From Nakamurella aerolata (GTDB lineage Bacteria > Actinomycetota > Actinomycetes > Mycobacteriales > Nakamurellaceae): a stretch of DNA of 64,000 nucleotides. Numbering within the stretch: the stretch's first letter is position 1; the number at the start of each line of letters is the position of its first letter. The stretch is from the NCBI RefSeq assembly GCF_013002705.1, contig NZ_JABEND010000002.1:1-64000 (forward strand). The letters are read 5' to 3'. Positions 1 to 64,000 of the stretch are shown here, one piece after another. The translations under genes and the position numbers were made by a program. The notes beneath the pieces are model-generated. The model saw nothing but the letters and a program-made list of their open reading frames with translations. It did no database searches and was not told where the DNA came from.

Positions 1-230
1 GCCAGGCCGACTCGGCCGTCAGCGGACCAGCCGTGACCGAGGCTGGCGATGCGCAGGTCAGGAACACCGAACCGGACAGAACTCCCCGTCCACCTGACGA
101 TTCGACGGTGAGCGGATCGACGGCAAGTGGACCGACGGCAAGCGGACCGACGGAACCGCCAACCGCAGCGCCGGGAAGTGCCGCCCAGAGCTCCGACCCC
201 GACCCCGACCCCGACATCCCGCCGTTCTGA
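1..230 (+). CDS. Possible C-terminal tail of an upstream gene (partial)
   Basis: This reading frame is open from the first base of the window to a TGA at 228-230, so it may be the end of a gene that starts upstream. A GTG at 33 is the only in-window start candidate. The peptide is low complexity: repeated SGPTA-type stretches and a terminal Asp-Pro run (from a repeated gacccc hexamer). No domain is recognisable. Disordered tails like this are common in high-GC actinobacterial proteins, but a chance open frame in GC-rich DNA looks much the same. The following 223 bases up to the exporter gene show no convincing gene. Confidence 0.3.
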   Translation, partial: QADSAVSGPAVTEAGDAQVRNTEPDRTPRPPDDSTVSGSTASGPTASGPTEPPTAAPGSAAQSSDPDPDPDIPPF

Positions 231-453
231 TGCCAACGCAGCCACCAGCTCCGGCGTCCCAACTACCCGCGAGGTCGGGACTCCACGACCGATCGCCGCC
301 GCCCAAGAAGCACGGCGGCAACAGCAGCGCCCCGGACCTCCCGCCGTCCTGATCGAGCAGGCTCTTCGCCGGACACGCTGACCCAAGCCGCTCCGGTTCG
401 GACGGCTTTGATTCGGACGGTCCAGCCTCGGACGGTCCTGCTGCGGCTCCGGC

Positions 454-1464
454 TCAGGTGACCAGCAGCACGCCACCGTATGCCACCGCGGCGATCAACA
501 CCCACGACGTCAACCCGAGCAGCAGCGCCCGCCCACCGGTGCGGATCAGCGTGCCGATACGCACCCCGGCACCGAGCCCGAACAGGGCCATACCGAGCAG
601 CACCGTCTCGACGTGCTGGGCGACATTGAGCACCGATGCTGGCAGCCAGCCGGTACTGCGCAACGCCACCATCGCGATGAAGCCGGCAACGAACAGCGGC
701 AGCAAAGGCGGCCGCTTGTCGCTGACATGAGCGCCGATCCGCCTGCGGTACAAGCTCATTGCCGCCACCATCGGTGCCAGCAGCACCACCCGGGTCAGTT
801 TGACGATCACCGCCGTGGAGAGCGCCGCCGCCCCGGCCACCGACGCAGTGGCCACCGTCTGCGCGACGTCGTGCACCGACGCGCCTGCCCACATGCCGAA
901 CTGATGGTCGTTCAGGCCGAGCGGGCGCTGCAGCAGCGGCAGCACCACAATCGCCAGGCTGCCGAACAGGGTGACCATCGTAATCGAGGTGACAACGTCT
1001 GCCTCGTCGTTGTCGGTGACACCGTCCATCGCCGCGATCGCCGAGGCCCCGCAGATCGAAAACCCAGTCGCCATCAGCAATCTGGTGCCAGGATTGACAC
1101 CGAGCAGTCGCCCGAGCGCCTGGGTACCGAAGAAGGTCAGCGCCACGCAGCCGACGATCACCGCCAGCGTCGGCAACCCGAGACGCAGCACGTCAGGAAC
1201 GGCCAGCCGGAGCCCGAGCACCACAATGCCCAACCGGAGCAGGCGTTTCGCGGCGAACTGCAGGCCGGGCCGGAGCCGGCCGATATCGAGCCCACAGTTC
1301 GCGACGGTCACGCCGGCAAGCACGCACACCGTGAGCGGGCTGATGCTGGGAGCCCAGAGCGCCACCAGCAGTCCGACGCCGAGCGCCGCTGCACACGCCA
1401 GCAGGCCGGGCAGAACAGCGAGGAAGGCGCTGCGCCTGGACGGGCTGGTCGGAGAGGGCGACAC
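454..1464 (-). CDS. YeiH/UPF0324-family putative sulfate exporter
   Basis: A 336-residue polytopic membrane protein of the Cons_hypoth698 (YeiH, UPF0324) family, annotated as putative sulfate or anion exporters. About ten hydrophobic segments are visible. The family-typical stretches TGFSICGASAIAA near residue 135 and GMWAGASVHDVAQTVA near residue 190 are present, followed by a C-terminal segment rich in small residues (GMALFGLGAGV). Length fits the family. The gene is transcribed away from the GntR locus and has no operon partner in view. The substrate is inferred from family annotation only. The ATG at 1464 is preferred because the segment just after it is the first membrane helix. Confidence 0.88.
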   Translation of the reverse strand: MSPSPTSPSRRSAFLAVLPGLLACAAALGVGLLVALWAPSISPLTVCVLAGVTVANCGLDIGRLRPGLQFAAKRLLRLGIVVLGLRLAVPDVLRLGLPTLAVIVGCVALTFFGTQALGRLLGVNPGTRLLMATGFSICGASAIAAMDGVTDNDEADVVTSITMVTLFGSLAIVVLPLLQRPLGLNDHQFGMWAGASVHDVAQTVATASVAGAAALSTAVIVKLTRVVLLAPMVAAMSLYRRRIGAHVSDKRPPLLPLFVAGFIAMVALRSTGWLPASVLNVAQHVETVLLGMALFGLGAGVRIGTLIRTGGRALLLGLTSWVLIAAVAYGGVLLVT

Positions 1465-1501
1465 CCGAACAGCTTGCCCGGTCGAGCAAGTGAGCCGCGC
1501 A

Positions 1502-1685
1502 CCGGCTCGTGCTGCCGAGGTCGTGACGTGCGGGCCGGCTCGCGCAGGCGAGGTCCCGACCTGCGGACCGGCTCGTGCTGTTCAGGCGGAACCCTGAGTA
1601 CTGGCGCGCGCTGGCGAGCTCCTGACCTGCTTGGGGCTCGTGCTGCTCGGGTTGGAGCCCTTACCTGCAGGCCGGCTCGTGCTGT
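1502..1685. repeat. Degenerate direct repeats in the intergenic region 1465-1764
   Basis: The 300-base gap between the exporter and the GntR gene carries scattered copies of a 13-base unit, CCGGCTCGTGCTG. Exact copies are at 1502-1514, 1568-1580 and 1673-1685, with a one-base variant near 1635-1646. The sequence between copies is also similar (gaggtc..gacctgcgg). I see no protein or RNA gene here. It resembles decaying minisatellite DNA. Confidence 0.6.
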
Positions 1686-1748
1686 CGAAGCAAGACCAGC
1701 GTGAATCTCGTTCAGCACAACGCGGACCCTGTTCAGCAGATTGACCAT

Positions 1749-1761
1749 GTGATTAGATCAC
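1749..1761. promoter_or_regulatory. Candidate GntR operator (GTGAT-N3-ATCAC)
   Basis: An inverted repeat GTGAT TAG ATCAC lies three bases before the ATG of the GntR-type gene. Its size and position suit the short palindromes bound by GntR-family dimers, and it would allow autorepression. A TTGACC at 1741-1746 could be a -35 box. There is no clear Shine-Dalgarno site, so the mRNA may be nearly leaderless. The assignment rests on position and symmetry only. Confidence 0.45.
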
Positions 1762-1764
1762 TTT

Positions 1765-2523
1765 ATGTCTGACCGGCCCGAGGGAGCTGCCGGCGCGGAC
1801 GCCGCGATCGTCGGCATCCGTCGCGCGGCTCTGTCCACCGACCTGGCCGCCGCCGTCGCCGAGCTCATCCGTCAGCGCCGGCTCGGCCCCGGCGACGCGA
1901 TCCCGGCGCTGCGCCCGCTCGCCGAACAGTTCGGGGTAGCGGTGCCCACCATGCGGGAAGCGCTGCGGCGGCTGGAAGGCATGGGAATCCTGGAGTTTCG
2001 GCACGGATCCGGCATTTATGTGGGGCCCAACGCCAATCGTCTGGTCGTCGCCAATGCCATGGCGCCCCGGCCCACCAAGGCGAAGCTGCAGGAACTGCTG
2101 TCGGCGCGGTTGCTGATCGAGCCGGCCATTGCCGGCCAAGCCGCGCAGCGCCGCGAGCCGGCAGCCCTGGCCGCCCTGCAGGAGGCGCTGGCCACCGCCC
2201 GCAGCTTCATCGGCGCCGCGGCCCCGCTGGGTGCTGCCGCCGACCGCGGCCTGGCCGAAGCGAACGTCAGGATCCACCAGGCCATTGCCGCCGTCACCGG
2301 CAACAGCGTGCTCGCCGAGACCGTGGACACCTGGGCCTCGCTGCACGCCCGTGATCAGGCCGAAATCCTTATGCTGCACGGGGATCCGGAACAGGACTAT
2401 GCCGAGCACGCCGAGCTGGTCGCCTGCATCGCCGGCGGCCGATGGCAACTGGCCCAGCGCAAGATGCGGGACCACCTCGCGGGCGTCCTCGCGACCATCA
2501 CCGAGGCCGGTGAACCCACTTGA
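1765..2523 (+). CDS. GntR family (FadR/FCD) transcriptional regulator
   Basis: A 252-residue repressor-type regulator. Residues about 18-85 form a winged helix-turn-helix: LAAAVAELIRQRRLGPGDAI, then PTMREALRRLEGMGILEFR followed by HGSGIYV, which is the GntR wing. Residues about 100-235 are an alpha-helical FCD ligand-binding domain, with conserved histidine/aspartate positions around RIHQAIAAVTGN and YAEHAELVACIAGG. FCD regulators commonly sense sugar acids or other carboxylates, which fits the glucarate-dehydratase-like gene downstream. It is the first gene of a collinear run to 13107 and probably controls it. Its stop overlaps a TTG start candidate of the next frame. Confidence 0.92.
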   Translation: MSDRPEGAAGADAAIVGIRRAALSTDLAAAVAELIRQRRLGPGDAIPALRPLAEQFGVAVPTMREALRRLEGMGILEFRHGSGIYVGPNANRLVVANAMAPRPTKAKLQELLSARLLIEPAIAGQAAQRREPAALAALQEALATARSFIGAAAPLGAAADRGLAEANVRIHQAIAAVTGNSVLAETVDTWASLHARDQAEILMLHGDPEQDYAEHAELVACIAGGRWQLAQRKMRDHLAGVLATITEAGEPT

Positions 2524-4301
2524 GCCTCCTGAACCCCGGCCCGCGCGGCAGCGCCCGGCGCGCTCGCCAGCTGACCGGGCGCGCCCGTGGGCTGACGGGA
2601 CGCGCCCGTGGGCTGACGGGACGCGCCCGCGGGTTGACGGGACGCGCCGGCGGGTTGACTGAACGCGCCCGCCAGCTGAGCCGCGGGGACGCAGCCCAAT
2701 CTCCGATGGTCCCCACCCGCCAGTTGGACTGCGAGGACGCAGCCCAGTCTCCGAGGCCCGACCCCCGCCCGGTCGCCGGCCCGCATCCGCATTCCGGCTC
2801 ATCGACGGTCGCCGCCCATCGTGGGTTCGCCAACACCCGCGGAAGCACCGCTCGGCGCGGGATCGCTGCGCGCCGCCCTGCGGTGCTCGGGCTCGCCAGT
2901 GCCGGTGTGCTCGCGAGCAGCCTGGTCTTCTCCGCCTCACCGGTCGCCGCCGCCTCACCGGTCGCCGCAGCCGGCCCAAAGGTCGCTGCCACCTCGCCGG
3001 TCACCGCGGTCGGCCCAAAGGTCGCTGCCACCTCGCCGGTCGCTGCCGCTACCTCGCCGGTTGCTGTCGCTGGGCCAAAGGTCGCTGCCGCCTCGCGGGT
3101 CGCCACCGCCGGCCCAAAGGTTGCTGCGTCCGGCCCAACGGTCGCCGCCGGCCCAAAGGTTGGTGCTGTCGCCGCGCAGGACGCGCCGGCCGCAGGTGCC
3201 TGCAGCACCGATGTCCGGGTCAGTGCAACCGCCCGCACCGACGACGCGCTGACGTCGGCTTTCACCCGATACGGCAACAACGGTGCGGGTTTTGACCACT
3301 GGTCCGGCGGCGACTCCACCTATTCGGCCAGGCTGTCCGGCGGCCGCATCGCCTGGATCTTCTCCGACACATTCCTCGGCTCCGCGGCGGCGGACGGTTC
3401 CCGGCCACGGAGCAGCCCGTTCATCAACAACAGCATCGTCGTGCAACAACCTGTCGTGCAACAACCTGCCGCGCAGCAACCCAGCGCCACCGGGTCCACC
3501 GGTATTCGCCTGCGCACCGTGCACGGTGGTACCCCCAACCGGCCCGAGGCGATCTTGCCGCCGTCCACCAACAACAGCTGGTATTGGTTCGGTGCCGCGC
3601 AACCCAGCGACGACGGCCGCACCCTCTCGGTGATCGCCCTGCGGTTCGAACGGTTCGGGCCTGGCTATTGGGACTGGCGCTGGGCTTCCAACCACCTGCT
3701 GCGGCTCGATACCACGCGCTGGACGGCGGAACCGTTGCGCGACTTGCCGTCCGCTGCCAACGTGCAGTGGAGTGCCTGGCTGCAGCCCGCGGGGGACGAC
3801 CTGCTCGTCTACGGTGTCGAAGACCTGGGGGCAGAGAAGTACCTGCACCTTGCCAAGGTGCCCGGCGGTGATCTGACCGCCGTCGACCGCTGGCAGTATT
3901 GGACCGGTACGGGCTGGTCGGGTTCGGAGAAGCAGTCGGCTCGCATTCTCGACCATGTCGCGAACGAAATGAGCGTAACACCTTGGCGCGGCGGCTATCT
4001 CGCCGTCACCCAAGACACCGCAGTACCGTTCGACAACGCCGTGCGCGGCTACTTCAGCTGCCGTCCCGAAGGCCCGTTCACCGATCTCGGCGTGCTCTAC
4101 CGGATGCCGGAGACCGGGCCGAACGGCAGCTACCGAGACCCGAACGTCTTCGGCTACAACGCCCACATCCATCCCGACCTGTCGACCGGCGACGAACTGT
4201 TGCTGACCTACAACGTCAACAGCCTGTCCGAGAGCCAGCTGTACGCCGACGTCTCGATCTACCGGCCCCGGTTCGTCCGGCTCAACCTGCAGCTCGGCTG
4301 A
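2520..4301 (+). CDS. Secreted DUF5005/DUF4185-like protein
   Basis: The open frame runs 593 codons from a TTG overlapping the GntR stop; an in-frame ATG at 2706 is an alternative start. After a repetitive N-terminus comes a signal-like hydrophobic stretch, LGLASAGVLASSLVFSA (about residues 124-140), then an Ala/Val/Pro/Lys-rich repeat region to about residue 220. The globular part begins near ACSTDVRVSATARTDD and has GGDSTYSARLSGGRIAWIFSDTF and SSPFINNSIVVQ, typical of DUF5005/DUF4185 proteins. Those proteins are predicted beta-propeller relatives of glycosidases, secreted by actinobacteria. Its place at the head of a glycan locus suggests extracellular glycan binding or cleavage, but no activity is established for the family. 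Confidence 0.72.
   Translation: MSLLNPGPRGSARRARQLTGRARGLTGRARGLTGRARGLTGRAGGLTERARQLSRGDAAQSPMVPTRQLDCEDAAQSPRPDPRPVAGPHPHSGSSTVAAHRGFANTRGSTARRGIAARRPAVLGLASAGVLASSLVFSASPVAAASPVAAAGPKVAATSPVTAVGPKVAATSPVAAATSPVAVAGPKVAAASRVATAGPKVAASGPTVAAGPKVGAVAAQDAPAAGACSTDVRVSATARTDDALTSAFTRYGNNGAGFDHWSGGDSTYSARLSGGRIAWIFSDTFLGSAAADGSRPRSSPFINNSIVVQQPVVQQPAAQQPSATGSTGIRLRTVHGGTPNRPEAILPPSTNNSWYWFGAAQPSDDGRTLSVIALRFERFGPGYWDWRWASNHLLRLDTTRWTAEPLRDLPSAANVQWSAWLQPAGDDLLVYGVEDLGAEKYLHLAKVPGGDLTAVDRWQYWTGTGWSGSEKQSARILDHVANEMSVTPWRGGYLAVTQDTAVPFDNAVRGYFSCRPEGPFTDLGVLYRMPETGPNGSYRDPNVFGYNAHIHPDLSTGDELLLTYNVNSLSESQLYADVSIYRPRFVRLNLQLG
2571..2675 (+). repeat. Five 21-bp tandem repeats encoding LTGRARG
   Basis: Five consecutive 21-base units start at 2571, 2592, 2613, 2634 and 2655. 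The second and third differ at a single base. Because 21 is a multiple of three, they keep frame and would encode LTGRARG-like heptapeptides if translation starts at the TTG at 2520. If the true start is 2706, the array is untranslated leader between the regulator and the secreted protein. Confidence 0.85.
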
Positions 4302-4388
4302 GCAGTGACCGGGTCGTGCCCATCCGCGGCGATCCGCACGACAACCCTTGACCAGCAACAACTCTGACGATCACAACGAGGTGAGGAA

Positions 4389-5897
4389 ATGTCTTCCATC
4401 ATCGGACACCGTCGCGGCACCGGCCTTTCGACCGGCAGGACGAGACGGGCGGACACGACCGGCAGCGCGAGGCGGGCGGGCACGGCCGGCGTCGCCGCGC
4501 TCACCCTGCTGGTGAGTGCCTGCAGCAGCTCGGACGACGGCGCCGCGAGTTCACCATCCGCCGGCGCGGCGGCCGCAGGCGCCGGATCGGCTGGTTCCGG
4601 CGCTGTCGGCTCCGGCCCGGCGGGTTCCGGCTCTGCGGGTTCCGGCGCTGCGGGCGGCGGCTCAACCGGCTCCGGCGCGGCCGGGTCCGGCGCTGCGGGC
4701 GCCGCGGGTGGCTCGGCGATGCCCGACTGCAAGGTCGGCGCAGACGGCGCCTTGCAGTACTACACCGACAAGGCCGCGTGGAAGCCGGACCTCGAGTCGA
4801 TGAACGCCACCTCGCAGGACAACTGCGGGCTGTCGGTTGCCGTCACCGGCTACTCCGACCCGACCCAGTACAACGCCTTCATCATGCAGGGCTTCCAGAC
4901 CGACCAGAAGCCCACCCTGTTCACCTGGCACACCGGCGATCAACTGAAGTCGTTGGTGGACAAGGGTTTGGTCGCCGAAACCACCGACATCTGGAAGGCC
5001 GCCACCACCGCCGGTTACGTGCCGGACGGGCTGATCGACAACTACACCTACGGCGGAAAGCAGTACTGCGTTCCCCTCAACATCGCCTACTGGGTGATGT
5101 ACTACAACAAGAAGTCGTTCGCCGACGCCGGCGTCACCCCGCCGAAGACCTGGGACGAGTTCACCAAGGTCACCGCGGCGCTGCGGGCCAAAGGCCAGAC
5201 CCCGCTGCACCAGATGAACGTGATCTTCTCCTTCGCCTGGTTCCAGGCCCTGCTGATGGGCGGAGATCCCGCCGCCTACGCCGGTCTTGAGACCGGCAAG
5301 ACCAAGTACACCGACGCGCCGGTACAGAACGCCATGAAGCAGTGGTACCAGATGGAGCAGAACAAAGACTTCATCGATGCCGGGGTGCAGACCGATCCGC
5401 AAACCCTGTTGAAAACCGGCAAAGTGGCGATGGCCTACTTCGGCACCTTCTTCACCGGCCAGCTCACCAGCGTCGGGATGAAGTCCGACAGTGACTACGG
5501 CGTGTTCGCGCTGCCGAACGTCGCCGGCGGCAAGCAGCAGATGGCGTTGGAGACCGGACCGCTCTGCGTCGGTGCCGGCTCGGCGAACGAGAAGGCCGCG
5601 CTGGCCTACAGCTCGTGGTGGATGGGGGTGCCGGCGCAAACCGCATGGTCGGACAAGCGCGGCGACATCTCGTTCAACCCGCAGGTGCCGGTGAAGGACC
5701 CGGCGCTGGCTGGTCTGCTGAAGGATCTCCCGCAGTGGCAGATCCACAAGCGTTGGCTGGAAGCCACTCCCACCCCGATCTACAACGTCGCGGATCCGGC
5801 ATTCGGTGAGTTCGTCAGCAAACCGACCGCGGATTCCATGCCGATGCTGCAGAAGATCCAGGCGGCGGCCGACCAGTATTGGAACTCTCAGGGCTGA
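4389..5897 (+). CDS. Sugar ABC transporter substrate-binding lipoprotein
   Basis: A 502-residue family 1 extracellular binding protein. The lipobox LVSAC places the lipidated cysteine at residue 45. Residues 46-110 are an almost pure Gly/Ser/Ala linker, unusually long, that would hold the domain off the membrane. The mature domain has features of oligosaccharide binders: TDQKPTLFTWHTGDQLKSL, a YWVMYYNKKSF hinge segment, and a C-terminal region rich in aromatics. The gene precedes two permease genes at 10- and 1-base gaps. A purine-rich Shine-Dalgarno (gaggtgagg) lies just before the ATG. The sugar is not readable from sequence; neighbours suggest a plant-type oligosaccharide or sugar acid conjugate. 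Confidence 0.9.
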   Translation: MSSIIGHRRGTGLSTGRTRRADTTGSARRAGTAGVAALTLLVSACSSSDDGAASSPSAGAAAAGAGSAGSGAVGSGPAGSGSAGSGAAGGGSTGSGAAGSGAAGAAGGSAMPDCKVGADGALQYYTDKAAWKPDLESMNATSQDNCGLSVAVTGYSDPTQYNAFIMQGFQTDQKPTLFTWHTGDQLKSLVDKGLVAETTDIWKAATTAGYVPDGLIDNYTYGGKQYCVPLNIAYWVMYYNKKSFADAGVTPPKTWDEFTKVTAALRAKGQTPLHQMNVIFSFAWFQALLMGGDPAAYAGLETGKTKYTDAPVQNAMKQWYQMEQNKDFIDAGVQTDPQTLLKTGKVAMAYFGTFFTGQLTSVGMKSDSDYGVFALPNVAGGKQQMALETGPLCVGAGSANEKAALAYSSWWMGVPAQTAWSDKRGDISFNPQVPVKDPALAGLLKDLPQWQIHKRWLEATPTPIYNVADPAFGEFVSKPTADSMPMLQKIQAAADQYWNSQG

Positions 5898-5906
5898 GCA
5901 ACGCAG

Positions 5907-6839
5907 ATGACGACCACCCTTACCTCCACCGGGCCGCCGTCGGCGGGTAAATCCGCGACCGGTCGCGAGCGGAATCGGTATGCCGCGCAGGCCGGCGGGT
6001 TCGCCGCTCCGGCGCTGCTGCTGGTGACGCTGGTGCTCTACCTGCCCTTTCTGTGGACCGGGTACCTGAGCTTCACCGACTACACCGGCCTGGGCAACGC
6101 CAACTGGGTCGGGTTCGACAACTACGCCAACATGTTCAGCGACGCCGATATGCGCACCGCCATGCTGAACACGTTGTACTGGGTGGTCGGCACCATTGCG
6201 CTGCCGGTCGGCATCGGGCTTGCCCTTGCGCTGCTGGTGCACGGGCTGCCCGGATCGTTCTGGTACCGGTTGCCGTTCCTGTTGCCCTACGCCATTTCCG
6301 GTGTCGCCGTCGGCGTGGTGTGGACGTTCATCCTGCAAACCGACGGCGCGCTGACCCAGGCGCTGCGCTTTCTGCACCTGCCCGGCGCCGACCTGCAGTG
6401 GCTGATCGACTCACCGCTGAACACCTGGGTGATGATCGGGGCCACCACCTGGCAGGGTGCAGGCGTCAACGCGTTGCTGTTCGGGATCGGGTTGGCATCC
6501 ATCCCGCCCGGCCCGGTCGAGGCTGCTCGACTCGACGGCGCCACCGGTTGGCAACTGTTCCGGCACATCTACTGGCCGATGCTGCGGCCACTCACCACGG
6601 TCGTGGTCGGTTTGGCCATCGTCGGCAGCCTGAAGACCTTCGACGTGGTGTGGGCGATGACCCAGGGCGGCCCCGGCAACACCTCACAAACGTTGGCGCT
6701 GTTGATGTACAAGCGAACCTTCATTGATTTCAAATGGGGGTCCGGTGCGGCGATAGCGGTCTTCCTGACGGTGATCACCGTTGTCGCAGCGGGCCTGTAC
6801 CTGCGTCGGCAACTGTCCGAGGCGAAGGCGGTGAACTGA
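5907..6839 (+). CDS. Sugar ABC transporter permease (MalF-type)
   Basis: A 310-residue inner-membrane permease with six predicted helices. It carries the binding-protein-dependent permease signature (EAA loop) around GPVEAARLDGATGWQLFRHIYWPMLRP, followed by WAMTQGGPGNTSQTLALLMY, typical of the first sugar permease subunit. It starts 10 bases after the binding-protein gene and ends one base before the next permease, so the three are one transcription unit. No ATPase gene lies in this locus, so a shared MsmK-type ATPase encoded elsewhere is likely. Confidence 0.93.
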   Translation: MTTTLTSTGPPSAGKSATGRERNRYAAQAGGFAAPALLLVTLVLYLPFLWTGYLSFTDYTGLGNANWVGFDNYANMFSDADMRTAMLNTLYWVVGTIALPVGIGLALALLVHGLPGSFWYRLPFLLPYAISGVAVGVVWTFILQTDGALTQALRFLHLPGADLQWLIDSPLNTWVMIGATTWQGAGVNALLFGIGLASIPPGPVEAARLDGATGWQLFRHIYWPMLRPLTTVVVGLAIVGSLKTFDVVWAMTQGGPGNTSQTLALLMYKRTFIDFKWGSGAAIAVFLTVITVVAAGLYLRRQLSEAKAVN

Positions 6840-6840
6840 G

Positions 6841-7731
6841 ATGACGGCGACGCTCAACGCTGCTGCCACGTCCGCCCGCACCGCGCCGGCGGCACCGGCG
6901 CGGCGACGCCTCGGCGTCGGTGGGGTGATCCGCAGGGTAGTGCTGATCGTGTTCGGGCTGCTCTGGTTGATGCCGGTCTACCTGCTGATCGCCAACGCCG
7001 CCAAGACCTCCGATCAGTACGGCTCCGTGGGGGTGTGGCAGCCGGTCGGGCTCGGCGGGCTGGTCGAGAACATGAAGCAGGCATGGAACGTCGGGCAACT
7101 CGGCGACGGTCTGCTCTCCACCGCGATCTACTCCATTGTGTCGCCGGCGCTGGCGGTGATCATCGGTGCCGCAGCGGGTTACGCGATCGTCGCGCTCCGG
7201 CTGCGGCACGGCTTCGCCTGGTTCGTCGTGATCTTCTCGGCCACCGTTGTTCCGCTGCAGATGATCCTGATGCCGTTGTTCCGTTGGTCGGTGCAACTCG
7301 AGCTTTACGACAAGCGGATCGGGATGATCATCGTCTACACGGTGCTGACCATCCCGTTCGCCGCCTTCGTGATGCGCAACTTCTTCTCGGGCATCGCCAG
7401 GGAGATCTTCGAGGCGGCCGGGGTGGACGGTGCCAGCCCGATGCGGATCTTCTGGCGGATCTACCTACCGATGTCCATCAGCGCGCTTGCCGCCGTTTTC
7501 GTGCTGCAGGCCACGCTGATCTGGAACGACCTGCTGATCGGTCTCACGCTGACCCGCTCCGACGACGTCCGTCCGGTGATGACGGCGTTGGTCGCGATGA
7601 AGTCGACCTACGGTGGGTCCACCATGCAGGTGGTGCTGGCCGGTGGTCTGCTGGTGTCGCTGCCGACGGTGGTGTTGTTCCTGCTCACCCAGCGCACCTT
7701 CACCAAGGGCATGGCGCTTGGCCAATTCTGA
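6841..7731 (+). CDS. Sugar ABC transporter permease (MalG-type)
   Basis: A 296-residue second permease subunit. The EAA loop is visible as EIFEAAGVDGASPMRIFWRI, with PFAAFVMRNFF before it and the C-terminal family ending RTFTKGMALGQF. It pairs with the 310-residue permease to form the transmembrane channel. The ATG at 6841 follows the previous stop by one base, indicating translational coupling. A 63-base gap separates it from the SDR gene. Confidence 0.93.
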   Translation: MTATLNAAATSARTAPAAPARRRLGVGGVIRRVVLIVFGLLWLMPVYLLIANAAKTSDQYGSVGVWQPVGLGGLVENMKQAWNVGQLGDGLLSTAIYSIVSPALAVIIGAAAGYAIVALRLRHGFAWFVVIFSATVVPLQMILMPLFRWSVQLELYDKRIGMIIVYTVLTIPFAAFVMRNFFSGIAREIFEAAGVDGASPMRIFWRIYLPMSISALAAVFVLQATLIWNDLLIGLTLTRSDDVRPVMTALVAMKSTYGGSTMQVVLAGGLLVSLPTVVLFLLTQRTFTKGMALGQF

Positions 7732-7794
7732 CCAGCCTGGTGAGCTGTTGCGACGAGTGCCCGTCACCTACCCGACACGAATGAGTTGCCAACG

Positions 7795-8574
7795 ATGAAC
7801 CAGCACAACACCGATGCCGCCGCTCCCGCGGTGGTGATCACCGGAGCGGCCGCCGGTATCGGCCGCGGTTGCGCGGAACTGCTGTCCGCCAGGGGATACG
7901 CCGTTTTCGGGATCGACCGGTCCGCCGAGCTGCCCGCGGGTATTGCCGGCGCGGTGGCCGACGTCGCCGACCCCGAGCAGCTGGAAGCGGCCTTCGCCCT
8001 GGCGGCGGAGTGGTCTCCCGCGCTGGCCGGGCTGGTCTGCGCCGCCGGGATCCAGCGCTACGGCACGGTCGGCGACACCGGTGCGGCACAGTTCGACGAG
8101 GTGCTCGACGTCAACCTGCGCGGTGCGTTCTTGGCGGCGCACTACGCCGATCCGCTGCTGCGAGCCGGTGGTGCCGGCGGAGCGGTGGTGCTGGTTTCTT
8201 CGGTGCAGGCCTACATCACCCAGAGCAACGTGGTGGCCTACGCCGCCAGCAAGGGCGGCCTGGTGTCGATGATGCGCGGCATGGCCATTGACTATGCGCC
8301 ACTGGGTATTCGGGCCAATGCCGTCTGCCCAGGTTCGGTGGACACCCCCATGCTGCGCTGGGCGGCGGAGCGGTTCGCCGGCACCGAGACCAGCGCCGAA
8401 AAGCTGATCGCCCAGTGGGGCGCCGCCCACCCGCTCGGCCGGGTGGCCACCGTCGACGAGGTGGCCGAGGTGGTCGAATTCCTGCTGTCGCCGCGGGCGT
8501 CGTTCGTCACCGGCACCGCCGTCACGGTCGACGGCGGTCTCACCGCGGGGCAAGCCGTGAAGCTGCCCGAATGA
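7795..8574 (+). CDS. SDR family NAD(P)-dependent oxidoreductase
   Basis: A classical short-chain dehydrogenase of about 259 residues. The nucleotide-binding motif TGAAAGIG is at residues 16-23, the VCAAG motif is around residue 82, a serine precedes VQAYITQSN, and the catalytic Y149-x3-K153 pair is in YAASK. The C-terminal GTAVTVDGG is standard. It lies between the sugar importer and an enolase-superfamily dehydratase, so oxidation of an imported sugar or its lactone is a reasonable role. The ATG at 7795 is preferred over the in-frame TTG at 7786. It overlaps the next gene by an ATGA. Confidence 0.9.
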
Positions 8575-9935
8575 ACGCCGAACGAAAGAGCCGAAACATG
8601 GCACAGCACAGCAGGTCCGACCGGGCCGGCGCGGGGATCGAGCTGCCCGGCGCGCCCAGCAGAGCCCCGATCGCCGACATCAGGGCAACCACCGTCACGG
8701 TGCCGCTGCAGGCCCCGCTGCGACACAGCAACGGCACCCACTGGGGACGGTTCGTCCGCACCATCGTCGAGGTGGAGACCGCTGACGGTGCCGTGGGTGT
8801 CGGCGAGCTCGGGGGTGGTGGCGCCAGCGCCGAAGAAGCCGTCCGCGCGCTGCGTCCTTACCTCATCGGGCACGACCCGGCCCGCACCGAGGCGCTGCGG
8901 TTCATGATCGCCAACCCGACCGCAAGCCTCTACAACAACCGCACCCAGCTGCTCGCGGCAGTCGAGTTCGCCTGCCTCGACGTGCTCGGCAAGCAGCTGA
9001 ACGTGTCGGTGGCCGATCTGCTGGGCGGACGACTGCGCGACCAGGTCGAGTTCGCCTCGTACCTGTTCTTCCGGTATCCGGGCCCGGACGACTCCGATGA
9101 GGTGCGCACCGCCGAGCAACTCGTCGAGCACGCGCAGGAGCTGAAGCAGCGCAACGGGTTCCGGGTGCACAAGCTCAAGGGCGGAGTGTTTCCCACCGAC
9201 TACGAGCTGGAGTGCTACCGCGCCCTGGCCCAGGCACTGCCGGGTGACATGCTGCGCTACGACCCGAACGGTGCGCTCAGTGTCGAGCAGGCCATCAGGT
9301 TCGCCGGCGCCATCGCCGATCTGCCCAACGACTACCTGGAAGACCCGACCTGGGGAATGTCCGGCATGCGGCGGGTGCGGCAGAACACCGCGATCCCGTT
9401 GGCCACCAACACCATCGTGGTCAACTTTGAACAGCTCGCCGCCAATATTGCCGATCCCGCCGTCGACGTGGTGCTGCTGGACACCACGTTCTGGGGCGGG
9501 ATCCGGCCGTGCATCAGGGCGGCGGGGGTGTGCGAGACCTTCCAACTGGGTGTCGCGGTGCACTCCTCGGGTGAGCTGGGGATTCAGTTGGCCACCATGC
9601 TGCATCTCGGGGCGGTGCTGCCCAACCTCACCTTCGCCGCGGATGCGCACTACCACCACTTGGTCGACGACGTGATCGCCGGCGGCAAACTCGACTACGC
9701 CGACGGCAAGGTCGCGGTCCCCAGCGGCCCCGGCCTCGGCGTCGAGCTGGACGCCGACAAGGTGGCCGAGTATGCCGAGTTGTACCGCGAGCTGGGCAAC
9801 TATCCCTACGACCGCGACCCGGGCCGGCCGGACTGGTATCCATTGCTGCCCAACGCCGATTTTGCCGACCCCGCAGCCGCGGGCGTCCCAGATGCTCTGC
9901 AATCCTCTTACCGAAGAATGAGCCGGAAGGACTGA
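8571..9935 (+). CDS. Glucarate dehydratase-like enolase-superfamily enzyme
   Basis: A 454-residue member of the mandelate racemase/glucarate dehydratase branch of the enolase superfamily. Expected acid/base and metal positions are all visible: K201-x-K203 in VHKLKGG, D231 and N233 in RYDPNG, E257 in LEDPTW, the asparagine in LATNTIVVN, the aspartate in LLDTTFWGG, and H331 in VAVHSSGE. The K-x-K plus H-x-S layout matches glucarate dehydratases, which remove water from hexarates to give 5-keto-4-deoxyglucarate. The true substrate could be another sugar acid. The ATG at 8571 overlaps the SDR stop; a second in-frame ATG at 8598 is a good alternative. Confidence 0.87.
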
Positions 9936-9937
9936 AC

Positions 9938-10923
9938 GTGCCGCTTTTCGATCTCCCGCTCGCCGAGCTGGAGCAATACCGGTACCCGCGGACGCCACCG
10001 GGGGATCTGCGCGAGTTCTGGGACACCACGCTGGCCGAATCGCGGGCGGCCGCCGGCGAGCCGGTGATCACCCCTGCGCAGCACCGGATGACGGCGTTGG
10101 ATGCCTCCGACGTCACCTTCACCGGCTTCGGCGGTGAGCCGATCAAGGCGTGGTGGCTGCGGCCCGCCGGCTGGGACTCGTCACCGCGTCCGGCCGTTGT
10201 CGAGTACCTCGGCTACGGCGGTGGCCGCGGGCTGGTGCACGAACGGCTGCTGTGGGCGGCGCACGGCTACCACTACCTTGTGGTCGACAGCCGCGGCCAG
10301 GGCAGCCTGTGGAACACCGGGGACACCGCCGACCCGCACGGCAGCGTCCCGGCCGCAGACGGCTACCTCACCCGGGGGGTCGACGACCCGGCAAACCTCT
10401 ACTACCGCAGGCTGTACACCGATGCGGCGCTGGCGATCGACACTGCCGCCGCCTTGCCAGGCGTCGACCCGAGCCGCGTCGCGGTGGTGGGTCACAGCCA
10501 AGGCGGTGCGATGGCGTTGGCCGCCGCCGCGCTGAATCCGCGGGCCGCCTGCTCGGCGGCGCGGGCGCCGTTCATGTGCGGTATCGACCGCAACCTCGAG
10601 ATCACCGCGGCGGAACCGTACGCGCAGCTCGGCCGGTACCTGTCGGTGCACCGCGATCCGTCGGTGCTCGACGTGCTTGCCTACGTCGACTGTGCGCTGC
10701 TCACCCCGTGGATCGACTGCCCGGTGACGGTCAGCGTTGCGCTGCAAGACATCACCTGCCCGCCGTCGGGCATCTACGGTGCCATCAATAACCTGCCCAA
10801 CCCGGCCAACGTCATCGTCTGGCCGTACAACGGTCACGAGGCCGGCCGCGCGTTCGAAGACCAACAATGGGTGGAGTGGGTCGGCGAGCAGCTCGGCGGC
10901 AACGGCGGAGGCCCTGGCCAAGC

Positions 10924-10927
<4 letters not shown>
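9938..10927 (+). CDS. Acetylxylan esterase / cephalosporin-C deacetylase family (CE7)
   Basis: A 329-residue alpha/beta hydrolase of the AXE1 (CE7) family, which removes acetyl groups from xylo-oligosaccharides and similar small acetylated sugars in the cytoplasm. Visible features: an N-terminal FDLPLAELEQYR segment with FWDTTLAES, the RGQG motif (DSRGQG) of CE7 enzymes, the nucleophile S187 in GHSQGG, an aspartate in ALQDITCPPS, and a histidine in YNGHEAG. No signal peptide is seen, consistent with action on imported oligosaccharides. The GTG at 9938 has a GGAAGG ribosome site. The stop overlaps the next start. Confidence 0.9.
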
Positions 10928-15071
<4,144 letters not shown>

Positions 15072-15095
15072 GCGGGCGCGTGGCAGGCTAGCGGC

Positions 15096-15746
15096 ATGCC
15101 GCACATCTCTGTCGCCGCCGTGCTGTTCGACCTTGACGGGACGCTGGTCGACTCCACCGGAAGCGTGGAACGCAACTGGCGCAAGCTTTCTGACGGGATC
15201 GGGGTGCCGTGGCCGCAGGTACAGCCGTGGATCCACGGTATCCCGGTGCCGCAGGTGCTGGCCCGGTTGCGGCCGGATTTCACGCCCGAGCAGGTGCAAC
15301 AGTGGCGGCAGTTCATGATCGACGGCGAGGCCACCGACACCGGCGATGTTGTTCCCATCCCGGGTGCGCTGACCGCACTGGACGAGTTGCCGACCAATCG
15401 ATGGGCGATCGTCACCTCCGGCCCGCGGCGGCTGGCGTTGGCCCGGATCAACGCCGCCGGGCTGCCGTTGCCCCGGCACCTGGTGACCGCCGACGACGTC
15501 GCCGTCGGCAAGCCGGACCCGGCGCCGTTCCTGTTGGGCGCCAAGACCGTTGGTGCCGAGCCGGCGCAATGCGTCGCGTTCGAGGACTCGCCGGCCGGGG
15601 TGCAATCGGCGCGGGCCGCTGGTATGCCGGTGATCGCACTGACCACCACCCATCCGGAGATCGGCGAGCTGGGGGTGCCAACCATCACCGACCTGACGCA
15701 AGTGGAGTTTTCCGCCGACCGGGCCGGCGTCGTCGTCAGCTACTGA
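15096..15746 (+). CDS. HAD family phosphatase
   Basis: A 216-residue subfamily IA haloacid-dehalogenase phosphatase, beta-phosphoglucomutase/sugar-phosphatase type. Motif I is LFDLDGTLVDST, motif II the serine in AIVTSGPRR, motif III the lysine in VGKPDPAPF, and motif IV FEDSPAGVQSARAAG. A small helical cap lies between motifs I and II. It follows tgt by 24 bases and is probably co-transcribed. Its substrate is unknown; with queuosine genes on both sides, dephosphorylation of a queuosine nucleotide is conceivable but unproven, since this subfamily is broadly sugar-phosphate specific. Confidence 0.9.
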   Translation: MPHISVAAVLFDLDGTLVDSTGSVERNWRKLSDGIGVPWPQVQPWIHGIPVPQVLARLRPDFTPEQVQQWRQFMIDGEATDTGDVVPIPGALTALDELPTNRWAIVTSGPRRLALARINAAGLPLPRHLVTADDVAVGKPDPAPFLLGAKTVGAEPAQCVAFEDSPAGVQSARAAGMPVIALTTTHPEIGELGVPTITDLTQVEFSADRAGVVVSY

Positions 15747-15776
15747 GCCACCGCCGGGCCCCAGGGGCCATCCGCC

Positions 15777-16493
15777 TCAGGTGCCGGCGGCCGGCGGTGA
15801 TTGCGCTGCCAGTGCCGACTGGTAGCTGGGCTCGCGCTTCTTGATCGCGTTGATCACCGGCACCGTGACGACGGGCAGCAACGCCGCCTCCACCGCGACC
15901 TTGATCACGAAGCCGAGCAGCGTGTAGTTGGCCAGATCCTTGAAGCCGGTTATGCCGATGGCGGGCCCGGCGATCAGGCAGAACGTCAGGGTGTCGAAGA
16001 ACTCGCTTACCACAGTGGAACTGAGCGCCCGCAGCCACAGCTTGTTCTCCTTGTTGCGGGCCTTGAGTTTCACCATGACATACGAGTTGAGGAACTCGCC
16101 GATCAGGTAGCCGCAGATGCCGGCCAACAGGATCTGCGGGACGACGCCGACGATGGTGTCGAACGCATCCTGGCCGGTGTAGCCGGGCGCACCGGGGGAG
16201 ATGCTGACCAGCCAGAACACCAGGTTGGCCAGCAGCAGCATCACGAAACCCAGCAGGATCACCCGCCTCGCCGCCCGCAGGCCGTACACCTCGGTCATCA
16301 CATCGCCGATCACGTAGGTGAGCGGGAACACGAAAACGCCGCCGTCGGTCAGCACCGGCCCGAACTCGATGCCCTTGGTGGCGCCGATGTTGCTGATCAG
16401 CAGCAGGGTGCAGAAGATCCCGGCGAGCATCGGATAGAACATCGTCCCCGCTGTCGCGTATGCCGCTCGGCTGTCGAGGCTGCCTGGCACCAC
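15777..16493 (-). CDS. Queuosine precursor transporter (YhhQ/vitamin uptake-like)
   Basis: About 238 residues with six hydrophobic segments, of the YhhQ/PF02592 family that imports queuosine precursors (preQ0, preQ1 or queuine). Diagnostic stretches are LISNIGATKGIEFG near the first helix, FPLTYVIGDVMTEVYGLRAARRVI, and SEFFDTLTFCLIA. GTGs at 16493/16490 and an ATG at 16442 are possible starts; the longer form leaves a short cytoplasmic leader before the first helix. It converges on the tgt-HAD pair and is divergent from the HTH-MurA gene. With tgt and no visible queCDEF genes, this suggests salvage rather than synthesis. Confidence 0.88.
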   Translation of the reverse strand: MVPGSLDSRAAYATAGTMFYPMLAGIFCTLLLISNIGATKGIEFGPVLTDGGVFVFPLTYVIGDVMTEVYGLRAARRVILLGFVMLLLANLVFWLVSISPGAPGYTGQDAFDTIVGVVPQILLAGICGYLIGEFLNSYVMVKLKARNKENKLWLRALSSTVVSEFFDTLTFCLIAGPAIGITGFKDLANYTLLGFVIKVAVEAALLPVVTVPVINAIKKREPSYQSALAAQSPPAAGT

Positions 16494-16668
16494 GCCGCCA
16501 CGGCGTCGCCGGCGCGCAGTCAGCGGGGAAAGGGAACGGGGAGTTGTCACGGCTGGCGATTGTGTCGCGGGCGCGGGCCGGTGATCAACTCGGCGCCGGC
16601 GCCAGGGACGCTCCGCCGGCTCCGGTGCGCCGCTCAGGACGAACACGCCCCGGCATGGAGCCTCCTGA

Positions 16669-16686
16669 TATCTCACATGTGAGTTA
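16669..16686. promoter_or_regulatory. Palindromic operator candidate before HTH-murA
   Basis: The 18 bases TATCTCACATGTGAGTTA form a palindrome with a perfect 12-base core (CTCACATGTGAG, 16672-16683) ending just before the ATG at 16686. The downstream protein begins with its own XRE-type helix-turn-helix, so autoregulation through this site is an attractive inference. It also covers the normal ribosome-binding position. Confidence 0.55.
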
Positions 16687-18227
16687 TGGTGCTCAACATG
16701 GTTGACCAGTATCTGAGCCAGGTGGGCACCCTGATCCGGGCCGCTCGCCGGAACAAAAGCCTTACCCAGTCCGATCTGGCGCGTTCGCTGCATACCTCGC
16801 AGAGCGCCGTCGCCCGCATCGAACAGGGCCGTCAGAATCTCAGCCTTGAGATGCTGGCTCGCATCGGTGAGGCGCTGGGCACCGAGGTGGTCACCGTCTC
16901 CAGCAACGCCCCGCTGAACCTGCGGATCGAGGGCGGCCGCCCGCTGTCCGGTTCCATCGACGTGCGGACCAGCAAGAACGCCGCAGTGGCGTGCCTGTGT
17001 GCCGCGCTGCTGAACAAGGGCACCACCACGTTGCGCAGCCTGGCCCGGATCGAGGAGGTCAACCGGATCGTCGAGGTGCTCTCCTCGATCGGCGTCAACT
17101 GCCGTTGGCTGCCCGGGACGGACGATCTGGAGATCCGCCCGCCGCGCCGGCTCGACCTCGCCGCCATCGACGAGGACGCCGCCCGCCGGACCCGCACCAT
17201 CCTGATGTTCCTCGGCCCGCTGCTGCACGAGTTCGGGGCCTTCTCGCTGCCGATGGCCGGTGGCTGCGACCTCGGCACCCGCACCGTCGAGCCGCACCTG
17301 CAGGCGCTGCGCACCTTCGGCCTCGACGTGGTGGCCCATGCCGGCAAATACACCGCGACGGTGACCCCGGACGTCCGCCCGGCCCGGCCCATCGTGCTCA
17401 CCGAGCGTGGCGACACCGTCACCGAGAACGCATTGTTCGCCGCCGCCCGCACCGAGGGCGTCACGGTCATCCGCAACGCCAGCCCCAACTACATGGTGCA
17501 GGATCTGTGCTTCTTCCTGCGGAAGCTGGGCGTGCAGATCGACGGCATCGGCACCACAACGCTGACCGTGCAAGGCATCTCGGAGATCCGCACCGATGTC
17601 GAGTACTTCCCGTCGGAGGATCCCATCGAGGCGATGAGCCTGCTCACCGCCGGCATCGTCACCAAGTCGGAGATCACCGTCAAGCGGGTTCCGATCGAGT
17701 TCATGGAGATCGAGCTGGCGGTGCTGGAGTCGATGGGCGCCTCGTTCACCGTCGGCGAGGAGTATCTGGCGGCCAACGGAGCCACCCGGCTGGTCGACGT
17801 CACCACCCATCCGTCCCGGCTGCACGCGGCCAAGGACAAGATCCACCCGATGCCGTTCCCCGGGTTGAACATCGACAACCTGCCGTTCTTCGCCGTCATC
17901 GCCGCCTGCGCCGACGGTGAGACCACCATCCACGACTGGGTGTACGAGAACCGGGCCATCCACCTCACCGAGTTGGAGCGGCTCGGCGCCAGGGTGAAGC
18001 TGATGGACCCGCACCGGCTGCTGATCAGCGGGCCGACCCGTTGGCGGGCAACGGAAATGATGTCGCCGCCGGCGCTGCGACCCGCCGTGGTGCTGCTGCT
18101 GGCGATGCTGGCCACCCCGGGAGTATCGGTGCTGCGCAACATCTATGTGATCAACCGCGGCTACGAGAACCTCGACGGCCGGCTGAATGCTTTGGGCGCC
18201 AACATCGAAGTCTTCCGCGACCGGTGA
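16686..18227 (+). CDS. HTH-domain MurA-like UDP-GlcNAc 1-carboxyvinyltransferase
   Basis: A 513-residue fusion. Residues about 8-72 are an XRE-type helix-turn-helix (TLIRAARRNKSLTQSDLARS, then TSQSAVARIEQGRQNLSLE). Residues about 77-510 are an EPSP-synthase-fold MurA domain, which transfers enolpyruvate from PEP to UDP-GlcNAc in peptidoglycan synthesis. MurA K22-equivalent K97 (TSKNA) and the catalytic-loop cysteine C194 (MAGGCDLGTRT) are both present, so the enzyme may be active. Such fusions occur in actinobacteria beside a stand-alone MurA and may be regulators that sense wall precursors. Either ATG, 16686 or 16698, could start it. Confidence 0.9.
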   Translation: MVLNMVDQYLSQVGTLIRAARRNKSLTQSDLARSLHTSQSAVARIEQGRQNLSLEMLARIGEALGTEVVTVSSNAPLNLRIEGGRPLSGSIDVRTSKNAAVACLCAALLNKGTTTLRSLARIEEVNRIVEVLSSIGVNCRWLPGTDDLEIRPPRRLDLAAIDEDAARRTRTILMFLGPLLHEFGAFSLPMAGGCDLGTRTVEPHLQALRTFGLDVVAHAGKYTATVTPDVRPARPIVLTERGDTVTENALFAAARTEGVTVIRNASPNYMVQDLCFFLRKLGVQIDGIGTTTLTVQGISEIRTDVEYFPSEDPIEAMSLLTAGIVTKSEITVKRVPIEFMEIELAVLESMGASFTVGEEYLAANGATRLVDVTTHPSRLHAAKDKIHPMPFPGLNIDNLPFFAVIAACADGETTIHDWVYENRAIHLTELERLGARVKLMDPHRLLISGPTRWRATEMMSPPALRPAVVLLLAMLATPGVSVLRNIYVINRGYENLDGRLNALGANIEVFRDR

Positions 18228-18260
18228 GGTCAGTGACTGGGCGTTGCTCCCGGTAGCCGG

Positions 18261-19199
18261 TCAGCCGGCGCCGGTGAGTGCCGCGGGAGCGGTCCACGGC
18301 TCGGTCGGAAGCGTGTCGGGGTCGAACCGGCGGAGCAAGGCTTGGGTGTCCACCCGCTCGCCCGGCGCGGCCAGCCCGAGCGAGACGGCCAAGGCGTTCA
18401 GCACGGCGCCGGCGTCAGTACCCTTGGCGGCCAACTGTTCCAGGGTGACGGCGCCGTCCCGCTTGGCCAGCCGCTGTCCGGTCGGCCCGAGCACCAGCGG
18501 CACGTGCGCGTACTCCGGCACCGGCAGGTGCAGCAGCGTCGCCAGGTACGCCTGGCGCGGCGTCGATGGGAGCAGATCATCCCCGCGGACCACCTGGCCG
18601 ACCCGCTGGGCGTTGTCGTCGATGACGCTCACCAGGTTGTAGGCGGGGGTGCCGTCGAATCGGGCCAACACGAAATCGTCGACGGTGCCGGTGTAGTCGC
18701 CGTGCAGCCGGTCGTGCACGGTGAACTCGGTGGCGTCGCTGCGCAGCCGGATCGCCGGCGGTCGATCGGCCTCGGCGCGCCGGCGTGCTCGCTCGGCGTC
18801 GGTGAGGTCCCGGCAGGTCCCCGGATACGCGCCCGGCGGTGCGTGCGGAGCCGTCGGCGCCGCCAGGATGTCCTTGCGGGAGCAGAAGCATTCGAAGGTG
18901 CGGCCATGCGCGCTGAGCCGATCGATCACCGCCGCGTAAACCTCGCGGTGCTCCGACTGCACCAGCGGCTCGCCGTCCCAGTCGATGCCGAGCGCGGCCA
19001 GATCGGCCAACTGCCGATCGGCCGCACCCGGCCGGGACCGCTCGTCCAGGTCCTCGATGCGCATGCCGAACGGACGCCGCTCCGAGCGGGCGAACAGCCA
19101 GGCGAGCAGCGCGGTCCGCAGGTTGCCCAGGTGCAGGTCGCCGGACGGGCTCGGCGCGTACCGGCCGGCGCGGCGTTCGGGAGCGGACCGCTGTGGCAT
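18261..19199 (-). CDS. gluQRS: Glutamyl-Q tRNA(Asp) synthetase
   Basis: A 312-residue truncated glutamyl-tRNA synthetase lacking the anticodon-binding half, the GluQRS family. It activates glutamate and attaches it to queuosine-34 of tRNA-Asp. The HIGH-type motif is APSPSGDLHLGN and the KMSKS-type motif AKRDGAVTL. Zinc ligands follow the GluQRS pattern: C-x-C in ECFCSRKD, then tyrosine and cysteine in AYPGTC. The ATG at 19199 is preferred over an in-frame TTG at 19235 because conserved sequence begins shortly after it. Together with tgt and the transporter it completes a queuosine-related set within 5.4 kb. Confidence 0.93.
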   Translation of the reverse strand: MPQRSAPERRAGRYAPSPSGDLHLGNLRTALLAWLFARSERRPFGMRIEDLDERSRPGAADRQLADLAALGIDWDGEPLVQSEHREVYAAVIDRLSAHGRTFECFCSRKDILAAPTAPHAPPGAYPGTCRDLTDAERARRRAEADRPPAIRLRSDATEFTVHDRLHGDYTGTVDDFVLARFDGTPAYNLVSVIDDNAQRVGQVVRGDDLLPSTPRQAYLATLLHLPVPEYAHVPLVLGPTGQRLAKRDGAVTLEQLAAKGTDAGAVLNALAVSLGLAAPGERVDTQALLRRFDPDTLPTEPWTAPAALTGAG

Positions 19200-19254
19200 C
19201 CCCCGACGGTGCTCCGTCCGGCGCCACGTTGTCAAAGGGCGCCCGGACGACCGC

Positions 19255-19818
19255 TTACCAGAGCTCGAAGGGCCCGGTCTTCTGCACGCTCATGGTGGTG
19301 CCGCTGGCCACATGCCGGATCACGCTGCGGGCCTTGACGACCTGGTATCCGGTCTTGAGCCCGTCCGCCATCTTGGTCTGGAACACCCGGCCGGAGTGGA
19401 GCGTCAAGGGCCGGCGGCGGATCGGGGCCAGGTCGTCGCGGTAGCGGTAGTCGACGTCGGCGGTGATCACGTCGGCGGCCAGTTGGTACTGGCAGCTGCG
19501 GTCGACACCGACCCGGCCGGCGTACGTCGCATTGACCACGAACGTCGTCCAATAGGTGTGGCATCGCTTGCTGCGGAACAGATACAGGGTGCCGAAAGGA
19601 GTGTCGCGGTGGTCGATGGTGCTTCTGCTGTCGGAGCACCGGTACAGGCCGGTGGCACCCTTGATCTGCAGGTCCGGGCTCTTGTCGTTGTAGAAGCTCA
19701 CCGGCGGGCCGGCGGGGTGACCGCCGGGGGTGGCGGCCTGCGCCGGCGCGGCGACCGAGGCGAGCGCCAGTGCGACGGCCGCCGCGGAGGCGGCCAGTGG
19801 CTTGGCAAGTGTGAACAT
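19255..19818 (-). CDS. Small secreted protein, DUF2690-like
   Basis: A 187-residue exported protein. It begins MFTLAKPLAASAAAVALAL and has a signal peptidase site around PAQA-ATPGG (about residue 28). The mature part has paired cysteines (LYRCSDSRS and SKRCHTYWTTFVV) and a GTLYLFRSKRCHTYWT block resembling DUF2690 proteins of actinobacteria, whose function is unknown. The gene stands alone between gluQRS and a divergent kinase gene. The match to DUF2690 is by eye and moderate. Confidence 0.65.
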   Translation of the reverse strand: MFTLAKPLAASAAAVALALASVAAPAQAATPGGHPAGPPVSFYNDKSPDLQIKGATGLYRCSDSRSTIDHRDTPFGTLYLFRSKRCHTYWTTFVVNATYAGRVGVDRSCQYQLAADVITADVDYRYRDDLAPIRRRPLTLHSGRVFQTKMADGLKTGYQVVKARSVIRHVASGTTMSVQKTGPFELW

Positions 19819-20007
19819 GACGGGCTCCAGTTCGCTCAGCTGTCCGTGGCTCTCACGGACCGCCTCAGCCTGAGCCGGTCGCCCGGTCGCCGGTATCGGT
19901 AGTGCGACCCCTGTTTCCCGGGTAATCGAACCGGTTCGCGGTGCCAGCGGCGCCCGCGGTTCGCCGCCGCCCGCGGTGTCGTTGGACGTGCGTGGTGCAA
20001 TGCGGGG

Positions 20008-21006
20008 GTGAACGACCAGCCCGAGTTGGCGATGCTGTGGGAATCGGCGGACCCGGCCGAGGAGTTGCCGCGCCGCTTCGGCTTCGCCGACGCCGCCGCG
20101 GCGGTCGGTTGGTTGTCGGAGCTGCTGCGGGAGCGGTGGGCGGTGCGGCTGCGCGGCTGCGCGCGGATCATGCTGAGCGACCGAAACGCCTTGGCGTTGT
20201 TGGAGACCGACGCCGGCCCGATGGTGGCGAAGTGGTCGGCGGCAAGCGCGCACTTCCCGCGGCTGGGCGCGCTCGCCGAGGTGACGAGCCGGCTGGGCCG
20301 GCAGGCCTTGCCGGTCGCGGCACCGGTACCCACCCGCGACGGCCAGGTGCAGGTGCAGATCGACTCGGCATCCATCGCCCTGCAGCCGCGGATCGACGGC
20401 ACTCACCTCGACGTCGGCGACGCCGAGCAGGTGCGCGCCGCCGGGCAGGTCTTGGCACGGCTGCACCGCGCCCTGGCTGAGTCGGCACCGGCGGACCTGC
20501 CGGAACTGTCCGCACCGATCTCGTTGTCGGCGCAGCTGCGCTCCTGGCTGGCATCGGGGCCGCGGCATGTTCCTGCCGACGTGGTGGGCGCCCTTGGCGC
20601 TGTGGTCGCGGCGTCGCCGATCGAACCGGACACACCGATCCAGTTGGTGCACGGCGACTTTCGCGCCGCCAACGTGCTGTGCCGTGGCTCCGAGGTGGTC
20701 GCGGTGATCGACTTCGACGACGCCAGACTGGACCACAGGGTGGTGGAGCTCGCGCGGTCGGCCGCGCTGCTCGGCACCGTCTACCACCACTGGGCGCCGG
20801 TCAGCCCCGAGGTGCACGGGACGTTTCTGGCCGGCTATCAGGCGGTGTCGCCGTTGACGGCGGCGGAGTCAGCCTGGCTGCGGCCGCTGGTGGCCTGGTA
20901 CTCGGCGCGGCTGGCGCCGCCGGGCGGCGACCCTGCCGGTTGGGCGGTGTCCGCGCGTGAGGTGCTGGCAGCGCCTCAGGAGGTGTACTCCGCGTCAGTG
21001 ACGTGA
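20008..21006 (+). CDS. APH-family phosphotransferase
   Basis: A 332-residue protein of the aminoglycoside phosphotransferase/choline kinase fold. The catalytic loop is LVHGDFRAANVL (about residue 215), with the catalytic aspartate and downstream asparagine intact. The metal-binding DFG-equivalent is VIDFDDA (about 234). An N-terminal lobe with MVAKWSA may supply the nucleotide lysine. The family phosphorylates small alcohols such as sugars, choline or aminoglycosides; nothing here identifies the substrate. A GTG at 20008 starts it. It is a single-gene unit converging on the LLM oxidoreductase. Confidence 0.85.
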   Translation: MNDQPELAMLWESADPAEELPRRFGFADAAAAVGWLSELLRERWAVRLRGCARIMLSDRNALALLETDAGPMVAKWSAASAHFPRLGALAEVTSRLGRQALPVAAPVPTRDGQVQVQIDSASIALQPRIDGTHLDVGDAEQVRAAGQVLARLHRALAESAPADLPELSAPISLSAQLRSWLASGPRHVPADVVGALGAVVAASPIEPDTPIQLVHGDFRAANVLCRGSEVVAVIDFDDARLDHRVVELARSAALLGTVYHHWAPVSPEVHGTFLAGYQAVSPLTAAESAWLRPLVAWYSARLAPPGGDPAGWAVSAREVLAAPQEVYSASVT

Positions 21007-21104
21007 TCGAGCCAGGTGACGACCTCGCCGATTCCGTCTGTCACGTACAGGGTTTGCCCCTTCGGGTGGCGCTGCCAGCGGCGGAATCTGCTTCGATCGC
21101 CGGC

Positions 21105-22031
21105 TCAGGTGCCGACGGCGTTGCTGACCTCGGCGACCAGTTCGAGGTGATCGAGGTCGGTCAGGTCCAGCACCTGCAGATACAGCCGGGTGGCACCGGC
21201 GTCGGCGAGCGCGCCGATCTTGTCGGTCACCTCGGACACTGTGCCGCCCAACGCTTCCGAGCGGAGCTGCCGCGGGTCGCGGCCGATCGCGTCGGCCCGC
21301 CGGAGGAACTCGGCGTCGTCGCGGCCGACGCACACCGTCTCCGCCGCGGACATCACGATCGACGCCGGGTCCCTGTCGATCGCGGCGCAGGCCGCCCGCA
21401 CCCGCTCGAATCTGACCCCGGCCTCGTCGGCGGGTGCGAAGGCGGAGTTGAACTCGGCGGCGTACTGCGCGGCCAGCGCCGGGGTGCGGCGCTTGCCGCC
21501 GCCACCGATGATCACCGGGATCGGGTGCTGGATCGGCTTGGGCAACGCGGGGGAGTCCACCACCTGGTAAATGTCGCCGGAGTAGGAGAACGTCTCATCC
21601 TCCGGTGTCGCCCACAGCCCGGTGATGATCGCCAGTTGTTCGCTGAGCACCTCGAAGCGCTGTTTGGTGTCCGGGAATCCGATGCCGTAGGCGGTGTGCT
21701 CGGCGGCGTACCAGCCGGCACCGAGGCCGAAGTCGACCCGGCCGCCACTCATCCGGTCCACCTGCGCCACCGAGATCGCCAGCGGCCCGGGCAGCCGGAA
21801 GGTGGCCGAGGTGACCAGCGTGCCCAGCCGAATCCGCTCGGTCTGCACGGCCAGCGCGGCGAGCGTCAGCCAGGCGTCGGTCGGCCCCGGTGCGCCGTCG
21901 ACGCCCATCGCCAGGTAGTGGTCGGAGCGGAAGAACCCGTCGAACCCGAGCTGCTCGGTGGCCTGCGCCATCCGCAGCAGATCCGCGTAGTCGGCGCCCT
22001 GCTGCGGTTCGGTGAAGATCCTGAAGTCCAT
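21105..22031 (-). CDS. LLM class F420-dependent oxidoreductase
   Basis: A 308-residue luciferase-like monooxygenase fold protein of the actinobacterial F420-dependent group. Typical stretches are MAQATEQLGFDGFFRSDHYLA, RIRLGTLVTSATFRLPGPLA, DRMSGGRVDFGLGAGWYAAEH and PIPVIIGGGGKRRT. The TIM-barrel order of these motifs is regular and the length is normal. Such enzymes use reduced cofactor F420 for redox of diverse substrates, and no substrate can be read here. It lies 36 bases downstream of the alpha-glucosidase gene on the same strand, so it may be read through from the glucan operon. Confidence 0.88.
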   Translation of the reverse strand: MDFRIFTEPQQGADYADLLRMAQATEQLGFDGFFRSDHYLAMGVDGAPGPTDAWLTLAALAVQTERIRLGTLVTSATFRLPGPLAISVAQVDRMSGGRVDFGLGAGWYAAEHTAYGIGFPDTKQRFEVLSEQLAIITGLWATPEDETFSYSGDIYQVVDSPALPKPIQHPIPVIIGGGGKRRTPALAAQYAAEFNSAFAPADEAGVRFERVRAACAAIDRDPASIVMSAAETVCVGRDDAEFLRRADAIGRDPRQLRSEALGGTVSEVTDKIGALADAGATRLYLQVLDLTDLDHLELVAEVSNAVGT

Positions 22032-22067
22032 ATCGCTATCAGATCAGAAGCTTCCCACCAGGGCTCG

Positions 22068-23900
22068 TCAGGCCAGGTCTTCCGGGTCGACCTTCCGGCC
22101 TGCACCGGAGTCGATCCCATTGCCCAGCCGCCGCCGGTACACCCGCGACTCCCAGGGTCGCAGTAACGTGCCGGTGTCGTCCGGGTAGTTCCGCAGGATC
22201 AGTTCACCGGCCGCATGCTCGGCGTACTCGGGCAGGTCGAGTTCCAGGTTTTCACCGGAGAAGTTCGCCACCACCAGTAGCGACGTCTGCTCCGATGCGC
22301 GGACGAACGCGTACAGCGACCGGTGATCCGGCACCAGCATGCGAAACGTTCCGGTGGTGATCACCGGCTCGGAGTGGCGCAGCGCGATGAGCGCGCGGTA
22401 GTGGTGGAACACCGAGTCCGGATCGGACCTTTGCTGGTCGACGCTGATCTCGATGTGGTTGGGGTTGACCGGAATCCACGGTGTCCCAGCGGTGAATCCG
22501 GCGCCCGGCCCGCCATCCCACTGCATCGGCGTGCGGGCATTGTCCCGGCCGTAGGCCCGCAGTCCGGTCAGGACATCGGATTCCGGCACGCCGGCGCCGA
22601 TCGCCTCGTCGTAATGGTTGATCGATTCGATGTCCCGGAAGTCGGCGCGGCCGGCGAACGGGGCGTTCGTCATCCCGATCTCCTCGCCCTGGTAAACGTA
22701 CGGCGTGCCCCGGTGTAGGTGCAGGACGGTGCCGAGCAGTTTGGCGGACTCGATTCGGTACTTGCCGTCATCGCCGAACCGGGAGACCACCCGCGGCTGG
22801 TCGTGGTTGTTCCAGTACAGGCTGTTCCAGCCGACGCCCGCCAGCGCGGTCTGCCAGCGGCCGAGGCTCGCCTTCAGCTCGCGCAGGTCCAATTCCTGCG
22901 GGTCGAACTTGTGATCTCCGTGGTCCAACCCGACATGCTCGAACTGGAAGACCATGTCCACCTCGCGGGACCGGGGGTCGGTGAACCTGATCGCCTCGTC
23001 GACGGTGACGCCGGGCATCTCTCCGACGGTGAGCAGCGGCGTCGGCGCGGTCCCGAACACCGTGTCATGCAGGTCGTTCAGGTATTCGTGGATCCGCGGG
23101 CCGCAGGTGTAGAAGGGGGCGCCGTCACCGAACCGGGAGCCGGAGCCGACGATCCCATCCGGCAGTCCCGGCACCTTGGACAGGAAGTTCACGACGTCCA
23201 GCCGGAATCCGTCCACCCCGCGGGCCAGCCACCAACGCAGCATGTCCGCCACCGCCGCCCGGACCCGTGGATTCTCCCAGTTCAGGTCCGGCTGCTTGCG
23301 GGAGAAGATGTGCAGGTAGTACTCGCCGGATGCCTCGTCGTACTGCCAGGCCGACCCGCCGAACGCCGAGCCCCAGTTGTTCGGTTCGGCGCCGGGGGAG
23401 CCGGGGGTCATCCCGCGTCGAGCGGGCCGCCAGATGTACCAGTCCCGCTTGGCGGAATCCTTGCCGGACATCGCTTCCACGAACCAGGGATGTTCATCGG
23501 AGGTGTGGTTGACGACGACGTCGATCATCACCCGCAGGTCGCGGCGATGCGCCTCGGCCACCAGGGCGTCGAAGTCCGCGAGGGTGCCGAACACCGGGTC
23601 GACGTCAGTGTAATTACTGATGTCGTAACCGTTGTCGTCCTGCGGGGACGGGTAGAACGGCGATAACCACACCACGTCGACGCCCAGTTCGGCCAGGTAG
23701 TCCAGCCGGGAGATCACACCGGGCAGATCGCCGATGCCGTCGCCGTTGGCGTCGGCGAAGCTGCGCGGGTAAATCTGGTAGACCACGGCGCGCTGCCACC
23801 AGGTGTCTGGACCGCCCGGTTCCCGCAGCGCGGTGGCCGGCGCCGTCGCGCCGAATCCTGCGGTGTCCGGTACTGCGGTGTCGGGCGTTTCGGTCGTCAT
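22068..23900 (-). CDS. GH13 alpha-glucosidase (oligo-1,6-glucosidase type)
   Basis: A 610-residue glycoside hydrolase family 13 enzyme. It starts the catalytic part with WWQRAVVYQIYPRSFADANG. Conserved regions are DVVVNHTSDEHPWF, the nucleophile D235 in GFRLDVVNF, the acid/base E294 in TVGEMPGVT, and D367 in NNHDQPR. There is no signal peptide, so it acts in the cytoplasm, releasing glucose from the non-reducing end of imported oligosaccharides. The sequence style fits the alpha-1,6/alpha-1,4-glucosidase subfamilies. It is translationally coupled (ATGA) to the secreted GH66 gene upstream, placing it in the glucan locus. Confidence 0.92.
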   Translation of the reverse strand: MTTETPDTAVPDTAGFGATAPATALREPGGPDTWWQRAVVYQIYPRSFADANGDGIGDLPGVISRLDYLAELGVDVVWLSPFYPSPQDDNGYDISNYTDVDPVFGTLADFDALVAEAHRRDLRVMIDVVVNHTSDEHPWFVEAMSGKDSAKRDWYIWRPARRGMTPGSPGAEPNNWGSAFGGSAWQYDEASGEYYLHIFSRKQPDLNWENPRVRAAVADMLRWWLARGVDGFRLDVVNFLSKVPGLPDGIVGSGSRFGDGAPFYTCGPRIHEYLNDLHDTVFGTAPTPLLTVGEMPGVTVDEAIRFTDPRSREVDMVFQFEHVGLDHGDHKFDPQELDLRELKASLGRWQTALAGVGWNSLYWNNHDQPRVVSRFGDDGKYRIESAKLLGTVLHLHRGTPYVYQGEEIGMTNAPFAGRADFRDIESINHYDEAIGAGVPESDVLTGLRAYGRDNARTPMQWDGGPGAGFTAGTPWIPVNPNHIEISVDQQRSDPDSVFHHYRALIALRHSEPVITTGTFRMLVPDHRSLYAFVRASEQTSLLVVANFSGENLELDLPEYAEHAAGELILRNYPDDTGTLLRPWESRVYRRRLGNGIDSGAGRKVDPEDLA

Positions 23901-26497
23901 GCCAGCTCCAGGTGATCGATGTTCACGGCACCGGAATCCGTGCCGCCGTGCCAGAGGACGACCGAGTGCAGCCCGGCCTTCAGTGGAAACCGGACGGTGG
24001 CGGTGGCCCAGGTGTCCCAACTCCCAGTCGCAGGCAGGGTGAGCGGGATCGAGGTGGCTCCGTCCACCGCTAGCGTGCGGGTGGTGGTAGTCGGTGCGGC
24101 GTAACGGATCCGCAGTGTTGCCTCACCGGTTGCGGCCGCCCTCATTGTCGTAGTAACTCCGGTGTTCGGGGCGGCGAAATTATCGACGAACCCGGATCCG
24201 GTGTAGCCGGGGTGATCGGTGCCGACGGTGACGCCGGTGCGAACCGCAGTCTCGGCCTCGTAGCGGCCACCGGCGGGAGTGGCGAACTCGCGCTCCAGAT
24301 AGAGCATGTCCCAGGTCCGCAGTTCGGGCACGGTGAACGAAAGGTAGCGTCCGGCGGAGTCGGTGCCGACGGCGTAGGGCAGGTTTGTGCTGCGGCCCCC
24401 GTCGCGGTCGGGAGAGGCGACCCGCAGGTCGCCTGGTTGCAGGTCAGGGCCGATGTAGTACCTGACCTTCAGATCGCGCTGAACCGGTGGCGTTGTCTTG
24501 CCGCTCGGCCGCCACCGATCGTCGTTGCCGAGCAGATTGATCAGCTGGATCACGTCGTGGTCGGCCGACCGTTTCGCGTTGACCCACACCGTGTTTGGCT
24601 CGGCGGCGCCGCTGGTGGCGATCCCGTCGACGGTCACCACCTGGCGACCGGAGTCGATGGAGTACACATCCGGGCCATAGAGCAGGTTCTCGTACGCAGT
24701 GGTGAAGTCGTAGAAGCCCTCCATCCAGCCGGCCAGGTCATTGCTCAACTGCTTGGAGAAGTCCGGGAAGTACGGGTTGGACAGCATATTCGCGTCCTGT
24801 CCCATCGCGATCGCCGAGGCGCCGGAGGCGGCGAATGCAGCGTTGGCCAGCTTGACCGACGTCGGGTCGAACTCGCCGAGCACAAGGCTGTCCAGGTTGA
24901 TGAACCCGGTGTCGGTGGCGGTCAGCTCCAGGGTGATCGTGTGCTGTCCTGCCGTCAACCGGGTGGTGATCGATTGCGGGAGTTTCCAGGTATCCCACGA
25001 CCCGGCCGGCTGGAATTTGACAGTTCCCACCGGCGTGCCGTCCACCTTGACCGTTCTGCTGGCGACCGCGCCGGTGGCGTTGCCGTAGCGGAAGTTCAGC
25101 GAATAGCGCCGGGTTTCCGGGGCGGTGACGGTGAACTCGACCCGCTGGCCGACGGTGCCGAACTTGTCGACGAAGCCGGGCCCGGTATATCCGGAGTGGT
25201 TGGTGTTGGTGCCGAGCGTCTCGGACAGGACGGCCTGCTCGGCCTCGTACCGCGGCCCGGAGTTGTCGTGGTTGTTGAGGTACCCGGCGATCACCCGGGA
25301 TTCGCCGCCGGACAGCCGTTGCTGCCGATCGAGCAGCGCCTTAACGTCCAGGTACTTCTCGTGCCGGTCCCAGAGTTCGGTGTACAGGTAGTCAACAACA
25401 CCGCTGGTCGCGATCGCGTCGGAACCGAATCCGTCTACCGCGTTCATCCCGACCACCGTTCCCGCCGAGCCTGCAAGGGCTCGGTCGGATGCCTGCAGCA
25501 GCGAGCGGAAGCCGGCGGGCAGGTCGACCGGCTTGCCTGCCCAGTCGGTCATCGCGCCCCAGTCGCCGAGCTGGTCGACGTGCACCCCGTCGAAGCCCAT
25601 GGTGTCGACCTGGTCCCGGTACTGCGCGGTGATGTGGCGCTGCCATGAGGGGTTCGCCGGATCGAACATGTACAAATTCGCGCCAGGGATCATCTCGAAA
25701 TCCCACGGGGTGCCGTCGGCATACTTGAGCCGCCAGTCGTCGGACAAGCCCGACACCTGCTGGTAATTGTTCAGGGCGGCGTAGGACATTGAGTACGGCA
25801 GTGCCGCGACGTTCTGCTGGTGTGCGGCGGTGATATACCGGGAAACCGTCTGTGGCGCAATCACATCACCGTTCCATGCGGTCCATGTGGTCGCCAGGCT
25901 GCCGGCTGCATCGCGTTGGATCGGCTTGTCGTGCCGCCACATCCAATCGTAGAACTGCAGGGCGTTGAGGTGGTATTTGCGCTGTAGCAGCCGAATCTGG
26001 GCGTCGGCCTGGGCCTGGGTCAGGCCGGCCGGATAGGCGGACAGGAAGCCGATCCGCGGGAAAACCGTCCAGTCCGACGACACGTCGACCGCCGCCGACG
26101 CGGTGGCCCCGCCCGCGGTGATCTGCACCAGGTAACCCTGGTAGTCGGCGGCCGGCGGCGTGAACGTCCAGTTCGCTGTGGTGGTTGGGGCGGCGGTGGC
26201 CGTGACCGTTGCGGTGGCCACCGGCTCTCCCAGGTGTGTGACTGTGAAGGTGACCGGGCCGGTCCAGGTTCCGCCGGCGGCGGACAGGTCGGCGGAGACG
26301 GTGACCGGTTGGCCCGGCGCGTATCGGGGCAGGTCGACGTAGGCGTCGCCGACCGTGACGGTCGCAGCGGCGACCGACCGGTCCCCGGTCGTCGGGGGCG
26401 CGGCGCCGGCCGCGGATGCGACCGCGGGTGCGACGATGGCGGCGGTGGCAACTGCGAGGGCGAGGTTCAGGTGTCGGCGATACCGCAGGCGGCCCAT
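23897..26497 (-). CDS. Secreted GH66 dextranase/cycloisomaltooligosaccharide glucanotransferase
   Basis: An 866-residue exported enzyme. A signal peptide (LALAVATAAIVAPAVASAAG) is followed by an Ig-like domain (about 45-145). A GH66 barrel starts near IGFLSAYPAG and includes LNALQFYDWMWRHDKPIQ. Predicted nucleophile D308 (GVHVDQLGD) and acid/base E374 (YTELWDR) are 66 residues apart, close to the 68-70 spacing in characterised GH66 enzymes. A CBM35-like module interrupts the catalytic part at about 417-543, an arrangement known from cycloisomaltooligosaccharide glucanotransferases (CITases) rather than plain dextranases. A second CBM35-like module ends the protein (745-866). It should cut or cyclise dextran outside the cell. 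Confidence 0.85.
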   Translation of the reverse strand: MGRLRYRRHLNLALAVATAAIVAPAVASAAGAAPPTTGDRSVAAATVTVGDAYVDLPRYAPGQPVTVSADLSAAGGTWTGPVTFTVTHLGEPVATATVTATAAPTTTANWTFTPPAADYQGYLVQITAGGATASAAVDVSSDWTVFPRIGFLSAYPAGLTQAQADAQIRLLQRKYHLNALQFYDWMWRHDKPIQRDAAGSLATTWTAWNGDVIAPQTVSRYITAAHQQNVAALPYSMSYAALNNYQQVSGLSDDWRLKYADGTPWDFEMIPGANLYMFDPANPSWQRHITAQYRDQVDTMGFDGVHVDQLGDWGAMTDWAGKPVDLPAGFRSLLQASDRALAGSAGTVVGMNAVDGFGSDAIATSGVVDYLYTELWDRHEKYLDVKALLDRQQRLSGGESRVIAGYLNNHDNSGPRYEAEQAVLSETLGTNTNHSGYTGPGFVDKFGTVGQRVEFTVTAPETRRYSLNFRYGNATGAVASRTVKVDGTPVGTVKFQPAGSWDTWKLPQSITTRLTAGQHTITLELTATDTGFINLDSLVLGEFDPTSVKLANAAFAASGASAIAMGQDANMLSNPYFPDFSKQLSNDLAGWMEGFYDFTTAYENLLYGPDVYSIDSGRQVVTVDGIATSGAAEPNTVWVNAKRSADHDVIQLINLLGNDDRWRPSGKTTPPVQRDLKVRYYIGPDLQPGDLRVASPDRDGGRSTNLPYAVGTDSAGRYLSFTVPELRTWDMLYLEREFATPAGGRYEAETAVRTGVTVGTDHPGYTGSGFVDNFAAPNTGVTTTMRAAATGEATLRIRYAAPTTTTRTLAVDGATSIPLTLPATGSWDTWATATVRFPLKAGLHSVVLWHGGTDSGAVNIDHLELA

Positions 26498-26543
26498 GGG
26501 TTGTGCCTCTCGTTCGGTGGAGCAGGGGCGGGTCGGAACGTGC

Positions 26544-28148
26544 TCAAGCGGGTTCGACGACGACGAGTTGCCAGATCCGCGGAGCGGGAAGCTCGGCGCA
26601 GGACCACCCGCCGTCGTCGGTCACCGCGACATCGACCAGCCGCGGTGCGCGGTCCGGATCCGCGGCCCGGACCCGCAGCGGTCCGGGCCCGAACCGGCGG
26701 ACCCGTAGCGTCCCGGGACCAGGATCGCTGGGGGTTGCCCTGGCGGCGTCCCAGTCGGTGTCCGGCTGTCCGGTCAGGTTGATCAAATGCACCACGTAGC
26801 GGTGGCCGACTCGGCGGATGATTCGCCACACGCCACCGGCGGCGGCGTGCTCACTGACCGGTGTGTCGTGGTACTCCACATCCAGATCGTCGTTGTACCG
26901 CCCGGCCATCGACCGAGTCACGTCCGGTCCGGCGGGGAACAGCAGTTCGCCGTGCTCTACCAGGAAGTCGTACCAGCGGGCCAGCAGATCGGTGGTCGAT
27001 GGCTCGGCGATGTGGTTGCGGACGTAGTACGGATCCACCAGGACCCGGTCGGCCTCGCCGGCAAGGAGCTGGGTAGCGCCGTGTGCCCCCAGGGTGGCCA
27101 TGGTGAGCGCCGTAGCGATGTCTCCAATCCGGGCGTCGACGTCGTCATAGAGATGCTGGTAGGCGGCTAGCACTACCGGTTTCCCGGGGGCAGTCGCAGC
27201 GGCCGAGGTGGCGATGTCGGCCAGATGCTGCAAGGTGGTCGACGGCGCCCATGGCTCGACGTAGACAATGTCCTGCTCGACCGCGCCGGTGCGCCAGGTC
27301 GGAAAGTCGTTGACCTGGTTGAATATCAGCCGGTGATCGGGCAGCTCGGCGCGCACGACGGCGATCATGGTGGAGAAGCTCTCGGCAACGTCGACGGCGA
27401 TACCGTCGGCGCGAACGGCGTGTTTGGGGTAGCCGTACTGGTCCAGGTGGAAGCCGTGGAAGCCCAGTTCCGCGGCGACGCTCAGGTCGGCCCGCAGATG
27501 GGCGAGCCACTGCTCGTGCGCCGGGTCGACGATTCGGAGGAAATCGCCGAGGCCGTAAGGATTGCCGTCGGCAGCCAACAGTGCCGCGTGCCGCCAGTCG
27601 TCCCACTCCTGGTTGCCCACCGCATAGACGGCGGCATACCCGATGGCTCGGCTGCCCGCTGCCGCCAGCCGACCGATCAGATCCCGCACGGCGTCCAGGG
27701 AGATCGGCTGGCCCAGCGGATCGTCGTAGACCTCTCCGCCGCCGACCAGGTCGGCATGCCGGAATGCCCAGTCGTAGCACTGGATGTCGGTCAGGTGCAG
27801 TCGCCGTACATTGTCAATCACCGGGTCCCACCGCCGCCCGGGCGGGAAGCTGGCCACGAAGCCGTACCGCTGTACCGGGGCGCCGGCCGGCGCAACCTCG
27901 ACTGCGGTTCTGGCCAGCACCACCCCTGAAGCGTCGACGAGTTCGATGCCGTACCCGCCGACGGGCAGGACTCCGATGTCTGTCAGTGGCTGGACCGGCT
28001 GCCGGCCAACGGTTTCGCCGAGTGCGTGGGTCACCAGCTCAGCGTCGACCCGCACACCCCGAACCTCGATGAGCACCGGTTCGTCGGGACCGAACCGGGC
28101 CATGGTCGGCAGCAGCACCGGGTCCGCCGGCGAGGCGGGAATCGTCAT
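26544..28148 (-). CDS. Cytosolic GH66-like glucan hydrolase
   Basis: A 534-residue relative of the secreted enzyme, with neither signal peptide nor CBM35 insertion. It keeps the GH66 block LTDIQCYDWAFRHADLV, then a predicted nucleophile D236 in GFHLDQYGY and acid/base E298 in VYVEPW, 62 residues apart. An N-terminal beta domain (about 1-95) and a C-terminal beta domain frame the barrel. The ATG at 28148 overlaps the permease stop, so it is made together with the importer. Role by inference: opening or shortening imported isomaltooligosaccharides, possibly cyclic ones, before the GH13 enzyme finishes. Family assignment is by motif reading. Confidence 0.75.
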   Translation of the reverse strand: MTIPASPADPVLLPTMARFGPDEPVLIEVRGVRVDAELVTHALGETVGRQPVQPLTDIGVLPVGGYGIELVDASGVVLARTAVEVAPAGAPVQRYGFVASFPPGRRWDPVIDNVRRLHLTDIQCYDWAFRHADLVGGGEVYDDPLGQPISLDAVRDLIGRLAAAGSRAIGYAAVYAVGNQEWDDWRHAALLAADGNPYGLGDFLRIVDPAHEQWLAHLRADLSVAAELGFHGFHLDQYGYPKHAVRADGIAVDVAESFSTMIAVVRAELPDHRLIFNQVNDFPTWRTGAVEQDIVYVEPWAPSTTLQHLADIATSAAATAPGKPVVLAAYQHLYDDVDARIGDIATALTMATLGAHGATQLLAGEADRVLVDPYYVRNHIAEPSTTDLLARWYDFLVEHGELLFPAGPDVTRSMAGRYNDDLDVEYHDTPVSEHAAAGGVWRIIRRVGHRYVVHLINLTGQPDTDWDAARATPSDPGPGTLRVRRFGPGPLRVRAADPDRAPRLVDVAVTDDGGWSCAELPAPRIWQLVVVEPA

Positions 28149-28987
28149 CCCTTCACCGCCCCGGAGGTCAGGCCCTGCACGAAGTGCCGCTGGAATGCCA
28201 GGAAGATGACGATCACCGGGATGATCGCGATGACCGAGGCGGCGAACACCAGGCCCCACAGGGTGGAGTTCTGGCCGTGGAACAGATTGATGGCAACAGG
28301 CAACGTGTTCTTCTCCGGCGTGGTGATGATGGTCAGCGCCCAGGCGAACTCGTCCCAGTTGGCCAGGAACGAGAAGATCGTCGCCGTGGCCAGCGCCGGC
28401 CGGGACAGCGGCAGGATCAACTGGAAGAACCGGCGGACCGGGCCGGCCCCGTCCATTTCCATCGCCTGCTCGAGTTCGGCGGGGATCTCGGCGAAGAAGC
28501 CGCGGAGCAGGAACGTGTTCAGCGACAGGGAGCCGGCGATGTAGAAGACGACGAGGCCAGCCATCGAGTCGAGCAGACCGAGGTACTTGGCCAGCAGGAA
28601 CTGCGGGATGATCAGCATCATCGTCGGCACCATCAGCCCGATCAGCAGCACCCGGAACAGCACCTCGCGGCCGCGGAAACGAAAGCGGGCGAAGGCATAC
28701 GCCATCATCGAACTGATCAGCAGTGACCCCGCGGTGGACAGCACCGTCACCACCAGCGAGTTGAGGAAGTAACGGGGGAATCCTTGGGTGCCCCAGGCGT
28801 CCCGGTAGTTCTGCAGGGTCGCCGGCTGCGGGATGAACTGCGGCGGGATTGTCAGGACAAAGGTCTGCTCTTTGAACGAGGTCGACAGCATGTACAGGAA
28901 CGGCAGCACCATCACGATCGAGCCGACAGCCAGCAGCCCCCACCGTGCCGCCGTGCCGGCCCTGCTGCCGGTGACAAGGGCGCTCAT
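28145..28987 (-). CDS. Sugar ABC transporter permease (MalG-type)
   Basis: A 280-residue permease with six helices. The EAA loop is ELEQAMEMDGAGPVRRFFQ, and the C-terminus (AFQRHFVQGLTSGAVKG) matches the family's second sugar permease. It overlaps both neighbours by four bases, the other permease upstream and the cytosolic GH66-like gene downstream, so transporter and enzyme are coupled in translation. Confidence 0.93.
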   Translation of the reverse strand: MSALVTGSRAGTAARWGLLAVGSIVMVLPFLYMLSTSFKEQTFVLTIPPQFIPQPATLQNYRDAWGTQGFPRYFLNSLVVTVLSTAGSLLISSMMAYAFARFRFRGREVLFRVLLIGLMVPTMMLIIPQFLLAKYLGLLDSMAGLVVFYIAGSLSLNTFLLRGFFAEIPAELEQAMEMDGAGPVRRFFQLILPLSRPALATATIFSFLANWDEFAWALTIITTPEKNTLPVAINLFHGQNSTLWGLVFAASVIAIIPVIVIFLAFQRHFVQGLTSGAVKG

Positions 28988-29937
28988 GTCGCACTGCCCA
29001 TCCGGCCGCGGAAGGCCCGCAACTGCAGGATCGAGATGATGAAGACGGCGATGGTGAGCAGTACCGCCATCGCTGCGCCGTAGCCGTACTCGCCATCGGC
29101 GAACGCGAGTTGGTACATGTATGTCAGCAACACCTGGGTCTGCTGGGCCGGTCCACCGTCGGTCATCACCAGCACGGAGGTGAAGACGTTGAAGCCGCCG
29201 ATCACCAGCATTACGACCACGAAAGCCAGCGCCGGGAAGATGGCCGGGAGGGTGACGGCCCGGAATCGGGCGAGCGCCCCGGCGCCGTCAACGGCCGCCG
29301 ATTCCTCCAGGTCGCGGGGGACTCCCTGCAGTGCCGCCAGGAAGATCATCATCGACCAACCGACGCCTTTCCAGATGCCCAGCACGGAGATGGCGGCCAT
29401 GGCGGTCCACCGGTCGCCGAGCCAGGAGATGTTCCCGTCGGTCAGCCCGGTGACATCGCGGAGCGCCCAGTTGATGACGCCATTGTCGGCGAACAGGTAC
29501 TTGAACATCAGCGAGACCACCACCCAGCTGGTCACTACCGGCAGGTAAAACAGCACCCGGAACAGGGCCCGGGCCGGTGCTTTCCGGTTCAGCAGGATCG
29601 CAACCAGCAAGCCGAGAACCACCTGGATCGGCACCGTTATCGCCATGTACACGCCGCTGTTGACGAGCGCTCGCCAGAAGATCGGATCGTCGAAAGCCCT
29701 GCGGTAATTGTCGAATCCGAGGAACTCGCTGGAGAGTCCCTTGAGCACCTTCCAGTCGTACAAGCTCATCTGGAAGGCCTGCATCATCGGATAGATGATG
29801 GCGGCGAGGAACAGGATCATGCCGGGAGCCAGGAACAACCACGGCGTGAGGCCGGCACCCCGGGGCCGCCGGGCACGGGCAGCGGTGCGGGGCACGGGGG
29901 CGCTTGCACGCACCGGCGGCCGATCGAGGACGGTCAT
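28984..29937 (-). CDS. Sugar ABC transporter permease (MalF-type)
   Basis: A 317-residue permease, first subunit of the pair. A cytoplasmic Arg-rich leader precedes the helix LTPWLFLAPGMILFLAAIIY. The EAA loop is DLEESAAVDGAGALARFRAV, followed by VMTDGGPAQQTQVLLTYMYQ. It starts 72 bases after the binding-protein gene ends. No ATPase is encoded in the locus. Confidence 0.93.
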   Translation of the reverse strand: MTVLDRPPVRASAPVPRTAARARRPRGAGLTPWLFLAPGMILFLAAIIYPMMQAFQMSLYDWKVLKGLSSEFLGFDNYRRAFDDPIFWRALVNSGVYMAITVPIQVVLGLLVAILLNRKAPARALFRVLFYLPVVTSWVVVSLMFKYLFADNGVINWALRDVTGLTDGNISWLGDRWTAMAAISVLGIWKGVGWSMMIFLAALQGVPRDLEESAAVDGAGALARFRAVTLPAIFPALAFVVVMLVIGGFNVFTSVLVMTDGGPAQQTQVLLTYMYQLAFADGEYGYGAAMAVLLTIAVFIISILQLRAFRGRMGSAT

Positions 29938-30009
29938 CGGTTCGGTGTCATCGAGGTCGACGTCATGGTTGAAATGGTCCGATCGGATTCGTCGGCGGGA
30001 ATCGGCGGG

Positions 30010-31302
30010 TCAGGAGGAGGGCGACAGCAGAGGGTCGATCTGCTTGGCTGCTTCGGTCAGGGCATCCTTGACGCTCGCCTTCCCGGTGAAGGCCTGCGTG
30101 AGCGCGTCATTGAGGATGGTGTCGATCTTCGACCCGTCCGGGACGGCTGGCCGCGAACGCGCGGTCTTGAGTTGTTCGGCAAACGGGGCCAGCTCCGGGT
30201 ACTTCTTGGCCGCCGCGTCCCCCAGGCCGACCACGCTGGGCATCTGGCCGGTGGCGGCCATCTCCAGCTGGAACTGCTCGCCCTGGGTGAACTCGATGAA
30301 CTTCAACGCGGCGTCCTTGTTCGGCGATTCCGCTGTCAGGACGATGTTCTCGCCGCCCACCACCGAGATTGAACCGCCCTTGCCCTCCGGCATCGGGGAG
30401 TAGGTGGGCTCGAAGTCGGGATACTGGCCGGACCACACGCCGGCCATCCATGGCCCGTCCAGGATGGTCGCGTAGCTGCCCTTGGGCAGGCCGTCCGAGG
30501 TCGGGGTGCCGCCTTTGTTGCCGGTGATCAGGTTCGGGATGGCCTGCTGTTGGTACAGGTCCACCAGCATCTGGACCGCCGCCACGGTCTCCGGGCTGTC
30601 CAGGTAACCCGTTGCGGTGGTGAGCTTTTCGTCGGTCAGTGAGCCGCCACCCGACCAGATCCATGGCAGCACGTTCCAGGTCTGCAGGCCGCTGTCTGCG
30701 AAGACGGAAACGTTCTGCTCAGCCAGCTTCGGTCCAGCCGCGACCAACTCCTCGATTGTCTTCGGCGGCTTGCTCAGCCCAGCCTTCGCCAGTGCCTCCG
30801 GGTTACTGATCAGCACCCGGGTGTTGGTGTCCAGCGGCAACCCGTAGTAGTGGTCCTCCCACTTGTTGGTCGCCAGCGAGCCTGGGTAGGTCTTGTCCGC
30901 GAACTTCTGGAAGTTCGGCATGGCGGTGTCCAACGGTTCGAGGGCCCCGTCGTCGGCGAACCTCGGGACCCAGCCAAGGTCGGCCCGGATCAGGTCCGGC
31001 AGTTGCCCGCCCGACGCCGAGGTCTCCAGCTTCTGCAGGAATGAGTCGTACGGGACGTCCACGTAATCCACGCTGACGCCGGGGTTCGCGGCTTCGAAAG
31101 CCGGGATCAGCGACTTCTGAAGTACGTCGGTCTGGGTCCTATTGCCGCCGTTGCCGTAGGTGCCCCAGAAGGTGAGGGTGACTGGTGCCGTGGAGTCCGA
31201 CGACCCGGGCGCGGGGGACGCCGGTTTCTGATCGGAACCGCAGGCGGCCAGCACCAGGGCCGCCGCCGTGGTGGCGACGAGGCGGGAGAGGCGGTGGGAC
31301 AT
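30010..31302 (-). CDS. Sugar ABC transporter substrate-binding lipoprotein
   Basis: A 430-residue family 1 binding protein. The lipobox VLAAC puts the lipidated cysteine at residue 21, followed by a short Pro/Ser linker (about 22-40), in contrast with the very long linkers of the other binding proteins here. The mature domain has VTLTFWGTYGNGG, the hinge YGLPLDTNTRVLISNPEAL, and WNVLPWIWSGGGSLTDEK. By neighbourhood the ligand is an isomaltooligosaccharide, linear or cyclic. It is the first transporter gene after the regulator; a GAGGAG-type ribosome site precedes the ATG. Confidence 0.9.
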   Translation of the reverse strand: MSHRLSRLVATTAAALVLAACGSDQKPASPAPGSSDSTAPVTLTFWGTYGNGGNRTQTDVLQKSLIPAFEAANPGVSVDYVDVPYDSFLQKLETSASGGQLPDLIRADLGWVPRFADDGALEPLDTAMPNFQKFADKTYPGSLATNKWEDHYYGLPLDTNTRVLISNPEALAKAGLSKPPKTIEELVAAGPKLAEQNVSVFADSGLQTWNVLPWIWSGGGSLTDEKLTTATGYLDSPETVAAVQMLVDLYQQQAIPNLITGNKGGTPTSDGLPKGSYATILDGPWMAGVWSGQYPDFEPTYSPMPEGKGGSISVVGGENIVLTAESPNKDAALKFIEFTQGEQFQLEMAATGQMPSVVGLGDAAAKKYPELAPFAEQLKTARSRPAVPDGSKIDTILNDALTQAFTGKASVKDALTEAAKQIDPLLSPSS

Positions 31303-31393
31303 GAGAGCTCCTCGCTACAGATGCGGATGTGGACGATCGGTTGGGGCGATGTGTTCGGGTAGCTAGCAGGCGGCCGCCCACGGGGCGTCGGGT

Positions 31394-32578
31394 TCAGGTA
31401 CCGAGCCTGCCGAGGGAGCCAAGGACGCTGCGGCGCAGCATGCCGACGGCGGCGCCGGCCGCCCATGCCTCGTCCGGCAGTGGCCGGACGAGCAACTCGC
31501 AGTCCATCGCGATCGACGAGAACGCATCCGCCGTCAGTTGCTCGCGGACCGCGTCGGTCCAGATCGGGGACGAGTGCACGCCTTCACCGGACAGGATCAC
31601 CAGGGCCGGGTTCATCAGGTTCACCAGTACGGCAAGGCCGCGACCGAGTGCGCGACCCGCTTCCCGGAAGACCTCCTTGAGTGGTTCGGACCCCGCCGTC
31701 GCCAGCCGGTAGGCCTCGGCGGCGGAGGAGATCGGTTGCCCGACAGCGTGTTCGGCTGCCCGGGCGATGGCCTCATCGTTCGCGACCGCCTGCACGCAGC
31801 CGACCCGGCCGCAGTCGCAGCGGGCGCCGTCGGCAGCCACCCTGATGTGTCCGAACTCGCCGGCTGCGCCGCTGACGCCGGTCCACAGGTCCCCGTCGAT
31901 GACCAGCCCGCAACCGATTCCGGCGCCAACTGTCACCACGGCGAACGAGTCGACACCGCGGCCGGCACCGAACCATTGTTCTGACAGGGCAAGGGAATTG
32001 ACGTCGTTCTCGACGGTGACCGGGAGGCCGGTCGCCGCTGTCAGTCGTCCGGCCAGTGGAACGGAGGGCCAGCGCAAGCTCGGCGAGAAGCGAACGACGC
32101 CGGTGGCGTTGTCGACGTGGCCGCCGATGCCGACGCCGATGCCGCAGGTGCGCTCGCGAGCCTGCGGAACCCGTTCGCGCAGATGGGCGACCAGGGCCGT
32201 GACGGTGCCGACGACCTCGTCCGGATCGGTGCCGTCGACAGGCTGTCTGACCGCAGCACACTGGTTTCCACCGAGATCGATCACCACCCCGATTACCTCG
32301 GTAGCCATCACCTTGACGCCGATCGAGAACTGCCGTTCCGGGATCACCTGCAGCGGGATCTGCGGACGGCCGGGACCGGCGGTGATCGGGGCGATCTCCT
32401 CGATGTAACCGGCGCTGAGCATCGGTTTCACCAGCTTGGTTACCGACGCCTGGGAAAGGCCGGTGGCGTTGGCGACATCCCGGCGACAGACAGGCCCGGT
32501 GGTGAGGATGGAGGTAAATACCTGGCCCGCAGTGCCAGTACGCACTTCGGTCGGCGGATGCTGCGTCGCCTGTGACAT
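31394..32578 (-). CDS. ROK family transcriptional regulator
   Basis: A 394-residue NagC/XylR-type repressor. The N-terminal winged helix (about 15-75) includes CRRDVANATGLSQASVTKLV. The ROK sugar-kinase-like domain follows, with VVIDLGG, GIGVGIGGHVD, TVENDVNSLAL and GVSGAAGEFGHIRV. The zinc motif reads CDCGRVGCVQA, keeping the cysteines but with glutamine where glutamate is usual. Such regulators are released by a sugar or sugar phosphate. Its position at the head of the glucan locus makes it the likely controller. The ATG at 32578 is preferred; a TTG at 32641 lies inside the proposed operator. Confidence 0.92.
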   Translation of the reverse strand: MSQATQHPPTEVRTGTAGQVFTSILTTGPVCRRDVANATGLSQASVTKLVKPMLSAGYIEEIAPITAGPGRPQIPLQVIPERQFSIGVKVMATEVIGVVIDLGGNQCAAVRQPVDGTDPDEVVGTVTALVAHLRERVPQARERTCGIGVGIGGHVDNATGVVRFSPSLRWPSVPLAGRLTAATGLPVTVENDVNSLALSEQWFGAGRGVDSFAVVTVGAGIGCGLVIDGDLWTGVSGAAGEFGHIRVAADGARCDCGRVGCVQAVANDEAIARAAEHAVGQPISSAAEAYRLATAGSEPLKEVFREAGRALGRGLAVLVNLMNPALVILSGEGVHSSPIWTDAVREQLTADAFSSIAMDCELLVRPLPDEAWAAGAAVGMLRRSVLGSLGRLGT

Positions 32579-32622
32579 GCCCACCACCGTCCTTGGTTGT
32601 GCCGACGAGCTGAGCATGGCGC

Positions 32623-32643
32623 ACTTGATAAATTTCGTCAAGT
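32623..32643 (-). promoter_or_regulatory. Inverted-repeat operator candidate for the ROK gene
   Basis: ACTTGA-N9-TCAAGT is a perfect six-base inverted repeat with an AT-rich centre, 45-65 bases upstream of the ROK ATG. On the minus strand it contains TTGACG, a plausible -35 box, so bound repressor would block RNA polymerase. The AT-rich spacer stands out in this GC-rich region. Autoregulation is inferred. Confidence 0.5.
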
Positions 32644-32838
32644 AACTATCTGGTGACGGTGGAGCCGGCCCGACCTATTCGAGGCTGGCGCCGATCGAGT
32701 TCTGGTTGGCCGTGGCCTCGCAGGCGGCACCACAGCGTGCACGGGCCCAGCCGGAGCGGTAGGTGACTTGCCTGCTGGCGGACATCGCGCCGCTCTGCGG
32801 CCTGGACCGTCGAACGTGACGTCAACGTCGGTTCGTTG

Positions 32839-32869
32839 GTCGGTTCGTGCGCTCTCAAGGCGAACCGAC
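32839..32869. other. Hairpin abutting the IS3 insertion point
   Basis: GTCGGTTCG (32839-32847) and CGAACCGAC (32861-32869) form a perfect nine-base stem with a 13-base loop, ending about eight bases before the left end of the first IS3 element. The 298 bases between the ROK gene and the element contain no gene I can support. Confidence 0.5.
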
Positions 32870-32932
32870 AGCACCTCTGAACCGTCCTGGTTCTCCCGGA
32901 GGGTGGGGTTCTAGCAAGGGAGACTGGGATCC

Positions 32933-33259
32933 ATGGCTGCACCGAGGAAGTTCGATCAGGAGACTCGTGATCGGGCGGTTCGGATGTATTCGGACCGGCT
33001 GGAGCGGTATGGCGAGTCCAAGCGTGAAGCACGTCGCCAGGTCGGTGCCGTGTTGGATGTCAACGAGGCATCGATTCGGAACTGGGTCGAGGCCGGTGAG
33101 CGGGCTGCGGGGACCCGGCCGGGGGTGTCACGTCCGGCTGATTCCGAAGAGGTGCGGGCGTTGAAGCGGCGGGTCGCCGAGCTGGAACGGGCGAACGAGA
33201 TCCTGAAGACCGCGAGCGCGTTTTTCGCTCAGGCGGAGCTCGACCGCCGACTCAAGTGA
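32933..33259 (+). CDS. IS3 transposase OrfA (HTH)
   Basis: A 108-residue helix-turn-helix protein typical of IS3 OrfA: FDQETRDRAVRMYSDRL, EASIRNWVEAGERAAG, then a leucine-zipper-like helix LKRRVAELERANEILKTAS. A slippery G-TTT-TTC at 33220-33226, in frame with the TTT and TTC codons, could allow a -1 shift into OrfB. The OrfB frame is open from that point, giving the OrfAB transposase. Confidence 0.93.
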   Translation: MAAPRKFDQETRDRAVRMYSDRLERYGESKREARRQVGAVLDVNEASIRNWVEAGERAAGTRPGVSRPADSEEVRALKRRVAELERANEILKTASAFFAQAELDRRLK

Positions 33260-34191
33260 TGGTGGCCTACATCAGCGCATACCCGGACCGGTTCGGCGTC
33301 GAGCCGATCTGTGCCGTGCTGTCCGAGCACGGCATGAAGATCGCGCCGTCCACCTACTACGACCACCTCGCCCGGCCGGTCAGCCAGGCGGTACTGGACG
33401 AGGCCTGCGCGGTCAACGCGGTGGTCGACGTCCATCGGGCGAACTGGTCGGTTTACGGCGTCCGCAAGATGTGGCATGCGCTACGGCACGCCGGCCACCA
33501 GGTCGGCCGGGACCAGGTCGGGCGGCTGATGGGCATCGCCGGCATCCACGGCGCGGTCCGCGGCCGGCACCACACCACGACCACCCGCCGCGACCAGACG
33601 GCGGTGCGCCATCCCGATCTGGTCAAGCGTGGCTGGACAGTGCCGGTGCGGCCGGACCAGCTGTGGGTGGCGGACTTTTCGTATGTGTGGACGCTAGCCG
33701 GGTTCTGCTACGTGTCGCTGGTCACCGACGTGTACTCACGGCGGATCCTGGGCTGGCGGGTGGCGGCCAATAGGCACACCGCTCTGGTCACCGCCGCTCT
33801 GCAACAGGCACTGTACATCCGCCGCCGAGATGATATCCGTTTCACTACAACGGGTTTAGTCCATCATTCGGATGCCGGCAGCCAGTACACCTCACTGGCC
33901 TTCACCCAGGAGCTGATCGATGCCGGGATCGCCGGTTCGATCGGGACGGTGGGTGACGCGCTGGACAACGCGCTGATGGAATCGACGATCGGGTTGCTCA
34001 AGACCGAGGCGATCAATGCCCGGGACCGGACCTGGACCTCGCGGGCCGAGGTCGAGTGGGAAGTCGCCCGCTGGATTCACTGGTACAACACGACCCGGCT
34101 GCACTCCTCGATCGGCTACACCCCGCCCATCGAGTACGAACAGCGCTACCGTGACCGCACCACCGCCGGCCCCGCCCGGGAGTCGGCGTAA
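33256..34191 (+). CDS. IS3 transposase OrfB (DDE integrase core)
   Basis: A 311-residue rve-type integrase domain in the -1 frame relative to OrfA. The DDE triad is visible: aspartate in LWVADFSYVW, aspartate in VHHSDAGSQYTS, glutamate in ALMESTIGLLKTE, followed by the IS3-typical YNTTRLHSSIGYTPP ending. The frame looks intact, so the element may still be mobile. Start is the GTG at 33256 or ATG at 33259, if not made only by frameshift. Confidence 0.95.
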   Translation: MMVAYISAYPDRFGVEPICAVLSEHGMKIAPSTYYDHLARPVSQAVLDEACAVNAVVDVHRANWSVYGVRKMWHALRHAGHQVGRDQVGRLMGIAGIHGAVRGRHHTTTTRRDQTAVRHPDLVKRGWTVPVRPDQLWVADFSYVWTLAGFCYVSLVTDVYSRRILGWRVAANRHTALVTAALQQALYIRRRDDIRFTTTGLVHHSDAGSQYTSLAFTQELIDAGIAGSIGTVGDALDNALMESTIGLLKTEAINARDRTWTSRAEVEWEVARWIHWYNTTRLHSSIGYTPPIEYEQRYRDRTTAGPARESA

Positions 34192-34399
34192 CTAACCCAC
34201 CCTCCGGACAATCCAGGACGGTTCAGCGACAGCACAGCCACCCGACCCCGACCGTCCGGGAAGCCGGGACACGTCACATGGCCTGTGCTGCGGGCGTGTC
34301 GAGTGGGTCGTCCAGGGGCGACGCAGGAGCGTCGACGCGACGTGCTGAGAGGTGGTTCCAGTCGAGCACTAGGACACCGGCTACAGGCATGGCGATAGG

Positions 34400-35341
34400 T
34401 CAGGAACGGCGTCGCTCCCTGCGCAGGAGGGAGCGCAGAGTCTCGGCGTTCGCGTAGCCGACCCGTAGCGCGATCTCGGCGGAGGTGAGGTCCGTGGTTG
34501 CTGAGAGGTGCCGAGCTCGTTCGATGCGAAGCCGTTGGACGAAGCCGAGCGGAGTGAGGTTGAGCGCCGCACGGACTCGTCGTTCGAGGGTGCGCCGGCT
34601 GGTGCCGAGTGACTGCGCGACGAAGGCGACGTTGAACGGTTCGTCCAGGCGGGCGCGCACGAAGCGTTCGAACTCGACGACGATCGGGTCCTCGTGCCGG
34701 AGATGTTCGTAGGCGACGAAGGCCGCCTGCGACGGACGCTCGTCGATGATGAGGAGCTTGGCGACATGTTGGGCCAGGTCGGGGCTGATCGATCGCACGA
34801 GTGAGAGCGCGAGGTCGATGTGGGCGAACGCGGCGCCGGCGGTGACGAGGTTCCCGTCGACCACGACCATGGTGTCGAGATCGAGGGCGACGGTCGGATA
34901 GCGCTTCAGGAACTCCGGCCCCAGAAACCAGCTGGTCGTCGCCCGCCGATGATCCATCCGTCCGGTCTCGGCGACAGCGAACACGCCGGTGCACGCCGCG
35001 GCGATCCGGGTGGTCGCGTCGTCGAGGCGCCCGAGCGAGGCGATGACCGAACGAGCATCTCGGCTCTGGAGGGCGTCGTTGGTAGCGGCGGCCGTGAGGG
35101 TTCCAAGCGCAGGGACGACGACCACGTCGAACTCTGCGGACTCCGACAGCGGGTGGTCCACCGACAGGGTCATCGATGCCGTCGTGGTCACTCTCCGTTT
35201 CGGTCCGAGGATGGCGAGTTCGATCGGGTCGATCCGCGGGTCGACATCGCCGCGGGCTCCGTCGGCCACCCGCACGATGTCGATGACCGACGCGACAGCC
35301 GAACCGAAGCAGCCGTCGATCGCGATGAGTCCGATACGCAT
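34400..35341 (-). CDS. GlxA-type AraC regulator with DJ-1/PfpI domain
   Basis: A 313-residue regulator. Residues 1-180 are a DJ-1/PfpI-like domain (IGLIAIDGCFGSAVASVIDI, VVVPALGT, and a cysteine in AAACTGVFAVAETG). Residues about 215-313 are an AraC-type DNA-binding pair of helix-turn-helices (VAFVAQSLGTSRRTLERRV, then SAEIALRVGYANAETLRSLL). It is divergent from the monooxygenase gene, with a 107-base shared intergenic region that contains a CGTATACG palindrome at 35365-35372. It likely controls the monooxygenase and heme-binding-like genes. The ATG at 35341 is preferred over an upstream extension. Confidence 0.9.
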   Translation of the reverse strand: MRIGLIAIDGCFGSAVASVIDIVRVADGARGDVDPRIDPIELAILGPKRRVTTTASMTLSVDHPLSESAEFDVVVVPALGTLTAAATNDALQSRDARSVIASLGRLDDATTRIAAACTGVFAVAETGRMDHRRATTSWFLGPEFLKRYPTVALDLDTMVVVDGNLVTAGAAFAHIDLALSLVRSISPDLAQHVAKLLIIDERPSQAAFVAYEHLRHEDPIVVEFERFVRARLDEPFNVAFVAQSLGTSRRTLERRVRAALNLTPLGFVQRLRIERARHLSATTDLTSAEIALRVGYANAETLRSLLRRERRRS

Positions 35342-35448
35342 GGCGTGAACAATAGCAATACTGTCGTATACGCCACTTCTCACATGCCCTTGCTCGTCAT
35401 ACGCTGAACTCGTCCCACGAAGAACCCCGACGTCAAGGAGAGTCCCTC

Positions 35449-35760
35449 ATGTCCACACCCGCATCACTTCCGTATGCCTTCGTCGCCAAGATCGTCGCGG
35501 CCGATGGACAGCACGACGCGCTCGCCGATCTGCTCGCCGGCGCTGTCGCCCTCGCCAACGAAGAAGTAGGAACGATTGTCTGGTTCGCGGTCAGGACCCA
35601 CGCCGACACCTTCTGGATCTTCGATGCATTCCCCGACGAGGCCGCTCGCGACGCCCACGCCAACGGCGCCATCGTCGCAGCCCTGACGGCCAACCAGCAC
35701 CTCCTCGGCGCAGCACCCGAGATCCTGCCGGCCGACGTCCTCGCGTCCAAGCTCCCGTAG
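35449..35760 (+). CDS. ABM-domain (quinol) monooxygenase
   Basis: A 103-residue dimeric alpha+beta-barrel protein of the antibiotic-biosynthesis-monooxygenase family: VAKIVAADGQHDALADLLAG, EEVGTIVWFAVRTHADTFWI, and FPDEAARDAHANGAI. Such cofactor-free enzymes oxidise quinols or are detoxification partners. A clear AAGGAG-type site precedes the ATG. Its last 120 bases recur as two separate fragments farther right in the island, at 36384 and 42101. Confidence 0.85.
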   Translation: MSTPASLPYAFVAKIVAADGQHDALADLLAGAVALANEEVGTIVWFAVRTHADTFWIFDAFPDEAARDAHANGAIVAALTANQHLLGAAPEILPADVLASKLP

Positions 35761-35891
35761 TCCGCCCACGCACGTTCGCAACGCGAAGCACAACACGAGC
35801 GCTGTCGGTCACAAACTCAACAGGCAAACCAACGGGCGGCTCTGGAGCGGCTCGAGCCACAAAGCGCACGCCACATTCGAAGGAGCAATTG

Positions 35892-36302
35892 ATGCTATCT
35901 ATTCCTACATTGTCGTTGGACGACGCCAAACGTGTCATCGCGGCAGCAGAAGCTGAATCCAGCACGCAGGGTCAGCCCAGTAACATCGCCGTCGTCGATG
36001 CCGGCGGCAATCTCGTCGCTCACGTACGGATGGACGGAGCGTGGCTGGGCAGCATCGACATCTCGATCAACAAAGCCTTCACGGCCCGCGCGTTCGACAC
36101 AGCCACCAAAGACCTCGGCGACCTCGCCCAACCCGGTGAGCAGTTCTACGGCATCCACGCCTCCAACGACGGTCGGGTGATGATCTTCGCCGGTGGCATC
36201 CCGCTCGAGCGCGACGGCCAGGTCGTCGGCGCCGTCGGCGTCAGCGGAGGAACCGGCGTCCAAGACCAGGCCGTCGCCGAAGCCGCCGCCAGCGCCTTCT
36301 GA
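35892..36302 (+). CDS. GlcG/HbpS-type heme-binding-like protein
   Basis: A 136-residue protein of the GlcG/HbpS family. Family features: LDDAKRVIAAAEAES, IAVVDAGGNLVAHVRMDGAW, SINKAFTARAF, and GIPLERDGQVVGAVGVSGGTG. HbpS of Streptomyces binds heme and signals redox stress; other members accompany oxidoreductases with no known role. The ATG at 35892 has AAGGAG at 35880-35885. It sits 131 bases after the monooxygenase and is probably co-transcribed. Confidence 0.88.
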   Translation: MLSIPTLSLDDAKRVIAAAEAESSTQGQPSNIAVVDAGGNLVAHVRMDGAWLGSIDISINKAFTARAFDTATKDLGDLAQPGEQFYGIHASNDGRVMIFAGGIPLERDGQVVGAVGVSGGTGVQDQAVAEAAASAF

Positions 36303-36383
36303 GACCGACCCGCACCGAACCCGGCCCCCGGCCGGCACGGGGCTGGATGCGTGCGTCGTCGACGTAGACGGTCACGGCTCGGA

Positions 36384-36441
36384 CCTGACGGCCAACCAGC
36401 ACCTCCTCGGCGCAGCACCCGAGATCATGGCGGCCGACGTC
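36384..36441 (+). pseudogene. Duplicated fragment of the ABM monooxygenase gene (left half)
   Basis: These 58 bases match 35682-35739 inside the intact monooxygenase gene at all but two positions, ending at its GACGTC. The similarity stops exactly where the IS21 remnant begins (TGTCCGCG at 36442). The continuation of the gene end appears at 42101-42141. Confidence 0.85.
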
Positions 36442-36766
36442 TGTCCGCGTACTACCTCATGTGTCGCTCCTCGTACGACCTGACGTGTAGGTCGGTCTCG
36501 GCGAGTTGAGTCGCTCTTCGCCCTGTGCTGGGTCACCCTGTTGACGCCGAAGTAGAACGGACCCCTTTGTGCCGGAGTGGGAGTCCATAGCGACGTAGCC
36601 TGGCGAGTTCCTCGGTGAGCCGGCCGCGTTGGTGAGCGTCCTTCAGGCGGGTGACCCACTGGGTCGCGGTCGCGAATAACACCCGGTGCCCGGCCTAGGC
36701 GGCTTTGATCCCGAGCCCGACTGCGAGGTGGGTTTTGCCGACCCCTCGGTCTCCGTCACAGGTCCG
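36442..36766 (-). pseudogene. IS21-family remnant with broken istB ATPase gene
   Basis: On the minus strand 36544-36766 reads as an IstB helper ATPase fragment: Walker A GDRGVGKTHLAVGLGIKAA, an amber stop, then AGHRVLFATATQWVTRLKDA and RGRLTEELARLRRYGL. The N-terminal part, the Walker B region and all of istA are missing. The left edge starts TGTCCGCG at 36442, like an IS21 end with short internal TGTCG/TGTAGG repeats. It is a dead remnant that has broken the duplicated monooxygenase fragment. Confidence 0.8.
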
Positions 36767-37397
36767 ACTCGACGTGGCGGCGTCGCTCGAACGGATGGTC
36801 GCGCATTTTCTCGGCGAGGCCGTTGCCGACGATGCGGTGCGCGGCGGTAGATGGTTTTCGTTCCGCCTGACTGGTGACGCACGCCGTGAACTCCTGCGCT
36901 ACGCCGAGGCGCGGGTACGCGTGGAGGACTTCATCGACGAAGTTCGCGGAGAGGACATCGGATCGCGCCCCGGTGATGTCGAGCCCTGTGGCCGATTCGA
37001 GGAGGTAGCCCTCAAAGTCCATTTCGGGGTCCACCGACGGCCAGTTGTGCCTCACGATCACCTCCATGACGCGCTGTCGCCTTGATTTCGGCCACCCTGC
37101 CCCGGCGGTCAGCGCGACCGCGGCGTGGCCTCCTGCTTCCTCGTAGGACAGCGTATGATTGTCGAACGCCTCTGTAGTGCCCAAGTCGTGAAGTAGTGCC
37201 GCGACAAGGAGCAGTTCCTCATCGAAGCCGGTCCGGCACTCCATTGCTGCAATGCCGCGCGCCCAATACCAGGACCGCATGGCGTGATTGAGCATCGCGG
37301 CACTGTGGTAGTCACCCGCCAGTCGGGACGCTGCCGCAGCCACGGGGGTGCTCGGAGGCGCAACATCTTTCATCTGCATTGGCCATTCTTCTTTCAT
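36756..37397 (-). CDS. HD-domain protein, cyanamide-hydratase-like
   Basis: A 213-residue HD-fold metal hydrolase. NHAMRSWYWARGIA supplies the first histidine, and LLVAALLHDLGTTEAF carries the HD pair with the LHD-GTT context seen in cyanamide-hydratase-like proteins. LSYEEAGGHAAVAL and VIVRHNWPSVDPEMDFEGYLL follow. The substrate is unknown. The ATG at 37397 fits conserved sequence. The stop lies at the edge of the IS21 remnant, so the last residues may derive from that junction. The coding sequence otherwise appears intact. Confidence 0.78.
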   Translation of the reverse strand: MKEEWPMQMKDVAPPSTPVAAAASRLAGDYHSAAMLNHAMRSWYWARGIAAMECRTGFDEELLLVAALLHDLGTTEAFDNHTLSYEEAGGHAAVALTAGAGWPKSRRQRVMEVIVRHNWPSVDPEMDFEGYLLESATGLDITGARSDVLSANFVDEVLHAYPRLGVAQEFTACVTSQAERKPSTAAHRIVGNGLAEKMRDHPFERRRHVESDL

Positions 37398-37399
37398 CG

Positions 37400-37612
37400 C
37401 GTGTTCCACTCCCACTGCGCTTGAAAACATCCATCGGCTCCAGCGGAGCGTCTTCGGCCTTGACCCAGCCGCCGGATTGCTCGCCGTTCCAACTGGCGTA
37501 CCCCTGGTCGACGACGTGCTCCACGCCGCTCGAGGTCGCTGCCGCGCTCAGCCAGCCGTGGGCTCACACAACGCCCCAGTACACCGCTATCACCGGCTAC
37601 GAGCACCCGCAT
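37400..37612 (-). pseudogene. Fragment of an NAD-dependent epimerase/dehydratase gene
   Basis: The minus strand starts like an extended SDR: MRVLVAGDSGVLGRCVSPRL, an N-terminal glycine-rich NAD site. A jump of frame then leads into DQGYASWNGEQSGGWVKAED, a stretch found later in such epimerases. The intervening several tens of codons and the rest of the enzyme are absent, so this is a deleted gene. Together with the upstream 165 bases it fills the gap between the HD gene and the hydrolase operon. Confidence 0.6.
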
Positions 37613-37687
37613 GCCGATCCCCCTCCACGAAAGCAGTAATTGCCGAACGCACGCTCGCACGACGTCGACGCTCGTAGCCAGGGCGAA

Positions 37688-37703
37688 GTTGTCCCAGGAC
37701 AAC
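37688..37703. promoter_or_regulatory. Operator candidate before the hydrolase-MFS operon
   Basis: GTTGTCC-CA-GGACAAC is a seven-base inverted repeat with a two-base centre, 75-90 bases upstream of the alpha/beta hydrolase ATG. The last gene of the operon encodes an XRE-type regulator that could bind here. This rests on symmetry and position. Confidence 0.4.
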
Positions 37704-37777
37704 GCGGGCCTGGTTGCCCCCGAGCGAATTCCGGACGCTGTCCATAGATACGACGCGACTAGGGAAAGAAGACACAC

Positions 37778-38575
37778 ATGAAATCTATGGCCACGGTGGA
37801 CGGAGTCCGTATCCCTTACGAGCAGGCCGGCGACGGACCTGGTCTGGTCCTGGTCCACGGCACCGGGCCAGGCGCGAATATCGCTTTCGGGCATCTGCTC
37901 GGCGAGCTGCAGAAGTCCTTCACAGTCGTGATGCCGGACCTTTCCGGAACGCCAGTCGTCGAAGACGGCGACGCCGAGCTCACGGTCGAACTGCTGGCCG
38001 CGCAGGTCCTTGGAGTCGCAGATGCCAGCGGAATGTCGGACTTCGTCGTCCTCGGATTCTCCCTGGGCGGCCCCGTCGCCGTCACCGTCGCGGCCGCAGC
38101 GCCGTATCGGGTGAACGGCCTGGTGGTGGCGGCCGGCTGGGCCAAGACAGCAGACGACCCCTACCTGTCCCTGCTGTACGACGTGTGGCTACGGACGGCC
38201 TCCGACGCCGATGCCTTCGGCAGGTTCTCCACCCTCACCGGGTTCAGTCCGGCGCACTTGGCCGGGATGCCCCATGCGGAGGTCGAGGCTCTGGTGCCGA
38301 ACCTGGCCCCGAACTCCGCGCTTATGCGGCAGATCCGGCTGGGTTCGCGCATCGACGTCACCACGTACGCGCAGCGAGTCAGCGTCCCGACGCTGCTGAT
38401 CGCCGGCCGCCACGACGCGACCATCCCTCCGCACGCCGTCGCCGCCCTCGCCCGGCTGATACCCGACAGTCGCACGTCCACGCTGGAAAGCGGGCACGTG
38501 ATGACGTTCGAGAGACCGGACGAGTTCACCGCGCTGGTCTCAAACTTCGCCGTCGCGCTTCCCAGCAAGCCGTGA
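37778..38575 (+). CDS. Alpha/beta hydrolase
   Basis: A 265-residue alpha/beta-fold hydrolase. The oxyanion region is [10 protein letters not shown], the nucleophile serine lies in [10 protein letters not shown], the acid in [10 protein letters not shown], and the histidine in [11 protein letters not shown]. Length and motif spacing are normal for small esterase/lactonase/haloperoxidase-like enzymes, and the substrate is unknown. The stop overlaps the GTG of the MFS gene. The ATG at 37778 follows a GAAAGAAG ribosome site; an in-frame ATG three codons on is possible. Confidence 0.88.
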
Positions 38576-39948
38576 CTCCCCGGTCGCTCCCACCGATCGT
38601 CGCACTTGCGCTGTCCTCGGCGATCACGTCGCTGGACTTCACGATCATTTACCTCGCGATCCCGCACATCCAGACGGCGCTGCACGCATCGGTCGGCGAT
38701 ACACAGTGGGTAGCGGCGGCCTACGCTGTCGCCTACGGCGGGTTCCTTCTGCTCGGCGGTCGGCTCGCCGATGCCTACGGCGCGAGACGCTGCTTCACCA
38801 TGGGTCTGTGCTTGTTCGGGCTCAGTTCCGTGGCCGGCGGTCTCGCGCCCAGCCTGCCGGTGCTCATCACGGGGCGCGTCGGCCAGGGGCTGGGCGCGGC
38901 CATCCTGTTCCCGGCCACGCTCGCAATGCTCCACCAGCACTACACCCGCACTGCCGCGAAACAACGTGCGGTGTCGGTGTGGGCAGCGGCCGGGTCGGGC
39001 GGCCTGATCGCAGGCACCGTCCTCGGCGGACTCCTCACCCAGCTCACCAGCTGGCGTGCCGTCATGCTGGTCAACATCCCACTGGTCCTGGCGACGCTGC
39101 TGGCCGCGCGGCGAGCGGTGGCCGGCCCGGTGGGGCCTGCGAGCCCGCGGGACGCGGCCCGTCATGGGATCAGCGCGTCGTCGTGGGTCGGCTCTGCGGC
39201 AGCGGCGATCGTCACCGCATCGGCGTGCCTGCTCATGCTACGAGCCGGGTCGTGGGGACTGGGATCGCAGACTTGGGCTGTGCTCGTGACTGCCGCGACC
39301 GCTGCCTGCGCGGCGCGGGCCCTGGCCGCGCGAACCGGGTTCAACCTGGTCCCCGCGCGGGTGGTCGCGGTCCCCGACGTCCTGGCCGCGACCATCCGGG
39401 GGACCGTCTTCATGGGCGCGTTCGGCACCGTCTACTACTTGCTGTCGCTCGACCTCCAGACCATCCGGGGGATCTCCCCGCTGCTGGCAGGCGCTGCGCT
39501 CATCCCCGGATCAGTCGGCGGCATCTTCGGCTCGGCACTAGCCAACCGGCTCCTGCACGACCACAGCCCCCGATCCGTGTCACGCGCCGCCATGATCGCC
39601 GGAGGCGTGGGACTGGCCGGGGTCGCGGCCGCGGTGACCGCGCCTCTACCGGTGCTCTTGCTCGCGCTGATGATCGCCAGCGTGGCTCAGGGAGTCGCGT
39701 ACACCTCCATCTTCGCTCTCGCCGGGAGCGGTGTCGCACCCGCCGACCAGGGCGTGGCGACCGGCCTGGCCGGCACCGGCCAGCAGGTCGGCAGCGCGGT
39801 CGGCCTCGCAGTCGCGGCTCTGTGCGTGCAGGCGACCGCGACCACCAGCGCCCCACAATTGGGCGTCGTCCTCACGCTGGCCATCGGCGCGGCATTCCTG
39901 TTACTCAGCGGCGTTGCGGGTCGCTGCGGACGTAGGCTTCTCCGATGA
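38572..39948 (+). CDS. MFS transporter (DHA2-like drug efflux)
   Basis: A 458-residue major facilitator with 12-14 hydrophobic segments. Motif A appears as [12 protein letters not shown], the DHA2-like start as [20 protein letters not shown], and antiporter motif C-like sequence in [21 protein letters not shown]. It is a proton-coupled efflux pump by family. The GTG start overlaps the hydrolase stop and its stop overlaps the regulator start, so the three form one coupled operon, probably for resistance to or export of a hydrolysed compound. Confidence 0.9.
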
Positions 39949-40736
39949 CCGTCAAAGGCCCGAGCCGCGTCCAACAGCTCGGTGAGTTCCTGCGCGCTCG
40001 GCGCGAGGCACTGCCCGCGCCGCCGCGCAGCCGCGCCAGGACTCCGGGCCTGCGGCGAGAAGACATTGCGGCCCTTGGGACCATTTCGGTGGACTACTAC
40101 ACGCGGCTGGAGCAGGGCCGAGCGGCGTCGATGCCCTCCCCCGCCGTCACCGACGCCTTGGCCGACGCACTCGAGCTGACCGCTGCGGGACGGGCGCACC
40201 TGCACAGGCTAACCGGCCGCGCCGCGCCCGAAGCCACCCAGGCGGACTCGCCTGCGCCCGGGCTGCGGTTCCTGATGGACAACCTCGACGATGTCCCTGC
40301 CCAGGTCGTCAATGACCTCGGCGACGTGCTCGCCCAGAACTCCGCCGCAGATCGCCTGTTCCCCTGGGTCGTCGCAGAGGGGCTGCGCCGCGCCAACGTC
40401 TACGAGCACTGGTTCTGCCACAGGCCAGTACGCGCCGCCTTCCCCGCCGATGAGCGCGATGCGTACTCCGCAGCGCAGGCGGGCGAACTGCGCGCGGCCG
40501 TCACTCGCCGCGACCTCGCCGGAGACCCACGCGGCCAGCAATTGGTGAGCGCTCTGATGGACCACAGCGGCGAGTTTCAGCGCGCGTGGGATGCCCAGCA
40601 CGTCTACGACGGACGCGACAAGCAGATCTGGACAGCCAGCAACAACGGCTCAGCACTGCAGGCCCACGTCACGGTGGACGTCCACACCTGTCAGCGCCTC
40701 ATCGCCTTCGAGTACTCGGTCACCGGCGACATCTAA
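39945..40736 (+). CDS. XRE regulator with MmyB-like sensor domain
   Basis: A 263-residue regulator. Residues about 8-85 are a helix-turn-helix of the type LGEFLRARREALPAP with TPGLRREDIAALGTISVDYYTRLEQGR. Residues about 105-260 are an MmyB-like ligand-binding domain (LGDVLAQNSAADRLFPW, then AAVTRRDLAGDPRGQQLVSAL). MmyB domains bind fatty acids or similar. The start overlaps the MFS stop by ATGA, so it likely controls its own operon. Confidence 0.9.
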   Translation: MTVKGPSRVQQLGEFLRARREALPAPPRSRARTPGLRREDIAALGTISVDYYTRLEQGRAASMPSPAVTDALADALELTAAGRAHLHRLTGRAAPEATQADSPAPGLRFLMDNLDDVPAQVVNDLGDVLAQNSAADRLFPWVVAEGLRRANVYEHWFCHRPVRAAFPADERDAYSAAQAGELRAAVTRRDLAGDPRGQQLVSALMDHSGEFQRAWDAQHVYDGRDKQIWTASNNGSALQAHVTVDVHTCQRLIAFEYSVTGDI

Positions 40737-40813
40737 GTGTTGCTGGCCGGCAGGTTGTTGGCGCTCGCGGGATGACGTTGCGCGCCAGATCTGCGACGGG
40801 CATCGTGATATCG

Positions 40814-40838
40814 TGAACACGTTCAGTGAACGCGTTCA
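40814..40838. promoter_or_regulatory. Two tandem TetR operator palindromes
   Basis: TGAACACGTTCA (40814-40825) is followed after one base by TGAACGCGTTCA (40827-40838), the latter a perfect 12-base palindrome and the former a five-base inverted repeat. They sit just before the GAAAGG ribosome site and ATG (40853) of a TetR gene. A 13-base repeat of palindromes is typical of a cooperative TetR-family operator. Confidence 0.7.
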
Positions 40839-40852
40839 TCGAAAGGTCGCGA

Positions 40853-41452
40853 ATGGCAGCCTCATTGCGTGAGCAACTCAAACACGCAACGCAGTTGCGT
40901 GTCCTCGCGGCCGCGAGCCGGTTGTTCCGGGAGCGAGGGTTCGCTGCAACAACAGTGCGAGACATCGCTGAAGCAGCTGACGTCAGCGCCGGGACGGTGA
41001 TGGCCGTCGGCGATAAGAACGCGCTGCTGGTGCGCATCTTCGACGCCATGGTGGCGGACGAGCACGGCCGGCGCGCCGGCAGAGACCGCCAGTTGAGCGT
41101 CAATGGTTCTGACTCCTGCGTTCAGCGCCTGAGCGTTCTGGTCCAACCTTTCGTCGCGATGTTCACGGGCAGTCCCGAGTTGGCACGGTCGTACGCATCG
41201 ATTCTGGTATCCGGAAATCATTCCTCGTCGTTGTTCACTGAACTGACCGACCGACTCGTCGAAGAGTTCGCCACCGCGGTAACCGAGCACGGGTGCACCT
41301 CGCAGGCTGACGCACCAGCCAAGGCGCAGGCACTGTATGCCGCCTACGTGGGAACGCTCTTCACCTGGTCTGCACTCGGCCTGGCCGATCCGTCCCGCCT
41401 CACAGACAGCCTCCGAACATCATTCGCGGCGATCAGCATCTGCAAGGAGTGA
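40853..41452 (+). CDS. TetR family transcriptional regulator
   Basis: A 199-residue repressor. The N-terminal helix-turn-helix is RVLAAASRLFRERGFAATTVRDIAEAADVSAG split over residues about 15-46, with AVGDKNALLVRIFD after it. The C-terminal ligand pocket is variable. The ATG at 40853 follows GAAAGG by seven bases; the GTG at 40826 lies inside the operator and is less likely. The DoxX-like reading frame begins five bases after its stop, so that gene is co-transcribed. Confidence 0.92.
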   Translation: MAASLREQLKHATQLRVLAAASRLFRERGFAATTVRDIAEAADVSAGTVMAVGDKNALLVRIFDAMVADEHGRRAGRDRQLSVNGSDSCVQRLSVLVQPFVAMFTGSPELARSYASILVSGNHSSSLFTELTDRLVEEFATAVTEHGCTSQADAPAKAQALYAAYVGTLFTWSALGLADPSRLTDSLRTSFAAISICKE

Positions 41453-41456
41453 CCCA

Positions 41457-41816
41457 ATGCCCCTTACCCCGGACCCGTGGTGGCCTCCGGCTATTCTCGC
41501 CCTCGCTCTGTTCAGCGACGCGGCGATGTCTCTGCGCCCACCGAAGTTCATCCGCGACTGCTTGAACGGCGTGGGCTTCCCCCGCGAGTGGTGGTAGACT
41601 CTCATCGTCATCAAGACGCTTGCCGTGATCGGGCTCATCGCGGGGATCTGGATTCCCGGCATCGCTCTGGCCGCCAACACCGGCGTCATTGTCTACTTTC
41701 TCAGCGCCGCCACCGCGCATATCCGTGCACGCTTCACTGGGCAGGCGTTCTGGCTCAACTGCCTCGGCATGCTCGCACTCTCTATCGTAGTCCTCGTTCT
41801 CTCGTTCGCGGTCTGA
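41457..41816 (+). pseudogene. DoxX-like membrane protein gene with internal amber codon
   Basis: Translating straight through gives 120 codons of a DoxX-like (DoxX_2) protein: ALFSDAAMSLRPPKFIRDC, GVGFPREWW, TAG at 41595-41597, then TLIVIKTLAVIGLIAGIWIPG and HIRARFTGQAFWLNCLGMLAL. Family members usually carry tryptophan at this point, so a TGG-to-TAG change is the simplest explanation. The rest is uninterrupted and hydrophobic, suggesting a recent loss, a readthrough or a sequencing error. It lies directly behind the TetR gene. Confidence 0.8.
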
Positions 41817-42100
41817 GCGGCGGATACTCCGAGGTGTGCGCCCCAACGTCGGCTGCGGGCGCTGGTTCACCTTGGCTCAGCACCTGTACGGGGCGAGCTC
41901 CAGGGCTTCCCCCGCTCTCCAGTTAGCGTCAAGCCGATCCAACGAGGTCCCGCATCACGAGGTAGCTGCTCGGGAACCTTCAGCGGCGTGTGCTCCGCGC
42001 ACCCGAGCGAGCTAGGACGGCACTGTCGATTTCTTCGTCCGAGGCAATACTGATTCGCTCGTCAACGAGACTGAGCAGTCGGACAGGGCGCTCCTCGATA
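41817..42100. other. Non-coding island segment
   Basis: Between the DoxX-like gene and the second monooxygenase-gene fragment no gene can be supported. A short minus-strand stretch encoding RLLSLVDERISIASDEEI looks protein-like but has no start or recognisable family, and may be a gene scrap. Confidence 0.4.
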
Positions 42101-42141
42101 GATGTCCTCGCGTCCAAGCTCCCGTAGTCCGCCAACGCACG
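42101..42141 (+). pseudogene. Duplicated fragment of the ABM monooxygenase gene (right half)
   Basis: These 41 bases match 35734-35774 (the last codons, TAG stop and 3' flank of the intact monooxygenase gene) with two mismatches. They start at GATGTC, the counterpart of the GACGTC where the left fragment ends at 36441. Left and right halves therefore share a six-base junction. Confidence 0.85.
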
Positions 42142-42266
42142 AGACGATCGCGCCCCTCCGAGCCGTAGCCAGGTCGCGACGCAACGCCACGCTGCGTGGG
42201 ACTGCTGCACGGATAGGTGACAACTGACCTGGCTTGCCCGATGGGCAGGCTTGAGAGGATGTCGCT

Positions 42267-42560
42267 GTGCCCAAGCCCTACCCCCGCGAGTTCCGTGACG
42301 ACGTGGTTCGTGTCGCCAGGAGCCGGGACCCGAAGACCCCGCTCGACCAGATCGCGAAGGACTTCGGGATCCACCAGACCACGTTGAACTCGTGGATGCG
42401 CCGCGCCGATGTCGAGGACGGCGTGAAGCCCGGGATGACCGAGGACCAGAACGCCGAACTGCGTGAGCTCAAGCGCCGCAACCGGCTGCTCGAGCAAGAA
42501 GTGGAAGTCCTCCGCAGGGCGGCCGCCTATCTGTCGCAGGCGAACCTGCCGGGAAAATGA
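42267..42560 (+). CDS. IS3 transposase OrfA
   Basis: A 97-residue HTH protein: KPYPREFRDDVVRVARSRD, QIAKDFGIHQTTLNSWMRRA, then a coiled-coil ELKRRNRLLEQEVEVLRRAA. The GTG start is 42267. The stop overlaps the OrfB start (ATGA), and OrfB is in the -1 frame. Confidence 0.93.
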   Translation: MPKPYPREFRDDVVRVARSRDPKTPLDQIAKDFGIHQTTLNSWMRRADVEDGVKPGMTEDQNAELRELKRRNRLLEQEVEVLRRAAAYLSQANLPGK

Positions 42561-43459
42561 TGTACCCGCTCGTCCGCGAGCTGGCCGAGGACGGGATCCC
42601 CGTCTCGGTGACGTGCCGGGTGCTCAAGATCGCTCGCCAGCCCTACTACCGCTGGCTCGCCCAACCGGTCACCGATGCCGAACTGGTCGAGGCCTACCGC
42701 GCGAACGCCTTGTTCGACGCCTACGACGACGACCCGGAGTTCGGTTATCGGTTCCTCGTCGACGAGGCCCGCGATGCCGGCCAAGCGATGGCGGAGCGGA
42801 CCGCGTGGCGGATCTGCTCCGCCAACGGCTGGTGGAGCGTGTTCGGCAAGCCCAAGAAGGGCAAGGCGAACAAGCCCGGCCCGCCGGTCCACGACGACCT
42901 GTGCGCCTTCGTTGACACGCACGGCGTGACCCGTCACGAGTTCAACGCGGAGGGTCCGAACCAGCTCTGGGTCGGCGACATCACGGAGCACTGGACCGGT
43001 GAAGGCAAGCTCTACATGTGCGCGTTCAAGGACGTCTACTCCAACCGGATCGTGGGCTACTCCATCGACTCGAGGATGAAGTCCCGGCTCGCGGTCGCGG
43101 CGCTCAACAATGCCGTCGCGCGGCGCGGTGACGTGGCCGGATGCGTGGTCCACACGGACAGAGGATCGCAATTTCGTTCCAGGAAATTCGTCCGTGCACT
43201 CAACCGTCACGGCATGGTCGGATCGATGGGCCGGGTCGGCGCCGCGGGTGACAACGCCGCCATGGAGAGCTTCTTCGCCCTACTCCAGAAGAACGTCCTC
43301 AACCGCCGTGCCTGGGCCACTCGCGAAGAGCTCCGGATCGCGATCGTGACCTGGATCGAGAGGACCTACCACCGACGCCGCAGGCAGTCCGCCCTCGGAC
43401 GATTGACCCCCGTCGAATACGAAGCAATCATGACCACGCCAGCCACTCAGGCTGCGTGA
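42557..43459 (+). CDS. IS3 transposase OrfB (DDE integrase core)
   Basis: A 300-residue integrase-core protein. The DDE positions are the aspartate in LWVGDITEHW, the aspartate in VVHTDRGSQF and the glutamate in AAMESFFALLQKNVL. IS3 OrfB features such as KIARQPYYRWLAQPV at the start and the terminal RRRRQSALGRLTPVEYE are present. The frame is intact. Confidence 0.94.
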   Translation: MMYPLVRELAEDGIPVSVTCRVLKIARQPYYRWLAQPVTDAELVEAYRANALFDAYDDDPEFGYRFLVDEARDAGQAMAERTAWRICSANGWWSVFGKPKKGKANKPGPPVHDDLCAFVDTHGVTRHEFNAEGPNQLWVGDITEHWTGEGKLYMCAFKDVYSNRIVGYSIDSRMKSRLAVAALNNAVARRGDVAGCVVHTDRGSQFRSRKFVRALNRHGMVGSMGRVGAAGDNAAMESFFALLQKNVLNRRAWATREELRIAIVTWIERTYHRRRRQSALGRLTPVEYEAIMTTPATQAA

Positions 43460-43600
43460 CCCACCTGTCACCCGATCGTGCAGCAGTCCCGAGACCCGTT
43501 CGGATGCGTCCCGATCCGTGTCGCTCCGTGCGCTCGGATCGTCGAAAAGGGCACCAAAAAGGGCACCACCAGCGTGCTCGGCCGAGTTCCCGGTGACCAC

Positions 43601-43645
43601 GAAGCGCCCCTTCCCTACGGTGTTTCCGCAGGTCAGGGGCGCTTC
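43601..43645 (-). terminator. Hairpin downstream of tRNA-Ser
   Basis: GAAGCGCCCCT (43601-43611) pairs perfectly with AGGGGCGCTTC (43635-43645): an 11-base stem with a 23-base loop, starting three bases after the tRNA CCA end. It lacks a U-run, as is common for actinobacterial terminators. Two AAAAGGGCACC repeats lie just beyond it. Confidence 0.6.
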
Positions 43646-43648
43646 TGG

Positions 43649-43738
43649 TGGCGGAGGATACGGGATTTGAACCCGTGAGGGCTGTGACACCCAACACGCT
43701 TTCCAAGCGTGCGACATAGGCCGCTAGTCGAATCCTCC
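43649..43738 (-). tRNA. tRNA-Ser (anticodon GGA)
   Basis: The minus strand folds as a class II tRNA. The acceptor stem is GGAGGAT/ATCCTCC. The anticodon stem CACGC/GCGTG closes the loop TTGGAAA with anticodon GGA (43702-43704), followed by a long variable arm, a TTC-containing T loop (GGTTCAAATCC), discriminator G and an encoded CCA. It forms the right edge of the mobile-element-rich region, with its 3' end facing the island. Confidence 0.96.
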
Positions 43739-43973
43739 GCGGGAGAGTTTAGCCGATTCCGCAGGGGTCCGATCCCGCCGAGATCCCGCCAAGCCCTGCC
43801 CGGCCGGCGACCGGGCCGGCGCCGGCGATCACGAGCCGGCGCCGCTTGGCGCAAGCATCCCCGCGCTGGCGCGCCGGCGTCACCGATGGTGAGCGTGGCT
43901 GCGCGCAGCGGCAGCGAACCACACACGCTCGGCCTCTCGGCCCGGTGGGCGATCGGGGGCTACTCTGTCCGCC

Positions 43974-45839
43974 ATGCCAGCACCCCAGCGTCGAGCCAGA
44001 GTCGGTTTCGTTGTCGTGGCCGCCACCGGAGCACTGGTGCTGTCGGCCTGCAGTGGCGTCAAGGGCGGGTCGGGCCCGGCGGGCCAGGGGGCACCGGCCG
44101 GTGGCAACACCCAGCCTGCCGCCCAGGGCGGGGCCGCGGGCGGCAGCGCTGGGTCCGGCAGTGCGGCGCCGGGGAGCGGTGCGTCCGGTGCATCGGGGGC
44201 GCCGCAGTTCGACCAGAACGGTTTCGTGGTGCGCGGTCCGGCCGCCAAGAAGGGCGGCACCGTCACCGTGCTGGGTTCCAGCCCGTTCTCGCACCTCGAC
44301 CCGGCCCGCGGCAACGACGGCAACGTCAACAACTTCTACAACTTGATCTACCGCGGTCTGACCACCAACAAGCGCGGGCCGGGCGACGTCGGCACCGAGA
44401 CGGTGCCTGACCTTGCCACCGACCTTGGCAAGCCGAACGCCGACGCCACCGAGTGGACCTTCACCCTCAAAGACGGCATCAAGTACTCCGACGGCACGCC
44501 GATCAAGGCGCAGGACTTCAAGTACGGGTTCGAGCGCGCGCTCGACCCCAAGAACAACATCGGTAACGACGAGCTGCAGCAGCTGATCGTCGGCGCGGAC
44601 AAGTACAAGGGCGCCTACGCCGACCCGAAGGGCCTCGACTCGATCACCACACCGGACGACAAGACCATCGTCTTCAAGCTCAACCGGCCGTTCCCGTCGT
44701 TCTTCGAACTCACCGGAAGCGGCCCGCTGACGCCGTTCCCCAAGGGCAAGGTGCCCAGCGCGGATTACCTGGACAGCAACGTCTACGGCTCCGGTCCGTA
44801 CCAGCTGAAGAGCAACAATCCCGGCGTCAAGGTGGAGCTGGAACGCAACCCCAACTGGGACCCGGCCACCGACCCGACCCGGCCGGCCTACCCCGACGCG
44901 TTCGTCTTCCAGTTCGGCATCGACGGCAGCGCGCTGGACCAGCGCATGCTGGCCGGCCAGGCGAACGACAAGAACGTCATCGCGGCCTCCACCGATCCGC
45001 TGCAGCCCTCCAGCGTCGGGCAGATCCAGAACCCGCAGACCCGCAGCCGGATCGTCCGCGACCTGCCGAGCTGCACCTACTTCATGAACATCCGCACCGA
45101 CGTCAAACCGCTGGACGACGTCAAGGTGCGGCAGGCCATCCAGTACGCCGTGGACAAGCAGGCGCTGATCACCGCCGCCGGCGGCCCGCAGATGGCGTTG
45201 GTGGCCAACGACATGCTGCTGCCCGGGGTCCCCGAGAAGGAAGATTTCAATCTCTATCCTTCGGAGAACTCTGCCGGCGACATCGCCAAGGCCAAGCAGT
45301 TGCTGGCCGAGGCCGGCGTCGGCGACGGATTCGAGCTGAGCATGGACGTCCGCGGCCTGCCGCTGTGGCAGGGCTTCGCCAACGCGCTGCAGGATTCCCT
45401 CGGCAAGGTCGGCATCAAGGTGAAGCAGAAGCCGCTGGACTCCTCGACCTACTACGACGTGATCCAGACGCCAGCGCAGCAGAGCCCGATCCAGGTGACG
45501 GGCTGGTGCTCGTCCTGGCTGAACGGGTACCCGTTGCTGTCGCCACTGTTCGACGGGACCAGGATCACCAAGACCGGCAACCAGAACGGCTCGATGCTCA
45601 ACGACCCGGCGATCAACAAGCGCTTCGCCGACATCGCCAAGCTCACCGACGCCGACGCGCAGAACGCCGAGTACGCCAAGCTGGACAAGGAGATCATGCA
45701 GCTGGCGCCGGTGGTGCCGATGCTGTGGCTGACCCCACTGCAAACCGTCGGCAGCAATGTCGGTAACGTCTTTGCCTGCGCCTGCACAACCGGTTACATC
45801 GACTATTCATCGGTCGGCTTGATCGACCCGGGTGCGTAG
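43974..45839 (+). CDS. Peptide ABC transporter substrate-binding lipoprotein
   Basis: A 621-residue family 5 (oligo/dipeptide type) binding protein. The lipobox LVLSAC gives a lipidated cysteine at residue 26, followed by a Gly/Ser/Ala linker to about residue 77. The mature domain has GGTVTVLGSSPFSHLDPARG, WTFTLKDGIKYSDGTPIKAQDFKYGFERAL, YGSGPYQLKS and VRQAIQYAVDKQALI, all standard. It is the first gene of a five-gene transporter operon plus peptidase. The ligand is most likely a peptide. Confidence 0.93.
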   Translation: MPAPQRRARVGFVVVAATGALVLSACSGVKGGSGPAGQGAPAGGNTQPAAQGGAAGGSAGSGSAAPGSGASGASGAPQFDQNGFVVRGPAAKKGGTVTVLGSSPFSHLDPARGNDGNVNNFYNLIYRGLTTNKRGPGDVGTETVPDLATDLGKPNADATEWTFTLKDGIKYSDGTPIKAQDFKYGFERALDPKNNIGNDELQQLIVGADKYKGAYADPKGLDSITTPDDKTIVFKLNRPFPSFFELTGSGPLTPFPKGKVPSADYLDSNVYGSGPYQLKSNNPGVKVELERNPNWDPATDPTRPAYPDAFVFQFGIDGSALDQRMLAGQANDKNVIAASTDPLQPSSVGQIQNPQTRSRIVRDLPSCTYFMNIRTDVKPLDDVKVRQAIQYAVDKQALITAAGGPQMALVANDMLLPGVPEKEDFNLYPSENSAGDIAKAKQLLAEAGVGDGFELSMDVRGLPLWQGFANALQDSLGKVGIKVKQKPLDSSTYYDVIQTPAQQSPIQVTGWCSSWLNGYPLLSPLFDGTRITKTGNQNGSMLNDPAINKRFADIAKLTDADAQNAEYAKLDKEIMQLAPVVPMLWLTPLQTVGSNVGNVFACACTTGYIDYSSVGLIDPGA

Positions 45840-45844
45840 CAGCG

Positions 45845-46798
45845 GTGACGACGCCGAGTGCTACGGCCCCGCCGGAACCCCTCGACGCCGCCGAGAGACC
45901 GCGCAAGCTCGGCCTGCTGAGCCTGCTGCGCGGCGTCGTCGGCAGTTGGGGTGCGGCGTTGGCCCTTGGCTATCTGGTGGTGATCGCGCTGCTGGCGATC
46001 TTCGCGCCGCTGGTCACCGCGATCACCGGTAACGACCCGTACAGCTTCAACAACGCCGCGCTCGACCCGAACCTCGGCGGCCTGCCCAAGGGCGCATTGG
46101 GTGGGATCAGTGCAGAACACTGGCTGGGCGTTGAGCCGCAGAACGGACGAGACATCTTCGCCCGCATCGTCTACGGGGCGCGCTCGTCGTTCCTGATCGC
46201 GCTGTCCGCGACCGCGATCACGGTGGTGCTCGGGACGACGCTGGGCATGATCGCCGGCTTTGTCGGCGGCAAGGTCGACACGGTGATCTCCCGGCTGATG
46301 GATCTGCTGCTGGCGTTCCCGTCGTTGATCTTCATGATCGCGCTGATCTCGGCGCTGCCCGACGTCAACCGGCACCTGATGCTGATCATCGTGCTGAGCC
46401 TGTTCGGGTGGCCCTACATCGCCAGGGTGATCCGCGGGCAGACGATGTCGTTGGCGCGCAGGGAGTTCACCGAGGCGGCCATCGCATCCGGCGCCAGCCG
46501 CACCAGGGTGGTGTTCTCCGAGATCCTGCCGAACCTGGCCGGCACCATCATCGTGCTGGCCACCCTGGCGGTGCCCGGCTACATCGGCACCGAGGCCGGG
46601 CTGAGCTTCTTGGGCATCGGTCTGGTCGCACCTGCGCCGTCCTGGGGCCAGATGATCTGGTCGGCGGTGAGCTGGTTCACCCAGGACCCGATGTACTTCA
46701 TCATTCCCGGGGCCTTCCTGACCCTGACGGTGCTGTCGTTCATGGTGGTGGGAGACCGGCTGCAACTGCTCATCGACCCGCGGAGCGGCGGCCGATGA
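45845..46798 (+). CDS. Peptide ABC transporter permease (DppC-type)
   Basis: A 317-residue permease with an N-terminal helix, a long extracytoplasmic loop (NDPYSFNNAALDPNLGGLP) and the DppC signature HWLGVEPQNGRDIFARIVYGAR. The EAA loop is REFTEAAIASGASRTRVVFSEIL. The order DppC before DppB is less usual. The GTG start lies five bases after the binding-protein stop, and the stop overlaps the next gene (ATGA). Confidence 0.94.
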   Translation: MTTPSATAPPEPLDAAERPRKLGLLSLLRGVVGSWGAALALGYLVVIALLAIFAPLVTAITGNDPYSFNNAALDPNLGGLPKGALGGISAEHWLGVEPQNGRDIFARIVYGARSSFLIALSATAITVVLGTTLGMIAGFVGGKVDTVISRLMDLLLAFPSLIFMIALISALPDVNRHLMLIIVLSLFGWPYIARVIRGQTMSLARREFTEAAIASGASRTRVVFSEILPNLAGTIIVLATLAVPGYIGTEAGLSFLGIGLVAPAPSWGQMIWSAVSWFTQDPMYFIIPGAFLTLTVLSFMVVGDRLQLLIDPRSGGR

Positions 46799-47790
46799 TC
46801 TGGTTCCTGCTGCGGCGCTTGGGTTTCGCCCTGTTCACCCTGTTGGTTGTCGTGCTGCTGACGTACTGGATCTTCTTTGCGCTCAGCCCCGATCCGGCGG
46901 CGCAGATCTGCGGGCAGAACTGCACCCCTGACCGGATCGCCCAGATCCGCACAACATTGGAACTCGATCGACCTTTCTTCCCGCGGTTCTTCGAGTTCGC
47001 CGGCGGCATCTTTGCCGGCCGCACCATCGGATCAGGACCGACCGCGGTGTATTGCTCGGCGCCGTGCCTCGGCTACAGCTTCCAGAGCGGGCAGAACGTC
47101 ACCGACATGATCGTCTCCCGGTTGCCGGTGACGTTGTCGCTGGCCATCGGATCGCTGGTGCTGTGGGTGATCGCCGGCACCATCGGCGGGGTGATCAGTG
47201 CGGTCTTCCGCGGGAGCTGGTGGGACAAGGCCGCGATGACGGCGGCACTGGCCGGCATCGCCCTGCCGAACTACTTCGTCGCGCTGCTGCTGCAGTACGT
47301 GATCGTGGTGAAGCTGCAGTGGCTGCCGTTCCCGTTGAACGACCCGTCGATCTCGGACCCGCAGAGCTGGTTCTTCTCGTACCTGCTGCCCTGGATCGTG
47401 CTCGCCCTGATGTACTCGGCCACCTTCGCGCGGCTGACCAGGGCGAACATGGTGGATACCTTGGGGGAGAACTACATTCGCACCGCACGCGCCAAGGGGC
47501 TGCCGGAACGCCTGGTGATCGGCAAGCACGCCCTGCGGCCGGCGCTGACCCCGCTGGTGACGATCGTCGGGCTGGACTTCGCGATGCTGCTGGGCGGTGC
47601 GCTGATCACCGAATCGGTGTTCGGGTTGCAGGGCGTCGGCAAGCTCGCCAGGGACGCCATCGGCACCAACGACCAGCCGGTGATCATGGGTGTGACGCTG
47701 CTGGCGGCCACCGCGGTGGTGCTGATGAACATCGTGGTCGATCTGCTCTACGCGGTGCTGGACCCACGAGTGCGGGTGGCGGCCAGATGA
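46795..47790 (+). CDS. Peptide ABC transporter permease (DppB-type)
   Basis: A 331-residue permease starting MIWFLLRRLGFALFTLLVVV, typical of DppB. It continues with the periplasmic insert containing QICGQNCTPDRIAQIRTTL (two cysteines that might pair) and a short CSAPCLG loop. The EAA loop is NYIRTARAKGLPERLVIGKH, followed by the family ending VDLLYAVLDPRVR. Both ends overlap neighbours by four bases. Confidence 0.94.
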   Translation: MIWFLLRRLGFALFTLLVVVLLTYWIFFALSPDPAAQICGQNCTPDRIAQIRTTLELDRPFFPRFFEFAGGIFAGRTIGSGPTAVYCSAPCLGYSFQSGQNVTDMIVSRLPVTLSLAIGSLVLWVIAGTIGGVISAVFRGSWWDKAAMTAALAGIALPNYFVALLLQYVIVVKLQWLPFPLNDPSISDPQSWFFSYLLPWIVLALMYSATFARLTRANMVDTLGENYIRTARAKGLPERLVIGKHALRPALTPLVTIVGLDFAMLLGGALITESVFGLQGVGKLARDAIGTNDQPVIMGVTLLAATAVVLMNIVVDLLYAVLDPRVRVAAR

Positions 47791-48734
47791 GCAGCCAAGA
47801 GACGCCGCCGCAACTGAGCAAGCCGCAACTGAGCAAGAAGGCCGAGTGGCAGGCCAACACGCCCGCCGAATTGCTCAGCATCGACCAGCTGAGCCTGTGG
47901 ATCCGTCCCCCGGCCGTCGACGATCGCCGTGGCCGCAAGACAGCGGAAAACCAGATCCTCGACGGGGTTTCGCTGTCGGTGGGCAGGGGCGAGACCGTCG
48001 GTCTGGTGGGCGAGTCCGGATCGGGCAAGTCGCTGACGGCGCTGTCGGTGCTCGGCTTGTTGCCGCCGGGGTCGCGGACCGCAGGCGCGATCTCGTTGGA
48101 GGGCACCCGGCTGCTTGGCGCGAAGAACCGGATGCTCAGAACCATCAGGGGCAACCGGGTCGGCATGGTGTTCCAGGATCCGCTGTCGTCGTTGAACCCG
48201 TTCTACTCCGTCGGTGACCAGATCGCCGAGGCCTACCGCATCCATCGCGGTGGATCGCGGCGGGCGGCGATGGCGGTGGCCGCCGACGCCATGGAGACCG
48301 TGCACATCCGCGACGCGCACCGGCGGGTGCACGACTACCCGCATCAGTTCTCCGGCGGCATGCGGCAGCGGATCATGATCGCGATGGCCATTGTCTGCCA
48401 ACCGGATTTGATCATCGCCGACGAGCCAACCACTGCGCTGGACGTGACCGTGCAGGCGCAGATTCTGCAGCTGCTGGCGGAGCTGCAGCAGCGCAGCAAT
48501 GCCGGAATCCTGTTGATCACCCACGATCTCGCGGTGGTGTCCCAGGTGGCCGACCGCCTGGTGGTGCTGCAGCGCGGCAGGGTGGTGGAACAGGGCAGCA
48601 CCGAAGCCATCTTCACCCAGCCGCAGGATCCGTACACCGCCATGCTGTTGGATTCCACCCCGCGGATGTCAGGGCCGATGCCGACACTGCCGACACCGGG
48701 CGAACAACGCCAGCAGAAGGCGGTGCAGCCATGA
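47787..48734 (+). CDS. Peptide ABC transporter ATP-binding protein (DppD-type)
   Basis: A 315-residue ATPase. Walker A is GESGSGKS (about residues 73-80), the Q-loop is [14 protein letters not shown], the signature [14 protein letters not shown], Walker [14 protein letters not shown] and the H-loop [10 protein letters not shown]. The C-terminal tail with DPYTAMLL matches peptide-transporter ATPases. It overlaps both neighbouring genes by four bases. Confidence 0.94.
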
Positions 48735-49567
48735 GCGGCAACGCCCCGGTGCTGGCCGGCAAGAACCTCACTCGCCGGTTCAGCCGCAGGGCCAGCTTCG
48801 GCCGCACCGAGACGTTCACCGCTGTGGACGACGTGTCGCTGGAGCTGCACAGTGGCGAAACCCTTGCGCTGGTGGGGGAGTCGGGCAGTGGCAAATCGAC
48901 CACCGCCCGGATGCTGGCCCAGCTGATCACCCCGAGCGACGGCACCGTCGAGCTCGGCGGTCGGCAGTACGCCGGACGCCGGCTCGGGGAGTTCCGTCGT
49001 CAGGTACAGGTGGTGTTCCAGGACCCGTTCTCGTCGCTGAACCCGCGGCACCGGGTCGAGCAGATCATCAGCGCGCCAATGCGTTACCTGGATCTGCCCA
49101 AACCGGCCGGCGGCTGGACGGCACGCGTCAAGGAGCTGATGGAGCGGGTCGGCCTGAATCCCGATCACTCGCAGCGCTTTCCGAGCCAGTTCTCCGGCGG
49201 GCAGGCACAGCGCATCGGCATCGCAAGGGCCATCGCCGTCGAGCCGTCGGTGGTGATCTGCGACGAAGCGGTGTCCGCCCTTGACGTCTCGGTGCAGGCC
49301 AGGGTGCTTGAGCTGCTGCGGGAACTGCAGCAACAGGATCACTACAGCTATCTGTTCATCACCCACGACCTTGCGGTGGTACGGGAAATAGCGCACCGCA
49401 TCGCGGTGATGAGCCAGGGCAAGATCGTCGAAACCGGCGACAGGCAACAGATCTTCACCAACCCGCAGCAGGAGTACACCCGGACGCTGCTCGCCGCGGT
49501 ACCCCAGATCAAGTACCAACGTGCGGCCGCCGCCGGGCAGGCCGCACCCGAAACCGGCAGGACCTGA
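48731..49567 (+). CDS. Peptide ABC transporter ATP-binding protein (DppF-type)
   Basis: A 278-residue second ATPase. Walker A is GESGSGKS, the Q-loop [14 protein letters not shown], the signature [14 protein letters not shown], Walker [13 protein letters not shown] and the H-loop FITHDLAVV. It pairs with the DppD-type subunit. The stop TGA shares its last base with the next ATG (TGATG), continuing the coupled operon. Confidence 0.94.
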
Positions 49568-51297
49568 TGGACCGAACTCCCGCAGCCGCAACCGCCGCGC
49601 CGGTGACGCCTGCCGCACAACGACTCTCGGAACTGATCGACAGCGAGTGGTCGATGCGCCGCCGGCTCGAGGGCTCGGGCTTTCTCGACGAGGACGGGCC
49701 TTCTGATCAGCGGTTCCAGCTGCCGGACACCAGCGCCGCAGCGCGAGCGGGTGCGCAACAGCAGTGGGCCGACATCCTCGCCGAGCTGGACACGCTCGAT
49801 CTCGCCACCCTCGGCCCGCGCGAACGTGTCGATCTTGAGGTGTTCCGCTTTCAGGTCGAGATCCAGTTGGCCAATGCCAAACACCGCAGCTACCAGTGGG
49901 CAGCCAACTCCGACACCGGTTTCTGGACCAACCTCACCGGCGGCGTTCCTGACCGGTTCTCCGCGCCGGACCAGGTCCCTGCCTACCTTGAGATGCTGCG
50001 CGGCGTCGCGGGTTACGTCGATGCCAGGGTCGACGATCTGCGCAGCGGACTGGCCCGCGGTTTCGCACCGAGCCGAGCCAGCATGGCGGGCCGGGACGCG
50101 ACGGCCCGCGCGGTGGCACAGGCCAGCGACCCGGCGGACACCCCGTTTGCCGTCCCGCTGCTGGCCGCCCAGCAGGCCGGCTGGATGGATCGGTCCACCG
50201 TCGACGAGGGGCTGAGAATCGTTGCAGAGCAGATCATTCCGGCCTTCGGACGGTTGAGCGAGTATCTGGCGTCTGAGTACCTGCCACAGCTCGGCGAGAG
50301 TCCGGCGGCGTCGGACCTTCCCAAGGGCAAGCAGTTCTACGCGGATCAGTTGCGCGAGTACACCACCACCGACCTCACCGGCGAGCAGATCCACCAGATC
50401 GGGCTGGACGAGGTCGCCGCGATCGAGGCCGAGATGACGGCCATCGCCGCCGAACTCGGCTACACCGGTGACGACGCAGTCGCCCAACTGCTGGAGTTCA
50501 TGCGCACCGATCCGCAGTTCTTCGCCACCACCGCGGAACAGTTGCTGCACCTGGCTGCCTGGGAATGCAAGAAGTTCGACGCCGTCGCGCAGCACTGGTT
50601 CGGCCGGTTGCCGCGGCGGCGGTTCGGCATCGAGGAGCCGCCACCCGAGCTGGCGCCGACCTACACCGCCGGCCGGGGCGGCCCGGGCCGCTACGTGGTG
50701 AACACCTACGATCTCGGCGCCCGGCCGCTGCACTCCATTCCGGCGCTCACCCTGCACGAAGCGGCGCCAGGGCACGCGTTCCAGATCCCGTTCGCGCAGG
50801 AACTCGAGCTGCCGGACTTTCGCCGACTCAGCTACCTGTCCGCCTACGGCGAGGGCTGGGCGCTGTACTGCGAGCGCCTCGGCGACGAGATGGGCATCTA
50901 CGAAACCCCCTACCAGCGCATGGGAATGCTCAGCTTCCAGATGTGGCGGGCGGTCCGGCTGGTGATCGATCCCGGCATTCACCTGCTCGGCTGGACCAGG
51001 GAACAGGCGATCGAGTACCTGCGCGGTCACACCGCGATGAGCCTGCACGACGTGACCACCGAGGTCGACCGCTACATCACCTGGCCGGGCCAGGCCGCGT
51101 CCTACTACCTCGGCATGTTGGAGATCCGGCGACTGCGCGCCGAAGCCGAGCAGGCACTCGGCGAGCGGTTCGACATCAGGGCCTTCCACGACTGCGTGCT
51201 CGCCACCGGATCGGTGCCGCTGACGGTCTTGCAGGAGCAGGTGCGGCAGTTCATCGCCGGCGGCGGTCGCTCACCGTTCGCCGACCGGCAACCCTGA
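49567..51297 (+). CDS. DUF885 family putative metallopeptidase
   Basis: A 576-residue cytosolic protein of the DUF885 family. The zinc-peptidase-like motif HEAAPGH is at residues 397-403, and [19 protein letters not shown] supplies a further glutamate. [19 protein letters not shown] and [27 protein letters not shown] follow. Family members are regarded as zinc carboxypeptidase-like enzymes, some acting on unusual peptides. The TGATG overlap with the peptide importer suggests it digests the imported peptides. Its last codons (RQP-stop) are the first unit of a 23-bp tandem repeat. Confidence 0.88.
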
Positions 51298-51390
51298 CCC
51301 GAGCCGATCGGCAACCCTGACCCGAGCCGATCGGCAACCCTGACCCCAGCCGACCCGCAACCCTGACCCGAGCCGACCCGCGCCGCCGGA
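51286..51390 (+). repeat. 23-bp tandem repeats copying a gene end
   Basis: Units start at 51286, 51309, 51332 and 51355, each 23 bases and each containing cggcaaccctga or a one-base variant. The first unit contains the last three codons and TGA stop of the DUF885 gene, so every unit repeats that gene end. The array stops about ten bases before the SRP RNA. Confidence 0.85.
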
Positions 51391-51399
51391 GACACAAGC

Positions 51400-51483
51400 G
51401 GACCCCCGCACCCGTCAGAGCTCCCGGACCCTTGCTGCCTTCCGGCCCTGGGGGAGTTAAGGAGATGGACGCCGCGGGGGTCC
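51400..51483 (-). ncRNA. ffs: Signal recognition particle RNA (bacterial small type)
   Basis: The minus strand contains the conserved SRP core GGCCGGAAGGCAGCAAGGGT with its GGAA tetraloop and the asymmetric internal loops that bind Ffh. It is flanked by complementary ends GGACCCCCGC (51400-51409) and GCGGGGGTCC (51474-51483), which give a closed hairpin of about 84-97 nt, normal for the 4.5S type. dnaX lies to the right, a common actinobacterial neighbour. From 51484 to 51758 I see no gene, only the RNA's probable promoter and the leader of the next gene. Confidence 0.88.
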
Positions 51484-51758
51484 TCGAACCAGCATACCGG
51501 CGCCCGGTGCCGCCCCGAGCCGCAGCCACGTCCCCGGCCGGCCGCCGCGGGCCAGGGGGTGCCGTCCGCCGAACGTCGCGTTCGGGACAAACAGCGAGCG
51601 GGCGGTTGCCTGCCGCACGTTTGGTGACTACGGTCACTGAATCGATCAATGTTTGACGAGACGGCGACGCCCGCGCGGGGGCAGGTATCGCCGTCAGCCC
51701 CACCGTCAGTCATTCGCACCGCAGTCATTCGCACTGTCGCACTCGAGACCGGAGAATC

Positions 51759-54700
51759 ATGCGCAGCAACCCGCGCCGTCGTCGTCGCACCCGCCCGGCC
51801 CTGCTGACTCTGGCGACCGCCACTGCCATGGTGGTGGCGCTCCCCGGCGCCGCCACCGCAGCGGCCGGCCCGGCCGCCCCCGCCACCCCCGCCGCCAGGG
51901 CCGCGGCGCCGGCGCCGGGTCCGTCGGCAGCGGCCCCGGGCAGCGTGACGATCGCCGGCTCACTGCAGTCCGAGTTGGGCTGCGGCCAGGACTGGCAGCC
52001 GGGCTGCACCGCCACCGATCTGACCAAGGCCGCGGACGGTAGCTACACCGCCGACTGGAAGCTCCCGGCCGGGAAGTACGAATTCAAGGTCGCGATCAAT
52101 CATTCCTGGGACACCAACTACGGAGCCGGTGGCGTCGAGGGCGGCGACAACATCCCGCTGGTGCTGGCCGGTGCGGCGCGGCTGACCTTCCGGTACGACC
52201 CGGAAACCCACCTGGTCAGCATGACCCCCACCAGCCTGCCGTCCGATCAGGTCACCGCGCAGGACCGCGCCATCGCCGGCACCTCGCTGCGCCGCAACTC
52301 GAGCGACCGCTTCTACTTCGCGATGACCGACCGGTTCGCCAACGGCAACCCGGCCAACGACACCGGTGGCTACCCGGTGCCACCGGGAAGTACGCCGACG
52401 CAGGCCAGGCAGATCACCGGGCTCGACCCGACCAATTCCGGCTTCTACCACGGTGGCGATCTGCAGGGCGTCATGGACAAGCTGGACTACATCAAAGGCC
52501 TTGGCAGCACGGCAATCTGGCTCACCCCCACCTTCAAGAACCGGCCGGTGCAGGGCAGCGGCAACGAACTCTCGGCCGGCTACCACGGATACTGGATCAC
52601 CGACTTCACCCAGATCGACCCGCACCTGGGCGGCAACGCCGACATGAAGCGGCTGATCGACGCGGCCCACGCCAAGGGGATGAAGGTCTACTTCGACATC
52701 ATCACCAACCACACCGCCGACGTCATCGACTATCAGCAGGGCCCCGAGCGCAACTACGCCTACATCGACAAGAAGACCTCGCCCTACCGGGACGCGGCCG
52801 GCAAACCCTTCGACGATCGCGACTATGCCGCCGGCAACACCTTCCCCGCGCTGAACCTGCAGTCGTTCCCGTACACCCCGACGTTCCGCGAACCCGACGA
52901 CGACAAGGTCAAAGTTCCTGCCTGGCTGAATGATCCGCTGCGTTACCACAACCGCGGCAACGCCGCCTTCGACGGTAGCGAGGGCGACCAGTACGGCGAC
53001 TTCTCCGGCCTCGACGACCTGTTCACCGAACAGCCCGAGGTGCGTGACGGCATGATCGACATCTACTCGTACTGGGCCAAGTTCGGCGTCGACGGCTTCC
53101 GCATCGACACCGTGAAGCACGTCAACACCGAGTTCTGGCAGAAGTTCATCCCGGCCGTCAACAAGGCCGCAGCCGACGCCGGCAAGCCCGACTTCTTCCA
53201 GTTCGGCGAGGTCTACGAATCGGACCCGCGCAAGATGGCCTACTACACCACAACGGCCAAACTGCCGGCCACGCTCGACTTCGGATTCCAGTCGAGGGCA
53301 ACCGGTTTCGGCCTGAGCCAGCCCACCAGCTCGCTGGCCGAGCTGTACGCCGCCGACGACTACTACACCGACACCGACTCGAACGCCTACGCGCTGCCCA
53401 CCTTCCTCGGCAATCACGACATGGGGCGCATTGGCTACTTCCTGAACTCCGGCGGCAAGTTCTCCGACGCCGAACTGCTGCAACGCGATCAGCTGGTGCA
53501 GCAGCTGATGTTCCTCACCCGCGGCCAGCCGATCACCTATTACGGCGACGAGCAGGGCTTCACCGGCGACGGCGGCGACAAGGCCGCGCGTCAGGACATG
53601 TTCGCCAGCAAGGTCGCCGGGTACAACGACGACAAGCTGATCGGCTCAACCGGCAGCACCGCCACCGACAACTTCAACACCAAAGCGCCGCTGTACCAAG
53701 AGATCTCCGAGCTGTCGGCGCTGCGCCAGCAGCACCCGGCGCTCGCCGGCGGCGCCCAGATCCCGCGTTATTCGTCCGGCAGCGCTGGTGTCTTCGCGGT
53801 CAGTCGGATCGACGCCGGCGAGCAGCGCGAGTACGCGGTGGCCGCCAACAACGCCGACACCGCCAAGCAGGTCAGCTTCGCCGTCTACAACCCGAACACC
53901 AACTACCGGGCCATTTTCGGCGGCGACGGCGCCGCCGACACCGTCCGCAGCGGTCGCGGTGGCCAGTTCACCGTTACGGTGCCGCCGCTGAGCACCGTTG
54001 TCTACCGGGCCGACCAGAAACTGGCCAGGAGCAAGGCGGCGCCGCAACCGGTGTTCACCTCGGCACCAGGCGCCGTTGTCGGCGACCGCAGCCCCGTCGG
54101 CGTGGCGGTGCCGGCCGGCGGGTTCAACCAGGTGAGCTTCGCCTGGCGGCCGGCAGGCACCACCGGGTGGCGGCCGCTCGGCGTCGACGACAACCCGCCG
54201 TACCGGGTGATGCCCGACCTGTCCGGTGTCGCCGACGGCACCGTCGTCGAGTACCGGGCGGTGCTGCGCGACCACTCCGGCAACCTGGCGGCGGCGTCCA
54301 GCAGCGGCGTCGTCGGCACCCCACCGGCACCGCCGGCCAGTGGCGGCGAGGCGGTCAACGACCCACCGGCCACCCAACCCACCTCGGTCACCGTCGCCGG
54401 CGACCTGAACTCCGAGATGGGCTGCAGCGCCGACTGGCAACCTGACTGCGCCGCAGCGCATCTGCAGCTGGACGCCGCTTCCGGCATTTGGAAGGGCACC
54501 TTCACCCTGCCCGCCGGGAGCACCTTCCAGTACAAGGTGGCGATCGACGACTCGTGGACGGTCAACTACGGCGCCGGCGGCGCAGCCAACGGCGCCAACA
54601 TCTCGCTCACCGTCCCGGCCAGCGGCCGCGTCACGTTCTACTACCACCCCGGCAGCCATGTGGTCACCTCGGACGCCCAGGGACCGATCGTCACCGCGCC

Positions 54701-57644
54701 GGGCTCGGCGCAGAGCGAGCTGGGGTGCGCCGCCGATTGGTCACCGGACTGCCTGCGGCCCTGGCTCACCGATCCTGACGGCGACGGCGTCTACACCTTC
54801 TCCACCTCGAAGATTCCGCCGGGCAGCTACGAAACCAAGGTGGCAGAAGGTCTTTCCTGGGACGTCAACTACGGCGCCGGTGGCGAGCCGGGTGGTGCGA
54901 ACATCGGCTACACGGTGTCAGCCGGGTCGATCGTCACCTTCTCGTACGTCGCCAGCACCCACGTGCTGACGGTGTCCGCGAGCGCTTCAACGGCAGCCGA
55001 CCTGAGCAAGGCCAAGGGGCAGTGGATCTCTCCCGAGCTGCTGGGCTGGAAGGTCGGCGACGCGGCCAACCCGCCGCAGACGCTGCAGTACCGGTTGTAC
55101 TACGCGGCCGACGGCGGCATGGGTATCGACCGCACCGGACTCACTCAGGGACAGTGGATCCCGCTCACTCGGGACCCGGCCGGGTTGCCGGCCGGCGTGC
55201 TTGCCGCCCACCCGAATCTGGCTGGTTACCAGGCGCTCCGGCTGCCGGATTACGTCACCAGGGACAAGGAGCTGCTGCGCCGGATCAGCTCGGGCCAGGT
55301 CGCGGTCGCCGCGTTCGCCGGCGACGGCACCCTGCTGGACGCGTCCGGCGTGCAGCTGCCGCTACTGCTGGATGCGTTGTACGGCAAGGCGTCTGACGCG
55401 ACACTCGGTCCGGTCTGGCAGGGCCGGGTGCCGCGGCTTTCGGTATGGGCGCCGACCGCGAGGTCGGTCGCGCTACTGGTGACCCCGGTCGGTGGCGAGC
55501 AGCAGTCGGTACCGATGCGGCGTGGCACCGACGGGGTGTGGTTCACCGTCGGGAAGCCGCAGTGGAAGAACGCGCACTATCGGTTCGCCGCTACCGTGTA
55601 CGTCCCCAGCCTTGACAAGGTGGTGACCAACACCGTGACCGACCCCTACTCGGTGGCGCTCACCACCAACTCAACGGCATCGGTGCTGGCCGACCTGAAC
55701 GATCCGGCGCTGACGCCGAGCGGCTGGGCGGGGCAGCGCAAACCGGCGTTGCCGCAGCCGTCGGACACCAGCATCTACGAACTCTCGATCCGCGACTTCT
55801 CGGCCACCGACCCGAGCGTTCCCGCCGACCAACGCGGCACCTATCGGGCCTTCACCAACCCCAACACCAACGGGATGAAGCACCTGCGGGCACTCGCACA
55901 GGCCGGAATGAACACCCTGCACCTGTTGCCGGCCTTCGACTTTGCCACCGTCAACGAGAACAAGCAGTCCTGGCGGAACCCGCCGTGTGACCTGCCGGCG
56001 TTGTCCGCTGCCGATCCGGCCGGCGAACAGCAGCAACGCTGCGTCGGGTCGGTGGTCGAGTCCGACGCCTTCAACTGGGGGTACGACCCGCTGCACTACA
56101 CCGCGCCGGAGGGCTCGTACGCGACCAATCCGGAAGGGCCGTCCCGCACCCTTGAGTTCCGCCAGATGGTGCAGGGCGTCAACAACGCCGGGCTCCGGGT
56201 GGTGATGGATGTGGTGTACAACCACACCAGCGCCTCGGGTCAGGACGACAAGTCGGTCCTTGACAAGCTGGTTCCCGGCTACTATCACCGGCTTTCGGCC
56301 GACGGCGCCTTGGAAACCTCGACTTGTTGTGCCAACACCGCAACCGAGCACATGATGATGAACAAGCTCACCGTCGACTCGGTGGTGACCTGGGCCAAGC
56401 AGTACAAGGTCGACGGATTCCGGTTCGACCTGATGGGGCACATGCCCAAGCAGACGCTGCTGGACGTCCGCGCCGCCCTCGACCGGCTGACCCCGGCCAG
56501 GGACGGGGTGGACGGCAAGAAGGTCTATCTGTACGGCGAGGGCTGGAACTTCGGTGAGGTCGCCGACAACGCCAGGTTCGAGCAGGCCACCCAGCTCAAC
56601 ATGGGCGGCACCGGGATCGGCACCTTCAACGACCGGCTCCGCGACAGCGTCCGCGGCGGTTCGCCGTTCGACGACAACCCTGGCAAGCAGGGCTTCGGCA
56701 CCGGGTTGCTCACCGACCCGAACAACAGCGGCGCCAACGGAACGCCGGCGCAGCAGCGTGCCGCTTTGCTGGCCGACACCGACCGCATCAAGGTCGCACT
56801 GACCGGCAACCTGGCCGACTACCAGCTGGTCAACGCCGCAGGGAAGCTGGTGCAAGGCAAAGACATCGACTACAACGGCGCTCCGACCGGGTATGCCCAG
56901 CAGCCGTCCGACACCATCAACTATGTCGACGCGCACGACAACGACACGCTGTACGACGCGCTCGCCTACAAGCTGCCGGTGGACACACCGATGGCCGATC
57001 GGGCGCGCATGAACACGGTGTCGCTGGCGACCGCGACGCTGAGCCAGGCGCCGTCGTTCTGGCATGCCGGCACCGACCTGTTGCGGTCGAAGTCGTTCGA
57101 CGGCAACAGCTACAACTCCGGGGACTGGTTCAACCGGGTCGACTGGACCGGGCAGCAGAACACCTTCGGCTCCGGGTTGCCGCTGGCCGCGGACAACTCG
57201 GCCAAGTGGGACTACCAGCGGCCGTTGCTGGCCAACCCGGCGCTGAAGCCGGACGCCGCAGCGATGGCGTCGGCCACCGCACAGGCCCAGGAATTGTTGA
57301 AGCTGCGGTTCTCCTCGCCGCTGTTCCGTCTCGGCACCGCTGCGCAGATCCAGCAGAAGCTGAGCTTCTTGACGGCGGGGCCGAACACCCCGTCCGGGGT
57401 GATCGCCATGCAGCTGGACGATCGCGTCGGAGCGCCGGTGGATCAGCGCACCGCGCGCATTGTGGTGGTGTTCAACGCATCCCCGCAACAGCAGACCGTG
57501 CCGGTGCCGCAGGCCGGCGGGTTGCGGCTCAGCCCGGTGCAGGCCGGGGGCAGTGACCCGGTGGTCAAGCGGTCGAGCGTCTCGGCCAGCGGGGTGACGG
57601 TGCCGCCGCGCACGGTCGCGGTGTTCGTCCAGCCGCGCAGCTGA
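51759..57644 (+). CDS. Secreted amylopullulanase (GH13 alpha-amylase plus pullulanase-type debranching enzyme)
   Basis: A 1961-residue exported enzyme. A signal peptide (about 1-35) is followed by an X25-type starch-binding module (about 60-145; SELGCGQDWQPGC). The first GH13 barrel (about 185-680) has IITNHTADVID, GFRIDTVKHV (445), FGEVYE and NHDMGR, then a beta domain. Two more X25 modules (about 876 and 977) precede a CBM48-like region. The second GH13 barrel (about 1339-1830) is pullulanase-type: YELSIRDFS, VMDVVYNHTS, GFRFDLMGHMPK, YGEGWNFGEV and VDAHDNDTLYD. A DUF3372-like C-terminus ends the protein. Together the two sites cut alpha-1,4 and alpha-1,6 bonds of starch, glycogen or pullulan outside the cell. 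Confidence 0.93.
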   Translation: MRSNPRRRRRTRPALLTLATATAMVVALPGAATAAAGPAAPATPAARAAAPAPGPSAAAPGSVTIAGSLQSELGCGQDWQPGCTATDLTKAADGSYTADWKLPAGKYEFKVAINHSWDTNYGAGGVEGGDNIPLVLAGAARLTFRYDPETHLVSMTPTSLPSDQVTAQDRAIAGTSLRRNSSDRFYFAMTDRFANGNPANDTGGYPVPPGSTPTQARQITGLDPTNSGFYHGGDLQGVMDKLDYIKGLGSTAIWLTPTFKNRPVQGSGNELSAGYHGYWITDFTQIDPHLGGNADMKRLIDAAHAKGMKVYFDIITNHTADVIDYQQGPERNYAYIDKKTSPYRDAAGKPFDDRDYAAGNTFPALNLQSFPYTPTFREPDDDKVKVPAWLNDPLRYHNRGNAAFDGSEGDQYGDFSGLDDLFTEQPEVRDGMIDIYSYWAKFGVDGFRIDTVKHVNTEFWQKFIPAVNKAAADAGKPDFFQFGEVYESDPRKMAYYTTTAKLPATLDFGFQSRATGFGLSQPTSSLAELYAADDYYTDTDSNAYALPTFLGNHDMGRIGYFLNSGGKFSDAELLQRDQLVQQLMFLTRGQPITYYGDEQGFTGDGGDKAARQDMFASKVAGYNDDKLIGSTGSTATDNFNTKAPLYQEISELSALRQQHPALAGGAQIPRYSSGSAGVFAVSRIDAGEQREYAVAANNADTAKQVSFAVYNPNTNYRAIFGGDGAADTVRSGRGGQFTVTVPPLSTVVYRADQKLARSKAAPQPVFTSAPGAVVGDRSPVGVAVPAGGFNQVSFAWRPAGTTGWRPLGVDDNPPYRVMPDLSGVADGTVVEYRAVLRDHSGNLAAASSSGVVGTPPAPPASGGEAVNDPPATQPTSVTVAGDLNSEMGCSADWQPDCAAAHLQLDAASGIWKGTFTLPAGSTFQYKVAIDDSWTVNYGAGGAANGANISLTVPASGRVTFYYHPGSHVVTSDAQGPIVTAPGSAQSELGCAADWSPDCLRPWLTDPDGDGVYTFSTSKIPPGSYETKVAEGLSWDVNYGAGGEPGGANIGYTVSAGSIVTFSYVASTHVLTVSASASTAADLSKAKGQWISPELLGWKVGDAANPPQTLQYRLYYAADGGMGIDRTGLTQGQWIPLTRDPAGLPAGVLAAHPNLAGYQALRLPDYVTRDKELLRRISSGQVAVAAFAGDGTLLDASGVQLPLLLDALYGKASDATLGPVWQGRVPRLSVWAPTARSVALLVTPVGGEQQSVPMRRGTDGVWFTVGKPQWKNAHYRFAATVYVPSLDKVVTNTVTDPYSVALTTNSTASVLADLNDPALTPSGWAGQRKPALPQPSDTSIYELSIRDFSATDPSVPADQRGTYRAFTNPNTNGMKHLRALAQAGMNTLHLLPAFDFATVNENKQSWRNPPCDLPALSAADPAGEQQQRCVGSVVESDAFNWGYDPLHYTAPEGSYATNPEGPSRTLEFRQMVQGVNNAGLRVVMDVVYNHTSASGQDDKSVLDKLVPGYYHRLSADGALETSTCCANTATEHMMMNKLTVDSVVTWAKQYKVDGFRFDLMGHMPKQTLLDVRAALDRLTPARDGVDGKKVYLYGEGWNFGEVADNARFEQATQLNMGGTGIGTFNDRLRDSVRGGSPFDDNPGKQGFGTGLLTDPNNSGANGTPAQQRAALLADTDRIKVALTGNLADYQLVNAAGKLVQGKDIDYNGAPTGYAQQPSDTINYVDAHDNDTLYDALAYKLPVDTPMADRARMNTVSLATATLSQAPSFWHAGTDLLRSKSFDGNSYNSGDWFNRVDWTGQQNTFGSGLPLAADNSAKWDYQRPLLANPALKPDAAAMASATAQAQELLKLRFSSPLFRLGTAAQIQQKLSFLTAGPNTPSGVIAMQLDDRVGAPVDQRTARIVVVFNASPQQQTVPVPQAGGLRLSPVQAGGSDPVVKRSSVSASGVTVPPRTVAVFVQPRS

Positions 57645-57659
57645 GCCGCCCCGGACCAC

Positions 57660-57697
57660 AACGACACCCGGCCGCCATGTGGCGGTCGGGTGTCGTT
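57660..57697 (+). terminator. Strong hairpin terminator after the amylopullulanase
   Basis: A 17-base stem, AACGACACCCGGCCGCC (57660-57676) with GGCGGTCGGGTGTCGTT (57681-57697), has one G-U pair and a four-base loop, 15 bases after the stop. There is a short T pair rather than a long U-run, typical of actinobacteria. Confidence 0.85.
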
Positions 57698-57779
57698 CAT
57701 GTAGCCCTCCTACTGTCACTCTGCCGACTGGGCCCGCCACCCAAGGGACCGTGATATCCCTTGACCCGTAGGAGATCTG

Positions 57780-58789
57780 ATGACTTCTCGCCGTGCGCTA
57801 CTCACCTCTTCCGCGGTCGGCGCCGCGGCCTGGGCGGCCGGTGCCGCGCTGCCCGCCGCTGCCGCCGAGAACCGTGGTCGAGGCACCAGCTTCAACGTGA
57901 TCAGCGACATTCAGGGCGACCTGAAGGACTTTGCGGTGGCGTTGAAAGACATGGCCACCATCAACCCGGCCAGTGCCGGGTTGGCGATTGCCGGCGACAT
58001 CACCCCGCGCGGGTACGACTTCGAGTACGCCCAGGTGCAGGCCGCGGTGGATGCCGGGCCGGTCCCCAAGACCTCGCATGGTCGATCGGCAACCACGAGT
58101 TCTACGTACCGAAGTGGAAGACTCCCGACCAGTTGGCGCAGGAGACCTGGCCGAACGGCACCACCGAAGAGTCGCTGTTCCGCAGCTTCTACAACTTTGC
58201 CGGCCGCAACACCATCTACGCCGAGCACTCCTTCGGCGGTATCCCGGTGCTGTCCATCGGTACCGAGAAGTACATGCACTACCACGATGCGAAGCTGTGG
58301 GACGAGGTGTGGATGAGCGAGGCACAGTTCGCCTGGCTGGAGGACCGGCTGGCGTACTGGGCGCGGCGCCGCCGTCCGGTGATGGTGATCAGCCACCACC
58401 CGCTGCCGAACACGGTGTCCGGCACCAGGAACAAGCTGTATCTCAACGACTATCTGCAGGCCGACCGGCTGCTCGGACTGCTCGGCCGGTACCGCGATGT
58501 TTTCCTGTTCACCGGACACACCCACTGGGACCTTGAGCTCTCCGACTGGTATGTGCAGCGGGTGGTGCCGGGTACCGCCAACCTGTACGGCTTCCACGTC
58601 ATCAACACCGGCGCCATCGAGGTGGGCTGGCGCGACAACGGAACCGGGGGCGAGGTGTCCGTCGGCGGAACCTTCAACCAGGGGCTGCAGGTGGAGGTCG
58701 ACCTGCGCTGGGTGACCATCAAGGCCCGCGATTTCGCCAAGGGGCAGTGGATCCGTCAGGTGCGCATCCCGCTGTCCATCACCCAGTAG
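57780..58789 (+). pseudogene. Secreted metallophosphoesterase gene with a frameshift
   Basis: The first frame, from the ATG at 57780, encodes a Tat-like signal (MTSRRALLTSSAVGAAAWAA) and NVISDIQGDLKDF plus AGDITPRGYDFEYAQ. Near 58072-58074 the similarity moves to the -1 frame, giving LAWSIGNHEFYVPKW, SHHPLPN and FTGHTHWDLELSDW to the stop at 58789. One missing C in ACCTCG would restore a single reading frame of about 337 codons. All metal motifs survive across the two halves, with DIQGD where DIHGD is usual. It is either a young pseudogene or a sequencing slip. Confidence 0.82.
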
Positions 58790-58857
58790 CGCCGGCGGCG
58801 AACTCGGTTCAGCCGGTGGCCGTGGTGGCTGTCGGATCGGGCACGTACCCTCGCCGT

Positions 58858-61830
58858 GTGGCGCTGGCTCTCTATCGCAAGTACCGTCCGGCAACATTTG
58901 CCGAGGTGGTGGGGCAGGAGCACGTCACCGAACCGCTGCGGACGGCGTTGGCCGCCGGCCGGATCAACCATGCGTATCTGTTTTCCGGTCCACGCGGCTG
59001 CGGCAAGACCTCAAGCGCGAGGATCCTTGCCCGCAGCCTGAACTGCGTCAAAGGTCCGACGCCCGATCCGTGCGGCGAGTGTCCGAGTTGTATCGCGCTG
59101 GCACCGGAGGGCCCCGGCTCGCTCGATGTTGTCGAGTTGGACGCGGCCAGCCACGGCGGTGTCGAAGACACCCGCGAGCTGCGCGACCGGGCCTTCTACA
59201 TGCCGGCCGAGTCGCGGTACCGGGTGTTCATCATCGACGAGGCGCACATGGTCACCACGCAGGGCTTCAACGCCCTGCTGAAGATTGTCGAAGAGCCGCC
59301 CGAGCACCTGGTCTTCATCTTCGCCACCACCGAGCCGGACAAGGTGCTCACCACCATCCGCTCGCGCACCCACCACTATCCGTTCCGGCTGATCCCGCCG
59401 CAGACCATGCGTGGGCTGTTGGAGCGGCTCACCGCCGATGAGGGTGTCACCGTCGATCCGGCGGTCTACCCGCTGGTGATCAGGGCAGGCGGCGGCTCGG
59501 CGCGTGACTCGCTCTCGGTGCTCGATCAGTTGCTGGCCGGCGCCGGTCCCGAGGGGGTGACGTATCCGCACGCGGTCGCGCTGCTCGGCGTCACCGATGC
59601 GGCGCTGCTGGATGAGATGGTGGACGCGCTCGCCGCGGACGACGGTGCCTCGGTGTTCGGTGCCGTCGACAAGGTGGTGGAGGCCGGGCACGACCCGCGC
59701 CGGTTCGCCGCCGATCTGTTGCAGCGGCTTCGCGATTTGTTGATCCTCGACGCGGTGCCGGACGCCGCCGAGAAGGGCCTGCTCGACGCCCCGGACGACG
59801 AGCTCGCCGCGATGGCAGCGCAGGCTGAGCGGCTGGGCCGGGCCACCCTGAGCCGGATGGCCGATGTGGTGCACACCGGGCTTACCGATATGCGCGGCAC
59901 CACCGCGCCGCGGCTGGTGCTCGAGCTGATGTGCGCGCGGATGCTGCTGCCCGCCGTCGATGCCGTTGTGGGCGGCCCCGGCGGGTCGGGGAGCTTCGGT
60001 GGCGCTGGCGACCCGGTGGGCTCTGCGGGGCTGTTGCAGCGGCTGGAGCGGATGGAGCGGCGCCTTTCGATCGCCGCCCCGTCCGGCTCGCGGGCCGGCC
60101 AGGAATCGTCGCCGGAAACGCCGGCGGAACCTTCAGCGGGATCGGCTACCGGCCGGGCCGCGGGAGTCGGGACGGACGAGCGTGCGCACCCGAGAAGCGG
60201 TGCGCGGCAACAGGTCTCGGACGGCCGCGCGACTCCCGCCACCGTGGGCGGCGCAGCCGAAGCCCCGGCGAGCGGGCCGCCGGCCGGGGTGGGCGTGCCC
60301 GACGGGCAGCGTCCGGCAGGTCAGCGTCCGGCAGCGCGTGATCAGGCAGCGCGTGATCAGGCAGAGCATGATCAGAGAGAGCGTGGCCAGGCAGACCGTG
60401 AGCAGGCACCGCTTGATCACGCGGCGCGGGAACAGGCAGCGCGGGAACAGACAGCGCGGGAACAGACAGCGCCCGAACAGGCAGAGCGTGGCCGGACAGC
60501 GCCCGGTCAAGCAGGTGGTGGCCAGGCAGCACGCGGTCAGGCAACGCCCGAACAGGCAGCGCCCGAACAGGCAGAGCGGAGTCGGACCGGTCGCGCCGCT
60601 GCGGTCAGCGCCGGGCAGGCCGCCCCGCAGCGACCCGGATCGCTGTTGCCGCCCCCGCCGACGCTGCGGTCCGACCGCCCCGCGCCTGCGGCACGGCCGC
60701 AGGCCGACGGCTCGGACAACGACGATTCAGACAATAACGACCCGGACAACGGCGATTCGGACAGCGGCGTTTCGGACAACACTGACGCGACCCCCGCGGC
60801 AGCGGCACCGCGGAGTGACGGCGCGTCGGCTGCCGCTGGGCAGCGGCACGGCCCCGATGGCGTCGCCGCTGCCGATGGTGAAATCGCCTCCGCCGCAACC
60901 ACTTCGACCGACCGAGCGGCCGATCGGCCCGGCGGCATCGGCGTCACCGACGTGCGCAAGGTGTGGTCCGAGGTGCTCGAGGCCGTCAAGCGGCGCCGGC
61001 GCACCACGCAGATCCTGCTGGAGTCGGCAACGGTGGCGGCGGTCGACGGCAACACCCTGGTGCTGACCATGCCGCACGCCGGAATGGCCAAACGCGTCGT
61101 TGAGGCGGCCAATGCCGATCTGCTGAGCGCCGCACTGAACGAGATTCTCGGCGTCGACTGGACCATCCGGTGCGAAGCCGGTGGAGCCGAGAACCGAGGC
61201 GCAGCAACGGGTTCGCGGCAGGCCGGGGGTTCCGCCCAGCAGCCGACCACTCAGCAACCGACAGCCCAGCCCGACCCGGCCAGTGTGCGCCCACCGCGAG
61301 CGCAACGCCGGCAATCTGACGCTCGCCCGGCCGCCCCTGGCCCCGACTCCGACGACACTCCGCTCCCCCCTGAGCCGGACCCGGAGGACGCCCCACCGGA
61401 CGACGGCTATCGCGGGCCGGGCCGCCGTGAGGGGCAACAGCGTCCGTCAGCGCCCGCCGGCGGCCAGCACCCGCGGCAGCAGTCCGAACAGTCGGGGGCA
61501 GGTCAGCCGCAGGCGGGGGCCAGGCGGCCGGGCATGCACGGCCGGAGCCCGGCCGCCGGCCGGTCGCGCTCCGGTGGCGACGACGCCGCCGACGGCGACG
61601 CCGGCGAACCCGCTCGATCCCGGCCGTCCAGCAGTCGAGGCCGCGGCAGCGCCGGGCTCGGCGCCGGGCCGGGCCCCGACGACTGGGAGCGTGACCTGCC
61701 GGACGACGTCCCCGACGACTGGAACAACCCTGACCCACAGCGACCGGCCGTTGTGCACGACCCGGAGCAGGCTGCAATCGAGCTGCTGGCCAGCGAATTG
61801 GGTGCGCGAAAGCTCGACCTCGGCGACTGA
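58858..61830 (+). CDS. dnaX: DNA polymerase III subunit gamma/tau
   Basis: A 990-residue clamp-loader ATPase. The GTG at 58858 begins VALALYRKYRPATFAEVVGQ, the usual DnaX start. Walker A GPRGCGKT is at 44-51, zinc cysteines at 63, 72, 75 and 78, and Walker B DEAH at 127-130; sensor and lid regions follow to about 360. The middle, about 440-690, is very long, disordered and repetitive. A tau-like C-terminal domain follows (VRKVWSEVLEAVKRRRRTTQ near 696), then an acidic, Pro/Gly-rich tail. It loads the beta clamp on DNA. The stop precedes a candidate terminator by 20 bases. Confidence 0.93.
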   Translation: MALALYRKYRPATFAEVVGQEHVTEPLRTALAAGRINHAYLFSGPRGCGKTSSARILARSLNCVKGPTPDPCGECPSCIALAPEGPGSLDVVELDAASHGGVEDTRELRDRAFYMPAESRYRVFIIDEAHMVTTQGFNALLKIVEEPPEHLVFIFATTEPDKVLTTIRSRTHHYPFRLIPPQTMRGLLERLTADEGVTVDPAVYPLVIRAGGGSARDSLSVLDQLLAGAGPEGVTYPHAVALLGVTDAALLDEMVDALAADDGASVFGAVDKVVEAGHDPRRFAADLLQRLRDLLILDAVPDAAEKGLLDAPDDELAAMAAQAERLGRATLSRMADVVHTGLTDMRGTTAPRLVLELMCARMLLPAVDAVVGGPGGSGSFGGAGDPVGSAGLLQRLERMERRLSIAAPSGSRAGQESSPETPAEPSAGSATGRAAGVGTDERAHPRSGARQQVSDGRATPATVGGAAEAPASGPPAGVGVPDGQRPAGQRPAARDQAARDQAEHDQRERGQADREQAPLDHAAREQAAREQTAREQTAPEQAERGRTAPGQAGGGQAARGQATPEQAAPEQAERSRTGRAAAVSAGQAAPQRPGSLLPPPPTLRSDRPAPAARPQADGSDNDDSDNNDPDNGDSDSGVSDNTDATPAAAAPRSDGASAAAGQRHGPDGVAAADGEIASAATTSTDRAADRPGGIGVTDVRKVWSEVLEAVKRRRRTTQILLESATVAAVDGNTLVLTMPHAGMAKRVVEAANADLLSAALNEILGVDWTIRCEAGGAENRGAATGSRQAGGSAQQPTTQQPTAQPDPASVRPPRAQRRQSDARPAAPGPDSDDTPLPPEPDPEDAPPDDGYRGPGRREGQQRPSAPAGGQHPRQQSEQSGAGQPQAGARRPGMHGRSPAAGRSRSGGDDAADGDAGEPARSRPSSSRGRGSAGLGAGPGPDDWERDLPDDVPDDWNNPDPQRPAVVHDPEQAAIELLASELGARKLDLGD
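60310..60590 (+). repeat. Tandem repeat tract inside dnaX
   Basis: Around codons 485-578 a loosely 15-base unit (variants of gcagcgcgggaacag) is repeated many times, encoding ARDQA, AREQT, APEQA and ERGQA-like pentapeptides. It is in frame and falls in the disordered linker between the ATPase and C-terminal domains, so copy number could vary with little harm. Confidence 0.85.
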
Positions 61831-61849
61831 GGAGAGCGCCAGGAGAAAT

Positions 61850-61915
61850 ATCGGCGCCTCGATGCCACTTCGCAGTGGCCCACCTGCGGAAACTCCATTC
61901 GGGACGCCGATTTTT
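61850..61915 (+). terminator. Candidate branched terminator after dnaX
   Basis: ATCGGCG (61850-61856) can pair with CGCCGAT (61905-61911), immediately followed by a five-T run. Inside, GCCACT/AGTGGC (61864-61869, 61874-61879) forms a small hairpin with a TCGC loop. The long outer loop weakens the case. The remaining gap to 62211 holds a threefold 15-base repeat (61945-61990) but no gene I can support. Confidence 0.45.
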
Positions 61916-62161
61916 CCGCCCGTGTACCGCAGTGCTCGAACATGCAGTTGCCCGATCACACAGTGGCCGATCACGCAGTGCCTAATCTGGCAGCGGCCCG
62001 AACCACCTCGACGCTGCTCCGCCGGCTGGAGCAGCGCGGGTTCGACCGCGCATCTCTCCGCGCCGCTGACCGCGCCGCCCGCTGCCGACACAATCCTGGT
62101 CCGGGCGGAGGGGCCGACCTTCCGCGTGGGACGGACCGGATCGTGCCGACTGATCGGTGTT

Positions 62162-62188
62162 GACCGAAGCGGTTCATTGCAGACCGAA
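62162..62188 (+). promoter_or_regulatory. Direct repeats upstream of the DeoR gene
   Basis: GACCGAA occurs at 62162-62168 and 62182-62188, 20 bases apart (about two helical turns), with TTGACC at 62160-62165 as a possible -35 box. DeoR-family repressors often use direct repeats, so this could be an autoregulatory site. The evidence is limited to spacing and position. Confidence 0.35.
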
Positions 62189-62211
62189 ACCGATCACACT
62201 AGCCTTCGCGG

Positions 62212-62979
62212 ATGATCTCAGCCGAGCGGCGCCGCGTCATCCTGCTGATGGTGAACCGGGACGGCGCGGCCTCGTTGCGCGCGCTCGCGGATGCCGTTGA
62301 CAGCTCGGAAGTCACCGTGCGGCGGGATCTCAAGCGGTTGCACGATGAGGGCCTGCTCAGCCGCACTCGTGGCGGCGCGGTGGCGGTGCAGGAGTTTCAC
62401 CGCGAACCGAGCTTTCTGGAGAAGACCAGGGTGGCGGAGGCGGAAAAGCGCGCCATCGCCGCCCGGGCCGCGAGCTTGGTGTCCGACGGTGATGCGGTGC
62501 TGATCGGCGCGGGTACCACCACTATGGCCGTTGCCCGAGAACTGCAGCGCCGCAAGGGCTTGTCGGTGGTAACCAACTCCCTGCTGGTGGCACAGATTCT
62601 CGCCGAAGGCACCGGCGTCGAGGTGACGATGACGGGCGGACTGCTGCGTAGCAGCACGCTCGCACTGGTCGGCTCGGCCGCCGAGCAGAGCCTGGCCACC
62701 ATTCATGCCGGCCGGTTGTTCTTGTCCGGCAACGGGTTGTCCGCCGATCGTGGGTTGTCGACGCCCAACGCCACCGTCGCCAGCATGGATCGCGCGCTGG
62801 CCGCGGCCGCCGCCGAGGTGGTGGTGCTCGCCGACCACACCAAGGTGGGCGTCAACGCGTTGGTGCAGACCGTGCCGCCCGCCGGCATCGCGCGGGTGAT
62901 CACCGACGCCAGAGTGTCCCGCGAGCAGATTGCCGCGCTGCAGCAGGCCGGGATCGACGTCGACGTTGTCGACCCCTGA
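62212..62979 (+). CDS. DeoR/GlpR family transcriptional regulator
   Basis: A 255-residue sugar-metabolism repressor. The N-terminal helix-turn-helix is RRRVILLMVNRDGAASLRAL then EVTVRRDLKRLHDEGLLSRTRGGAV, the DeoR signature. The effector domain has IGAGTTTMAVARELQRRKGL, TNSLLVAQIL, TMTGGLLRSSTLALVG and VVLADHTKVG, and binds sugar phosphates. It lies upstream of a ribose/xylose-type binding-protein gene on the same strand and probably controls it. Its last codons and stop are duplicated immediately downstream. Confidence 0.94.
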   Translation: MISAERRRVILLMVNRDGAASLRALADAVDSSEVTVRRDLKRLHDEGLLSRTRGGAVAVQEFHREPSFLEKTRVAEAEKRAIAARAASLVSDGDAVLIGAGTTTMAVARELQRRKGLSVVTNSLLVAQILAEGTGVEVTMTGGLLRSSTLALVGSAAEQSLATIHAGRLFLSGNGLSADRGLSTPNATVASMDRALAAAAAEVVVLADHTKVGVNALVQTVPPAGIARVITDARVSREQIAALQQAGIDVDVVDP

Positions 62980-63110
62980 GTCGACCCCTGAGCCGCCCCA
63001 GGTTTGGCCGCTCCGTCGACTTCTCCATCGAGACCTGACGTGACCCCTGAGCCGGCCGCTGCGTCGACTCCTGAATCGACTCCGGCGTCGGCTGCTGAAT
63101 CGACGCCGGC
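62968..63110 (+). repeat. Direct repeats at the end of the DeoR gene
   Basis: GTCGACCCCTGA, which holds the last codons and the stop of the DeoR gene (62968-62979), is repeated exactly at 62980-62991. More degenerate tcgac..ctga units then run to about 63110. The rest of the 373-base gap up to 63352 has no supportable gene apart from the promoter region described separately. Confidence 0.75.
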
Positions 63111-63225
63111 GAGCCAGAAGTGGGGGCGACCAGCCGGGCTGACCAAGCAGAACGCGGCAGCACAGTGGTCGGATGTACCGGCGAACAAAGCATGAAAAAC
63201 TACCTGAACTGCGGCAAACCGGCTA

Positions 63226-63304
63226 TTGACATGGGATGTTTACGTCAACGTTGTCAGATCATTTCTGTTTGGTCTTGACACTGTTTGACCGGTGCTGGCA
63301 GATT
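63226..63304 (+). promoter_or_regulatory. Promoter/operator region of the sugar-binding-protein gene
   Basis: Two TTGACA boxes (63226-63231 and 63275-63280) lie in an unusually AT-rich stretch. The second is followed after 18 bases by CAGATT as a possible -10. CTGTTTG is directly repeated at 63265-63271 and 63281-63287, overlapping the core promoter, and could be the operator for the upstream DeoR regulator. Confidence 0.5.
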
Positions 63305-63352
63305 GTTGCGTCATCCGGATCGGAGCCGCTCCGGGGACGAATGGAGAATGCA

Positions 63353-64000
63353 ATGACGCTTTCCCACACCGTTACTCGTGGCACTCGCGGCCGCGCCCGC
63401 CTGCTCGGCGCGCTCGCGCTGGCGCTCGCCGTTGCCGTTTCCGGCTGCGCCAAGTCGGAGGACAGCGGATCGGGCGGGTCGTCCACCGGCACCGCCACCG
63501 CCGCACCGACCGGCGGCGACACCGGCTCCGCCGCAGGGGCCGCCGGCGCGACCGCCGGGTCCGACGGAGCCGCAGCCGGTTCCGAAGGGGCGGCAGCCGG
63601 TTCCGGCGCAGACTCCATGGCGCCCAGCGCTTCTGGCGGCGACTCGTCAGCAGCTGGCGGCGCTGCCGGTGGCAGTCAGGTGGTGCAGGGCGGCGACCAG
63701 GGACCCACCTGCACCATCGAGCAGTATGGGCTCAAGCCGTTCGACCTGAAGGGCGCAACCGTCGGGTTCTCGCAGTCCGAGAAGGAGGACAACCCCTTCC
63801 GCATCGCCGAGACGGCGTCGATCAAGGCCGAAGCCGCCAAGTTGGGCATCAAGCTGGAGGCCACCAACGCCCAGACCGACCTGAACAAGCAGATCTCCGA
63901 CATCCAGGACCTGCTCAACAAGGGCGTCAAGCTGCTCATCGTGGCCCCGCTCAACTCCGACGGACTCGAGCCGGCCTTCCAGGCCGCCAAGGACAAGGGC
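63353..64000 (+). CDS. Ribose/xylose-type ABC substrate-binding lipoprotein (partial)
   Basis: The first 216 codons of a periplasmic binding protein; the gene runs off the window. The lipobox VAVSGC gives a lipidated cysteine at residue 32, followed by an 80-residue Gly/Ala/Ser-rich linker. The RbsB-like domain begins at LKGATVGFSQSEKEDNPFR and continues with SDIQDLLNKGVKLLIVAPLN, standard for family 2 sugar binders. The ATG at 63353 has GGAG six bases upstream; an in-frame ATG at 63341 is less likely. Permease and ATPase genes are expected downstream. Confidence 0.9.
   Translation, partial: MTLSHTVTRGTRGRARLLGALALALAVAVSGCAKSEDSGSGGSSTGTATAAPTGGDTGSAAGAAGATAGSDGAAAGSEGAAAGSGADSMAPSASGGDSSAAGGAAGGSQVVQGGDQGPTCTIEQYGLKPFDLKGATVGFSQSEKEDNPFRIAETASIKAEAAKLGIKLEATNAQTDLNKQISDIQDLLNKGVKLLIVAPLNSDGLEPAFQAAKDKG

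Follow-up and report, generated by a model that had tools for sequence, protein, structure and literature searches.

The question raised by a gene run of Nakamurella aerolata is whether an actinobacterium may use dextran by way of cyclic isomaltooligosaccharides (CIs), the α-1,6-glucan being cyclised outside the cell and the rings imported and opened inside. The run lies in a 64,000-nucleotide stretch of DNA (positions 1 to 64,000 of contig NZ_JABEND010000002.1, assembly GCF_013002705.1; hereafter the window) and comprises seven genes, all on the minus strand (22068..32617). In transcription order these encode a ROK-family regulator (31394..32617; Pfam ROK, 184 bits), a solute-binding lipoprotein (SBP) (30010..31302; SBP_bac_1, 156 bits, with a LAAC lipobox by eye), ABC permease 1 (28984..29937) and ABC permease 2 (28145..28987; both BPD_transp_1), a cytosolic GH66 protein of 534 residues and 57.8 kDa (26544..28148; Pfam GH66, 215 bits), a secreted GH66 protein of 866 residues (23897..26497; Pfam GH66, 458 bits, the family cut-off being 23.7 bits) and a cytosolic GH13 α-glucosidase (22068..23900; Alpha-amylase domain). 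Apart from these two genes, the 4.35-Mb draft genome, which is rated 95% complete, gave no GH66 match.

A first-pass annotation of this DNA had named a ROK regulator, a sugar ABC importer, a cytosolic GH66, a secreted GH66 with an inserted CBM35 and a cytosolic GH13 on this strand, and the Pfam search recovered the proteins of each kind. The importer stands as a binding protein with two permeases, whereas no ABC ATPase or nucleotide-binding subunit was found within the run by Pfam domain search; OB_MalK matches occur at three other places in the genome, two of them in ORFs that by eye start like sugar-importer ATPases. Start-stop overlaps had been said to tie both permeases, both GH66 genes and the GH13 gene together. 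ATGA overlaps do join permease 1 to permease 2, permease 2 to the cytosolic GH66 gene, and the secreted GH66 gene to the GH13 gene (start codon ATG 23900), but the two GH66 genes are 46 nt apart. The remaining gaps are 72 nt (SBP to permease 1) and 91 nt (ROK to SBP), and the ROK gene probably starts at ATG 32617 rather than at the TTG 32641 that opens its ORF.

The N-terminus of the secreted GH66 protein (about residues 1-32, 26402..26497, with the boundary set by eye) is basic and then hydrophobic, resembling a signal peptide. Its best 12-residue hydropathy mean is 2.55, as against 0.88 for the cytosolic GH66 protein and 0.98 for the GH13 protein, the call of secretion being made on this hydropathy window rather than by a dedicated signal-peptide predictor. 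Two stretches of the protein match CBM35. The better one (residues 416-540, 24878..25252; Pfam CBM_35) sits within the GH66 span of residues 55-733 and is collinear with the inserted CBM35 of the CITase structure 3wnk, an insertion into the barrel that is called CITase-specific in the available part of PMC10316084. The other is C-terminal (residues about 745-864, 23906..24265), where CBM_35_2 and the second CBM_35 stretch are matched and solved CBM35 structures align over residues 745-864. The catalytic pair D308/E374 aligns with that of the Paenibacillus agaridevorans enzyme (PaCITase). Closest to this protein among solved structures are two CITases, that of P. agaridevorans T-3040 (3wnk) at 551 bits and that of Paenibacillus sp. 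598K at 542 bits; the dextranases of T. pseudethanolicus (TpDex), F. johnsoniae and S. mutans score 279, 213 and 72 bits, respectively.

Because the shared CBM35 supplies part of this bit-score margin, phylogenetic trees were built on the catalytic part without the CBM35 columns, one with FastTree (129 rows) and one with IQ-TREE (63 rows, hand-picked from the 129); both sets exclude proteins of at least 1300 residues, locus ORFs of fewer than 450 residues and the S. mutans dextranase. GH66 falls in both trees into three groups: cytosolic-type proteins, dextranases and CITases. The secreted protein of the window lies inside the CITase clade (31 rows, support 100/99 in the 63-row tree) together with three characterised CITases, from T-3040, 598K and T. 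thermocopriae (in the last case a partial ORF). Placement against CITases and dextranases was a check that the first-pass annotation had set beforehand, and forcing the protein to join the dextranases gave a tree 116 log units worse (AU p 1.6e-49), with eight dextranase-type rows in the constraint that were listed after the tree had been seen. It is thus well supported that the secreted GH66 belongs with the CITases, a dextranase placement being rejected, and cyclisation is predicted. Membership of the clade is in itself no proof of cyclisation, since 3 of its 31 rows (from Nonomuraea, Saccharothrix and Streptomyces, in the actinobacterial part) lack the inserted CBM35.

The inserted CBM35 of CITases has two sugar sites, a canonical one (PsCITase Trp507) and a lateral one, in which PsCITase Trp515 forms subsite -6 and PaCITase Trp514, Tyr499 and Phe501 form subsite -8; the latter has been tied to CI-8 as the main product, and the PsCITase variant W515A showed less output with unchanged product size (PMC5408701). 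The window enzyme keeps the catalytic pair and the canonical sugar-site Trp in the alignment, and has Lys, Gln and Ser at the positions of PaCITase Tyr499, Phe501 and Trp514, a second alignment giving Ile at 514. Position 514 is aromatic in the solved CITases but not in the window enzyme, nor, in one alignment, in any of the 17 CBM35-bearing rows of its close actinobacterial group (the window enzyme, those of loci L003, L004, L009 and L049, the last being the same protein as P0189, and twelve further proteins). Five more distant rows (L037-L039, P0225 and P0230) are non-aromatic here too, but Tyr is found in L005, P0185 and P0188, which are also actinobacterial, and Ser in five Paenibacillus rows; an aromatic 514 is not treated here as a defining CITase feature. 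From these residues, which do not give the actual ring size, CI-8 would not be expected as the main product of the window enzyme.

The cytosolic GH66 protein, with no CBM35, no signal-like N-terminus and the catalytic pair D236/E298 by alignment, falls into a 23-row clade (support 100/99) that also holds a protein of Paenibacillus sp. 598K, the second GH66 of that strain (629 residues, 69.7 kDa, likewise without a signal-like N-terminus by eye), to which it is 30% identical. An intracellular CI-degrading dextranase of strain 598K was reportedly described by Mizushima in 2019. The second GH66 of that strain is probably this published ring-degrading enzyme, since the strain has no further strong GH66 match besides the CITase (a third, weak one scores 27.7 bits) and its size presumably corresponds to that reported for the enzyme. 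Strain 598K is stated to import CIs and to have an intracellular, CI-inducible, CI-degrading dextranase (PMC13084667, partial text). A fold search with a predicted model of the window protein placed GH66 entries at the top, followed by other TIM-barrel enzymes acting on α-glucans and α-galactosides. By its clade and its missing signal, the protein fits a CI-degrading dextranase of the 598K type, and hydrolysis of rings is predicted.

Among solved structures, the binding protein best matches 9xf5/9xfu (261 bits), the runner-up scoring 128 bits. We take 9xf5 to be TdCIBP because its chain carries the residues named for that protein at the named numbers (PMC13084667, partial text); it is 36% identical to the window protein. 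All seven core contacts of TdCIBP (R115, D117, N168, W217, W290, E322 and R389) are present in the window protein, compared with three of seven in each of the solved binding proteins 8art, 5ci5 and GacH, read off alignments by eye as a control. Conservation was followed across 40 aligned binding proteins: that of the window plus 39 from the loci fetched for comparison (best 80 of 93), each of which scored more than 150 bits. W217, W290 and R389 occur in all 40, R115 and D117 in all 39 that have that part, N168 in 38 and E322 in 34.

Beyond this core the likeness is incomplete. In TdCIBP, W275 is placed against Glc1 and Glc8, and R91, W275 and E66 are given as conserved among CIBPs (PMC13084667, partial text). 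W275 is Trp in 33 of the 40 aligned proteins and is missing in seven, from the window, Pseudonocardiales, Leifsonia, Cellulomonas, Actinokineospora, Mesobacillus and Thermoflexales. The same seven proteins lack R91, as do four others, and a further two rows do not cover that part. The window protein has Asp at R91 and Ser at W275. The E66 position reads as Gln in two alignments, its register being unsure as an adjoining four-residue insertion makes the T61-E66 neighbourhood unreliably aligned, and the two alignments disagree there. In three further operons the core is kept in all three, with Phe, Ser and Ser at position 275. Since R91 and W275 of the published set are missing, we call the window protein CIBP-like rather than a CIBP: it shares the central grip, and ring binding is predicted. 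For TdCIBP, KD values of 0.045-0.11 µM for rings are given (PMC13084667, partial text).

The GH13 protein finds the oligo-1,6-glucosidase 1uok first among 266 solved matches (677 bits). Val following the nucleophile Asp is a marker of α-1,6 specificity in GH13 enzymes, and the nucleophile context of the window protein is DVV. In NCBIfam it scores above the cut-off of the α,α-phosphotrehalase subfamily model NF008183 (630 bits vs 535) and below that of the phosphotrehalase equivalog TIGR02403 (680 bits vs 799). The enzyme thus appears closest to the oligo-1,6-glucosidases, although its sequence by itself is also compatible with the phosphotrehalase name.

Taken together, the run is in our view quite probably a CI-type dextran (α-1,6-glucan) utilisation operon, with cyclisation, ring binding and ring opening predicted from genes, domains, catalytic residues, phylogeny and gene order. 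The secreted GH66 would attack dextran through its Asp/Glu pair, with the inserted CBM35 guiding the chain, and would transfer the glucosyl-enzyme to the chain's own non-reducing end, yielding rings and some linear isomaltooligosaccharides; this step is drawn from family, architecture and phylogeny. The lipid-anchored binding protein would take up rings and longer linear chains and pass them to the two permeases, which may borrow an ATPase encoded elsewhere. Inside, the endo-acting cytosolic GH66, having no CBM35, would open the rings and shorten the chains, and the GH13 enzyme would take glucose off the resulting isomaltooligosaccharides. Expression of the run is probably held down by the ROK protein as long as no sugar signal is present. 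Such a sequence of cyclising outside, importing and opening inside had been suggested in the first-pass annotation, and the CITase-clade placement and the TdCIBP match (261 vs 128 bits) lend it support.

The main rival is an ordinary linear dextran pathway, in which the secreted GH66 is chiefly an endodextranase, linear isomaltooligosaccharides are imported and shortened by the cytosolic GH66 and GH13 enzymes, and rings are a by-product at most. We consider it unlikely: the secreted protein stands clearly apart from the dextranases in the tree, the inserted CBM35 with its canonical Trp is kept, the binding protein best matches the ring-preferring TdCIBP, and a cytosolic endo-enzyme would be needed more for rings than for short linear chains. 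However, the ligands of TdCIBP include linear isomaltooligosaccharides of 4-7 units (PMC13084667, partial text), so that the importer need not depend on rings. The non-aromatic residue 514, the CBM35-less relatives within the same clade and the existence of runs that combine importer, cytosolic GH66 and GH13 without a secreted GH66 would likewise suit a linear pathway, as would NCBIfam, where neither GH66 protein matches any model except one for endo-dextranases (302 and 118 bits, far below the cut-off of 730). Many database homologues of these GH66 proteins bear the name 'dextranase'.

GH66 enzymes act on α-1,6-glucan, and it is conceivable that the pair here only trims α-1,6 stretches of another cyclic or branched α-glucan, such as cycloalternan or cyclic maltosyl-maltose. 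The C-terminal CBM35 does match that of a cycloalternan-forming enzyme, and the GH13 protein matches Lmo0184, which we take to be a member of a cycloalternan gene group. Nevertheless, the run contains no GH31 enzyme and the cyclic maltosyl-maltose binder 7bvt reaches 95.5 bits with the binding protein, compared with 261 for TdCIBP, which makes such a target very improbable.

The preferred reading, dextran use through rings, has a close precedent, as the pathway of cyclising, importing and opening is already published for Bacillota (PMC13084667, partial text). There, CIs are made by CITase, are regarded as the uptake form and are degraded inside by a CI-inducible dextranase, and CITase gene clusters are compared (PMC13084667, partial text). 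The cluster of Tepidibacillus decaturensis (L018), to which TdCIBP belongs, resembles the window run in that its genes for binding protein, two permeases, GH66 proteins and a CITase with CBM35 all point the same way, and in the proposed flow, in which rings are made outside, imported and degraded inside; it differs in a GH15 that makes isomaltooligosaccharides from maltodextrin, which the window run does not have (PMC13084667, partial text). In addition, its cytosolic-type GH66 neighbour is split into two ORFs. Paenibacillus sp. 598K likewise combines a secreted CITase with a GH66 that has no signal, and each falls into the clade of its counterpart from the window, but the second GH66 gene is on the opposite strand, ~14 kb away from the CITase gene, whereas the two genes of the window are neighbours in one run.

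A parallel may also be drawn with the cyclodextrin pathway of CGTase, cyclodextrin-binding protein and cytosolic cyclomaltodextrinase. There too a glucan is cyclised and the ring imported and opened inside; that system is α-1,4-linked and uses GH13, while the window run would be α-1,6-linked and use GH66 for both ring-making and ring-opening. Among Actinomycetota, GH66 enzymes forming CI-4 (cycloisomaltotetraose) reportedly occur in Agreia and Microbacterium trichothecenolyticum and carry CBM35 and CBM13, and such enzymes of Microbacteriaceae, with the surrounding gene cluster, are said to be already in print. The window enzyme ends in a second CBM35, whereas the CI-4-type enzymes reportedly end in CBM13. 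In the 63-row tree, CBM35+CBM13 proteins group with CBM35-less and Actinomyces/Trueperella rows, and this assemblage is sister to the window enzyme plus P0122 (joint clade 99/95); one CBM35+CBM13 protein, from Cellulomonas (L049), has the gene order of the window. No paper on actinobacterial CI systems was found among the matches listed, in a search that reached few subscription journals.

To compare gene order, 79 named loci were fetched (best 80 of 93), of which 56 had a full-length match with CBM35 residue 506 aligned. A cytosolic-type GH66 was present in the fetched stretch, some stretches being shortened by contig ends, in 6 of 8 loci from Actinomycetota, 26 of 45 from Bacillota and none of 3 from Chloroflexota. 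The Bacillota include seven giants of ~1400 residues that are not clearly CITases and have no cytosolic-type GH66 (26 of 38 without them), and one borderline protein escaped the counting rule, a Thermoflexales GH66 (L043) that attaches to the branch separating the cytosolic-type group from all other rows. A binding protein, two permeases and a cytosolic GH66 adjoin a CBM35-bearing secreted GH66 in Leifsonia (L003), Pseudonocardiales (L004), Cellulomonas (L049) and Mesobacillus (L006), and the recurrence of this gene set in four loci suggests that the arrangement is more than chance. The order of the window is closely matched in Pseudonocardiales, with a weaker GH13 match (248 bits), and in Cellulomonas, with a divergent ROK; in Leifsonia and Herbiconiux the secreted GH66 gene stands at a different place beside the run.

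Two related genomes, G265 of the same class and G400 of the same genus, have the binding protein, permeases, cytosolic GH66, GH13 and ROK alongside one another, with the cytosolic GH66 as the sole GH66 match and so no secreted GH66. Any GH66 was found in only 1 of 16 other genomes of the genus (G400) and in 3 of 394 in a class-wide sample that includes the window's own genome. These runs and counts point to a rare and patchy trait in this lineage, from which the secreted enzyme is separable. What the present locus adds is a complete run of actinobacterial type, sister operons without the secreted enzyme, and a loss of outer large-ring contacts that hints at smaller rings. Ring-based dextran use, as described in Bacillota, would thereby gain a compact operon of actinobacterial type, in which a probable ring-maker and a probable ring-opener of one enzyme family, with opposite expected jobs, are almost adjacent.

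More tentatively, we hypothesize that the actinobacterial branch is a small-ring CI pathway, with producer, importer and opener all suited to rings that contain four to six glucoses. This is possible, if somewhat doubtful, and is suggested by secreted enzymes without the lateral CBM35 aromatic that grips the sixth (PsCITase) or eighth (PaCITase) glucose, and by binding proteins in which the central grip is kept, whereas the residue that stacks against an eight-glucose ring at its far side is lost. The idea that W275 of the binding protein and residue 514 of the CITase strictly covary was considered and rejected: in the seven W275-less loci, residue 514 is non-aromatic in four and Tyr in three (L005, L006 and L043), so that the small-ring reading rests on two losses that are partly independent. 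If it were true, close relatives without the secreted enzyme would be scavengers of their neighbours' rings or chains, and enzymes differing in ring size would be new sources of small cyclic isomaltooligosaccharides. Smaller rings in the actinobacterial branch, and relatives living on the products of others, are therefore worth following, and the GH66 pair, the binding protein with altered ring contacts and the sister operons without a ring-maker offer a clean test system.

Some minor features of the locus may be added. A perfect 21-nt inverted repeat (32623..32643) upstream of the ROK start is a candidate operator; with one mismatch allowed, its pattern has two matches in the window, and at least two were obtained in 12 of 100 shuffles. 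The same repeat sequence was not found in the homologous regions scanned, which gives no shared ROK operator. With a self-made α-1,6-glucan in mind as the supply, four GH31 matches were noted in the genome, the best in an 850-residue ORF whose start, inspected by eye, does not obviously resemble a signal peptide. On the opposite strand, an IS3 transposase pair is located ~300 nt upstream of ROK, and the G+C content of the run is 0.668, compared with 0.682 in the rest of the window.

Related loci from other genomes present variants of the run. In L117 (genome G114), an additional ORF of 371 aa (7745-8860) lies between the genes for permease 2 and the cytosolic GH66; inspected by eye, its product looks like a GH15 enzyme, and it might substitute for the GH13 exo-enzyme. 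Runs of importer, cytosolic GH66 and GH13 without the secreted ring-maker, the cycloisomaltooligosaccharide glucanotransferase (CITase)-type GH66, were found in L118 and L119, one of which belongs to the window's own genus, and their carriers are possibly scavengers.

At the CITase locus of Tepidibacillus decaturensis (L018), the cytosolic-type GH66 gene adjoining the CITase gene is broken into a pair of ORFs (8859-10582), 292 and 294 aa long, while the frame of another GH66 of this organism, which has a hydrophobic N-terminus and belongs to the dextranase clade, is open. For T. thermocopriae, the assembled CITase gene region (L046, 4513-15721) shows the CITase divided between an ORF of 366 aa and one of 1173 aa, with short ORFs for the binding protein and permease 2; these split and short ORFs possibly reflect sequencing errors or decay.

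Within the window, the plus strand carries an IS3-family transposase pair (32933-34191), oriented opposite to the ROK gene and lying ~300 nt upstream of it, which is possibly a trace of acquisition. A 21-nt AT-rich inverted repeat (32623-32643) directly upstream of the likely ROK start is a candidate operator, but may be a chance occurrence. About 20 kb from the GH66 locus, an amylopullulanase-like enzyme of 1961 aa is encoded on the plus strand (51759-57644), with domain matches to alpha-amylase, X25, CBM48, CBM20 (weak) and the pullulanase C-terminal domain.
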